Shown: positions 1 through 64,000 of the stretch, one piece after another
How the letters are laid out: each line of letters opens with the position of its first letter
Numbering within the stretch: the stretch's first letter is position 1
Origin: Bolinopsis microptera
Lineage: Eukaryota > Ctenophora > Tentaculata > Lobata > Bolinopsidae
Assembly (NCBI RefSeq): GCF_026151205.1
Contig: NC_087082.1
Span: 10,858,901-10,922,900, forward strand
Direction: 5' to 3'
DNA: 64,000 bases
Made by a program: the position numbers and the translations under genes
Notes under the pieces: generated by a model
Told to the model about the DNA's origin: nothing
What the model saw: the letters and a program-made list of their open reading frames with translations, nothing else
The model's database searches: none

Positions 1-319
1 ACCAAGGTTCATAAACAATCATACACTAGACCCACACAGGACCATCCCAGATAGTGACACATATTCAGGTGTGGACCATGCTCGGAAGTCCCTCGCCTGC
101 CCGCCAAAGAAGAACATCTGAAGTGGGTTTGCTCTGAGCAAGGTAGTAACAGCTTCGAGACTCCAGAGGTCTGTTGCGTTGATATCTATTATTCTATGTT
201 TTTGTATATACTTAGGGAGTCCTGGAGTGTGGCTAGCAGGAGTCACACTCTGTGGGCACGGCGAGAAGGCCTCCCTCTTCACTAGGAGGCCAGAAACCGT
301 TGACCAAAACAGAGAGAGA
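1..319. other. no supported gene
   Basis: An open minus-strand frame covers much of this stretch but starts inside the neighbouring minisatellite and shows no recognisable domain. I see no splice-linked exon or RNA gene here. Confidence 0.4.
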
Positions 320-1255
320 GAGATACTACTACTACTATAACTACTACTATTACTACTGTTGTTTAGTGTGTACACATAGTAGTAGTACTATTATACTATA
401 CTACTACTACTATAACTACTACTATTACTACTACTGTGTAGTGTGTACACATAGTAGTAGTACTATTATACTATACTACTACTACTATAACTACTATTAT
501 TACTACTACTGTGTAGTGTGTACACATAGTAGCAGTACTATACTATACTACTACTACTACTATAACTACTACTATTACTACTACTGTGTAGTGTGTACAC
601 ATAGTAGTAGTACTATACTATACTACTACTACTATAACTACTACTATTACTACTACTGTGTAGTGTGTACACATAGTAGTAGTACTATACTATACTACTA
701 CTACTATAACTACTACTATTACTACTACTGTTTAGTGTGTACACATAGTAGCAGTACTATACTAGTACTACTACTACTATAACTACTACTATTACTACTA
801 CTGTGTAGTGTGTACACATAGTAGTAGTACTATACTATACTACTACTACTATAACTACTACTATTACTACTACTGTGTAGTGTGTACACATAGTAGTACT
901 ATTATACTATACTACTACTACTATAACTACTACTATTACTACTACTGTTTAGTGTGTACACATAGTAGCAGTACTATACTATACTACTACTATAACTACT
1001 ACTATTACTACTACTGTTTAGTGTGTACACATAGTAGTAGTACTATACTACTACTACTACTACTACTATAACTACTACTATAACTACTACTGTGTAGTGT
1101 GTACACATAGTAGTAGTACTAAACTATACTATACTACTACTACTATAACTACTACTATTACTACTACTGTTTAGTGTGTACACATAGTAGTAGTACTATA
1201 CTATACTACTACTACTATAACTACTACTATTACTACTACTGTTTAGTGTGTACGT
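320..1255. repeat. minisatellite, about 13 units of 69-77 bp
   Basis: Units are mostly ACT/TAC trinucleotides followed by a conserved core, TAGTGTGTACACATAGTAG. The core recurs at about 364, 439, 514, 589, 661, 733, 806, 878, 950, 1019, 1095, 1172 and 1244. Inside it, TGTGTACACA is a perfect 10-bp palindrome flanked by ACTACT and AGTAGT arms, so each unit can fold as a hairpin. Units differ by trinucleotide gain or loss and by G/T changes before the core. The tyrosine-rich reading frames across it are artefacts of the repeat. Confidence 0.9.
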
Positions 1256-1983
1256 GCGTAGATCCAGTTTACTGTAGCTGTGTGACATCAAACATGGACT
1301 TTACTTACAATAATGATTATCTGATTACTACAATCACTTAAATAGTATTTATCTAAACATGGCACAAGCACTCGTACTGTAACAATAATAATCCAGAAGT
1401 TTCTACCACCTGCTAGCGGCAAAGCTAATGAGCACAGAATATAGACAGATCTATTGCCCTAAACAAATACACATGGTTTATTGTACTGTGCTGAATCCTG
1501 ACAACAACACACACACACACGCGGTTGTCATGTATTTGAACGCAGCAGCGGCAGCAGTCGCTGCTATCTCATTATTGGCCGTGTAATATGTTCAAATGTA
1601 CACATTTGGTGCAATTAGTGAGCTTCAGCTAACCATTGTACTAGTAGTGTAGTAGTGGTGTAGTAGTACTACAAGTTTAAAGGAGACAGTGGATTTGTGC
1701 TGTGTAATATACATACCAATAATGATCAGCCCAAGTGTTATGAGCTATAATAATGCTATGGTAACTCTATCTATTTAAGGGCTCTCCTGCCCATTGCCCC
1801 TGCCATTTCTGACAATCTAGAAATACGGTCAGCTAACTTTCGATCGGTTTAAAAGTTAAAACTGCACCAAATCCAGGAATAGCTTCACCGTAACCAATGC
1901 TTTAACAGTGTGATAAGATAATTAAGATAATTAATCAGTGTGATATTATTCAATTAAATGTGACAATTCTCTCCTCTCAGCGA
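1256..1983. other. intergenic or upstream intronic DNA, nothing recognised
   Basis: AT-rich sequence with a short CA run near 1505-1520 and a few GCAGC trinucleotides near 1545. No coding exon recognised. The missing 5' exons of the kinase gene (SH3, SH2, N-lobe) were not found here. Confidence 0.4.
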
Positions 1984-1991
1984 CTAAGCGT

Positions 1992-2705
1992 GGCAGTATC
2001 GAGATAGCCCGACCACTGGTCCGCGGACCACTGTCCGCGGACCACTGTCTGCGGACCACTGTCTACCAGATCATATTACTGTATAATAACAGTATCCCCT
2101 GAATCAAGCAACAGGTGTTTGTGAATAGTTGATATCTTGTAGTAGAATGATTTTTTGTAGTAGAATGTAGGATCCCATCGAGGACTGAAGATTCTCGGTG
2201 GACAAGCAAGACCTCCGGCATCAGAAGATGCTACAGGGTCATGAGCAGTGCATGATATACCAGCATGCCTCTTGTTGCAGAAAACGCAGAAGCTTGGGTT
2301 GGCTCTGGAGACGATGAGGGTTTTACCAGCTTGAGTCCACTTGTCGAGAGGTGAGATAGGGTCGCAGGGTAGGGCTGAGTTCATCCGTTTCGTTTTCTCT
2401 GAGACCATAGTTGTAGTTGTTCAAGAAGGAGTTGATGATAGAAATGATTGATGCAGTCTGATAATAGTTATTCTTTATATATTGCATGATGTGAACTGAT
2501 CTCGTAAGGTTAATCGTTTAATAAGCCTTGACACCACCGCTGATTGGAATTCGCGTGCGATGATGTGAACCCTGCTTGATTCAGGGGATGATGTGAACCC
2601 TGCTTGATTCAGGGGATACTGTTATTATACAGTAATATGATCTGGTAGACAGTGGTCCGCGGACAGTGGTCCGCGGACCAGTGGTCGGGCTATCTCGATA
2701 CTGCC
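1992..2705. mobile_element. non-autonomous TIR DNA transposon with 8-bp target duplication
   Basis: The first and last roughly 115 bp are inverted copies: GGCAGTATCGAGATAGCC at 1992 and its reverse complement ending at 2705. The direct repeat CTAAGCGT flanks both ends (1984-1991 and 2706-2713), a perfect 8-bp target-site duplication. Inside each TIR the unit CCGCGGACCACTGT is tandemly repeated, three copies on the left and two on the right. Next to the right TIR a roughly 27-bp segment is duplicated (2565-2610). The element carries a 110-codon minus-strand open frame (2408 to 2076) with a CVFCNKRH cysteine/histidine stretch. This could be a transposase exon remnant or captured host sequence; I do not recognise it. 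An 8-bp duplication fits hAT, Mutator, P or Merlin elements and the end sequence does not decide. Confidence 0.85.
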
Positions 2706-2713
2706 CTAAGCGT

Positions 2714-3610
2714 TGTGTTGTAGAACATTCTATTGTCTATTCCACTAATAACGTATAATGTAATATAATATATTATATCTCCTTTAGTGGCCACCAACAC
2801 AGCCGTTGTAATGTACTGTAATTCTGAAGTGTCTTTATTTGCCAGGCCGTTACTAACGGTTCCTTTCCACTGTCACTTTATTCTACAGGCTGGCATATTT
2901 CAAATATTTTTGATGTGCGTTACAATTGCTGTTACAATTTAAAGAAAACTTTAATAGCCATTCCCAACTTCCCAACCACTTTCTAATAGAAAATCAATGT
3001 AAAAAGTAAAATAATTAGATCATGAAGATAATTCCAGAGAAATCCTAAAATGAGGAGATAATCACAAATCAGGAATTATGATAAAGACTTACAATCCTGG
3101 TGGTGGTAGCACTGAACCGTGATGTAAAAGTATCTGTGTAAAGAGCGTGCGGTACAGGGTGTAAAGCGTGCGGTACAGGGTCTGTTGGGCTGGATCTGCG
3201 TTCCATCTACCACACGTCGCGTCATGATGGAGTAATCCGCTAAATGTGCAGAAATGGTCTACATAACCTGTAAACGACTCTAGTGGCAGTCACATACCAC
3301 ACTTGATGTGGCGTAGCGGAACAAAGATCGTTAGAAGTTACGAAAGAGTATTTACGGAATGTGTAGACATCGGAATTTGATTCTAATTTTCGAAAATTAT
3401 TCGTTAGATAGCATTTCATCCATTCATCACTTTGTGTCATTTAAATTTTATCTCCGGTTTCACGTGATGGTGTGCATTGGTCGTCAAATTATCACGTTCA
3501 CTCATCACTGCACTATCCGTTTCACTACCTGTTTCACTATCTATTTCACTATCTATTTAAATATCTCTTTAAATGTCACTATCTTTTTCATTAATATCCT
3601 CTTGTTTCAG
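2714..3610. other. probable kinase intron sequence
   Basis: Lies upstream of the first visible kinase exon on the same strand, so it is probably intron. No exon was recognised. The run before 3610 ends in repeated TATTTCACT-like pyrimidine-rich sequence and the acceptor TTTCAG. Confidence 0.5.
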
Positions 3611-8177
<4,567 letters not shown>

Positions 8178-9980
8178 ATACCGGTGAATATAAAGATACA
8201 TGAGATGATGATAACTAGCCCACCTTCTCTTTCTGCTACCTTCTATGTGATTCATCATTACCCAGCTACATCCTTAATATATCGCCGTTAAAGAGTCAGT
8301 GTTTATCTGTGCGTGCTGGACTAGGAGTTGAGATAATATGGGGAATATGAAAATATTGTCCCTGATTTTAACAAGCTCCTCGTGTCGATCTCCACTCAAA
8401 GACCCTCGAGACTGGACTCGGTTGGGTGTGATTTGATGTTCTATCAATTTGCAATCTTCGTGAGACCCTTGCAGTATCTAACCAGGTCGAACTTTTAAAC
8501 TTCAAGATTACCTACTACCTAGGCAAGCTTGCTTTAATCACGAAATGTGTTTACTACCCAATATGCGCTAAGATTTATATTTGAGTGGAGCGCAACTTCA
8601 ACGTTCATCTCACATCGTTCAGCAGTTTTGAGCATCTAATTTTTAATCCATGAAGAACCTTATTCCTAAACATTGTCCTTACCCGAACTCTATTTGCTTG
8701 CCCTGACCCCAATCATAAGCCATAAACTTGGTATCACGTACCCAAACCCTAAAACCCCCTATTTTATTCAGTGACCAAACTGTAGAATTTAAAAGAGCTT
8801 AGAGTTATTTCGTAATCAAGTGTAATTCAATAAAAGATTTCCAACAGACATTATTTTTCTGTCACAGGATTATAACAGTCTCATAACATAGTTTTCTACC
8901 AACAATAAATTCGATCTTAAGAGCCAGAAGGAAGTGGCTATGGGTGTTCAGATTCGTTTAAAATGATTGTTATGCTGTGCATGTCTACCAAAAACTTAAA
9001 GAACTTTAGAAAATGCTTTTATTTATATTTTATCTGATAAAAGATTTATTGCTGCGCTTGATATAATATGTTAACTTTCGTTGTATCATCGACACAGTTC
9101 TTTAGGCTGTGTTAACAATTAACAGTACGGCGCCTCAACCGAGCAGTTTATTTGCATATGATGTATTTCTTCGTTCAATTACTAGGCAGACAGGTTTATT
9201 CGGAAGATTTTGATTCTTTGAACATTTGTTGCATAGTTTAATAAGTCCTCAACTTTTCTACAAACGGTTGATTTTTTGTTAAATTGTAGGATTTTGTGGG
9301 TTTATAAAAACTTGATATACTCAATTTAACCAACCGTAAAAAGTCACAGCACTTAAATGTTTTGATCTACTTTGAGCTAAGGGAGAGAATAATGACTAAA
9401 ACATAGCTAATCAAGAAAATTTGTATTATATCGTTTTACATTGGTAGGTAAAATTGTTACCGTATTAAAGTAAAGTACTGCTACAGCTGAGATCACGAAT
9501 TTCCTTGATGTAACATACTGAATAATGACACAACGTTGGTAGTTTAAATCTTAAATTATAACATGACACAGTTTATAGTTAAGTTACAAATATTTGGCAC
9601 AATGCGCCAGACAATATCAAGTATTTCTATTCTCAATCTGAGATTTTTGCCAAGATTTCTAGGAGTTGAGCCACCATTAAATTTAGTGGCTACCCCTCCA
9701 ATTTAACATCCTAATTCGCTCTTATTCGTATTAATGATGGACCTTGTAGTACGAGGGTTTGAGGATGTTAATAAATTCAGATTTCACTTTTATATTTTAC
9801 TTAATAGTCTTAACCGGACATTTAAATGCTATTTATAAGAAGTTAGGATATTAAGGGATTATTTACATACTAAGCAGCAGCCGAGGGGAGGGTTTGGAAA
9901 TAATTACATGAATAGATGAATTTTCTACACAGTAGCTGTGTGTAAATGTAATAGTGATCGTGATGGGGGAGAGCCGAGAT
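8178..9980. other. long stretch without a recognised gene
   Basis: Contains the kinase 3' UTR (extent unknown) and AT-rich intergenic DNA. No coding exon, RNA gene or repeat family was recognised on either strand. Confidence 0.4.
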
Positions 9981-10048
9981 CATAATATCTTAGCCATATT
10001 TGAACATCCCTCTCGAGAGGGATGTTCAAATATGGCTAAGATATTATG
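9981..10048. repeat. 68-bp perfect palindrome
   Basis: Two 34-bp arms with no loop, centred on CCCTCTCGAGAGGG; every base pairs. The symmetry stops exactly at 9981 and 10048 (flanking T and T). I found no target duplication. It could form a cruciform in DNA or a long hairpin in RNA. Confidence 0.95.
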
Positions 10049-11245
10049 TGGACGATCCCTTAGCTTAGGTCCTTAGAGATATTGGTTACCTTTCACAACG
10101 TTATAAGGCGGGTGTAGTAGTTGATTTTAACAATGTCGTTATTTGTTAGCTAAAGATTTTCATATCAGCTGTCCTGCTACTCACGTGCTGTGCTAAAGTG
10201 ACGGTCTAGTATGAGTGTAAGAATTATCCAAAATTCAGGTGGCGTTTCTAAGAGAATGGCAAAACAAGCCTCATTAATTTCAAAATGTCTATATTTTTAA
10301 TAATTTTATTATTTATTGCCACGAGAGAAATATTTACGGCAATAGTCATCAGTATTCAAATTTGTCTGTTCTTTTAACAGTTCAATCTCCTGTTAATATC
10401 AAACTCGTTTTTGAAATCATTAGTATTTGGTCATACCTTCATTTTAAAAACACTGATACACAGTACATATTATGACACTGTAGATGAAAAGTGTGGTTAT
10501 ACTTATAATCACAAATATTGTTATACTTCATACGGATTTGATTTCAATGTTATGAGAGTTGTTTTTCTGAGTATAACTCATGCCACATTTAAAGACGCAG
10601 CCAAATATTGCCCGTCTTGGCGCGCGCAAAACGTATCCCTCCTGGGCCTCGAACGGTCCGGCCCCGGAGTTAAGGTCGCAACGTGAGACAAGACAAAGCC
10701 GAATCTTGGTGATTAATTGACATACGTTGCATGCCACTTTTCGCGCGCCGCCGAAGGCGGAATATCTCTGATATTTGTGATACGTAACATGTATCAAGTG
10801 ATTAATCACTCCACACTCGAAACCCTAGCGTAACCTAATCCTAGTTCATAGTTGAAGCATTTTATCCTTAGTCATTAGCACGCTCGTCGCTCAATCATTG
10901 TCATACGTTGTATGACCTGCCTGTAGCGTCGAAGACGCTACAGTGAAGCGACCGTGGGGGTCACCACGTGATACAACTCAATCAGTAATGCGAACCCTAG
11001 TGCCGAGGCGAGGAGAAGAGACAAAGTTTTCTAAATTGTCCTCAGCTCTAGCATCTAGAGCTGCGCAAATGTACTATTTTTATTTCTGTTTCTAAACCGC
11101 GTGGTATGGTCCTATTTTTAGCTCAAATTAACTGCATGTGGAATGTTTACACACCATACACACTGTCTCACATCGTGATCCTCATCGTCATTTCGCCCTA
11201 CCGCGTGGCAAAAGCCACGACATGCTCGTGCGCGGCGGGCCCACA
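10049..11245. other. GC-richer intergenic DNA with small hairpins
   Basis: From about 10610 the base composition changes to GC- and CpG-rich, unlike its surroundings. Two hairpins have the same GAA loop: CCGCC-GAA-GGCGG at 10748-10760, and 10-bp arms CTGTAGCGTC and GACGCTACAG at 10921-10943. The block may be a decayed transposable element. No intact coding sequence seen. Confidence 0.5.
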
Positions 11246-11335
11246 TCATATTACTGGGCCGCGCTCAGCCTGTCATTCCGCCGAATCTTTATTGTTTATG
11301 AACATGATAGCCTGAGGTCCCCAGGTAAACATCAT
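11246..11335 (+). repeat. dispersed repeat, copy 1 (partner at 57366)
   Basis: Shares the run GCGCTCAGCCTGTCATTCCG and the ending GGTCCCCAGGTAA with 57366-57456, with differences between. Identity of the family unknown. Confidence 0.8.
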
Positions 11336-11460
11336 ATTGTAGGTTTATAACCTACCAAGACGCGCGCGCGCCGAGGCTGAATTTTTCAGTTCAAAAATAA
11401 TTTTTGAGGCATGTTTTAAAATTCCCGGCAAAAATGGTCATATTCAAAAATACCCATGAA

Positions 11461-11486
11461 CCCCCCCCCCCCCCCCCCCCCCCCCC
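11461..11486. repeat. poly-C tract of 26 bases
   Basis: Uninterrupted run of 26 C. Such runs are unstable and error-prone in sequencing, so the exact length is uncertain. Confidence 0.9.
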
Positions 11487-11509
11487 GATTAACCCCCTGT
11501 GAAGACGCA

Positions 11510-12959
11510 ATTACCTCAAGTAACACGCCCAGCCGGTAAGGTTTGCTTTGGGGTGCACAATGTAAAGCGCTTGTTTCCAAAGCTAACTTTAGACTTGGAC
11601 TACTTAAGAAACTACTTTTGTCTTTTCTCAAAAAAAATTGTCTTTTCTCAACATGTTATTTCACTACTGATGAAAGGCAGAAAAGATTGTTCTATTTAGC
11701 GTTAATTAGGTCTATATTTGAACATTGTTCTGTCATATGGTCCCCTCAATCTGCAACTCATCTTCAACAGTTTGTTGTTATCCAAAAGAGGGCTATTAAA
11801 TGGATCAATGGTGAAACCTACTCCAGCTATAATGACGATAAACTTGCTACAGAGCAAAAGAAACTAAATATTCTCCCTGTCTTGCAGAAGCTTATTTATA
11901 ACGATCTTATGACCTTCTATAAAATAATGATTAGCATAATCCCAGTTTCGCTTCCTACTTATATTATATATAGTCCTATGCCGTCCAGAGGGCACCCGAT
12001 ACCAGTGGCGTAACGTTGCCTGTTGGCGCCCCCTGCCAAAAAGGCGCCCCCCTGTTGGCGCCCCCTCCCCTTTTGGTGCCCCTCCCTAAAATTGAACAAA
12101 TTAGGTGATTTTAGAGGATACGCCGGTAAAATCTCTAAAAAAGTGTGCATCTAGAGTAAAACGCGCATTTTTGCTAGTACTTTAGTTAAGTTTTCGAAAT
12201 TGTCCCACATTCAAACGAAGATTTGGCGCCCCCATAAGACGGCGCCCCCCTGCACAGCGGGGTCAGCAGGGCCCTTCGTTACGCCACTGCCCGATACACT
12301 AGGCACAATGTTCAAATAATTGCTAGGTCGGATACTTCAACTTATATGAGTACCACTGACAGTGGTCCACTGTGCCTTGATCGGATGCCTTCCGAAATAG
12401 CTTCTTTCGTAGATCTATGCTGAAATGGAATAGTCTACCAGTATGTATCCGGCAGTCAGAGCGGATTTCTACTTTTAAGACCAAACTGATCAAGTACCTC
12501 TGGGCTGCCGATATAGTCTGGCCAGACTAGCTCATCAGTCTTATGAGTCTCAGAAATGTGTTTTTGTTGGTTACAATTCTGTCCGTCCAATTTCCTATCC
12601 GCTTGTCCTCTTCTTTTTACTTCTATCAGTTGTGACGGAATTGTAATGAACAAAATCCATATAATTATTTATGATATGTTTGATTTCTTGTTATTGTATG
12701 TCATTCAAATTTGGTAGACGGCCCCAACGTTAATTTGGCTCTTGCTATGTGTTGGTTCAGCCGAATTAATTATTATGTAATCAAGTTTATTTTCTCTTTT
12801 AGTTAGTTGTCATCCGGTCAAACATTAAGAAACTTATATTGCAGTACCATTTATCAATTAGTATATCAAAATATGTCATTGTAATTTTGCATGGCTGAAA
12901 TGTAACGCTTGATTTATATATAATATGATAATTAATTGAATTTTCAAATTAAAAAAAAA
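11510..12959 (+). pseudogene. 3' end of a CR1/Jockey-like LINE, frameshifted
   Basis: The open frame from 11543 encodes the region after the reverse transcriptase of a non-LTR retrotransposon (RLGLLKKLL, FEHCSVIWSPQ, QKRAIKWI). It is cut at 12002 by a MITE. After the MITE the same protein resumes in other frames: an NVQIIAR segment, then a frameshift, then RRSMLKWNSLPVCIRQ and the tail ending VWPD and a stop near 12530. The 3' UTR appears to run to the A-tract at 12950-12959. The 5' part, with endonuclease and catalytic RT motifs, is absent. The clade call rests on general resemblance only. The copy is dead, through truncation, frameshift and insertion. Confidence 0.75.
12003..12289. mobile_element. 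hAT-type MITE inserted in the LINE tail
   Basis: A 287-bp element with 13-bp perfect terminal inverted repeats, CAGTGGCGTAACG. It is flanked by the perfect 8-bp duplication CCCGATAC (11995-12002 and 12290-12297). The interior has short GGCGCCCCC-type repeats. An 8-bp duplication and a CAGTGGCG end are typical of hAT non-autonomous elements. No coding capacity. Confidence 0.9.
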
Positions 12960-13101
12960 GTGATCATAATCCAATTGAAGTTTGACATAACATCACTTGG
13001 CCACGGCTATATAGTATTTATTATGATTATTTTTAATTTTATAATGACACAAAAATCAACTTGAATGAATTTGTCTAATAACACATTCTCTAGAAGCAGC
13101 T

Positions 13102-13677
13102 ATGGGAGAGGAAACAAAGTGTTGTATTTGTCTTGATGTCAGTGAGAATCTCCTCATTATGCCATGCTGCGGCACTGAAACATCGACAGTAAAATATTGT
13201 GGTGGTTGCATCAAGCTAATGTGTGATGCAGATGACACACAAAAAGATACAGTTGGTGTATGTCCTATCTGTAAGAAATCGTTTGAAATGGAATTCAAGG
13301 TTACTGCTCTTAAAAAGTTTGAAGTAAGAGGACAATGTGTTATGTGTTGTCAAGAAAACAAGGTTATTGTTTCACCTGATTCATTGTGTGAGATTTGCCT
13401 TCTTGGGAAAGCTTATCCCTACAAATACACATGCGACCGCTGTGGAAAAACCCAGGTCATTCCTCATCCAATGTGGAGGTACCAAATTTCGCCTGACGAA
13501 TTTGGGAGTGCAACTTGGGCCTGTCACCAAAAATGTGGTGATTACACCCATTGGAAGATTGTCCAAGAAGAAATTGCTAAAATCCCTGCTGCCTTATTGC
13601 CTGATACTTGGAGACCAGTTTACACTGATGCAGAAAGTGCACTTGCAGAAGTTAGAGAAATGATACGTAAAAACTGA
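13102..13677 (+). CDS. intronless RING-like zinc-finger protein, 191 aa
   Basis: A single open frame with ATG at 13102. The N-terminal 60 residues hold cysteine pairs in RING-like spacing: CCICLD, MPCCG, YCGGCIK and CPICKK. Two further C-x2-C pairs follow (CVMCC and CEICL), then CDRCGK and WACHQKCGDYTHW, so at least two zinc-binding modules are likely. RING domains commonly act as ubiquitin E3 ligases, but the ligase role is an inference, and I do not recognise the C-terminal half. A CTATATAG element lies about 90 bp upstream. The stop at 13677 is followed by AT-rich DNA without a clear poly(A) signal close by. The lack of introns among intron-rich neighbours suggests either retroposition or a naturally intronless family. 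Confidence 0.75.
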   Translation: MGEETKCCICLDVSENLLIMPCCGTETSTVKYCGGCIKLMCDADDTQKDTVGVCPICKKSFEMEFKVTALKKFEVRGQCVMCCQENKVIVSPDSLCEICLLGKAYPYKYTCDRCGKTQVIPHPMWRYQISPDEFGSATWACHQKCGDYTHWKIVQEEIAKIPAALLPDTWRPVYTDAESALAEVREMIRKN

Positions 13678-14517
13678 TTTCTTTGTAATATTATAGTGCA
13701 TCCTTAGATAAATGAACAACATTAGTTTGGACAAGCTGTTCCCAGCAACAAAATCGACTGTGTTCTTTATGCATATTACATTTCTCTACACCAATGACAC
13801 TTCAAGTGGCTCTAAGTTTTGATCGTCTAAGTGCACCAGTTGGGCATCACTACTATCCTGTGAAGGACCTTTTTGAAATTTTACTCTTTAAATTTGATCT
13901 TGCATTTCCACAGACTGCTTAGACGGCTAAACTTACTGTGCATTGCATCAATATACTATACTCGGCTGGACTTATTGTCATTGACAAAAGCATATTTTGA
14001 TATATCAAATTATTATAATAATTGTTGTATGGTAAATGCAAAATAAGTGAAAGTTTAAAATCAAAATATATCATAATTAAATTTTTTTATTTACCAAAGT
14101 TCTAATATGATGGACGTTTTCAGTAAGCTTTAATTTTTTGCTGTATTGTAAAATATGTAAAATTTGTGAAAGTTTCAAATCAAATCATATGTTTGTAAAA
14201 ATTTGAAGATGAATATTTTTCAGTAAGTTTACATTTTTTGTAAGTTTTAAAATTGTATAGTTATTTTGTCTCAAGTTTTCAAATTCTATTTTTTAACAGT
14301 TTTGACACGTCTTTTTGTTTTAATGCAACGATTTTTGTTTCAATGCATGATTTATTCAATTTAAGGTAATACTAAAGGTAACTTGTAGTATGAGGTATGA
14401 CTTTAATCTCATCTAAGATTAATTGCTGGATAAGAATTGAATATTTTGTTTTAATTTCAAGACGTATACTAGCAGTTTAAATCAGTGTATATTTTTCAGT
14501 TGTTCTCTGTGCTTATA
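13678..14517. other. AT-rich intergenic DNA
   Basis: 3' flank of the RING-like gene. Contains loosely repeated GTAAAATATGTAAAATTTGTGAAAG-like stretches (14040-14300). No gene recognised. Confidence 0.4.
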
Positions 14518-14548
14518 TATCTATCGCTATCAAAGATAGCGATAGATA
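14518..14548. repeat. hairpin, 14-bp perfect arms with AAA loop
   Basis: TATCTATCGCTATC and its reverse complement separated by AAA. It lies between two convergent genes (RING-like on +, chitinase on -) and downstream of both stops, so it could sit in a 3' UTR. Confidence 0.85.
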
Positions 14549-14876
14549 CGTATTGACAATTTTATGAATAAAAAAGACAATTTTTGGAATTTATTTCAAT
14601 GTATGACATTATTATATAGTGTATTCTCTACTATTAGATTCTCCAATTTAAAAAGTTACATCCTGATTCTTTGATTCCATTGCATGCTGTATAAAATATG
14701 ATTCATAGGTATGAGTTAATCGAGATTTTGTTCATTCTTGTGAATGAAAATAATTGAATAATAACTAGTTAGCTATATTAGAACCGGTTAGCTAACAAAC
14801 ATACATAATATTATAATAGTGTTATCATGTGCAAGTATGTCTGAATTTCAAATCGTTAAATCCCAAATTTTGTTTA

Positions 14877-16483
14877 TCAAGAGCATGATGCAAAGGTTTT
14901 TTGGGTGGCACAATCTAAGTTCGGTCCTGGTGTAGTATTCAACATTTCAGCAAAGATCTTGTATCCTTCAACTCTGTGTATTGTTTTATCCATAGGTGTC
15001 TTTCCACATTCAACCCCTGTAAAATGTTGGTATGATTATTTTTACTTGTAGAAACATAGTAAAGACCTAATTACTGCTAACTCAGCTTTAATTTCACTTT
15101 GACGAACAAATTTTCAACAGAGTCTCTACAGTATATAACTGGTAATATTAAGCCTAAAATTTTTGTGATGGGATGGTAGCAGGTTGATGATTTTATTTTA
15201 AGCTTCTGATTGGAAAATGCTCTGACCCCATAGGCCAATTCAAGAACAATAGTTGTAGTTTAATAACAATTAACCTCCATTGATTATGTTGATAGTCGCT
15301 CCAAATCCTACATCTCGTCCACATTCCGTGTCACCATCAGTAGGTTTCCAGTTTTCAGTTATTGCATCGTGACATGATGGTTTGGGTTCCTGTTATGGTT
15401 TCTGTGTTATCACTAGCTGAAATTCTATCTGCGTGTTCAGTGTAAAGACAAACTACCACCTAATAAGAACAGCAAAAATGTAGGTAAAGAATTAAACTTT
15501 GAATAATATTCAAGAGTTTTTGCTTACAGATATCATGCTTTATTCGTGCTATTCAAAGATGTTGGTGTTTGTTACTGTACCTGTGGTGTCATCCAAAACC
15601 AAAGAGCTGTTTGGAATGCAAGTTTTCCTTCTTGTGCCACTCTCTGTGGGTTTTTTAGGAGCACCATATTGTCCCCGAACAGTTGCTTACTTACAAAACC
15701 ATAGTTGTAATTCCATGACAATTGCATTGGTCCTGGACGAAGGAAATCAGTTTAATAGTGTTATTAATATACAGCAACCTGTAAAAGTGTAAATATCAGG
15801 GCCAAAGTTTAGCTGGTTGAAACAATGGGTGGTCCGACTAACAGAAAATGAAACAGCTGAATCTAATTTCAAGATATGTCATATGTTGATCTACTGACCT
15901 CTGCCATGGTAACTTTTACCAGGCTGACAAGGATCATCGGAATTGTTGGCATCACAGTAAGCTACTTCCCCATTGTCACTCCTTCCAACCTTTCAAATAA
16001 TATAAATTGAAATGTGTGGGTAAAAAATTGTCTTAATTAGATGTTAGTAAATTAGATCACTATCTAGAATATTAAAATACGTGTACGGTGGTGATCGCCA
16101 AACTGATTCAGTTAGTATAAAGCTCCAGTAACGAAAATACTGTAGAGCTCAATACACTGGATTGTTACGATTAATGTAACAAGCTGAGGGGATAATAACC
16201 TCTTGCAGAAAGTAGAGGCCCCAAGCATATCTGCCGTCCGGGGCTGTATCCCAACCCCCAGTTGTCTCTTGTGCTATGTTTGCCAGGAATGCTGCTATCT
16301 CCCGTCTGTTTATTTCATCTGAGCCGTCGTTAGCAAAGAGAGGATAGCCCTTGGCTGCTTCCAGCAGGTGTTCGTATTCATACAACTTGAACTCAGCCTC
16401 CCCCTTTTCGTTTCTGTACGGAAAGAGTTCCTCAAAATCCTCCTTAGTGAAGTATTTCTCCAAACCTCCGTTATCTTCGATAC
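14877..16483 (-). other. GH19 chitinase catalytic module
   Basis: Exons 16200-16483, 15899-15989, 15581-15732, 15275-15389 and 14877-15016, about 259 aa, a full GH19 domain. Diagnostic stretches: [18 protein letters not shown] (the E of QET is the expected proton donor), [15 protein letters not shown] (second acid), [23 protein letters not shown], and [14 protein letters not shown], which fits the second GH19 signature, then INGG and PGPNLDC. The first residue of the last sushi cysteine codon comes from the previous exon, so the domain cannot start translation here. Confidence 0.92.
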
Positions 16484-19400
16484 CTGAGATAACATCTTTT
16501 TTTAAGCAAAACCAACTTACAAACAGTTGCTCATGGTTTCGCTTCATTATTATTTTTATTTCCTTACTTACAGTAATTGGTATAAGTTACTTAAATATTC
16601 ATTTTGATAACGCAAGCAAAATCTCGGTTATAATAGGGAGTGAATATAATGTCGGCTAACGCAGCATGGGGATCCATTATTAAGCTAAGGTAAGGTGTTA
16701 CAGGTGAACTTAATTAAAATGATTATTGTATTTTGTTTTATTATCATAACTTACATTCGGGAAGCTCTCCCCAATCATTCTTCTGGCACGTAAGAACACT
16801 ATTTCCCGAAATTCTGAACCTGTAACAAAATTATATTTATACTCTAAAGAATACACTGTAAAATCCAGTTTGTTTTTATTTATCAATTAGTGCTTAAAGT
16901 TCAATTAATGTGTGTGATACTGTACAAGTTTTTGCTCACCCATTCTTGCAACTTATCGTAGCTGTCGTTCCTTCTGTAACCTGTTTGATCTTTTTCACAC
17001 TGAACGTCACCTTCTTCACTGCGTTTTTCACCTTCTTAACCTTTTTCTCCAGAGCTTTAGCACTCTTCTTGTTGCACTTCTCCAAATCTCCGTTATCTTC
17101 GATACCTGAGATAAAATCTTTAAACTCACAAACAGTTGCTCATGGTTTCGCTTCATTATTATTTTTATTTCCTTACTTACAGTAATTGGTATAAGTTACT
17201 AAAATATTCATTTGATAACGGGAGCAAAATCTCGGTTATGATAGGGGAGTGAATAATATAATGTCGACTAACGCGGCATGGGGATCCATTATAAAGCTAA
17301 GGTAAGGTGTTACAGGTGAACTTAATTAAAGTGATAATTGTATTTTGTTTTATTATCATATCTTACATTCGGGAAGCTCTCTCCAATCATTCTTCTGGCA
17401 CGTAAGAACACTATTTCCCGAAATTCTGAACCTGTAACAAAATTATATTTATACTCTAAAGAATACACTGTAAAATCCAGTTTGTTTTTATTTATCAATT
17501 AGTGCTTAAAAATCAATTAAGGTGTGTGATACTGTACAAGTTTTTGCTCACCCATTCTTGCAACTTATCGTAGCTGTCGTTCCTTCTGTAACCTGTTTGA
17601 TCTTTTTCACACTGAACGTCACCTTCTTCACTGCGTTTTTCACCTTCTTAACCTTTTTCTCCAGAGCTTTAGCACTCTTCTTGTTGCACTTCTCCAAATC
17701 TCCGTTATCTTCGATACCTGAGATAAAATATTTAAACTCACAAACAGTTGCTCATGATGGTTTTGCTTCATTATTATTTGTATTTCCTTACTTACAGTAA
17801 TTGGTATAAGTTACTAAAATATTCATTTTGATAACGCAAGCAAAATCTCGGTTATAATAGGGAGTGAATATAATGTCGGCTAACGCAGCATGGGGATCCA
17901 TTATTAAGCTAAGGTAAGGTGTTACAGGTGAACTTAATTAAAATGATTATTGTATTTTGTTTTATTATCATAACTTACATTCGGGAAGCTCTCCCCAATC
18001 ATTCTTCTGGCACGTAAGAACACTATTTCCCGAAATTCTGAACCTGTAACAAAATTATATTTATACTCTAAAGAATACACTGTAAAATCCAGTTTGTTTT
18101 TATTTATCAATTAGTGCTTAAAAATCAATTAATGTGTGTGATACTGTACAAGTTTTTGCTCACCCATTCTTGCAACTTATCGTAGCTGTCGTTCCTTCTG
18201 TAACCTGTTTGATCTTTTTCGCACTGAACTTCACCTTCTTCTCTGCGTTTTTCACCTTCTTAACCTTTTTCTTCAGAGCTTTAGCACTCTTCTGGTTGCA
18301 CTCTGAAGAAAGGAACTTTTATCGGTCAGTAGATATAATATGACATATTTTAAATCATATAACGTACAGTATAGATAGCAATAATATCTTTTCTTGCTCA
18401 TACTAACATAGAACATACTAATTAACTCCAGCAGATAATCTTAAATAAAACAAATTACTTGATTTATTGTCTTCATCCTCATTTTCATCATCACTTTCAT
18501 CCTCATTTTCATCGTCATTTTCATCGTCATTTTCATCGTCATTCTCATCGTCATTTTCATCGTCATTTTCATCGTCATTTTCATCGTCATTTTCATCATC
18601 ATTTTCATCACTGTTGTCATCATTTTCTGATGGAGAGAGATATGTTCGCATTGCAGTCAGGAAAGGGTTTTTTCCATCTCCGCACAGGTCTTTGAAATCA
18701 TCCATTGAAGTATCCCAAACCATTCCACCTGCTAGCCCCATGTCTTTGATGTACTGCATCTGCAAAAGTTAGACTGTATAAAAACTGATAAACAATTACT
18801 GGCATCTGACCTATCTGAATTTTGATTTAAAAACAATAATATTACCTTTATTTTAACTGTTTCAAGATCATCAAATCCAACCCACTGGTCCCCCATGTAG
18901 GCGTGAGGACCAACAATGCATTCATCACCCTTAACTTTAGTCCAGCCCTTGTCCTTGATGTTCAGGCAGATCTCATGATATCCCATATAACCTGCTTGCT
19001 TTGTCCACTTACCTAAAAGTAGAGTTCACATAATATTATGAAGGTAGATAATTAAAAGTTATCATGGATTAGTTTCAGTGCCTACATGGCTACTCTATAA
19101 GTCTATTTATATTAGCATCGTTACCTTCAACCCCGGCTCCACTTGAATCAGCTCCGATGCCATTATTTGCAGAGTTTGTTAGAGTAAAAGACCGACCATA
19201 AATGCCTAGTCCCATCTGGATCTTGTTGGCTGGAAAGCCTTTAGCAATCCAGTGTTTAACAGCAGTGTCCGTGTTGAGTTTGTCAGCATTGCAACCTAAG
19301 AGAGGAGAATTGTGTCCTGTGACAGTCTCCCAAGAGCCATGGAAATCGTAAGACATGAGGTTAAGATAGTCAAGGTACTGAGCCAGAACTGGAACATCGT

Positions 19401-22400
19401 AGCCAGCATCAATAACAGCCTGACTGGCAGAAACAGCAGCAGTTACCAGCATATTGTGAGGAGCAAACAGCTCCTTCAACTCCTTTACCCAGATTCCAAA
19501 GTTGGTCTTGTCTGATGGATCTGGGTTGGGTAGATTGTGTTATTAATGGCAGTATAACTACAAAATATATCACTTTACTCTATTGATTTATAGAAGGAGT
19601 AGGTACTGTTTATGTATCGGTATGTCCTAAGTTGTTGTTATATTTTATACCTGATTCATCACAATTAGCCTGCCAACAGGCGGGATACTCCCAATCCAGG
19701 TCCAGTCCATCAAACTTCCACTTTTGAAGAATTTCCAGAACATCAGAATTGAATGCCGCCCTGAAATTTGTTGGTGATTAATTGTACATTTATTATACAT
19801 TTTTAGGTCAAGGAATGGTCCTTAGATAAAGATGTGCATTCATATAATCTTAACAGGAGTTAGAAAGTAAAGAGACTTGTATCTTAAGATCAGATAATAT
19901 ATCTAAACTCTACCTCAGCTGAGGGGACTTGGCTAGATCCGAATACTTGGAGCCTTCGCTGTCATTCCAGCCGCCAATAGCCAAGAGAACCTTTCTGACC
20001 CTGGATCCTGCAGCATTCTTTAAATCAACAATCTTTTTAAAGAACTCTCCTCCACCCACATCAGTGTCTGCCCAAGGATCATGGACCTTGATCTTGTTGT
20101 TGTCCAAGACAGCGAATGCGTAGTTTATAATGGTACAGAGTGTTGGGTCTACATTATCTGCTGAGTATTTACCGTTCCCCTCACGGTACCAGGCCCAGTT
20201 AATAAAGTAGCACACAACGTCTTTATCTCCATAGTTTTCCGAGGATTCATCATCGTTGTTTTCGTCATTTTTATCGTCATTTTCATCGTCATTTTCATCG
20301 TCATTTTCATCGTCATTTTCATCTTCATTTTCATCATCACTTTCATCACTGTTGTCATCATTTTCTGATGGAGAGAGATATGTTCGCATTGCAGTCAGGA
20401 AAGGGTTTTTTCCATCTCCGCACAGGTCTTTGAAATCATCCATTGAAGTATCCCAAACCATTCCACCTGCTAGCCCCATGTCTTTGATGTACTGCATCTG
20501 CAAAAGTTAGACTGTATAAAAACTGATAAACAATTACTGGCATCTGACCTATCTGAATTTTGATTTAAAAACAATAATATTACCTTTATTTTAACTGTTT
20601 CAAGATCATCAAATCCAACCCACTGGTCCCCCATGTAGGCGTGAGGACCAACAATGCATTCATCACCCTTAACTTTAGTCCAGCCCTTGTCCTTGATGTT
20701 CAGGCAGATCTCATGATATCCCATATAACCTGCTTGTTTTGTCCACTTACCTAAAAGTAGAGTTCACATAATATTATGAAGGTAGATAATTAAAAGTTAT
20801 CATGGATTAGTTTCAGTGCCTACATGGCTACTCTATAAGTCTATTTATATTAGCATCGTTACCTTCAACACCGGCTCCACTTGAATCAGCTCCGATCCCA
20901 TTATTTGCAGAATTGGTTAGAGTAAAAGACCGACCATAAATGCCTAGTCCCATCTGGATCTTGTTGGCTGGAAAGCCTTTAGCAATCCAGTGTTTAACAG
21001 CAGTGTCCGTGTTGAGTTTGTCAGCATTGCAACCTAAGAGAGGAGAATTGTGTCCTGTGACAGTCTCCCAAGAGCCATGGAAATCGTAAGACATGAGGTT
21101 AAGATAGTCAAGGTACTGAGCCAGAACTGGAACATCGTAGCCAGCATCAATAACAGCCTGACTGGCAGAAACAGCAGCAGTTACCAGCATATTGTGAGGA
21201 GCAAACAGCTCCTTCAACTCCTTTACCCAGATTCCAAAGTTGGTCTTGTCTGATGGATCTGGGTTGGGTAGATTGTGTTATTAATGGCAGTATAACTACA
21301 AAATATATCACTTTACTCTATTGATTTATAGAAGGAGTACTGTATCGGTATGTCCTAAGTTGTTGTTATATTTTATACCTGATTCATTACAATTAGCCTG
21401 CCAACAGGCGGGATACTCCCAATCCAGGTCCAGTCCATCAAACTTCCACTTGTGAAGAATTTCCAGAACATCAGAATTGAATGCCGCCCTGAAATTTGTT
21501 GGTGATTAATTGTACATTTATTATACATTTTTAGGTCAAGGAATGATCCTTAGATAAAGATGTGCATTCATATAATCTTAACAGGATTTAGAAAGTAAAG
21601 AGACTTGTATCTTAAGATCAGATAATATATCTAAACTCTACCTAAGCTGAGGGGATTTGGCTAGATCCGAATACTTGGAGCCTTCGCTGTCATTCCAGCC
21701 GCCAATAGCCAAGAGAACCTTTCTGACCCTGGATCCTGCAGCATTCTTTAAATCAACAATCTTTTTAAAGAACTCTCCTCCACCCACATCAGTGTCTGCC
21801 CAAGGATCATGGACCTTGATCTTGTTGTTGTCCAAGACAGCGAATGCGTAGTTTATAATGGTACAGAGTGTTGGGTCTACATTATCTGCTGAGTATTTAC
21901 CGTTCCCCTCACGGTACCAGGCCCAGTTAATAAAGTAGCACACAACGTCCTTATCTCCATAGTTTTCCGAGGATTCATCATCGTTGTTTTCGTCATTTTC
22001 ATCGTCATTTTCATCGTCATTTTCATCGTCATTTTCATCACCATCTTCATCATCATTTTCATCTTCATTTTCATCATCATTTTCATCACTGTTGTCATCA
22101 TTTTCTGATGGAGAGAGATATGTTCGCATTGCAGTCAGGAAAGGGTTTTTTCCATCTCCGCACAGGTCTTTGAAATCATCCATTGAAGTATCCCAAACCA
22201 TTCCACCTGCTAGCCCCATGTCTTTGATGTACTGCATCTGCAAAAGTGAGACTGTATAAAAACTGATAAACAATTACTGGCATCTGACCTATCTGAATTT
22301 TGATTTAAGAACAATAGTATTACCTTTATTTTAACTGTTTCAAGATCATCAAATCCAACCCACTGGTCCCCCATGTAGGCATGAGGACCAACAATGCATT

Positions 22401-25400
22401 CATCACCCTTAACTTTAGTCCAGCCCTTGTCCTTGATGTTTAGGCAGATCTCATGATATCCCATATAACCTGCTTGTTTTGTCCACTTACCTAAAAGTAG
22501 AGTTCACATATTATGAAGGTAGATAATTAAAAGTTATCATGGATTAGTTTCAGTGCCTACATGGCTACTCTATAAGTCTATTTATATTAGCATCGTTACC
22601 TTCAACACCGGCTCCACTTGAATCAGCTCCGATCCCATTATTTGCAGAGTTTGTTAGAGTAAAAGACCGACCATAAATGCCTAGTCCCATCTGGATCTTG
22701 TTGGCTGGAAAGCCTTTAGCAATCCAGTGTTTAACAGCAGTGTCCGTGTTGAGTTTGTCAGCATTGCAACCTAAGAGAGGAGAATTGTGTCCTGTGACAG
22801 TCTCCCAAGAGCCATGGAAATCGTAAGACATGAGGTTAAGATAGTCAAGGTACTGAGCCAGAACTGGAACATCGTAGCCAGCATCAATGACAGCCTGACT
22901 GGCAGAAACAGCAGCAGTTACCAGCATATTGTGAGGAGCAAACAGCTCCTTCAACTCCTTTACCCAGATTCCAAAGTTGGTCTTGTCTGATGGATCTGGG
23001 TTGGGTAGATTGTGTTATTAATGGCAGTACATAACTACAAAATATATCACTTTACTTTATTGATTTATAGAAGGAGTACTGTATCGGTATGTCCTAAGTT
23101 GTTGTTATATTTTATACCTGATTCAACACAATTAGCCTGCCAACAGGCGGGATACTCCCAATCCAGGTCCAGTCCATCAAACTTCCACTTGTGAAGAATT
23201 TCCAGAACATCAGAATTGAATGCCGCCCTGAAATTTGTTGGTGATTAATTGTACATTTATTATACATTTTTAGGTCAAGGAATGATCCTTAGATAAAGAT
23301 GTGCATTCATATAATCTTAACAGGATTTAGAAAGTAAAGAGACTTGTATCTTAAGTTCAGCTAATATATCTAAACTCTACCTAAGCTGAGGGGATTTGGC
23401 TAGATCCGAATACTTGGAGCCTTCGCTGTCATTCCAGCCGCCAATAGCCAAGAGAACTTTTCTGACCCTGGATCCTGCAGCATTCTTTAAATCGACAATC
23501 TTTTTAAAGAACTCTCCTCCACCCACATCAGTGTCTGCCCAAGGATCATGGACCTTGATCTTGTTGTTGTCCAAGACAGCGAATGCGTAGTTTATAATGG
23601 TACAGAGTGTTGGGTCTACATTATCTGCTGAGTATTTACCGTTCCCCTCACGGTACCAGGCCCAGTTAATAAAGTAGCACACAACGTCCTTATCTCCATA
23701 GTTTTCCGAGGATTCATCATCGTTGTTTTCGTCATTTTCATCGTCATTTTCATCGTCATTTTCATCGTCATTTTCATCACCATCTTCATCATCATTTTCA
23801 TCTTCATTTTCATCATCATTTCCATCACTGTTGTCATCATTTTCTGATGGAGAGAGATATGTTCGCATTGCAGTCAGGAAAGGGTTTTTTCCATCTCCGC
23901 ACAGGTCTTTGAAATCATCCATTGAAGTATCCCAAACCATTCCACCTGCTAGCCCCATGTCTTTGATGTACTGCATCTGCAAAAGTGAGACTGTATAAAA
24001 ACTGATAAACAATTACTAGCATCTGACCTATCTGAATTTTGATTTAAGAACAATAGTATTACCTTTATTTTAACTGTTTCAAGATCATCAAATCCAACCC
24101 ACTGGTCCCCCATGTAGGCATGAGGACCAACAATGCATTCATCACCCTTAACTTTAGTCCAGCCCTTGTCCTTGATGTTCAGGCAGATCTCATGATATCC
24201 CATATAACCTGCTTGTTTTGTCCACTTACCTAAAAGTAGAGTTCACATAATATTATGAAGGTAGATAATTAAAAGTTATCATGGATTAGTTTCAGTGCCT
24301 ACATGGCTACTCTATAAGTCTATTTATATTAGCATCGTTACCTTCAACACCGGCTCCACTTGAATCAGCTCCGATCCCATTATTTGCAGAATTGGTTAGA
24401 GTAAAAGACCGACCATAAATGCCTAGTCCCATCTGGATCTTGTTGGCTGGAAAGCCTTTAGCAATCCAGTGTCTAACAGCAGTGTCCGTGTTGAGTTTGT
24501 CAGCATTGCAACCTAAGAGAGGAGAATTGTGTCCTGTGACAGTCTCCCAAGAGCCATGGAAATCGTAAGACATGAGGTTAAGATAGTCAAGGTACTGAGC
24601 CAGAACTGGAACATCGTAGCCAGCATCAATGACAGCCTGACTGGCAGAAACAGCAGCAGTTACCAGCATATTGTGAGGAGCAAACAGCTCCTTCAACTCC
24701 TTTACCCAGATTCCAAAGTTGGTCTTGTCTGATGGATCTGGGTTGGGTAGATTGTGTTATTAATGGCAGTATAACTACAAAATATATAATTTTACTCTAT
24801 TGATTTATAGAAGGAGTACTGTATCGGTATGTCCTAAGTTGTTGTTATATTTTATACCTGATTCAACACAATTAGCCTGCCAACAGGCGGGATACTCCCA
24901 ATCCAGGTCCAGTCCATCAAACTTCCACTTTTGAAGAATTTCCAGAACATCAAAATTGAATGCCGCCCTGAAATTTGTTGGCGATTAATTGTACATTTAT
25001 TATACATTTTTAGGTCAAGGAATGATCCTTAGATAAAGATGTGCATTCATATAATCTTAACAGGATTTAGAAAGTAAAGAGACTTGTATCTTAAGTTCAG
25101 CTAATATATCTAAACTCTACCTAAGCTGAGGGGATTTGGCTAGATCCGAATACTTGGAGCCTTCGCTGTCATTCCAGCCGCCAATAGCCAAGAGAACTTT
25201 TCTGACCCTGGATCCTGCAGCATTCTTTAAATCGACAATCTTTTTAAAGAACTCTCCTCCACCCACATCAGTGTCTGCCCAAGGATCATGGACCTTGATC
25301 TTGTTGTTGTCCAAGACAGCGAATGCGTAGTTTATAATGGTACAGAGTGTTGGGTCTACATTATCTGCTGAGTATTTACCGTTCCCCTCACGGTACCAAG

Positions 25401-27785
25401 CCCAGTTAATAAAGTAGCACACAACGTCTTTATCTCCATAGTTGTCCGAGGATTCATCATCGTTGTTTTCGTCATTTTCGTCATCATTTTCATCGTCATT
25501 TTCATCGTCATTTTCATCACCATCTTCATCATCATTTTCATCTTCATTTTCATCATCATTTTCATCACTGTTGTCATCATTTTCTGATGGAGAGAGATAT
25601 GTTCGCATTGCAGTCAGGAAAGGGTTTTTTCCATCTCCGCACAGGTCTTTGAAATCATCCATTGAAGTATCCCAAACCATTCCACCTGCTAGCCCCATGT
25701 CTTTGATGTACTGCATCTGCAAAAGTGAGACTGTATAAAAACTGATAAACAATTACTAGCATCTGACCTATCTGAATTTTGATTTAAGAACAATAGTATT
25801 ACCTTTATTTTAACTGTTTCAAGATCATCAAATCCAACCCACTGGTCCCCCATGTAGGCATGAGGACCAACAATGCATTCATCACCCTTAACTTTAGTCC
25901 AGCCCTTGTCCTTGATGTTCAGGCAGATCTCATGATATCCCATATAACCTGCTTGTTTTGTCCACTTACCTAAAAGTAGAGTTCACATAATATTATGAAG
26001 GTAGATAATTAAAAGTTATCATGGATTAGTTTCAGTGCCTACATGGCTACTCTATAAGTCTATTTATATTAGCATCGTTACCTTCAACACCGGCTCCACT
26101 TGAATCAGCTCCGATCCCATTATTTGCAGAATTGGTTAGAGTAAAAGACCGACCATAAATGCCTAGTCCCATCTGGATCTTGTTGGCTGGAAAGCCTTTA
26201 GCAATCCAGTGTCTAACAGCAGTGTCCGTGTTGAGTTTGTCAGCATTGCAACCTAAGAGAGGAGAATTGTGTCCTGTGACAGTCTCCCAAGAGCCATGGA
26301 AATCGTAAGACATGAGGTTAAGATAGTCAAGGTACTGAGCCAGAACTGGAACATCGTAGCCAGCATCAATGACAGCCTGACTGGCAGAAACAGCAGCAGT
26401 TACCAGCATATTGTGAGGAGCAAACAGCTCCTTCAACTCCTTTACCCAGATTCCAAAGTTGGTCTTGTCTGATGGATCTGGGTTGGGTAGATTGTGTTAT
26501 TAATGGCAGTATAACTAAAAAATATATCACTTTACTCTATTGATTTATAGAAGGAGTACTGTATCGGTATGTCCTAAGTTGTTGTTATATTTTATACCTG
26601 ATTCATCACAATTAGCCTGCCAACAGGCGGGATACTCCCAATCCAGGTCCAGTCCATCAAACTTCCACTTTTGAAGAATTTCCAGAACATCAGAATTGAA
26701 TGCCGTCCTGAAATTTGTTGGCGATTAATTGTACATGTATTATACATTTTTAGGTCAAGGAATGCTCCTTAGATAAAGATGTGCATTCATATAATCTTAA
26801 CAGGATTTAGAAAGTAAAGAGACTTGTATCTTAAGATCAGCTAATATATCTAAACTCTACCTCAGCTGAGGGGACTTGGCTAGATCCGAATACTTGGAGC
26901 CTTCGCTGTCATTCCAGCCGCCAATAGCCAAGAGAACTTTTCTGACCCTGGATCCTGCAGCATTCTTTAAATCAACAATCTTTTTAAAGAACTCTCCTCC
27001 ACCCACATCAGTGTCTGCCCAAGGATCATGGACCTTGATCTTGTTGTTTTCCAAGACAGCGAATGCGTAGTTTATAATGGTACAGAGTGTTGGGTCTACA
27101 TTATCTGCTGAGTATTTACCGTTCCCCTCACGGTACCAGGCCCAGTTAATAAAGTAGCACACAACGTCTTTATCTCCATAGTTGTCCGAGGATTCATCAT
27201 CGTTGTTTTCGTCATTTTCATCGTCATTTTCATCGTCATTTTCATCGTCATTTTCATTGTCATTTTCATCACCATCTTCATCATCATTTTCATCTTCATT
27301 TTCATCAGATGAATCACCTTCATTGTTTTCATCACTGTTGTCATCAATTTTGCAATCTACTTGTGCTTCCCAGTTGCACTGCAAAGACGAATATAAATGG
27401 AAAAGCTATTCTAACTAATTTCCCAAGGAGTAAATTACATCAATAAATCACATTTTATATTAATTTGTAGTTTATAAACTTTGTTCCGACTCATGGATCT
27501 CCTTATCTCCTACTGCATTGATTATTTCAGAGTATTTTTAAATGTCTGATTTTAAATTTTTAAGGCTATTATGTTACAAGGACAACTTACGTTCTGAATG
27601 TCTTGATCCCAAAGTGTCCCATCTGCACAGGGGTACCTCCAAGCTACACCAGACCCACAGTTGTAGTAATATTCACAAGAGGTAGGGTCAGTAAACAGAC
27701 CATTTGGATCAGGACAGTCAAAGTCTTGGTCGTGTTCTTGAGATAGTGCTCCTGCAATCCAACATAACAGGAAGAGTGCTATCAT
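14877..27785 (-). CDS. multi-catalytic chitinase: CBM14, five GH18, three sushi, GH19
   Basis: Predicted secreted enzyme of about 2,732 aa from 33 exons, all phase-compatible, 8,199 coding bases. Exon 1 is 27591-27785, with signal peptide [19 protein letters not shown]14 domain (six Cys) is completed in exon 2 (26861-27378). Five GH18 domains follow at about residues 135, 558, 981, 1404 and 1823, each with the catalytic motif DGLDLDWE. They are separated by D/E/N-rich linkers. The last GH18 exon (18459-18759) ends in a phase-1 donor (GTAATT) that joins a phase-1 acceptor at 18302. That splice leads into three lysine-rich sushi domains and a GH19 domain ending at 14877. GH18 (retaining, TIM barrel) and GH19 (inverting, lysozyme-like) both cut beta-1,4-GlcNAc chains. 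No start codon, signal peptide or room for a promoter exists between the GH18 and GH19 parts; the gap is a 156-bp intron. Reading through that intron instead gives a stop at 18418 and a GH18-only product. I am confident of each domain and less so of the single transcript. Confidence 0.75.
16755..18302 (-). other. three tandem lysine-rich sushi (CCP) modules
   Basis: Each module uses two exons: 18164-18302 with 17979-18043, 17552-17717 with 17367-17431, and 16940-17105 with 16755-16819. The genomic period is about 612 bp and introns are copied with exons. Each has four sushi cysteines: one before the basic segment, then TISC, LTC and PEC. The usual GF and W positions are present ([20 protein letters not shown]). 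Between the first and second cysteine lies a basic stretch of K-rich heptads ([15 protein letters not shown]). The first module's N-terminal exon is 27 bp shorter and lacks the IEDNGDLE lead-in. The phase-1 ends of each unit make it a symmetric, duplicable cassette. Confidence 0.85.
18637..20224 (-). other. GH18 module 5
   Basis: Exons 19914-20497 (3' part), 19651-19760, 19125-19520, 18846-19012 and the start of 18459-18759. Motifs intact. Its C-terminal exon carries the longest pure DDEN run (about ten 12-bp units, 18480-18610) and then splices toward the sushi and GH19 exons. Confidence 0.92.
20375..21952 (-). other. GH18 module 4
   Basis: Exons 21642-22237 (3' part), 21379-21488, 20863-21258, 20584-20750 and the start of 19914-20497. 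Motifs intact. The linker that follows it is 12 bp (one DDEN-like unit) shorter than the others. Confidence 0.92.
22115..23691 (-). other. GH18 module 3
   Basis: Exons 23381-23976 (3' part), 23118-23227, 22600-22995, 22324-22490 and the start of 21642-22237. Motifs intact, TAVKHW variant. The acidic linker before it has one DGND variant. Confidence 0.92.
23854..25431 (-). other. GH18 module 2
   Basis: Exons 25121-25716 (3' part), 24858-24967, 24342-24737, 24063-24229 and the start of 23381-23976. All GH18 motifs intact. Shares the TAVRHW variant with module 1. Introns are nearly identical to those of modules 1 and 3. Confidence 0.92.
25594..27171 (-). other. GH18 module 1
   Basis: Exons 26861-27378 (3' part), 26598-26707, 26082-26477, 25803-25969 and the start of 25121-25716. 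Motifs in order: [12 protein letters not shown] (first strand), [15 protein letters not shown] (catalytic acid E), [18 protein letters not shown]. Length of about 368 aa is complete for GH18 with its insertion domain. It differs from the others by VLENN and by a longer, more divergent acidic linker on its N-terminal side. Confidence 0.92.
27352..27785 (-). other. signal peptide and CBM14 (peritrophin-A) module
   Basis: Exon 27591-27785 and the start of the next exon at 27378. The six cysteines follow the type-2 chitin-binding pattern: [21 protein letters not shown], then CNW and VDC in exon 2. CBM14 domains anchor chitinases to chitin. The intron is phase 0, between the fourth and fifth cysteines. 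Confidence 0.9.
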
Positions 27786-27818
27786 CTTTAAATAGTTTGG
27801 TTTAGTAACAGAACTTGG

Positions 27819-27826
27819 TATATATA
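27819..27826 (-). promoter_or_regulatory. TATA box of the chitinase gene
   Basis: TATATATA on the minus strand, 34 nt upstream of the ATG at 27785. Transcription would then start only a few bases before the ATG, giving a very short leader. Confidence 0.55.
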
Positions 27827-29081
27827 CGAGAAGTTATAATCCGGTCGCATTATCGCAATATCCTTCATCTCAAATCGACACAAAACCAATTAAGATTTTG
27901 AAAAAAAGCTCGAATCAAAGAGAGAAAAAAGTAGGATTCGAAACACAGTACAGAAACCAGAAGGTGCACTTGAACCACTGCACTGGCGACTCCAACAACA
28001 ACTGGATAAGAATGAGGAATATCATAATATACCAGCTACCACAAGCTAGTATACTGGCATTATACTGCAGTAGTTTCTCTTTTATAACAGGTCGAACTAG
28101 AACGTCGAGTAAACAATGCATATTCTATGTAATTTCTTAACCACTTGTATAAATTCTATGCCATCTAAACAGTTCCATTGTCTTGTTTTGCTAAAGGGGG
28201 CATGAAGAAGAACATAACCCCGGAATGTCGTTGTCCTTTGTTATGTCTGCGATCATTTCACCTGTAAACAAAGAAACAGAGAAAGGTCACACTGTCACCA
28301 ACAAACATACCAACAAACAAGTCACCAGGTATTGTGAAGACACACTGATATTGATCATTGTTTACATATTTAACAAGAAGAGACACCTAAGCATACCTCT
28401 TGGAAGTTTACCCTTTTGGATGTGTTAAAATATGAATATCCTAAATAATGATAAAAGTTTAGATAGATTTCAAGCTTTTCATGCTTGGTTTGGGTCACAA
28501 CTTTACATCCTTTGGTGTTAGGACTTGAGGAAATGGTGTGTAACTTTTCTTGTAGTTTCTGAAAGGACATGACAGAGTGAACAAATCCTCAAATAAAACA
28601 AATTGAAATTGAGAACCTAATGAGGCCAGGTTGTTGACCTCAGCGCGGAGGTGCAGTCTATACTGATAGGTGCAATATATAATAGCCTTGCTTCTGTTTT
28701 AAGACCCGACAGTAATCCTGGGTTTTGATTGGTCATTGATGGAAGCTGGTTGGTTGATAACAGTCACGTGACATAAAATATTATGGTTACCGCTTCACCA
28801 GTATCCAGACTTATTAACCTACTGATAATTATTTCACATGTGACATCAATTCTTCACATCAAAGTTTGTGAAGACACCGCGTGTGAATCTGACTGTGTAA
28901 TTTTCTTCATCTCACAGCGATAATATTTAACAATATGAATTAGTCATTATTATCATGGTGATTTAAGTAAGCTACTGTTCCGAATCTCTCTGTTCATGTG
29001 ATTCGCTGTAATCTCCTGACTTGTGCACAAAGGACAGTATCTCTGCCGGTGTAGAATGAAATGCTAGTGTAGTATCCGGAA
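27827..29081. other. chitinase upstream region, no gene recognised
   Basis: Presumed 5' flank of the chitinase gene. Short frames on both strands show no domain. The 3' end grades into GH19-like relics from about 29040. Confidence 0.4.
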
Positions 29082-29310
29082 CAACTGTGCCTTTTTTCAT
29101 CGGTGTTTTTCCTCGTTCAATCGTTGTGAAACATCACGTTGCTTATATTTGCTCCAAATCCTGTGTCTGGTCCGTCAGTCAGTCAGTCAGGCGGTTTCAC
29201 GAATTCTGGTCAACTGTGACGTAACATAAATACATATTTATGACAAACATTACAAAATAGTCAACACAAGAATATCAAAATATTAATTCAAGTAACCAAG
29301 TGTAATGTAT
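29082..29310 (-). pseudogene. GH19-like exon relic, left copy
   Basis: On the minus strand the fragment reads DTGFGANIS, then an ERGKTPMKK-like stretch. It resembles two adjacent exons of the GH19 module (VGFGATIN and ECGKTPMDK) but with no intron between them and with stops. The nucleotide match to the right copy at 31128 is strong and continues beyond the exon into flanking sequence to about the ORF1 start. Confidence 0.6.
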
Positions 29311-31127
29311 GCTGCAGCTAAGTCTGATAAATACACTCTTTTGGACAACAATATTGATGCAGTCAAACAATTCTTTGTTAGTTGAGTTGAAAGAGCTAAA
29401 AAGCATGCATCTCCTCAAAACAAGAGTGCAGCTACATTTCAGTCTTCATCGATCCCAGACACTAACAAAGAATATAATCCTTGGAATGATAAGCAGAGAA
29501 CAAATAATCTGTCTAAAGTGGTTTCTGTACAAAAGGACAATAATGGTAAAATCATCAATGATAACGACAGACTCCGAAAACAAATTGATGAATTAAAAAC
29601 CTTTTTCTTCCAATCCAACTACCCTAAAACTATGGTAGATAACATCAGTGAAAAAGTCAAAGGCTTTGAAAGATGCCTCAAACCACTGGACAACTCAAAC
29701 AGCAGTGTCCTGGTCCCAAAGTCTCCAGAACCAGCAGTCCGCGTTATTTCAACATTTGGCAGCGATCAAGAGTTAGTTGAATCGGTAAAAAGATTGGAAC
29801 CAGAACTCAGTAGAACCAGGAGCTTCTCAGGATTATCTGGTTCCCATACAAGTGGAAACACCCCAGGCTCCCCAATATCATCTAGAGCCAGTACATCACG
29901 CCCTATCTTCAAATTCGTCAGACGTACTGGAACATCATTTAGAAGGAAGTTAGTCAAAGCAAAACAGTTTGCGGATGACTTAACCCAACCTCACACAAGA
30001 CCATGTGGGGGCAGACACTGCGGTACCTGTAACATCATATCTCCACATCCATCAATAACAGTCAATGGACAGCGAGCCAAAGCAGTGTCTGGTACATGTG
30101 TCAGCTACAATGTTGTATACATCTTCAGTTGCCAACTTTGTAATATGTGTTATGTAGGAAGAACGGTGCAGCCCCTAAGGGCACGAGTAAACGAACATCG
30201 CGCTCATTACTACAAACTCATTTCGGACAATACGTTTGTCCCTGAAGAAAACGACGACGGATTCAGCTTGGGCAAACACCTTGTAGAAGTTCATAACATG
30301 AAACAACGTGACAATTTCAACCAGGCTTATAAAGTGTCAATTCTCAGTAATAGTAGCCCAAGAACTCTAGAAGTGGATGAACACCGTTACATTCAGAAAC
30401 TAAGAACTATACGTCCATTGGGGCTCAATGCCGTGGACCCGTTTGGGATTCCATTATTGGATTTATCTTAAAGGTTTTCCATTGCATTGGGGCACAAAAG
30501 TTATGTTTTTAAAAATATTCATAGGTATCGTTTTTATTTGTTTCATTTCATTTCCAATGTTACACTTTGTAGGAACTGATATTAACCGAGTTTCTGATTC
30601 AGGATGTTACTGAAGATAGTAATGAAAATGTTTTAACACCTCAGTACTGTGTTTTACTACAGCTCAACCTGCTCAGTCTGACTATTTGGGAATTTAAACT
30701 CTTGATAATGGTAAACTAATCAACTCTGAAAAACTTGAAAAGATATGTGTACAAAATGGTTTCTCAGTGCACAAAACATTTCACATGAAGAAATCTGATA
30801 CTACTGGAATGGTACTTAATCCTCAAACTGATGTTGATGTTCTGACTGCTAAACTTAGGGATGCTGATCATTCAGTTGTGAAAGTGTCGACTGAGTACCG
30901 ATTGTTCACATTGTAGGATTATCAAAGGAATACACTGCGGATGAATTAAAATCTATAATCTTAAAACAGAATCCTGGAATATCAACACTATTTGAATGTA
31001 CCTCTACGTCTATTGATGATAAACTGATCGATATCTTGGCTGTTGAACCTCTCAAAAACAATGTTCAAATCTTTAAGGCAATTGTAAAGGTCAGCAAAGT
31101 TATTAGATCCATTCTTGCTAAGTTTGA
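29305..31127 (+). pseudogene. LINE ORF1-like gene, broken and split by a Penelope fragment
   Basis: The 5' part starts at ATG 29305 (MYAAAKSDKYTLLDNN), meets an in-frame TGA near 29372, and continues to a charged, coiled-coil-like segment RLRKQIDELKTFF near 29610. The 3' part resumes near 30662 (LDNGKLINSEKLEKI, HIVGLSKEYTADELK, NNVQIFKAIVKVSKVIRS) and ends at TAA about 31127. It has stops and a frameshift. The second part looks like the RRM-like RNA-binding region of LINE ORF1 proteins. The two parts are separated by about 1.05 kb of Penelope-like sequence. Confidence 0.6.
29612..30640 (+). mobile_element. Penelope-like element 3' fragment with GIY-YIG endonuclease
   Basis: Open frame to the stop at 30471. 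After a variable region comes PCGGRHCGTCNI, a cysteine motif typical of Penelope-like elements. The GIY-YIG nuclease core follows: VVYIFSCQLC, MCYVGRTVQPLRARVNEHR, and a downstream glutamate in VDEHRYIQK. Penelope elements couple a reverse transcriptase to this nuclease to insert into DNA. The reverse transcriptase part is missing, so the copy is 5'-truncated. The nuclease frame itself looks intact. Exact element ends are uncertain. Confidence 0.8.
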
Positions 31128-31392
31128 ATAACTGTGCCTTTTTTCATCGGTATTTCTCCTCGATCAATCGTTAAAAAACATGTTGTTTATAGTTTCTCCA
31201 AATCCTGTGTCTGGTCTGCAGGCTTTGTCACAGTCAGACTGTTTCCGAGATTCTAGTTATTGTATCGTGACATGGTGGTTTGGGTGCCTGTTAACTGTGA
31301 AATAAATTAGTATCTATGACAAACATTACAAAATAATCAAAACAATATGATTGATTCAGGTAACCTTTAACAAGGTGTAGTATATGATATTA
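31128..31392 (-). pseudogene. GH19-like exon relic, right copy
   Basis: On the minus strand: APKPPCHDTIT, matching [11 protein letters not shown] of the GH19 module, then stops, then DTGFGETIN and a GEIPMKKGT stretch. It is about 230-260 bp long and in direct orientation with the left copy at 29082. It begins immediately at the ORF1-like stop. Confidence 0.65.
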
Positions 31393-32144
31393 TACATTAT
31401 TATACATTATGCTTTTAGGTATAAAAGTCTTAAAATGTATTTTTCACTTTACTGGTAATTCAACCAATTTGAGCGCCTCATGAGGTTCACGCCAGAGACA
31501 ATGTACAAAATGTACAAAATGTACATACTATGCTAGTCAGTATTTAGAGTCTTGTATATCAAGTGTAATTTCCTTTGCTTAAACATGTTGTTTCGTAGCA
31601 ACACTGATGCGTTCTTGCGGTCTTTTCAATCTTTTTTGGGTCTGTTTGTGAACTTTCAAATTGTTTGATAGATATCGATTTTATCCTTTCTTGTATTAAG
31701 TTGTTCATTTGGGTAGTTTATATTTAATACTGCTGAATATGTCAACATTGGTGCTATCAGACTTCTATTTATTATTACTGTATTTGTCTCGTCTGAATAG
31801 TAAAATTATACTGTTTTTTTCCTTGATGTTTTCAATACCCCAAACCAGCTGATAGTACTTAATCATTAACAAAGTTTACCTTTTGCACATAGATTGCGGA
31901 GAAAGTCTACTGGTAGCTTCCACTACCGTTACCGTGGAAACTCAACAAAGTGTTAAGCTGTGATCCAGCATCGCCGATATTCCAGTTCAACACGTCATAT
32001 TTATCAGAACAAATCCTTCTGAGAACTGTTCAACTCATTTTAACGGAGCATTTTCAGCTCGGGCAGTTTCGAACTCTATAATAAACAGCAAGTACCTAGT
32101 AATAATATCCACCGAATTGATATCACCAAAAGAAACAAATTACT
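31393..32144. other. intergenic DNA upstream of the SAM gene
   Basis: AT-rich. Contains a small triplicate of ACAAAATGT near 31501-31525. No coding sequence recognised. Confidence 0.4.
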
Positions 32145-32423
32145 ATGTCTTACGTCTCGTCTCTCGGGAATCTAGAGAAAAACTCCGGAATGCCGGACAG
32201 CGAGAATGAAAACAAGCGACTGATGGACCGACCTGCTAAGAGATACAGCAGTCAAGACACAGAGGGACCTGCTAAGAGATACAGCAGTCAAGATACGGAG
32301 GGATCTGCTAAGAGATACAGCAGTCAAGATACGGAGGGGTTTGAAGGTTACGAAGAGGGGCATGTTTACAGTTCTCCCTATGCGCATCATCCGCCCTATG
32401 TGCAACACCCTGACGAAATAAAA
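32145..32423 (+). CDS. possible alternative first exon of the SAM gene
   Basis: ATG at 32145 opens 93 codons ending at a strong donor (AAA then GTAAGT, 32424). Residues 29-64 are three 12-residue repeats of the form PAKRYSSQDTEG encoded by a 36-bp tandem repeat (about 32230-32338). The rest is hydrophilic and looks disordered, with a YAHHPPY stretch. It ends in phase 0, as does the other first exon at 34529, so either could join the exon at 36712 in frame. No other downstream exon on this strand fits better. It may instead belong to a gene I cannot see. Confidence 0.5.
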
Positions 32424-34528
32424 GTAAGTCTAAACTTTTGCATTTCTTAATTTGTATAATGTATAAACTAACCCTTAGATACAATAGTTTAAATGTATAA
32501 TATATAATCATGTATATTCTATGCAATATAAATATATTATTATATTGTAATAGATACTAGATATTTAAAACCCAACTATCTTCCTCGTTTTGCTGACAAC
32601 CGTCTTCCCTTCTAAATCTTCCTCCAGAACAGTAGTTCTTCTCTGAAACCTATAAACGTTCTCTCTCGACTTTAACAGTGGTTACATAGTTACAGTATAC
32701 ACTACACAGTATAATGAGTGTACATTGTACACTGTACACTGTAAAACTATAGCTTAGAGGGGAATTAACAATTGTTAAATTATCAATCAACAATACATCA
32801 ATTGGCTATAATTGTAAATTCAACTATAATCTATTGTTATCCTCATCTTTATCACAATCAGATAACATTAACATCAGAATCGTAATAAAGAGGTCACCTT
32901 TTGCCTAAGTACTTTTCCTTACAACATTTAAATTACCTGCATTTATCATATAATATGTTAATTAAGTGAGTGCAGTAAGACGTATAAATTGTGAGTTTTT
33001 AACTCTTTATTATAACTCTAAAAATCACACAATGAAACTATTTGACACAAATCGAAGACTCATCCCATACTGACGAAGTAATTACTAAAATTCTTTAAAT
33101 TATAACTAGGTAAATTAGATAGGTAAATTAGCCCTCTGGCAGACATTTAAAGTCCCACACGTATTTGCCCCCTGGTGCAGTGTGCTATAGAAGAAATGTT
33201 TCCATCTGTTATTATATCTAAACGATAACTACGGTGATATCTGAAACCAATTTGGAATTGGAGAGCGAGATTATTGATCGATTCACTAGGACTTAGTTCC
33301 ACCGGGTCCCGGGATCTTGTAGTGCTCATCGTTCTGCAGCCTTTATGTTATCTTCATCTCGATCAATTCAGGATTCACTCTTGTTCAAATGCAATTATGA
33401 TCAAATCGCTTAAATGTACATCTTATAGCAATAATATTACCATTATTATGATATAATTTTTTATGTCTCGTCTACATATTTTCACTCAGTCTGGAATTTC
33501 AATGAATACTCTTGTCTTATACACAATAAAATAAGAAACAGGCAATTCTTTATTTCCACACAAACTAGCCAAATGTCGCTAGAAAATACAGCTGTAATAG
33601 TGTTAATTACCTAACATAATACTACCTGCTGAAATGCATGGTTAGTCTGTTGTACCGGAGCAAAATATGAAGTTATTCTAAATAAATTACATTCAATTTG
33701 AATTTATAAACGACTGCTTGATTATACAATGCACATGCCATGCACATACCATGCACATACCATGCTCATATCATGATATTTCAACAATTTACACCACATT
33801 TTCTCTACAATAATTATGAACCAGGTAACACGATGTATCCTACACACGTTATACTTATGTGTTACTGCAGCTCTTCTGTCATTTGTACGGCTTGCGTATC
33901 CGTGTTCACTGTTACTGTACCCGCGATAATTTAACTACAATTGTTGGATTTTAGTGTTGCTTTTGTTGTGTGCATAGCTCTCTGAGCAGAGATCTCTGTG
34001 ACCGTCTGACTTAGGCTTTATGTTTCGTAGCTTGTACAGTGTGAGTACATTAATACGCTCTGAGTAGCGTAATATCCGGATCGTAACATTATTTATAGTT
34101 GTATCTTGGGTAAAATTTGTATTGATCCCGTTTCTTACGACAAGGAAAAACCTCTTATCAGGAAAGGAATTATTCGACGTTTCAATGTAACAACATCGTA
34201 TTCATGATCTTAAATTATTTGTTATATATAGTAGTGTTGAAAGTATTAGAATTAGTATGGTATGAGGAGGCATACTATACTTACAGTTTCGGGAGGAGTC
34301 GTGGGTGTGTGATGTATAAGCAGGAAGTGTTCGTACTTTCTAGCACCAACCACGGAAGGGTATATTATAATAATTAATATAATGGATTATAACAAAATAT
34401 CCACAGATTTGGATAGGCCATTGATATTTTATTGTTAATGAGTTGATGAGTTAATGAGTTAATTATAAAATACCGGATAATATTACGTTGTGTTATTCAA
34501 GAAATATGTTACAGCAACAGTTTAAATC
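32424..34528. other. intron or intergenic DNA between alternative first exons
   Basis: AT-rich with short GTACA repeats near 32700-32745 and a CATGCACATAC triplicate near 33730-33765. No exon recognised. Confidence 0.4.
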
Positions 34529-37500
34529 ATGGCTGAGTCTGAGAAAGAAGTAGAAGATGTAAGTTGAAAATTGTGTCTCTTTTTGAAAACCAGTGCTCTT
34601 TCTCTCTTTCCTTGCCTCATTTACCTCTTAGTTTCCCAGGTAAATTGTAGCAATGTTTTCAGTGGTCTTCACCCTTCAAAAAGACGGTGACTAATCTCGC
34701 ACTTCCTAGTTTTAAATCTATTTATAGAATTAGATGATTGCTTGGATATTTTTAAAATATTCTTAGATTTTCAGTTCTTCGCTGACCTTCAGATTGGTCA
34801 GTAAATTGGAGCATTTTGGAAAGATTGTGTCCATCTACAGAAAATTACCTGTTATTGAATGCAGACAATGATTGACGCACAGCTATATTGGCCTCCTAGA
34901 TTTCACTTAGGTCCTCGCAAAAAAGGACTGTTCTGCCATCAACCTTATATATATATGTTAGGTTTTCCAGGTAACAAAAAAGAGTTTTAACTCTTCTATA
35001 CCAATATGAACATTCCAGCTGTCTGTTTAGCGTAGAATGTGAAGAATGTCGATTATGGCTTAGTTCTGTAAGAGTAAGACAATAAAACTCTTGATCAGAT
35101 AAGATCTTTCATACAACTGTTCAGTTTTCAAAGCTTTCATTGTGTGCCGGGCTATGTAATCAGTTTTTACACAGACTAAATTAAAAGACGCCACCTAGAT
35201 CTCTCAATGAAGCAGTGAACGAGTGAAATACCGTTTTCACTATTTTTTGGAAACTTGGTTAAAATCAGAGTGCAGTCTGAAGCATAATAATAAGATCTCT
35301 AAGCATTTCTGCTGGTTTTAACCATTATGCTATTATGCGTAATTCTTTTATCTTGTATTTAATCACCTTCCCGTAAAGCACAATTATTTGTTATTGATAC
35401 ATGTTTATCTAACACTGTACAGTGTACACTGATACAGATATCTCGATGATATCATATCTACCCCTTTCTAACAATGTGCCCCTGAAGGACGCTAAATCTC
35501 GATGATATCTACCCCTTTCTAACAATGTGCCCCTTAAGAACGCTATACCTTGATAATATCTACCCCTTTCTAACAATGTGCCCCTGAAGGACGCTATATC
35601 TCGATGATATCTACCCCTTTCTAACAATGTGCCCCTGAAGGACGCTATATCTTGATAATATCTACCCCTTTCTAACAATGTGCCCCTTAAGAACGCTATA
35701 TCTTGATGATATCTACCCCTTTCTAACAATGTGCCCCTTAAGAACGCTATATCTTGATAATATCTACCCCTTTCTAACAATGTGCCCCTGAAGGACGCTA
35801 TATCTTGATAATATCTACCCCTTTCTAACAATGTGCCCCTGAAGGACGCTATATCTTGATAATATCTACCCCTTTCTAACAATGTGCCCCTGAAGGACGC
35901 TATATCTCGATGATATCTACCCCTTTCTAACAATGTGCCCCTTAAGAACGCTATATCTTGATAATATCTACCCCTTTCTAACAATGTGCCCCTGAAGGAC
36001 GCTATATCTTGATGATATCTACCCCTTTCTAACAATGTGCCCCTGAAGGACGCTATATCTTGATAATATCTACCCCTTTCTAACAATGTGCCCCTGAAGG
36101 ACGCTATATCTTGATGATATCTACCCCTTTCTAACAATGTGCCCCTTAAGAACGCTATATCTTGATAATATCTACCCCTTTCTAACAATGTGCCCCTGAA
36201 GGACGCTATATCTTGATAATATCTACCCCTTTCTAACAATGTGCCCCTGAAGGACGCTATATCTCGATGATATCTACCCCTTTCTAACAATGTGCCCCTG
36301 AAGGACGCTATATCTTGATAATATCTACCCCTTTCTAACAATGTGCCCCTGAAGGACGCTATATCTTGATGATATCTACCCCTTTCTAACAATGTGCCCC
36401 TTAAGAACGCTATATCTTGATAATATCTACCCCTTTCTAACAATGTGCCCCTGAAGGACGCTATATCTTGATAATATCTACCCCTTTCTAACAATGTGCC
36501 CCTGAAGGACGCTATATCTTGATAATATCTACCCCTTTCTAACAATGTGCCCCTGAAGGACGCTATATCTCGATGATATCTACCCCTTTCTAACAATGTG
36601 CCCCTTAAGAACGCTATATCTTGATAATATCTACCCCTTTCTAACAATGTGCCCCTGAAGGACGCTATATCTTGATGATATCTACCCCTTTCTAACAATG
36701 TGTCCCTGAAGGACGCTATGACAGTTACCTCGCAACCCGGATCAGCTGCAGGAAGCACGAAAGAGATAGAGGAGTACCTGGTGCAATTGGCCCCGTCTGA
36801 GATTGCCAGTTAGTATCACTTATAAAATAGATGATTTTAGCTGAAAATAGTTTTCTGAGTTCTCAAATTGAGCAAGTAATTGATAACACCGAGAATTAAA
36901 ATCTCTCCTTGTTTTGATGAGCCCAATAAGTAATTATTTTGTATTGAATACACAGTACACACCTACACACTCAGGCCACTACTATAATTCTATTTCGCTA
37001 TCAGATTACCAAACTAACCTCCAATCAGAGTGGACAACAGATGAAGTGTGTACTCAGTTCCTGGAGAGAATAGAGTTCGCTTATCTGATAGAGAACTTTA
37101 AAGTTAACAATATAACTGGCAGGGTGAGGTCTTTTTCCCTATTATTTCACTATTATTTCACTATTATTTCACTCTTATTTCACTATTATTTCACTGTTAT
37201 TTCACTATTATTTCACTCTTTTCAGAGAAGACGGTGTGATTCAAATGTTTTAGAGGTTACTCCTCTCTTATTTGCTAGGATTTAAATATTATCCCAAAGT
37301 CCCAAGGGCCAAGCCCCCAAATTAAAACAAATTTAAAAATTGGAGAGGCCGAATAAGAAAATGAAGATCTATAATTATTATAATATTATGTTATTATGAT
37401 TATAATTTCCAAACACAGGTTTTACTGATGTTGGAGGAGAGGAATTTAGTGGAGATGGGTGTTAATGTTATCGGGGACAGACTCATGATTCTCAGCTATC

Positions 37501-39349
37501 TCAAACTACTCAAAAAGAAGAAGGTGAGCTGTTTAAAACACTAGATATTGCGTGTGCGTAGTTCGTGATGAGGGGGGAGGGGGGAGGGGGGTGTTGTAAA
37601 GCAGCAAAGTTACTTCTGATTTCATGAGAGAAGCTAGAACTTTGTCGACAAATTACAGTGCCAGAAGGTATATAATATAATTTAGTACTATTAGTGATGA
37701 GTAGCAATTTAGGGCTTTAGGGAGAGAAAATTGGTGATATTGGTGATAATTTTGGGATCTTATGATATCTTATTTGATAAGATCACTGCCCACTGGCCAC
37801 TGGCTGCCGGCCGGCCACCCTTGCATAACTGAAACTCAGTCTCATTAACGCACTATGCTTAATGCTTATGTAACATACATAATATATATGTCCAATAAGC
37901 GTTATAATGTTTTATGACTTGCTTGTCATCTTCTGAGAATGCTGATGTGGTAAAGTCAGGAAAACATTTTCGATGATTTGTATGACGTGTCCATTGTCCA
38001 AATGTCCATGTCCCCTGCGTAATTACTGCATTATTCCAATCCGTTCGTCAAAATTAATTCACACTAACAGTTTTGTATTAGTAACTAAATCAAACAGAGT
38101 TTTTAACAACTACTACAGAATCAGATGTACTACTTCTTTTAATCTAAACCATTTTTCAATCGGGTCAAGCTAAATAATGTGTTACCGATAGTGTTACTAA
38201 ATGTGTTACTGATAGTGTTACTGATAGTGTTACTAAATGTGTTACTGATAGTGTTACTGATAGCGTTACTAAATGTGTTACTGATATTGTTACTAAATAT
38301 GTTACTGGTATTATTACTGATAGTGTTACTAATAGAGTTACTGATAGCGTTACTGATAGCGTTTCTAAATGTGTTACTGATAGTGTTACTAAATGTGTTA
38401 CTAATAGTGTTACTATTTCCTGTAGATAGAAGCAGACAAGATGGCTACCCTCTGGCAGGGGGAGACCCCTGCACCCGGGCTAGCCTACAGTGAGGACTGT
38501 TGCCAGTGCATGTCCAAGATGTGCTGCCCGTGCTGCATCACGCGCAAGTTGTGGCGCATCACCGGACAGGGTATATTCTACCGGATAGTGCCTCCGTGCA
38601 GTATGTTTACTGAGGGTGAGTTGTTGTTTGTAGGTAGTTTACCTCCGTGCAGTATGTTTACTGAGGGTGAGTTGTTGTTTGTAGGTAGTTTACCTCCGTG
38701 CAGTATGTTTACTGAGGGTGAGTTGTTGTTTGTAGGCAGTTTTCTGGAGGGTTCTGGAAGGTTCCTGATTATAAATGAGTGTTTTTGTAGATTCCTGTTG
38801 TGTAAAATAGATTGGGTAACTTGTGGAATGTGGAGGTCATAGGAAAATATGTATGGAATGTGGAAAGACTGTGTCGTTACACACTCTAACGTCATTCTTC
38901 AGTCTAACGTCATTCTTCGGTCTTTCTTCATTCTTCAGTCTTTAATTAGATAATTGAATTAGGTTCAGCGTTTTGAGTTGTGTACTTTAAAATAAGAGTT
39001 ATTATAACGTATCATCAGAACGTTTGCTATCGATGAGATCATGTCAGACTGCAAACGTCTGTTAACTATACAACCTATACCTCGCACCTGTTCAACATTA
39101 TAATTCAATTAACCACCAGTACGGCCATCTCTTTATTTGTCAGCTATGAGGAGAGGTATTGTGAAACTTTACAAGTTCATGATATCGAGTTACGGATGTG
39201 ATTTCATCGACACTGCAGAAACTTCTAATAGCAGTAGAGACGAATACGTCTTAAAAATAGATTTACCGAGCGAACTAGCTTGCAAAGGATTATTGATATT
39301 TTTAGTCCCACTTGGTGTCCTTTATTCATTTTATCCGTTAATTGGATAA
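34529..39349 (+). CDS. SAM-domain protein with Cys-rich segment and C-terminal membrane anchor
   Basis: Six exons in matching phase: 34529-34558 (MAESEKEVED), 36712-36808, 36975-37123, 37419-37523, 38426-38615 and 39144-39349. They encode 258 aa. The SAM domain spans exons 3-4: WTTDEVCTQFLERIEF, VNNITGR, LEERNLVEMGV, GDRLMILSYLKLLKK. A Cys-rich stretch follows (DCCQCMSKMCCPCC), then a WRITGQGIFYRI segment that I cannot place. The last exon ends with a hydrophobic tail, LLIFLVPLGVLYSFYPLIG, suggesting a tail anchor. SAM domains mediate protein oligomerisation; the cellular role here is unknown. The introns carry four different minisatellites, and the exon 2 acceptor is the last copy of a 51-bp array. 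Confidence 0.8.
35447..36711. repeat. 51-bp tandem array, about 25 copies, each carrying a 3' splice site
   Basis: The unit contains TCTACCCCTTTCTAACAATG, then GTGCCCC and TGAAG or TTAAG. It combines a pyrimidine tract, a CTAAC branch-point-like sequence and an AG about 16 nt later. The last copy supplies the acceptor of exon 2 (AG then GACGCTATG). In all other copies the sequence after AG reads GAC or AAC GCT ATA TCT and soon meets TGA, so splicing there would stop translation. Copies alternate between GAAGGACG and TAAGAACG types. The 449-codon minus-strand frame exists only because 51 is a multiple of three. Confidence 0.9.
37135..37215. repeat. 11-bp tandem repeat just inside an intron
   Basis: About seven copies of TATTATTTCAC starting 11 bp after the donor of the first SAM exon. 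Confidence 0.85.
38179..38420. repeat. 12-bp tandem repeat, about 20 units
   Basis: Alternating GTGTTACTGATA and GTGTTACTAAAT units running up to the acceptor of the Cys-rich exon at 38426. Confidence 0.9.
38591..38743 (+). repeat. 51-bp direct repeat, three copies, spanning an exon end
   Basis: CCTCCGTGCAGTATG starts at 38591, 38642 and 38693. Each copy contains the exon end, the donor GTGAGT and an acceptor-like TTTGTAG. The frame stays open (17 codons per copy), so the copies could be retained as protein repeats or removed as intron. Confidence 0.9.
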
Positions 39350-39411
39350 TTGGGTAGTTAGCTAATTACAGAAAATTAAAATATGTTATTGACTCAAAGT
39401 GATCGAAAGTG

Positions 39412-39417
39412 AATAAA
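39412..39417 (+). promoter_or_regulatory. poly(A) signal of the SAM gene
   Basis: AATAAA, 62 bases after the stop codon at 39349. Confidence 0.5.
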
Positions 39418-39959
39418 ACGAGGAGAAAAGTATTTTTTTTAATAAATCGAATTGTTTAAGTCAAATGACGTGATCAAATTGCATTAAATTATCAAATGTG
39501 AAGCAAAGTAGGTTTCAGAAAAGTTTGAAAAGTTTACTTTTCGGGAATGTTAAATAACTTAGACTCTGAATCTGAAATTTTCAGGATATGTTCTGGGGAT
39601 CATTTAAAGAAACCAATCGAGCCGAATTTTGAGATAGGCCTTAGAAAATGTCTTATTCGATTTTGAAAATCTTGGACCTGGAAAAATTTTACATAAGTGC
39701 TGACCTTTGACCGGCGATAATTTCGGCTAGGAACAATATTTTCCATGGGACCAAAAGCAGCTGATAGATATCACTCCCCTCTATCATCACGATTATTGAT
39801 TAGTACATTTTTCGTTTAGAAATGCTGACGGGCGTAGGCAGGGAAATTAGTTTGCGACTGATTTAAACATTTTGATCAACAGAGTTCAGTTCACCGAAGT
39901 ACTAATATTCAGGAAATTAGCAAAGTTTTATTGTTAATAAAATGATGTAGCTCTAACAT

Positions 39960-40195
39960 TGGAAATGAAATGCTCGATTGTATCGGATTGTTTACATCCA
40001 AATAAGGAGACAACATCGCCTGGTAGGTTGAAACCTAGCAGTCTGGTTATCTTTGACTTATGTAATGTTTGAAAAGATTTAGATTACACAAATGTCTTTG
40101 AAACATGTCTGTGAGTAGATACGTGCCCGTAGCTGCATCACATCAATACAAAACTCGGAATACAGTCACCGATGCTAACCTGTTTACCGTGCTCA
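39960..40195 (+). repeat. dispersed repeat family D, + copy
   Basis: Matches the reverse complement of 47415-47600 over ATGCTCGATTGTATC, TTTACATCCAAATAAGGAGA and GAAACATGTCTGTGAGTAGA. It carries an extra insert of about 75 bp (40030-40105) absent from the partner. Confidence 0.85.
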
Positions 40196-40424
40196 TCAAA
40201 ATGTGTATATGAAGATATGATTGTTTTACATATTTCCACTGAGGGTTCACAAATAAAATATGGGTCGGTCTACGATATAATATTTTATTATAGATAATAA
40301 AATATATATTATAATAATATATCTTCTACTATATCGACTTACTTCGACTTACTTCGACTTACTCGACTTCGACTTAGAATAAGTGAATAATTAATTGTGT
40401 TCAGATCGATCTACATTTAATTCA

Positions 40425-40545
40425 GCTGTTTCTTCGGTTGGGATGGATATTTTTGATACGATAAAAACTGTCTATCAAAGAACGATATAAGCCTCCTCCC
40501 TGTGACCACGGGCTTTCTATATAATATAAATTCAACTACTGCAGA
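40425..40545 (+). repeat. dispersed repeat family E, copy 1
   Basis: Shares TTCGGTTGGGATGGATATTT with the inverted copy at 63940-63990, and the CCTCCCTG..ACCACGGGCTTTCT block with 44505-44605. Confidence 0.8.
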
Positions 40546-40979
40546 ACCTTTATATACTGTGCTTCTTTATTATATATTTTGTCCATTGTCATGGACTGAC
40601 CTAATGCTCGCTATTTCGCATCGCTTTGACTGGCGTCATGCTCATTGCTTGGGTCATTTCGAAGAACTTTATACCGTATCAATATTGTCAATATTATACC
40701 GGGTACCTCGATAAACCGGGCTTTTTCTTTTATCCCAAAATACAGGTTTATAAGCTCGTGTTATGCAAGAAATGTGATACATTAATTAGCTTATATCGTA
40801 TTTAATTAAATTATGGGGTAAATGATACCATTGACAGGTTATTTGAGAGGCTACAGAGTACAGATACTGAGGATTGGGATTCACTTTTCATCCCCGAGTG
40901 GTTTATAGAGGTTTTTTGTATATTTTAGGACCCTTATCGAGCTGTATTCGTAATACGACACAAGCAACAAAGTAAAAAT

Positions 40980-41125
40980 CTTGTCATGAAATGTTCACCT
41001 AAAATTTTTTAAAATCTTCTCACAATCTTCTTAGTTCTGAAACGTCAAAAAAAGTAACTTTTAGCTGCCCTAGACGATCTTTGGTAAAATGCCTATCAAT
41101 ACTTATTATTCCCTCCGATTTCAAG
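40980..41125 (+). repeat. dispersed repeat family B, copy 1
   Basis: Shares CCTAGACGATCTTTGGTAAA and TATTATTCCCTCCGATTTCA with 44240-44345 and 44945-45070. This copy is the most diverged. Confidence 0.85.
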
Positions 41126-41392
41126 TTGTGGAACACAACAAGAAAATTGAGAATAATCTTGTGCGAGGGTAGGGACCCAGATGTCGTTTCTAACCCAAAT
41201 AAACTTTAAGGAGGAATCTCATCAGTAGCCGCACCTCCTTACTCGGTTTCTGAACTGAAATTCTATGGGCCTCCAGACGGCCAGACCGAGTATTACCATC
41301 CCATCCTTATAGAGTTCATCACAAGTAGCACCCATATAATAGGTATTCTGTATCTAGGTACATTAGGTATTTATGTATATTTAAGAGGTTGA

Positions 41393-42951
41393 GAGCTGCT
41401 AAGCCATTAGATACGCCTATAACTGCACTTGAAGTTGAGACAGCAGCCAAGAAACTAAAGAACGGTAAAGCCGTTGGTCCTGACAACCTCCCTAACGAAT
41501 TCCTTAAGTATGCACCTCCTTCTTTCTACATGAAGTTTGCATCACTTATCAATGAGTCCTTTGAAAAACAAGAGCACGTTCAATCGTTCACTGAGGGATA
41601 TCTTACCCCCCTACAGAAGCCTGGAAAACCAAAAGGACCAGTTAAGAGTCTGCGTCCCTTGTGCCTTCTCAATGGAACTAGGAAAATCCTTTCCATGATA
41701 ACACTCCAGCGTATTCAACAACAGATAGCAGACTACACTGGGCCATGGCAGAATGCCTATAAATCAGGACACAGCTGCTCTAATATTGTCTGGACACAAA
41801 GGGTTCTTATTTCTGTTGTCAAGGAGAAACATTGGGAGTTTAGTAAAATGGGGATAGACATGTCATCAGCCTTCGACACAATACATCGGTCAACTATCCT
41901 CAGGCTACTCGAAGATGCAGGATGCTCAGAAGATGACATAAGACTAGTTAGATATCTGCTCGCTAACACCAAGCTCAGAATTAAGATCAAAAAGACGACA
42001 TCGGGAGAGTTCGAAGTCACAATAGGAGCCTTTCAAGGTGACTGTTTGTCTGGCTCGCTGTTTACCATGTACCTAGCTGGAGCACTCTACCACCTTAGAG
42101 TTGTTGTTATACATCTACGCCCAAATCCCCCCATATCTGAAAGCTCCCTTCCTTTAGAATGGGAATATGCTGATGATGTGGACTTTGCTGATGAAGATGA
42201 GGATTCGTTACACCAGCTCCTTCCAATTTGCAAGGAAATTCTCTCAGAATGGAATTTGTTTGTAAATGAATCTAAAACCGAGTTTGTAAAGTGTTATCTG
42301 GCTGGAAGTAGTGAGAAGGACGAAAAAGGAGAACCTCTAAGAAATAGAGAACCTTGGAGGAAGTGTGTGTCCCTAGGCTCTAAGCTATGTAGTAAAGAAG
42401 ACATACAGCATCGTATAATCCTTGGAAATGTTGCATTCGAAAAATACAAGAAAGTTTGGATGCAAGGATCTAAGATTAATCTGAAGACCAAGATTAAGAT
42501 ATACGAAGCATACGTTACATCTGTTATGCTCTATAACTGCAATAGCTGGGCTACCCCTCAGAACCTATTTGACAAACTTGATGCATGTCATAGAAGACAC
42601 CTGCGTCAAATATTGAAGATGACTTATCCCATTATTATCAGTAATAAAGCACTCTATGAACGCTGTGGTGTAACACCGTTGTCAGAGCGAGTGACATATG
42701 CTCGCTGGAAAATGCTTGGACATGTCCTTCGCAGTGACTGCTCATCACCAGCTCAGAGAGCTCTTCAATTTGCTGTTAATGCGTTATTTACCATGAAAGG
42801 ACGTGTTGGTCGACACCAAAGTAATCTTTTAAAGTTTATTATAAATGATTTGAATAAAAGAAACCTACCATTACGTGATATTAATGATCTTTATGATCTT
42901 AGGGCTACTGCCTCTAACAGAGTTTTGTGGAGAAAATTATTTACCTCATAA
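41393..42951 (+). CDS. non-LTR retrotransposon reverse transcriptase, N-terminally truncated
   Basis: About 519 codons without a stop. RT motifs in order: KNGKAVGPDNLPNEFLK, GYLTPLQKPG, RPLCLLNGTRK, MGIDMSSAFDTI, GAFQGDCLSGSLF, then the catalytic YADD (EYADDVDF), and the thumb-like region to ATPQNLFDKLDACHRR. The C-terminal tail includes RWKMLGHVLR. The apurinic endonuclease or other N-terminal domain is missing, and the first codons have no true ATG. RT copies element RNA at a nicked target. The clade was not determined. Confidence 0.88.
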
Positions 42952-43083
42952 TTAACCTTTATTTTTCAGAGAACTGTTATGTTTTTTTGGGCACTTATCA
43001 GTCTCTTATATTAAGATGTTTCTTTACTATTTTGAGATTGTTTTAAAAGTTAGATAATAATATAATAATAATAATAATAAATA
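41393..43083 (+). mobile_element. 5'-truncated LINE with ATA-repeat tail and target duplication
   Basis: The element starts inside the reverse transcriptase frame and ends in an (AAT)n microsatellite tail (43055-43083). The 11-bp direct repeat TAAGAGGTTGA flanks it (41382-41392 and 43084-43094), the expected product of target-primed reverse transcription. Because the duplication is perfect and the RT frame is open over 1.5 kb, the insertion looks recent. Confidence 0.85.
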
Positions 43084-43094
43084 TAAGAGGTTGA

Positions 43095-43675
43095 CGCCCC
43101 CCAAAAGCCAATGGCGCGGAATAGCGATAACCCCTTCCGTCATGGCTTATTTCCCCTTGAAGTAGGCATAAACGTGGGCGACTAATTGTTCAATTGGGAG
43201 CTTTGAATCACTCATAATACTTTATCACCACATCTTTAATACTATATAAACTTAACTCTTTTTATCTTTGCGACTAATAAATAATAATCCTATGAATGTC
43301 TCTCCTAAAGAGATCAAGGGTCGAAACTTAATGGTATCACCTTTCCAATCATGGAGAATGCATGAGTCACAACTGTTTTTGTAGTTTTGTCGCCGATATT
43401 GAAAAAGTTAGTTCAACTGTACAAAACAATAAGCTAGATAATTTAATCAATAATTTTTGTAATCACTATACAAGCCATTCCTAATATATTGTCAATGATA
43501 ATAACATTCACAACATAAGACATACAAAAACATGTCAGTTATCCACTTTTATCAATGAAATTATCAAATGAAACTACTAAACACGGGAAAGTCTTTAACA
43601 TGGTACAGTGTGCACCCGTAGTAGTAATAAACTAAAAAGGCTCCTAATAATCTTCAAATAAAATACTAGATTAAA
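43095..43675. other. intergenic DNA
   Basis: Between the LINE and the 3' end of the receptor gene. No gene recognised; possible receptor 3' UTR on the minus strand. Confidence 0.4.
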
Positions 43676-46327
43676 TCAAATTGCAGTATTGATGTAGATA
43701 ACATTGCTTGCAGAAGCATTTTCAAGTTTTCTTCGTAAGTGTAGGATATACAATCCAGCCATAACTGATGTTATGAAGAAAACCGCTGCCAACCCTGATG
43801 ATATCCCAACTCTTATATTGTGTTGGGCTGCGTTGTCTGAAAAATAAATATAGTATTTAACACTTATACTATGCCATCGAAAATTATATATGTAGCTGTA
43901 AGTCCCTACTTCACAGCTCTGGCATCCTGTTGCTTGGTTTAGATATTGCCCTCCCACACAAGGACCTAAAATAATGACGTTTACAGGGTTTATAAATAAT
44001 TATTTCACTATTCAATAGTTCAATTCTAAAGCCGCAAACCTCAAAATGTGATGTATGAGGTTTATTTCTAGTACAGTCACTCTGTGAACTACCATCACCA
44101 CGTCCCACTGTTTTACCAGAAGGACAATTAGAACACTGTAAAACAGTTCCTGTTTTCGAACAACAATTAAAAATATTTCCAAAAAACATTGTTAATCGAA
44201 AATTTATAAATACAAATATTGTCATAAAGTTTTCATAAAATTAATGCTGCTCACAATCTTCTGAAACTTTCAAAAAAGTAAATTTAAGCTTCCCTAGACG
44301 ATCTTTGGTAAAATACCTATAAATACCTATTATTCCCTCCGATTTCAAAATAGATATAGGTATTTATATAATATACTACAAAACGCAGCTAGCATCATCA
44401 CGTGTTAATATTATGACCCTTTCAATGCAGATTACTACAGAATAGATAACCGCCCGTGACTTGACTGATTTATTGCTCTGAACCGTAATAAACCTAAAGA
44501 ACCTCGTTTGTGACGAATATTTTTTGATGTGATTAAAACTTTATTTCAAAGAACACACTAGCTTCCTCCCTGTTACCACGGGCTTTCTAGTTTAATATAA
44601 AAGAGAAACGATCAGGAACTTCATTCCATAGCCAAGATAAGAACTATAATCTCTAAATATCTGTTAATGAATACTGTTGTACACTTACTCCAGGAACAGT
44701 CACTCTCCAATATCCCTTGTCCTGCTGCGACAGATTTTCCCTCAGGACAGCTCACACAGGAGGAAACTGTTCCTCCAGCGCTGTAAGTCCCTACTTCACA
44801 GCTCTGGCATCCTGTTGCTTGGTTTAGATATTGTCCTCCCACACAAGGACCTGAAATAATGACGTTTACAGGGTTTATTAATAATTATTTCACTATTCAA
44901 TAGTTCAATTCTGAACCAGCATAAAAATATTTTCATGAAATTTTCACAAAAATTAATACTGCTCACAATCTTCTGAATCTTTCAAAAAAGTAAATTTCAG
45001 CTTCCCTAGACGATCTTTGGTAAAATACCTATAAATACCTATTATTCCCTCCGATTTCAAAATAGATATATGTATGTATTTATGTAATATATTTATGAGG
45101 TTGCCGTCATATTACTATCTATTATGTTTACATGTTATGTGGTACACCCTGTAGAAATTTTTATTTTTCTGTCATGTTCGGTAGAAATTTACCTGGTACA
45201 CAAGTTGGAGAGATGGGAAGCTCGCCGTTCGCACACATTATTGTTGACGATCCAATTATCACGAACCCGTTGTTGCATGACACGTTGAATGTGGCGCCCG
45301 AGTAAATTTCCGAATCCGGGGTTACTGTGCCTTTTTCAATAATGGGCGTGCTACAATCAAGTGCTGGAAAGATATCATCAGAATTCTTATCAAAAGTGAA
45401 CAATACTGTGTAATTACTTACTGATGATTTGCAAATGAATTCTAATTAATATTCTAATTGGGAGATTGAAAAGAACGTTTGTCACTAAATTCGAAACTCG
45501 AAGTTTACAGCTTTATAATAATTAATACTATAATAATAACCTCGCATGGATTATTTGTAATACAAAGTAGGCCAATGATTAACTTATGAATTAATATATA
45601 GTGTTCCATAATGGTATTCTTTAAAAATAAAAGCTTCTGTGTAAATTTCACCAGACTGTAGAAAAGTAGCATAATAATAAGCCAGTGATATAGACTCCTA
45701 CCTCTCCCAATGATAACTAGTTCATATATTTGAACATCCCCTTGACGACTACCATCAAATTTAACAGTGTCTCCTATCATGCAATCAGAAGCAGCATTGT
45801 CCGGGGCTGTTCCATCCTCAGAGTACACTGACACGGGCCAATGGGAGCAGTAAGTACCACTGCAGGTACACGCGTCCCTCGAGCATGTGTGTGTGTCAAG
45901 ATTACCGTTCACCCAATGAAGTACTACCTCTACACAATACTCCCTGTCTAACTGCGCTATAAACCAGGTGTCATATCCAGTGGAGTAAGCTTCAGTATTT
46001 GTATTCCTGTCTATAGCGTTACTTGCCACACTACTTGAGCTATACGCTGTAGTCATAGACACGGAAACAGGTGTTATTTCGCCATCTACTTCTCCTATAA
46101 TTTCACCTGAAATAATGAGCTCGATAAATTGTCGTGTTTCACTACTTAGCACCCGCAGTTCAATTAGAGACATATGGGACTCCAACTTAATTTGTGTACA
46201 TATTATGTATTCTGTGTTAATTCTGATAAGGTTGTGATATACAAATATATTACAATTTTGTATATTAACCTTGGATGGATAACCACAATAGCGTCGTAAA
46301 GAGGAGTATCTTTATCTTCATGATCAT
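43676..46327 (-). CDS. type I membrane protein: discoidin-like, sushi and GCC2/GCC3 domains
   Basis: Five phase-1 exons sum to 957 bases (318 aa): 46270-46327, 45702-46106, 45193-45363, 44689-44850 and 43676-43836. Exon 1 encodes a signal peptide (MIMKIKILLFTTLLWLSIQG). Exon 2 is an F5/8 or fucolectin-like domain (SSSSVASNAIDRNTNTEA, WFIAQLDREYCVEVVLHW). Exon 3 is one sushi domain (LDCSTPIIEKGTV, VSCNNGFVIIGSS, ISPTC). Exon 4 is a GCC2/GCC3 cysteine module (CQSCEVGTYSAGG, SCPEGKSVAAG). Exon 5 has a transmembrane segment (GISSGLAAVFFITSVMAGLYI), basic HLRRK and a short tail ending YINTAI. It is probably a cell-surface sugar-binding or recognition protein. Ligand and signalling are unknown; the cytoplasmic tail has no recognised motif. 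Confidence 0.85.
43890..44165 (-). pseudogene. relic duplicate of the GCC2/GCC3 exon
   Basis: Lies in the intron between exons 4 and 5 of the receptor. 43890-43965 repeats the first half of the exon at 44689-44850, with its acceptor and about 70 bp of upstream intron, then diverges. 44080-44160 reads GTVLQCSNCPSGKTVGRGDG, a diverged second half, but lacks a donor after SDCT. It appears to be a decayed duplicated exon, not used in the model. Confidence 0.7.
44240..44345 (+). repeat. dispersed repeat family B, copy 2
   Basis: Nearly identical to 44945-45070 across CTCACAATCTTCTGAA, CCCTAGACGATCTTTGGTAA and ATTCCCTCCGATTTCAAAAT. Sits in a receptor intron. Confidence 0.9.
44385..44505 (+). repeat. 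dispersed repeat family C, copy 1
   Basis: Matches 46610-46800 over ACGCAGCTAGCATCATCACG and GATTTATTGCTCTGAACCGT. Lacks a roughly 40-bp segment (GAAGCAAACCTGG...) present in the other copy. Confidence 0.9.
44505..44605 (+). repeat. dispersed repeat family E, copy 2
   Basis: Shares GACGAATATTTTTTGATG, TTTCAAAGAAC and CCACGGGCTTTCT positions with 40425-40545. It follows family C directly, so B, C and E may be parts of one larger element. Confidence 0.75.
44945..45070 (+). repeat. dispersed repeat family B, copy 3
   Basis: See the copy at 44240. Lies in the intron between the sushi and GCC2/GCC3 exons. Confidence 0.9.
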
Positions 46328-46609
46328 ACGGTCGCTAGACATGAGCATATTCAAGTTACAGAAATTGTTCGAATCAGTCAACTGCTTTAACGTTATCACA
46401 ATAATATATCATCTGACAAAAATTCGTCACATATTCCAATTGAGGAATGAAGGTACCGAATGATAGCCTTGGAATGCATGTTTCAAGGCTATCAAGTATC
46501 ACTCGAAGAGAAAAGAGTCATGTTGTAACAATGGAGGAATGTTGTTAAAGCATCAGCTTTACTATCACAGATGACAGACTAACTTAAATTTCTGTATAAT
46601 TAATATCAA

Positions 46610-46800
46610 TACTACAGAACGCAGCTAGCATCATCACGTGTTAATATTATTATGACCCTTTCAATGCAAATCACTACAGAATAGATAACCGGCCGTGAAG
46701 CAAACCTGGATTAATTTTTAGCAGTGATTTAACTTGGCTTGACTGATTTATTGCTCTGAACCGTAATAAACCTAAAGAACCTCATTACTTTACCTATAAC
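46610..46800 (+). repeat. dispersed repeat family C, copy 2
   Basis: Longer version of 44385-44505, upstream of the receptor gene. Confidence 0.9.
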
Positions 46801-47414
46801 ATGAAAATAAGTTTTTGTTAAATAATAAAGGTGACAATAAGCACACCCAAATTTGTTTAACCATACAATATAAATATAATAACATTTTATAACGTAGGTA
46901 CCATAGATTTCACCTGTTAATTGTGTGCACTGTGCACTTTGAACATTGTGACAATTAACTTAAATGATACCATATATTATTAGCAATCATTTGGTCGAAA
47001 AAAATCGTGATCGGCTAAAGTTTTAGCTTTTTTAAATCTTCGATCTGACTTAAACCATGTATAATATGTTAACGATTTTAGTTTAAATACGATGAAGTTA
47101 ATAATATATTTCACAGTTAATATCTGCACAAGTTTCGAGAATAAATTGCGTCGTACACCGACCCTAAATTGTGAACCTTCGATGCAATTATGTAAAACAA
47201 TCATATCTTCATAAACATTTGATGAAGAAATCGTCTCTAAAACCTAAAATGTCCAATCAACTCGGTGCTCGATTAACTTAGAAAAAAGTTAGAAAAGCAA
47301 GTAAACATTGTTACGTAGGGACTGTGCTGAACATACGAGTTAACGTCCCACGAGTGAAGAATCACTTAGTAACCGGGTAATGGTTACTCGGAATAATGTT
47401 TTCCTCTGAATCTC
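46801..47414. other. AT-rich intergenic DNA
   Basis: No gene recognised on either strand. Confidence 0.4.
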
Positions 47415-47600
47415 CTCGCTATTTATAAAACAGGTTAGCATCAGGTGACTGTATTCCGAGTTTCGTATTGATGTGATGCAGCTGCGGGCACATATCTACT
47501 CACAGACATGTTTCAAACCACCAGGCAATATTGTCTCCTTATTTGGATGTAAACAAACTGATACAATCGAGCATTCCGTCTCCATTGTTAGATCTTCGTG
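47415..47600 (-). repeat. dispersed repeat family D, inverted copy
   Basis: Reverse complement of the 39960-40195 repeat without its internal insert. Confidence 0.85.
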
Positions 47601-47680
47601 TTAACTTCTTGGTTCTGCACGTGTCTCACCAAGATATTGTACGGAATATTGTAAGTTATTATTTCTATAGGTATTACACA

Positions 47681-47990
47681 ATGGCTGGGTGGCCTAGTGG
47701 TTAGAGCTTCCGCCTTCTGTACAGAAGGTTCAGGGTTCGAATCCCAGTTTCACTCAGTCTAGGGAGTAGCTAAGGATTCATTGGATCTATGCGATCTCCT
47801 CGGTCGACTCAGCCGAATGATAGGAAACTTGATTGAGGGTTAAATGAGGAGGGGTGCCTGTGCCAAAAGATCAAGAATCTTAGGATACTCCTTCAGAACA
47901 TCTACAATGTAGTGTACTGTAAAACAAGGGCGGTCGAACTATTCGATGACCCTGTAGAGGAATCTACGAACTTTACAAATTACAAAAAAA
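47681..47990 (+). mobile_element. tRNA-derived SINE
   Basis: The head has polymerase III promoter boxes: box A (TGGCCTAGTGG near 47690) and box B (GGTTCGAATCC near 47734), with an anticodon-like CTTCTGTACAGAAG hairpin between. The two acceptor-stem halves do not pair, and a 240-bp unrelated body follows, ending in an A-rich tail (CAAATTACAAAAAAA). This is a SINE copy rather than a working tRNA gene. A mobilising LINE partner was not identified. Confidence 0.75.
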
Positions 47991-49949
47991 TTATTTACAC
48001 CAATGTAGAAGAATGACTGGAATGATCCTACTGCTACCTTCAATACCATATTATCTTTAAGAAGTGTTTAACAGTAATAATACGGTAACTTAGTAATTAA
48101 CAGACATTTTTATTGTGGTTGGGGTCGGTGTTAACAGACTTCACCAGGAAAGGTAAAATAATGGCCCTAAACATACCAACATAACACTAATATCTCCATT
48201 CTCCATACCACACGTAGATTGGTATAGGGTATGACCTATGTGTGAACAAAAAGAAGATGCCGTATCTAGCTGACTGGGACAATGCCGGGCCATAGCACAA
48301 CTGATATCAGAGATAGTATTATTTCCTATCCCTAAAGACATGATTATCTACTTAACATAGTCCTCATTCCTACCATAGTCAATTTCGCAACACGCACCAA
48401 ACGTCTTGAGGAGTGTGAGTGATTACCTTTCCTCTTTTGGTTTTTATTTTTCCTATTTACTCGGGCTCCGCTATGACTCTCATTTCTCTCGCCACTATAT
48501 CAATGGCATCCCTGGTAACCTCTTCTTTAAGGGTTGCCACACCCTAGAGGTAGCAAAGCATTTATATGCTATCCTCTCGTGGGGCAAATCTTCTAGGTTA
48601 TAAAATCACAAGAATTAAAATGAGAGATACCACTTCGTTTACTAAGTTTCGTCAGTCTAATTTTCACGCAAAATTTACCATTTATTTAACCTTCGAAAAG
48701 GATAGTTTAGGTCGAAACGCTCGGTAAATCGAAACTTGGTAAATCGAAGGTCTACCATATTTATTGTGCTTTAATCATCAGTAATTTTTCAATATAGAGC
48801 GATTCTTTTAATTGTGAGTCATTAATATAATACTCCCTGCATCTCTAGTTAATAAGAATGCTCGTGATCAAGTCAATAAAGTTCACTAAATCTGCCAGAA
48901 AAGCACCTTTTTCTAAACGCAAACATTCTAGTGAATTTCTAGTGAATTTCTACTGTATTTCTACTGAATTTCCCTCCACATACACTTTGGAATCAGATTA
49001 ATAACTTTTCGTGACATCTAGAATAACTGCGATCAGCTGAGAATAAGTGGCATGGTATGTGAGATAGCTAACTTTATCTGCTTCCTTTATCACCTCGTTA
49101 AGAGATGACAGTGCTCGGTATTATAAAACATTGTAGTGAGTAGATAATAGTGAAGGAATGGGGTCACGATCGGTCGTTGACATGCGAACCACGCCATCTG
49201 CTGATACTAATGAAGTAATACCTGCTAAGTAGGATCTAGAAAAGTTAGAATAGAACAGGAGGAAAAGAATTCGATAGACTTATAGTAATCAAAGTGTCTG
49301 GATACTGTTTTATATCTAATTTCTTACTTATTATATTTATCATTATTTATTACCCTTTATTACTATCAGACCTGGATCCTGGACAGATATTATGTCTTCA
49401 GGATGACGCTGATGACGAAGCTTTTCCAAGTTCTGAAAATGTTGATAAAATAAAACGTGCCAATTTCAGACGAAAAAACATTGTCAAACAAAATTGTTGG
49501 AAAAAAGTTGAATTATTCGAAAAATATTTTTTGTGGATTTTTTTGAAAATGTTTGTTTGTTTGTTTGGGCCCGGACGGTGCCGGTGGTTCTAATGACCAT
49601 TTACTAAAATACATAGATACAAAATACAATATAGTATAAATATTATAATCAGAAGTTTTATAAATCCTATCCGTCCAAGTTAAACTTGAAGGGCGCTACA
49701 CGCACGACGAAAACTCCCTTTAATGTGAGCTGAAGTAGACTACTAGTAGTAGAGCTAGTAGCGCTTGAAATTGACAGAACTGAAAACGAAATCTGACAAT
49801 TGTCGCGAAAACTGACAGTTTTGTGTGCTCAAAGTGTCGAGAAATACTGACAGTGCAAGACTGGGCACACAAGAGTGAGTTAAAAACATCCTCCACACAA
49901 CAAAAACTTGAATACACTAATAATAATCAATTATTAAAAACACACAAGC
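47991..49949. other. long stretch without a supported gene
   Basis: Several short frames, none with a recognisable domain. 48715-48750 has a duplicated GGTAAATCGAA motif, and 48925-48972 a short TTTCTA(C/G)TG repeat. A plus-strand frame at 49294-49593 (hydrophobic start, acidic then basic) has an acceptor-like TATCAG at about 49369 but no partner exons, so I leave it uncalled. Confidence 0.4.
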
Positions 49950-50861
49950 TCATTCTGCAGTCTTATTAGTCTTATCAGTACTCTTTATAGCACCGTTTCT
50001 GATAAAGTGTAGCTTATCCGGCTGCTCAGTTACCAGTTTTTTCATGTCCCTGACGAGTTCTCTTTGCTTGGCTCTCTGTTCTGGAGATCGATCTGGGCTG
50101 ATAAAAACAGTTTTAAACTTTTCCGTTGCTCGCAGGTTTCTCGATTTAGCGAGAATCTGATTAACAATTGTTGCACTTGCCGCAGTCACTTTAACTGGTC
50201 TCACAGCCTTGCCAGGTTTGAGCTTTCCGACTCTACTAGCTTCGATTCTGGGTTTCTCTCCGATTGCTGAGAACACTTCACTGACCACGGTGCTGAGCTC
50301 CTCATTGTCCTGCTCCGATAAACCAAAAATCATCAAATTTTTGTTTCGGTCTTCCTCCTGTACCACAGTTTTCACAGCTTTCTTGATCATTTCAGAACTG
50401 ACAGGCTTCTGAGATTCCGGACAATTCGCCTGTAATACCGAGCTGAAGGATTGGAATTCAGCCTTGACAGACTCTCCGACTGACGATTTAACTGACGTCT
50501 GCAACGATTCCAACTGTTCATTTTTGCAGGCTAGTAGTTCTGACTGCAGCTTAATGATGGTCTCCTGTGTCTCGAACATAAGATGTTTAACTGAGTTTGA
50601 GGCCATCTTGTAGTCCGTGGATACGACACCAGTGAACTCCTCCAAATATCTTAATGCATCGTGCAACAGGTCACACGCAGTGTTCTTGTTCATCTTCTTC
50701 ACGCACGAAGGGGATAGTTGCTTCATTGCTGTGATCTCCATCTCGTACATAGCCTTGCTGAGAAGTTCAACTGAGTCACCCCTTAACATGTTGATCTCCT
50801 TTTCACCATACTCGCTGGGCGGGATGGTCATGGTCGTGTAACACGGTGATACACAAACCAC
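49950..50861 (-). CDS. LINE ORF1-type RNA-binding protein, intact
   Basis: 303-codon open frame; the ATG at 50831 (MTIPPSEYGEKE) is an equally good start. The middle (about residues 95-150) is rich in E, K, L and Q and probably coiled coil. It is followed by an RRM-like core, NKNLMIFGLSEQDNE, and a basic C-terminal part (ASRVGKLKPGK, RPVKVT, VFISPDRSPEQRAKQREL). This arrangement is seen in ORF1 proteins of non-LTR retrotransposons, which coat the element RNA. No ORF2 follows in the 300 bases downstream, so the copy is partial, or the ORF is free-standing. Confidence 0.7.
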   Translation of the reverse strand: MVCVSPCYTTMTIPPSEYGEKEINMLRGDSVELLSKAMYEMEITAMKQLSPSCVKKMNKNTACDLLHDALRYLEEFTGVVSTDYKMASNSVKHLMFETQETIIKLQSELLACKNEQLESLQTSVKSSVGESVKAEFQSFSSVLQANCPESQKPVSSEMIKKAVKTVVQEEDRNKNLMIFGLSEQDNEELSTVVSEVFSAIGEKPRIEASRVGKLKPGKAVRPVKVTAASATIVNQILAKSRNLRATEKFKTVFISPDRSPEQRAKQRELVRDMKKLVTEQPDKLHFIRNGAIKSTDKTNKTAE

Positions 50862-51050
50862 TGTAGCTGCACGTTACAATCAACAGAGATAAGCACTAAG
50901 ATAAGAGAGTAAGAAAAGAGCAACGTATGCAATTAGTGTAATACTGAACTGATGAAAAATTAAAACAAAACAACTTTTTTTCCCAAAACTTTAATAACCA
51001 TTTAAATTTGTTTTAAATGTAAACAATATAATTTGTACCCCTATCACCCA

Positions 51051-51090
51051 TTGGGCTACATATAATTGGGCTTCATTATATGTAGCCCAA
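51051..51090. repeat. hairpin with 16-bp perfect arms
   Basis: TTGGGCTACATATAAT, an 8-base loop (TGGGCTTC), then the exact reverse complement. Confidence 0.9.
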
Positions 51091-51264
51091 TAAATTTTGA
51101 GCATATATGCTATAGATTCGTTATAGCGTTTAGTAATTTGGTTTTTTGTCTAGAAAAGGTGGGTCATAAAAACGACCCTATCGTCCCTAATGGGTTAAAA
51201 TGTACCCAACAAAGATGTACATTTAAGTCATTCAAGCGAGACTTTGTGTTGAAATACCAAGATT

Positions 51265-51365
51265 ATGGACTTTTTTATCAGTTCAGATTTTATGAACAAA
51301 TATTTGTATGAAGTTACCAAAATTATGCACTTTCATATCAGTTCAGACATTATGAACAAATATTA
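51265..51365. repeat. imperfect direct repeat of about 60 bp
   Basis: Two copies of a segment with ATCAGTTCAGA and TTATGAACAAATATT. Confidence 0.75.
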
Positions 51366-52364
51366 GAAATATTATCAAAAGCTAGGTGGAAATAAAACGT
51401 CTTTAGGGCATTTTTAAAACATTCTACAGATGATAATGATCTCACTATAATAATAAATTTTACCAAAAACTACTTTTCTCCTCGTTTTATGCAATTTCGA
51501 TAATTTTGAGCCAATAAAAATTTGGTGATTACCCAATTGACTGATTATCTGACGTGAACATTTTAGCAGGAAACGTTTAAGTTAAACACTCTCAATGAAT
51601 CTGCAGCATTCTACAATGTTTACAACTATCGATATTTGACTAACATGAAAAGTGGTAAAAAGTTGCAAAAGTGACACGTGGAAAAGTTAGTCAGCCATAG
51701 AGGACACCTATAAACTATAGTGGGAAAAATTTCAAATATACTTTATAAGCTGGTTCTGTCGGTAAATCGATTTTTAAAAACGGACTTGTCTGTACTATTC
51801 CGAATAGTGTTAATCGTGTTAATAAGTGTTAATCGTATCGCATCTTGAGCAGATGGCTCGTAAAATCTTCACTGGAATATATTTGTCTCCACTAAAATAT
51901 TTTGATTACCGACTGGACATTCACCGGTTGATCGTTTTCCTAGCAATTTCATCGTAGTTTCCTGCTTATTTCGCATCAAATAAGCAAATATTGTGATTAT
52001 TATGGTCACGTGGGTACACATGTGACATAATGTGCCGCGCGCGAGTATAATATTTTGATATTGTTCGCGCTGAGCACGTACGTTTAAATAACAATAAAGG
52101 TAGTTTTCGTTCAAATGAAAGCCCTCTATTTTATGTGTTTGCCAGTCAATTACACACCAAACAGAGCAACATATTATATAAGTATTATGTAACGCGATGG
52201 ACATATTTTAAGCGGATAATATCCTGTCCGAACCCAGGATACATAACTTGTTGTTGTAACTTTGTATGAAAAGTATTAATTAATATTATCATGTAAATAT
52301 ATTTAAGTATTTAACATTTCTACGGCGATCTGTTGTACAAGGATATAATTTTATACTGTTTCAG

Positions 52365-53814
52365 TGAGACAAGAATACATTGATTTCCGTTTCTTGAAGG
52401 ACATGGAGCTGAGAACCCGGAATACATTTGCTTGCTGCTGTAGGACACATGTGAGTACATGTTAATTGTTATTTTAAATTTGTTTCACTAAAATTTGTTT
52501 CACTAATTTGACTGTGACATATGTGTGCACTGAGAAAAGTATGTACAGGTTAAGTAGGCTGTGAGATGTTTTAGCGAATATTTGCAAAATGTGAAACAGT
52601 TTCCAAGAATGTAAGAATGCGAAACAGCACGACCTAATTACTTTTACCCTGCACCCACCATCGATTCAGGAGTTTCTTATGTACGCAGACCAGAAAGGCA
52701 AATCAGGCGGAGATGACGATGAACCAATTGTGGGGATAGAGGAACCCCACCAACTCCTGCATCCTGAGGCAGACAAAGTTGAGACCATCGTCAGATCAGC
52801 GTGGAGCAACGCTAGACTTGTTGCAGAGTAGTGTGATGGTGTGAGTGATATGTGTGAGCTACATGGACTAAATGTTGTGTGATTAACTGTCAGCACTGTC
52901 CAATTCCGTTCATCTTGGTGTAATGTGTGTGATATGTACCAAGCGCTACTAAAGCGATTTTAAATTTTTAAAGACTGTTGCCTCGTCTAATTAAACTTTA
53001 CACTTAAAATATTGCATGTTTTGTACCCATAACAGGAGTTGTTTAATGTATATGTGACATGTGAAAATAGCTATAAAATGTCTAAGAAAGGTAAAAATTT
53101 CACCCTTCTCTGCCAACATGCAGCAGAAGCATTTTCGCAGCTGCTATTTTTATTGAAGCTCTGCTAAGCCTAAAAAGTAAAGCTACGATTTAAGCCCTAA
53201 ATATGAAAACATCAATAATTTTTAGTTCGTGTGAAAAATTTGAATGTTTTGTGTAATATTGGGATTGCAAGTTTGTGTGAAAGCATTTGAATTGCAAGTA
53301 GTGCATACCGAATACCGATTAATGCAAGAATTTTAGTGTTAAGCATGACGATTCATCATTTATGAAGGGCAAATAATGTCATCAAAACATAATCAGTTCA
53401 ATTCATTGTTAAAGTGACCTGATCACCTATACAATATACATGTGAGATAAATCTAAATGGTAATGGCCTGATTAAAAGCACCTCTTTGTATTATCGGAAG
53501 TCTCTATAAACTATAAAGTATACATTGTATACATTGTGTACATTGTATACATTGTATACATTGTATATTGTTACAACATGAACATCTCGGTCAGCTGTGT
53601 AGCACATTGCGCTATCTAACCGACCATAACTAATTCCACTAATTACCATCACTGACTCAAAAACTCTCAGGAGCTGATAATGTACGCTGAGCAGGCTTCT
53701 GACGAAGATACGCCCGATAGCCGATCTATACACCCGGTGCTGCATCCTGATGCTGAGAAGGTGGAGACGATTGTAAGGACAGCTTGGAGTAACGCTCGAT
53801 TGGTGGCTGACTAA
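52365..53814 (+). CDS. 3' end of an unknown gene with two alternative terminal exons
   Basis: Exon 52365-52450 (phase 1 in, phase 0 out) encodes RQEYIDFRFLKDMELR and a cysteine triplet, ACCCRTH. Two terminal exons follow, each with an acceptor AG and a stop: A at 52670-52831 and B at 53671-53814, both phase 0. A starts EFLMYADQ and B starts ELIMYAEQ. Both end in nearly the same tail, LHP(E/D)A(D/E)KVETIVR then AWSNARLVA(E/D). They arose by duplication of the last exon and are natural candidates for mutually exclusive use. The N-terminal part of the protein is not visible and the family is not recognised. The cysteine triplet could be palmitoylated next to a membrane, but that is a guess. Confidence 0.7.
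53519..53570. repeat. 9-bp tandem repeat
   Basis: About five copies of TATACATTG (one variant TGTACATTG) between the two alternative terminal exons. Confidence 0.85.
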
Positions 53815-55005
53815 AGGACTTCCAAAGTCCTGGACTTTGTGGCTGTGATGTGTCCCACGTTTAGAGGGATCTTTAATTTAGTGTTTAAAATAGAAATTTA
53901 ATGTTTATATCTATTGTGAGAATATTATTCATTTATTCCTTCTGAGTTGTAGACTGATTCTGAATTACCCTGATTTCGTTAGTTTTAGGAAATATTGTAA
54001 GTTTTGTTGATCAGATAATATAGGTTTGCAATTCACATTATGATATTTGGTAGATATGATATTCTAAACACTTTTAGCAGCTTTTTGATTGCTCTAAATG
54101 TTCTTATCCTTATCAAATCTTTACTCTCCATAGTTACCTTATCTATTTTTGGGTAAAATGAAGTGCAAAACAACTTAATGAGCAACAAAAGTATAAGTTA
54201 ATAAATAATTCTACCCGCTCATTTCACGAAAATAGCGTAATTTAACATGCTTCTCTTTTTGAATTATTTTAAATGAAAAACTTTATATAAATCGTAAAAA
54301 GATTTGTTATATTGTGCATTTCGTGCCTACTCTTGAACATTCACGACTAATATTCCATAAACAAAGAATAATGAATATCTTCCATCAGGATGCATCGGTT
54401 GAACCTGAAAATTTGGTGTATCCAACATGTGTACATATATAACTGCTTAATTACATAATATTATTAGAGTTGATCTCCAGCTTTGTATTATATTTACTCT
54501 ATTGTACTATATTTATTATTATACGATGAATGATAATATTTACTTTCTGTTGGATTTTGAGTTAAATTATAAAGTTAATATTAAGAACAACTAATTTGAA
54601 CATTCTTTCATATTCCTTTAAATTGAAGTTTTTCTTTGTTCAATCTCCTATAATCATCTTTTTGATGTCACAGGGTCTGCTAAATTATCAAACACATGTC
54701 ATTGCTCCTTCATAATACACATCTTTTAAAATAGACATGAATATTGCCACATGACCCAACATGGGATTACATTGACTACATCTACCCGTCCCATCCCAAA
54801 TTTCCTGAGGTAAATGTACAAATCAAACAAAAGAGAAGCAGCATGAAATGATAAAATATCAAACAATACGCACCAAAATTATCGACACCACTAACAAAAT
54901 CAGAGCACCAGTAAATTAATTTTCGCGACACAACCAACTTGTATTTTTACTGTCATTGAGTTCACGAGACAGACTTTATTAAACTGCTTGTGTTTTGCCG
55001 CGATC
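53815..55005. other. AT-rich intergenic DNA
   Basis: 3' flank of the preceding gene and 5' flank of the VWC-like gene. Nothing recognised. Confidence 0.4.
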
Positions 55006-56592
55006 ATGCTGACTGTTCTGCTCTTCCTCCTGGTGATCCTGCCCCTGACAAGACAGTACCCCATGCTGGAGGGGGGTGATGTGGGGTGCGCTCACGATGG
55101 CCAGGATGTGGATATTGGGGACTTGTTAATGGTTGGGTGCGACAACTGCACCTGCACTCCCGGTGGGTTTTTCGTATTAAGTTTAATCCTTTTACTTTAT
55201 TCGTAGGTTTGGTTTTGGTTTATAGAGCTGCACGCCACATATGTCCAGGTTCATTATAATATATAATCCAGGACTTCTAGGCAGGGTAGGTTGACCTGTA
55301 TGATACATTTTACATGTTGTCTAGGCCCACAACTGGACAGTTAATTATTATTCAACTGTGTTAACAAAAGCCTCTACAATGATATATGATATATGAGATT
55401 CGCATTCGTAAAATTAAAGTTTTCAAACATTTTGGCCACTGGTTGAAATATGTGATCAACGTTTTAAAGAAATCATGTTCACAAATAAAATCATCATCCT
55501 GTTTTCGTCAAACAGTTTTCTTTAATTGGTGCGACGTAAGAGGAACTTCGAAGTTCCAGTGTATTAATAGCACGCTTGGAAACAATTATTGCAATCTTTA
55601 AAGTATAAACTCAGATATACAAGTTTTTCCAAAACACAATAAGCCTATCATTGAAATAAAAACGGCGAATCTCTTAGATCCACTGTAATATATTTCCAAA
55701 ACACTACAGGCAAGATCGTGTGTCCAACACCTCCAACCTGTCCCCGCGACTGTCTGTACAAGGAAACGATTTATAAAGACGGAGACAAGTTTACTAGCAG
55801 TAAAACTTGTGATAAGTGTGTTTGTAGAGATGGGACTGTCACCTGCTCCCCCAAAGACGTAAGTTTTTTCCTGGTCCTGGTCTTGGTCCAGGTCCTGGTC
55901 CTGGTCCTGGTCCTGGTCCTGGTCCTGGTCCTGGTCCTGGTCCTGGTCCTGGTCCTGGTCCTGGTCCTGGTCCTATTTTTATTCTTGATTTAAAGATTTA
56001 AAATATAATACCGTTTGTTTTTACTTTTTTAAGATCCGATCATGATTGCACTTCCGGGTGCATTTTAAATCAACATTATTATTCTACAATGTAGAATCAT
56101 ATGTAGAATCTACATATGATTATAGATTATTCTTTGTTCCAATTCCAACAGTGTAGGGGTTCCTGTACAGTAAATGGTAAGCACTACGAAAAGGGAGAAT
56201 CGTTCAAGATCGACTGTGAGACATGTATCTGTTTGGGCCGTGACGTAATTAAGTGCAACAAACACTTTTGCCCCTGTCTTATTGCAAATCAAATTGTTGA
56301 GCATGGAGGTGGGTTAATACCAAGTTTATAAAATTGTTGTCAGCTTGAAAAAAATCTTGTTAAAACTTGCTTGTGTTACAAATTGTAGCTGCTAGAATCC
56401 GTATCCAAACAAATTTAACTAGCTTAATTTCCTGAATATATCCACTCAGATGAAATAACAGATGCGAATGATCCCCGGGGAACTTTGGTGTACATATGTG
56501 ACGATGGCAGGCAGACTATAAAGGAGGACAACAGGTTAGGCGGACCAGTTGTTCTGGTCAGGGCTGGAATCGAGGACATTCTGGAGGAATAA
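55006..56592 (+). CDS. secreted Cys-rich VWC-like protein, 201 aa
   Basis: Four exons: 55006-55162, 55710-55858, 56152-56308 and 56450-56592 (606 bases, phases 1, 0, 1). ATG 55006 opens a signal peptide (MLTVLLFLLVILPLTRQ). Three cysteine modules follow: CAHDGQ with CDNCTC; CPRDC, CDKCVC and VTC; and CRGSC, CETCIC and FCPC. The C-x2-C-x-C spacing is typical of VWC and related extracellular domains. The last exon is acidic and ends at TAA 56592. It is probably an extracellular matrix or ligand-binding protein; the target is unknown. Two related copies lie downstream. Confidence 0.8.
55865..55975. repeat. GGTCCT hexanucleotide repeat in a VWC-gene intron
   Basis: About 17 units, beginning a few bases after the donor at 55859. 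Also reads as CTGGTC on the coding strand. Confidence 0.95.
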
Positions 56593-57365
56593 ATTGAACG
56601 AGGAGTGTTTCAAAATATTTTGAGACTCGATATTTTGGTCGAGTTCAGCTGGCTTGAGATAACGTGGATAGTAGTTTTACCTTAAGATAGGAGAGCTTTA
56701 CTTCATGATTTTATGAGTTGTAGGGAAGTCCAGTTTTTTTTTGGCAGCTTGCTCATGGTTTTCAAATTTCTTGTCAACTCATATTGAATCTTAAATATTC
56801 ATTTATTTTTAGTTTTAAAAGCATCAATTCAATTTGATTTTGATTGTGCTGACTGTATATCAATATGATAACCAAAAAGTCTTCTGTTTTTATGAATTGA
56901 CTAAAAATATATATATATATTAATGGTATAACAATAATTAATATAATAATGGTGTAACCGGTGGCGTCAATAGGGTGACAAAATGGTTGGTGTGGCGGAA
57001 AATACTCAAGTAAATGCCGTTATTATTTCTGCTTTAACGACATCATGTCCTCGTGTAGTTAGGAATAGGATTATAAACTTTTACCTCATCCGTAAGGTAA
57101 GATCACGTGACTGTTCGTAGCCGGAGTCGCAATCTAGAAACAAAGCCATCACTTAAATAGCCGCCTTGTACTGAGTCTACTGATCCAATGCATAGGGAGC
57201 CACAAGTTATAAGTAGTCTATTAGTCTATTGTCGCGTTTTCTGACGATCACGATCTGTTTCATCGTTTCACCCTGATTGTAATGGTTGGTACATGCATGT
57301 TTCTAGTTGTGAGGTCAAGAAATGCTCTACGGGGACGGAATATGCAGTCACGATGGGTGGGAGTA
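56593..57365. other. intergenic DNA
   Basis: VWC-gene 3' flank. Short AT runs near 56905. No gene recognised. Confidence 0.4.
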
Positions 57366-57456
57366 TGACATTGTTACTGGGCGGCGCTCAGCCTGTCATT
57401 CCGCCAAATCTCTATGATTATGAACATACATATAATAGCTTGGGGTCCCCAGGTAA
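57366..57456 (+). repeat. dispersed repeat, copy 2 (partner at 11246)
   Basis: Interrupted at its TAA (57454-57456) by the MITE that follows. The partner at 11246 gives the uninterrupted version CCCCAGGTAA. Confidence 0.8.
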
Positions 57457-57896
57457 GGGTCTGCCCACACAACGCCATGTGGCGACGGGCCACATGGCCC
57501 GATTAACCTAAACACACTGTGCCACTTGGCGTGGATTTAGCAAATCCGCGGCTCTATTCAGAGGCACGGATTTCCTGCCCACACTACGCCATGTTGCGAC
57601 GGGCCACATGGCGTGGGTCAAAAGGCACAGTGTGTTTAGAGCTCCCGCCACTAGTCACCGGATTCACACAACGAGGCGCGTAGTGTGTTTAGAGCTCCCA
57701 CCAGTTGGCGTGGAAACTCTCGGGGAATAGAGGCACAGATTTTAAAAATCCGTGCCTCTATTCCCCTTGCTAAATCCACGCCAAGTGGCACAGTGTGTTT
57801 AGATAGACGGGCCACATGGCGGGAGCTCTAAACACACTGTGCCTTTTGACCCACGCCATGTGGCCCGTCGCCACATGGCGTAGTGTGGGCAGACCC
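57457..57896. mobile_element. PIF/Harbinger-type MITE with nested inverted repeats
   Basis: 440 bp, ends GGGTCTGCCCACAC and its inverse, with TAA on each side (57454-57456 and 57897-57899), a 3-bp duplication as made by PIF/Harbinger elements. The interior is built from repeated blocks in both orientations: GCCACATGGCGTGG, GGCACAGTGTGTTTAGA, and a perfect central palindrome around GATTTTTAAAAATC. The whole element can fold on itself. No coding capacity. Confidence 0.85.
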
Positions 57897-57899
57897 TAA

Positions 57900-59071
57900 A
57901 ATTAAATGACATTGGTGCGACAGCTGTGTCTACCATGAAGGAGTCGTTCACATATTACGTAATCAGCCGAGGTGGGGTTACGCTAGTGTAAATTTGACAC
58001 AATAGTTATGTGTGAAACTGAATTAAAAGTGAATAATGATTACTTAATATGTGAACAGTATTTTATGGTTTATTCATTGCTTCGTTACTAAGAGTAAGTA
58101 ATCTTTTTACCAGAAAAGATCACGGAATGGGAATCACTTGCCGCAATTATATTTGAGTCAAGTGAGCAAATGATTGCTATTTTGATCCACTTGGAATAAA
58201 ATCATAATGTGACATCGTTCATAAATTATGGCGTATCACTTTTTGGCTAATTTTTAACCCCTCCCCCTTCGTTTTCAAAGGCAAAATGTAATGTAGATTG
58301 TAGGTGTGATAATACATATTTTGGAAATAGTGCGATTCCGCACCTATATCTAAAACCTTTTTATGCGCGGCAAATTTAGAGACAAAAACACCGCAATTTA
58401 GCTGAACAATTCGCAAAATTTCCAGCATTTAAGTACTCTCAGCTTGGATTATTCAACAGCATAGCAAATAACTATATAACGTTGCCTAACGGCCAACACG
58501 ATTTTTGTATCCAACACGACAATTGACAATTTGTCTTACGCTGACGCAATGTCTTACGCTGAGTTTTCTAACAATTCAAAATGCATGAACTCTCATAATT
58601 ACCCTCATAGAAGGTTTTACAATTAGATAGGCAGGATGACTGGAGCTAGTCGACCTGATCATGAGCATATAACCTGGTCATGAGCATATAACCATTAAAT
58701 TCTCCAACATTGTGTGTTTATACATTTAAAAGTATATTCCAACCCATCGGGACAATGAGAGTTGGCAAAGAAACGTATGATAGATGTTCTTGCGTAGACG
58801 AGACTGTCACGAGTACTCAGAGAAAAGTAAAATTGAGTTAGAGGCCCTTGGAGGCCTTTACTTCAGAGGCCTTTACTTTAGTGATGTTCTTGTTTCGATA
58901 TATCGGTACATATAGCGGTCGTACTTAATTTTTTTTATGGAAACAAATTTGAAATCTTTGTTATACTTACAATTATCATGGGTCCGATTAAAATTTTGAT
59001 TAATTATCCATATCGTAAATACAATTACATATAAATTCATATTATTCCAATCCCAATTCTGATTCCAATAG
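57900..59071. other. AT-rich intergenic DNA
   Basis: Contains a tandem TGATCATGAGCATATAACC duplication near 58657-58692. No gene recognised. Confidence 0.4.
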
Positions 59072-59480
59072 TGCAATTAGGGTTATTGTTCAGGGCAAGG
59101 CCATCTGCACTTCGAGAATCGTTTAAAAAAGACTGCGAAATGTGCACGTGTCTGGAAAATGACGATTCATTGTGATAAAAACTTTTGTGCTTGCCTTATT
59201 GACAATCAACCAATTCAGCACGAAAGTAAGTTAGGAACAAATACGTTTTTGCGTTAAATTTAATTTTGTGTTAGTGAATCATGCAAATCACAAATGGGTT
59301 CTTTTACTTTTTTTTTAATTTTCACGGTACTTGTTACTTGAGCTAAGATTTGTAACAAGACCGATAACAATTGCCTTCTTAGTGGAATTCACGGACAGTA
59401 GTAACCCACGTGGAACCCTGGTTAACAAATGTGACGACAGGAGGGTCTCTATCGCGGAGGATAACCGGGTTATTGGTTAG
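59072..59480 (+). pseudogene. broken VWC-like paralogue (exons 3 and 4 only)
   Basis: 59072-59224 is homologous to exon 3 of the gene at 55006. It keeps SFKKDCEMCTC and FCACLIDNQ but has a stop near its start and a frameshift after CLENDD. 59383-59480 matches exon 4 (NPRGTLVNKCDD, EDNRVIG, stop). No copies of exons 1-2 were found. Truncation and frameshift make it non-functional. Confidence 0.8.
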
Positions 59481-60075
59481 GAAAAGGAGAAAACAAAGAG
59501 GAGTGATAAGTTGAAGTGGTGAACATATCATGATCATGTGGATCATTATTCGTTATTCATCTTAAGATACTTTTAAGAATCAGGGTTAGTGTAGTTCAAT
59601 CATATTATTCTGATTTAAAGTGAAAGGGTTTAGTTTTTTAGTTATATTGGCAATTAATAAATACTGGTTTGTAATTAATAACTTTAAAGAGACACTTTTT
59701 GGTTTTAGTGGGATACTTGCTAAAAATTGTTTCATGTCAAATTCAATGCGATTTTTACCGTTAAATGGAAATTAATCTTTAGTATTCATTATTAGAATTA
59801 TTCAACAATTTTAGATCCCATAAAAAAATAAAGTTACTTTAAAATTGAGTTTACTCATGCAAAAACGTTCCATCACCATTTTACATAATTATAAAAAAAT
59901 GTATATAATGTTCAGGGATCTAATCATCAGAAAAGGCTCTAATCAGAGTCATTAATGTAAAAATAACAAAATCCTTTTAGAATTTAAATTAAACTCGAGT
60001 CTCGACTGTTGATTATATTTATAGCAAAATAAAAAAACATTGCTAAACAAAAATGTAAGGGCCTCTTACCAAAAC
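59481..60075. other. AT-rich DNA between tail-to-tail VWC-like copies
   Basis: Nothing recognised; may include a 3' UTR of the minus-strand gene. Confidence 0.4.
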
Positions 60076-61359
60076 TTACTGTTCTGTAATACAAAATCTG
60101 TATTGAGCACATGTAGTAACCCCATCTGCACAAGTGCACTTATCACATGTTTCTTTAACATACCAAACATCCCCGTCCTTGTGGGTTTCTCCCTTGTGGA
60201 AGCAGTCACGGACACAGTTAGCTAGCTCCGGGCACACGATCTTTCCTGTAATTTTGTTGATTTCAACAGTTGTTTTAATGAGCTATATGATCTATTAATA
60301 TTATAATAGTTGCATATACTTTTAATGGGCTCAAGAATTAGACCTGGATACACCAAATTTTTAGTATGACAGTGTATTATCATGAGTATGGTATTAGTAT
60401 AAATTTGGAACTGACCGGTACCTGGGGTTTTGGCTGCCAGATATCAATATAAATGTATTTTACGATTTGCCGAATTTTGCCGGACCGGGACCGGGTATGT
60501 AGAAGAACAAATTTCAGGCTGCCGGAAAATTTTAACTAACCTTTATCATTTAAAAATGTGGATCTAAGCGTCAATTATTTATTTAATTATTCAATAACAT
60601 ACTCCCGCACCTAGGTTATTAGTATTTTGCCCTAAAATCCGCAGTAAATCAGATCGCGAGACATATTATTCTACCCCGAAATTCAAACCTAAGGACCCAG
60701 CATGTTAATACTATAGAACCGAAATAAAATGTTCGATTGTTATAAAATTAATCTGAAAAGTTTTAAAATTTCGACTTTGATTGAATTTCAAAGAATTTAA
60801 CATTTTCCCTAAAATTTTGAAATCTCCGATCTCAAGCGACGATCCTTTACAAACTTAAAATCTATTCGTTTATTTGTTTTTTCCACTTATCTCATTCTGT
60901 TCAATGTTCAACTATGCGTGAATGTAATCTAAATGGAATTGGATACCGATTGCGAAAATTGATCTCTACAAGTTGATGGTTAGACTTAGTTACCCTGTAT
61001 AGTAAGTGTAACTCCATAGTCCATTGTAAGTTAGCCACAATTGAAGGCTATGTGGAGAATTAACAAGTGTCGCGGCCCGGCACGTGCAGTGGCGCGCTCC
61101 GGCAGTGGCGTAACTTTGCGCAGCAGTACATTAGTATGCCGTTGAAAACATCATCTGTGAGGAAGCAAGGGGAAATTCTGAACAAACCTGGTTGGCAGAC
61201 GCAGTTGTCGCAGTGAATAACAATGGTTTCACCGACTTGGTATGTCAGACCAGCGTGAACGCACGTGCACTTCTGTTGCGGAATAACCATGGATCTGACT
61301 ACCGGAAGTGAAAACACGCAAGTGCCAACCATAACCATCATGGCGATTCCAATATGCAT
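60076..61359 (-). CDS. secreted VWC-like protein, minus-strand paralogue, 113 aa
   Basis: Two exons in phase 1: 61188-61359 (ATG 61359, signal peptide MHIGIAMMVMVGTCVFS, then CTCVHAG and CDNCVC) and 60076-60245 (GKIVCPELANCVRDC, ETCDKCTCADG, ending ITEQ and TAA). Exon 2 opens with GKIVCP, exactly as in the plus-strand paralogue at 55710. The stop overlaps a GTAAGT, so an alternative splice at 60079 to unseen downstream exons is possible. The protein lacks the third Cys module and acidic tail of its paralogue. The intron is about 940 bp. Confidence 0.75.
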
Positions 61360-61892
61360 CGTAATCGTCAAAGTTTAATCCTAACGAAAACTTCACAAAA
61401 GACTATACCGCATATATTTTATAATTTTCTACGTAATCCTTATACTTATAGTGGTAAATTAATAATTGCTATTGTATGTAAGCACATGATCCCATGTAGC
61501 TCGCAAAGTTTAAGTTAAGCGGAGTTTTATTTTATAAATATAATTATAACACTCTCCTTTTCTCAATATCTGACCCAGTATCCCTCCCAACACCCATGAA
61601 TGGTCAGCCCAATATTATGTTTTTCTCCTGTCACCAGATCCTTGCCATTCTATTTCTCCGAGTTAATCCATTTGAGTCTTCAGATCAAAGTATTTTCATC
61701 TTCAGCTGTCCCGTTCCCCGAACAACCCAATATCTTTATTTTTCAACATCATGTTCGTCCAAATATGCAATCCTCGGTCTGATCACTAAGTTTACCAGTT
61801 TCTTCCAAGTTTTAACAGATCTTAAAAAATTTTTAAAAGAAGAAAAGAAAGCTTATTGTTTATGCTATATTCCGCTACTAGTACTACCTTAT
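61360..61892. other. upstream region of the minus-strand VWC-like gene
   Basis: Presumed promoter region; no clear TATA box and no other gene recognised. Confidence 0.35.
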
Positions 61893-61970
61893 CGGACATT
61901 ATTTGAACGGACAATAATTAAACGCTGAAGGCCCTAGCGTTCATTTTTATGTCCGTTCAAATAAAGTCCG
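61893..61970. repeat. imperfect inverted repeat, arms about 34 bp
   Basis: CGGACATTATTTGAACGGAC and, inverted, GTCCGTTCAAATAAAGTCCG, with a short central GAAGGCCCT. Fold-back relic without a clear target duplication. Confidence 0.75.
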
Positions 61971-62030
61971 TCCAAGTTAAAGTCCGTTTAAATTTTACAA
62001 CAACTTCTTAACAACTTCTTAACAACTGCC

Positions 62031-63273
62031 GTCCAGACCAAATGACCTCATAGGCAGTTCAGTGACCTTTTAGCGCACCGTTTCCACACCAAAAAAAAAT
62101 ATTTTGAGAATACCTATTTTTGTAATCGAGCATTTCCTGGTAATTAGAGTGCAATTTTCGGAAAAACACAATTTGTTTCGTGGAGAGGCTATAAGTTCAT
62201 CGATTTCTTGCGGTATCGGGTTGAAATTTTGCTCGCCGTCTTTTCACACCTATTTCAAGGTGTGTGTAAAATCTTGATATCGTATCTAAAAAGGCTGGTG
62301 TGTTATAAATTTGTAAAGTTAAAAAAAGTCAAAAAGCTGAAATTGTCCTTTTCAGGCTTATTTTAACCAAAAAGTCAGTCAGGGAAGATCGGATTGATTT
62401 GATGCTTGACATGAAATTGTTCTCTGAATTCTGGCGCAGTTTTTGATGCCCTCAAAAATGTTTTTACTCATTCATCTTCAGATCTATTGGACTTCAAAGC
62501 CAAACAACAAATTTAGTCATATTTTTCGTTTTTCATATTTACTGATTTTTCTAAAATTTTGATAGGAATGTGCTAGTGACTTTTTGAAGTGCGCAAAATA
62601 ATCGCAACTAGCACATTTATATATGAGCGAAGAACAACAAAACACCCTAAAATGCTTCCCTTTGAAGTAATACTAATGGGAGAAAATGTGATTTTTTATC
62701 TGCAAAGCCAAAAAATCACATTTTCTCCCATTACTTCAAAGGGAAGCATTTATTTTAGGGTGACTAAATATGAAAAACGAAAAATGTGACTAAATTTGTT
62801 GTTTGGCTTTGAAGTCCAATAGATCTGAAGATGAATGAGTAAAAACATTTTTGAGAGCATCAAAAACTGCGCCAGAATTCAGAGAACAATTTCATGTCAA
62901 GCATCAAATCAATCCGATCTTCCCTGACTGACTTTTTGGTTAAAATAAGCCTGAAAAGGACAATTTCAGCTTTTTGACTTTTTTTTACTTTAAAAATTTA
63001 TAACACACCAGCCTTTTTAGATACGATATCAAGATTTTACACACACCTTGAAATAGGTGTGAAAAGACGGCGAGCAAAATTTCAACCCGATACCGCAAGA
63101 AATCGATGAACTTATAGCCTCTCCACGAAACAAATTGTGTTTTTCCGAAAATTGCACTCTAACCAGGAAATGCTCGATTACAAAAATAGGTATTCTCAAA
63201 ATAATTTTTTTTTGGTGTGGAAACGGTGCGCTAGAAGGTCACTGAACTGCCTATGAGGTCATTTGGTCTGGAC
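62031..63273. mobile_element. 1.24-kb fold-back element with arms of about 0.57-0.68 kb
   Basis: Left arm begins GTCCAGACCAAATGACC and the right arm ends with its reverse complement. Pairing continues with few mismatches to the centre near 62704, where AATGGGAGAAAATGTGATTT faces its inverse across a 12-base loop. The left arm has about 90-110 bp not in the right arm (62539-62640). No transposase frame. The flanks on both sides carry the same CTTAACAACTG 12-bp motif. Confidence 0.9.
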
Positions 63274-63289
63274 AGATTTGGTGTATGCC

Positions 63290-63340
63290 CCCTTAACAAC
63301 TGCTTAACAACTGCTTAACAACTGCTTAACAACTGCTTGC
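63290..63340. repeat. 12-bp tandem repeat beside the fold-back element
   Basis: Four copies of CTTAACAACTGC on the right. Related copies (ACTTCTTAACAACTTCTTAACAACTG in shortened form) lie on the left at 62003-62028, in the same orientation. Confidence 0.85.
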
Positions 63341-63939
63341 CTCGTTTACTGTATTATACTGTATTATTTTTCGATTGAAAAATTATCTGCTAAAAGTAAA
63401 ATGGGGGGACTTGAAAAGACCGAAAAAATATTTTCGGCTCATAATGATCAGGGTAGCATGGCCATGAAACATGAACAAAAGTAGTTTCCACAAAAACTTT
63501 GAACAAAATTTCGACTTCTTAAATTTTCGGTATGAGTCATTCTCGATAGGTGCTTCGAATTTCGATGGCAGAGCTCCCGCTTCCGAGCTCGTATTCCAAA
63601 GGGGAGGTCTGCCTTCGGAGGTCGCATCATTAGAAGCAGCACAGACCTACTATATACACACAAACTAACTAGGAAGTCATCTCTACGAACCAGTCTACCC
63701 CTAATATAATTCATAATTCGTGTAACGACTAGTAAGTTGCAGCTTGAATCGCTGGTGTATATTTGTCTAAGTTTCTATACAAACTGTACATACTCAACAC
63801 ATAATTGACCAATATAACTTTCAGTATGCCGTTTTATAGCAATAATATATTCGAGATAATGCTAATGCTATACTAGAAAAGCCGCGGTCACTAGGAGGAA
63901 GGTAATAGTATTCTTTGATAATGATAGTCATGTTTTTTT
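63341..63939. other. no gene recognised
   Basis: Short overlapping frames on both strands without domains. Confidence 0.4.
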
Positions 63940-63990
63940 TTTCTATCGCATCAAAAAATATCCATCCCAACCGAAGATACAGCCGGAGCC
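63940..63990 (-). repeat. dispersed repeat family E, inverted copy
   Basis: Reverse complement of the start of the 40425 copy (ATATCCATCCCAACCGAAGA); runs to the window end. Confidence 0.8.
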
Positions 63991-64000
63991 AAAAAACACT

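What the first reader, a model, noticed from the sequence alone, without database searches (positions are those of the whole stretch)
14877..27785. One gene appears to fuse two unrelated chitinase families (five GH18 and one GH19)
The GH18 array and the GH19 domain lie on the same strand. Only a 156-bp intron (18303-18458) separates the last GH18 exon from the first sushi exon, with donor GTAATT, acceptor CTTCAG and matching phase 1. The GH19 part has no signal peptide or start, and its first codon completes a cysteine of the last sushi domain. Summed over 33 exons the coding length is 8,199 bases, divisible by three. Retaining GH18 and inverting GH19 enzymes on one secreted chain with a chitin-binding domain would be an unusual processive or multi-mode chitin degrader. 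I know of no described animal protein with this architecture.
Basis: partly seen in the sequence, partly recalled or inferred. Interest (0 to 1): 0.93.

Follow-up and report, generated by a model that had tools for sequence, protein, structure and literature searches.

The report
Comb jelly gene joins two chitinases
A comb-jelly genome carries what reads as one gene for a giant secreted protein that strings together five copies of one kind of chitin-cutting enzyme and one of a second, unrelated kind; we saw no such animal protein in our searches, and RNA evidence is still needed.

Summary
On the minus strand, 33 exons (27785 to 14877), all GT-AG, join into one 8,199-base frame of 2,732 residues: signal-peptide-like start + CBM14, five GH18 modules, three sushi-like repeats, one GH19 domain. 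The genome is a ctenophore, probably Bolinopsis microptera.

The one-gene reading is well supported but not proven. The GH19 part has no usable start: no in-frame ATG in intron 22 or exon 23, first Met after both catalytic glutamates, no secretory first exon found. A second GH19 gene is signal peptide-CBM14-linker-GH19 with the same intron phases at both boundaries, so the window gene looks like that plan with GH18 and sushi inserted. GH18 modules are under purifying selection (pN/pS 0.13). No transcripts were available; a GH18-only isoform or trans-splicing is not excluded.

"Unprecedented" holds only for animals, in what I searched: GH18-GH19 proteins are reported in a diatom and in bacteria, and I found two flavobacterial ORFs. 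Most likely a digestive chitinase for crustacean prey. New variant of a known kind.

The parts
27591..27785 (-). Exon 1: ATG, signal-peptide-like start (by eye) and first half of CBM14 (phase 0 donor)
27349..27378 (-). Start of exon 2: second half of CBM14 ([10 protein letters not shown])
27184..27351 (-). Acidic linker 0 (56 aa, net charge -33)
25579..27183 (-). GH18 module 1 (parts of exons 2-6), FDGLDLDWE intact
23839..25443 (-). GH18 module 2
22100..23703 (-). GH18 module 3
20360..21964 (-). GH18 module 4
18622..20236 (-). GH18 module 5
18459..18621 (-). Acidic linker 5 (54 aa, net -37), largely a 12-bp minisatellite, end of exon 22 (phase 1)
18303..18458 (-). Critical intron 22 between GH18 and sushi/GH19; no AATAAA or ATTAAA, one GATAAA at 18323; read-through would stop at 18420-18418
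17979..18302 (-). Lys-rich sushi-like repeat 1 (exons 23-24)
17367..17717 (-). Lys-rich sushi-like repeat 2 (exons 25-26)
16755..17105 (-). Lys-rich sushi-like repeat 3 (exons 27-28)
16200..16483 (-). GH19 exon 29, with both catalytic Glu
15899..15989 (-). GH19 exon 30
15581..15732 (-). GH19 exon 31
15275..15389 (-). GH19 exon 32
14877..15016 (-). GH19 exon 33 with stop codon
14590..14595 (-). AATAAA, 282 bases after the stop: candidate poly(A) signal
31080..31330 (-). Decayed fragment like GH19 exon 32 and the start of exon 33, upstream of the gene
29000..29240 (-). Second decayed fragment of the same kind, 86% identical to the first over about 90 bases

Best explanation
One gene encodes one secreted protein of about 305 kDa: CBM14, five near-identical GH18 chitinase domains on long polyacidic linkers, three Lys-rich sushi-like repeats, and a C-terminal GH19 chitinase domain. 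It most likely arose when a GH18 unit entered the linker exon of a gene built like the CBM14-linker-GH19 gene on C6; unequal crossing-over in the 12-bp linker minisatellite then multiplied the GH18 module. It probably works as a digestive chitinase: CBM14 anchors it on prey cuticle while flexible linkers let retaining GH18 and inverting GH19 sites attack different chain regions. Shown: gene structure, intact motifs, selection on GH18, the paralogue's architecture. Inferred: one mRNA, secretion, digestion, synergy, the order of evolutionary steps.
For: Full open frame through 33 GT-AG exons. The GH19 side has no own start: no in-frame ATG between 18458 and the end of exon 23, first Met at residue 2600 after Glu 2545 and 2567; a scan of 27300-16484 for hydrophobic first exons of at least 15 codons ending in an acceptable phase 1 donor gave 11 candidates, 10 in GH18 units and one at 17901, none signal-peptide-like by my reading. 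C6 paralogue is signal peptide-CBM14-Pro linker-GH19, phase 0 inside CBM14 and phase 1 at the GH19 boundary, as here (checked). Best splice pair of 15; its donor and acceptor scores lie within the range of the gene's other introns. No AATAAA/ATTAAA in intron 22, one AATAAA 282 bases after the final stop. GH18 modules: pooled pN/pS 0.13 over 10 non-independent pairs. Both catalytic motifs intact. Mnemiopsis and Hormiphora, which digest chitinous prey, have three GH18 chitinases each and Beroe ovata no functional one (PMC11184263, passages). In Streptomyces F-3, adding GH19 to two of three GH18 enzymes raised total activity somewhat (PMC6545677, passages).
Against: No RNA or protein data. 63 of 2000 simulated spacers offer as good a splice pair. 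The donor is not consensus at +5. Reading through it gives a stop at 18420-18418 after 13 codons; a variant signal GATAAA lies at 18323 and AATAAA at 18104 and 17966, so a GH18-only isoform is possible. The first-exon scan does not cover first exons shorter than 15 codons or with weaker donors. Trans-splicing is common in ctenophores (PMC8527503, passages). Sushi repeat 1 differs from 2 and 3 by 6 and 5 codons, all nonsynonymous, so constraint is not shown there. Selection on GH19 was not tested. In OfChtII two joined GH18 domains showed no synergy (PMC5827449, passages).
Confidence: 0.77

Rival explanations
1. Two neighbouring genes: a GH18 gene ending at 18418 and a separate sushi-GH19 gene.
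For: Stop codon 13 codons after the donor; GATAAA at 18323, AATAAA at 18104 and 17966. A separate GH19 gene exists on C6. Decayed GH19 fragments lie upstream, so other GH19 copies have existed here.
Against: No ATG or secretory first exon found for the GH19 part, only 156 bp between the parts, matching phases. The C6 GH19 gene starts with signal peptide-CBM14, and the only CBM14 hit at this locus lies upstream of the GH18 array.
Confidence: 0.11
2. One locus, two products: the long fusion plus a GH18-only form made by retaining intron 22 and early polyadenylation. This can be true together with the best explanation.
For: Read-through adds 13 codons then a stop; GATAAA at 18323, AATAAA at 18104.
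Against: No AATAAA or ATTAAA inside intron 22. No RNA data either way.
Confidence: 0.25
3. Operon-like unit: a spliced leader is trans-spliced to exon 23, giving a separate sushi-GH19 mRNA.
For: [quoted passage not shown]
Against: The leader printed there has no ATG (by eye), and the sushi-GH19 frame has none before the catalytic Glu, so the product would lack start and signal peptide. The 3' 26 bases of that leader have no match in the window with up to 3 mismatches, though it comes from a distant species.
Confidence: 0.05
4. Assembly artefact: GH18 copy number or the junction is wrong.
For: Five units of about 1.74 kb are nearly identical, a hard case for assembly.
Against: The copies carry distinct changes: 2 to 5 nonsynonymous and 4 to 12 synonymous differences per pair, and intron indels in 7 of 10 pairs. 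The GH18-GH19 junction does not depend on copy number.
Confidence: 0.04

Closest known systems
Insect group II chitinase (ChtII, Cht10; OfChtII)
   Same: Best PDB match of the GH18 module (6jav, E 1.1e-114); several GH18 domains and chitin-binding domains on one chain (PMC5827449, passages).
   Different: Group II has 4-7 chitin-binding domains and, in OfChtII, inactive GH18 copies and Pro-rich hinges; here one CBM14, five copies all with the motif, acidic linkers, sushi repeats and a GH19 domain.
Diatom GH18-GH19 fusions TwChi10/22 (Thalassiosira weissflogii, PMC12028343)
   Same: GH18 and GH19 on one eukaryotic protein; CBM14 occurs among that diatom's chitinases (one passage).
   Different: Not an animal. 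Copy number and sushi are not mentioned in the passage seen. Relatedness not tested.
Bacterial dual GH18-GH19 chitinases (Sediminicola luteus L133, Flavobacteriaceae CRH L109; one in Endozoicomonadaceae, PMC10576748)
   Same: L133 and L109: N-terminal GH18 and downstream GH19 in one ORF, same order as here.
   Different: One GH18 each, CBM5/12 and Big_7 instead of CBM14 and sushi; their GH19 does not group with the ctenophore pair, so the resemblance looks convergent.
Own-genome GH19 paralogue on C6 (CBM14-Pro linker-GH19)
   Same: Same outer plan and intron phases; GH19 58% identical; one clade, support 100/97.
   Different: No GH18 or sushi in the part read.
Ctenophore GH18 chitinases (three each in Mnemiopsis and Hormiphora, PMC11184263)
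   Same: May include the orthologue; three GH18 loci here too.
   Different: The passages concern GH18 only; the term GH19 has zero occurrences in that main text. Orthology not tested.

Membership tests
GH18 chitinase | Glyco_hydro_18 domain over the cut-off | tested here: met
   295.9 bits, cut-off 29.6, for module 5; genome scan rings in the five units
GH18 chitinase | Catalytic DxxDxDxE motif | tested here: met
   5 of 5 modules
GH18 chitinase | Chitin hydrolysis with retention | not testable with these tools
   needs assay
GH19 chitinase | Glyco_hydro_19 domain over the cut-off | tested here: met
   242.9 bits, cut-off 25.5, profile positions 3-232 of 232
GH19 chitinase | Two catalytic Glu, 22 residues apart | tested here: met
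   E73 and E95 invariant in 3 sequences (barley E67/E89, recalled)
GH19 chitinase | Chitin hydrolysis with inversion | not testable with these tools
   needs assay
Insect group II chitinase | 4-5 GH18 domains on one chain (PMC5827449) | tested here: met
   five, on the gene model
Insect group II chitinase | 4-7 chitin-binding domains (PMC5827449) | tested here: not met
   one CBM14 found
Insect group II chitinase | No GH19 domain (recalled) | tested here: not met
   GH19 present
Single-polypeptide GH18-GH19 chitinase | Both domains in one open frame | tested here: met
   spliced gene model
Single-polypeptide GH18-GH19 chitinase | One mRNA and one protein | not testable with these tools
   no transcripts available
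Sushi/CCP repeat | Pfam Sushi match and four Cys per repeat | tested here: met
   3 stretches, but the best begins at profile position 11 of 56 and Cys1-Cys2 holds a Lys-rich stretch

The most novel reading that the evidence does not exclude
This is the first animal protein that joins retaining GH18 and inverting GH19 chitinases on one chain, made when a GH18 gene entered the linker exon of a CBM14-GH19 gene and was multiplied by its own linker minisatellite. Its polyanionic linkers (-26 to -37 each) and polycationic sushi block (+30) could fold the chain on itself or hold it in gut mucus, making a built-in two-family chitin degrader for crustacean prey.
Probability: 0.55. Interest if true: 0.72.

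Novelty: new variant of a known kind. Interest (0 to 1): 0.57.

Why it matters
Two chitinase families with different folds and opposite stereochemistry normally act as separate enzymes. A natural animal protein joining six catalytic domains of both kinds would give a ready test of whether covalent GH18-GH19 coupling speeds attack on crystalline chitin, and of how an early-branching predatory animal digests crustaceans. It also offers a traceable case of domain insertion inside a linker exon followed by repeat-driven module multiplication. Surveys of ctenophore chitinases by GH18 alone would miss the GH19 end.

Tried and rejected
Exon models: one search crashed on a search range, one search had exon edges off by one; fixed. 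The first tblastn ran without the C6, C3 and C15 loci because of wrong file names; repeated with them. Origin of the GH19 domain: left open. The two ctenophore GH19 form one clade (100/97) in a tree of 80 bacterial, 2 plant and 2 ctenophore rows; in that midpoint-rooted drawing their nearest neighbours are 9 bacterial rows, 8 of them Bacteroidota (98/89), on a long branch, so old transfer is neither shown nor excluded; no other animal or diatom GH19 was in it. Region 4773-5361 looked GH19-like by eye; (E up to 1) gave no match there, and the list was cut before the rows of the window GH19 query. Upstream relics: with the C6 protein as query the 31-kb relic scored E 0.20, no better than the reversed-window control (0.05); the claim rests on the window GH19 query (E 5.8e-4) and the DNA alignment. 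Other Pfam hits on the sushi block (Serine_rich, ChiC, cEGF, DUF211, XFP_N) were set aside: no stretch passed on its own. A Hormiphora leader search in the window gave 0 matches.
Full report
CHECK OF THE OBSERVATION. I rebuilt the gene on the minus strand from splice sites (crashed). Pfam, given four pieces, finds CBM_14, Glyco_hydro_18, Sushi (three stretches) and Glyco_hydro_19. All five GH18 modules carry FDGLDLDWE. GH19 carries both catalytic glutamates, invariant with the C6 paralogue and an ancestral plant-type GH19.

ORGANISM. G000 has 264.65 Mb in 232 contigs. I saw the lengths of eight contigs: C1, C3, C6, C11, C12 and C13 are 15 to 26 Mb, C14 and C15 under 0.2 Mb; hits at 6.9 to 17 Mb show that C2, C5, C8, C9 and C10 are long too; C4 and C7 were not seen. 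This fits 13 chromosomes, the number in three ctenophores; Bolinopsis microptera is listed at 265 Mb, but with 346 scaffolds (PMC11797021, passages). A photoprotein ORF of this genome (L075) matches berovin (E 1.2e-121) and mnemiopsin (E 2.4e-121). So: a ctenophore, probably Bolinopsis microptera; the species is inference.

ONE GENE OR TWO. Between 18458 and the end of exon 23 no ATG is in the sushi frame, and the first Met of the sushi-GH19 part is residue 2600, after catalytic Glu 2545 and 2567. A scan of 27300-16484 for hydrophobic first exons of at least 15 codons ending in an acceptable phase 1 donor gave 11 candidates: 10 lie in the repeated GH18 units, one at 17901 is not signal-peptide-like by my reading. 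Intron 22 holds no AATAAA or ATTAAA but one weaker variant, GATAAA at 18323; AATAAA occurs at 14595 after the final stop, but also at 18104 and 17966. The splice pair 18459/18302 is the best of 15 legal pairs; 63 of 2000 simulated spacers do as well.

PARALOGUES. Whole-genome searches found GH19 only here and on C6, and GH18 here, on C3 and on C15; such searches score only the best candidates. The C6 gene is signal peptide-CBM14-Pro-rich linker-GH19, with a phase 0 intron inside CBM14 and a phase 1 intron before GH19, confirmed by joining its first three exons. The window gene has the same two boundaries, with GH18 and sushi between them. The C3 gene is an intronless signal peptide-CBM14-linker-GH18; its first 100 residues are 49% identical to those of the C6 GH19 gene, so the N-terminal part has probably been exchanged between the two families. 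CBM14 gave 8 hits genome-wide, one of them exon 1 here and none on C15.

SELECTION AND MODULE HISTORY. GH18 modules differ by 2-5 nonsynonymous and 4-12 synonymous changes per pair; pooled pN/pS over 10 non-independent pairs is 0.13, introns differ by 0.6-2.6%. The linkers are a 12-bp minisatellite, a natural place for unequal crossing-over. Sushi repeats differ by 1 to 6 codons, all nonsynonymous, which does not show constraint. Linkers carry -26 to -37, the sushi block +30; the whole protein is 305 kDa with pI 4.36.

UPSTREAM RELICS. Two decayed fragments like GH19 exon 32 and the start of exon 33 lie at about 31.1-31.3 and 29.0-29.2 kb on the same strand (E 5.8e-4 for the first; DNA alignment). 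With the C6 protein as query the first scored only E 0.20, no better than a reversed control. A DNA search with the second found only these two places in the genome (it skips simple and very common words). GH19 copies therefore probably existed here before. This fits a tandem unit ending in GH19, and also a separate GH19 gene.

RELATIVES ELSEWHERE. A scan of the bacterial and archaeal genome collection with two peptide patterns found 184 GH19 loci, of which the best 80 were kept. A motif scan of the 80 ORFs flagged two with a GH18 active-site motif and one spurious match. Of the 15 ORFs of these 80 given to Pfam, 2 hold both GH18 and GH19: L133 Sediminicola luteus and L109 Flavobacteriaceae CRH; seven others pair GH19 with GH5, GH8 or GH16. 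So at least 2 of 80; the rest were not scanned with Pfam. In a tree of 84 rows the two ctenophore GH19 form one clade, 100/97, next to nine bacterial rows on a long branch; no other animal sequences were in it. The closest solved structure for GH18 is insect group II chitinase; for GH19, plant and ancestral plant-type enzymes.

LITERATURE. Ten searches were answered (one search failed). Those on the GH18-GH19 pair were 16, 28, 46, 47 and 54; I saw no animal GH18-GH19 protein in their listings or in the passages opened (4 of 9 papers were opened). This covers open-licence PMC papers only. Fifteen papers were seen as passages found by term, none as a whole: PMC12028343 (diatom fusions TwChi10/22), PMC10576748 (one dual GH18-GH19), PMC6626019 (one GH18-GH19), PMC11184263 (three GH18 chitinases each in Mnemiopsis and Hormiphora, none functional in Beroe ovata; GH19 not mentioned), PMC8547705 (GH19 database: a small Metazoa group), PMC6545677, PMC5827449, PMC8527503, PMC11797021, PMC6733828, PMC13231562 (two chitinase genes among genes in windows under selection in Mnemiopsis), PMC6019070 (Hydra expresses both families), PMC1945033, PMC12567117, PMC12211065. 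PMC10232365 was not read (one search failed).

CBM14 ON GH19. PMC8547705 says that the non-plant eukaryotic GH19 groups contain no known CBM, though a figure legend there notes a metazoan sequence with CBM5/12. Both ctenophore GH19 genes start with CBM14 (the C6 one by its sequence and the CBM_14 hit on C6), which is itself notable.

MECHANISM. Most likely a secreted digestive chitinase. CBM14 anchors, GH18 and GH19 sites cut in different ways on one chain. Support for function is indirect: chitinous diet and chitinase loss in Beroe, acidic chitinase activity in ctenophore extracts as cited in PMC6733828. Synergy is unproven: mixing GH19 with GH18 enzymes helped in two of three pairs in Streptomyces, but joined GH18 domains of OfChtII did not synergise. 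Roles in defence or regeneration are not excluded.

VERDICT. Observation confirmed; fusion likely (0.77) but awaiting RNA; new in animals as far as searched, known in kind from a diatom and bacteria.

Noticed in passing
window 31080-31330 and 29000-29240 (-): Two decayed GH19 fragments upstream of the gene, apparently without the intron between exons 32 and 33.
   Followed up: partly
window 29386-30471 (+): Long ORF with a GIY-YIG-like stretch, resembling a Penelope-type element (recalled), lying between the two GH19 fragments.
   Followed up: no
L067 4552-5994 (-): Intronless signal peptide-CBM14-GH18 gene on C3, possibly a retrocopy; its N-terminus resembles that of the C6 GH19 gene (49% over 100 residues).
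   Followed up: partly
L068 252-3536: Repeats spaced in multiples of 47 bp that can be read as Pro/Thr/Glu linker, just upstream of the C15 GH18 gene.
   Followed up: no
L133 1622-6298 and L109 1772-5662: Flavobacterial ORFs with GH18 and GH19 catalytic domains in one protein.
   Followed up: partly
own genome C1, C3, C5, C13: Tandem arrays of photoprotein genes open over nearly their whole length, with spacings near 1 kb.
   Followed up: no
window 35409-36809 (-): 466-residue ORF made of a short repeated unit (SFRGTLLERGRYYQDIA): a coding-length minisatellite.
   Followed up: no
window 41329-42951 (+): 540-residue ORF resembling a reverse transcriptase of a LINE element (by eye).
   Followed up: no
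window 3335-7222 (+): ORF pieces that look like a tyrosine kinase domain (by eye).
   Followed up: no
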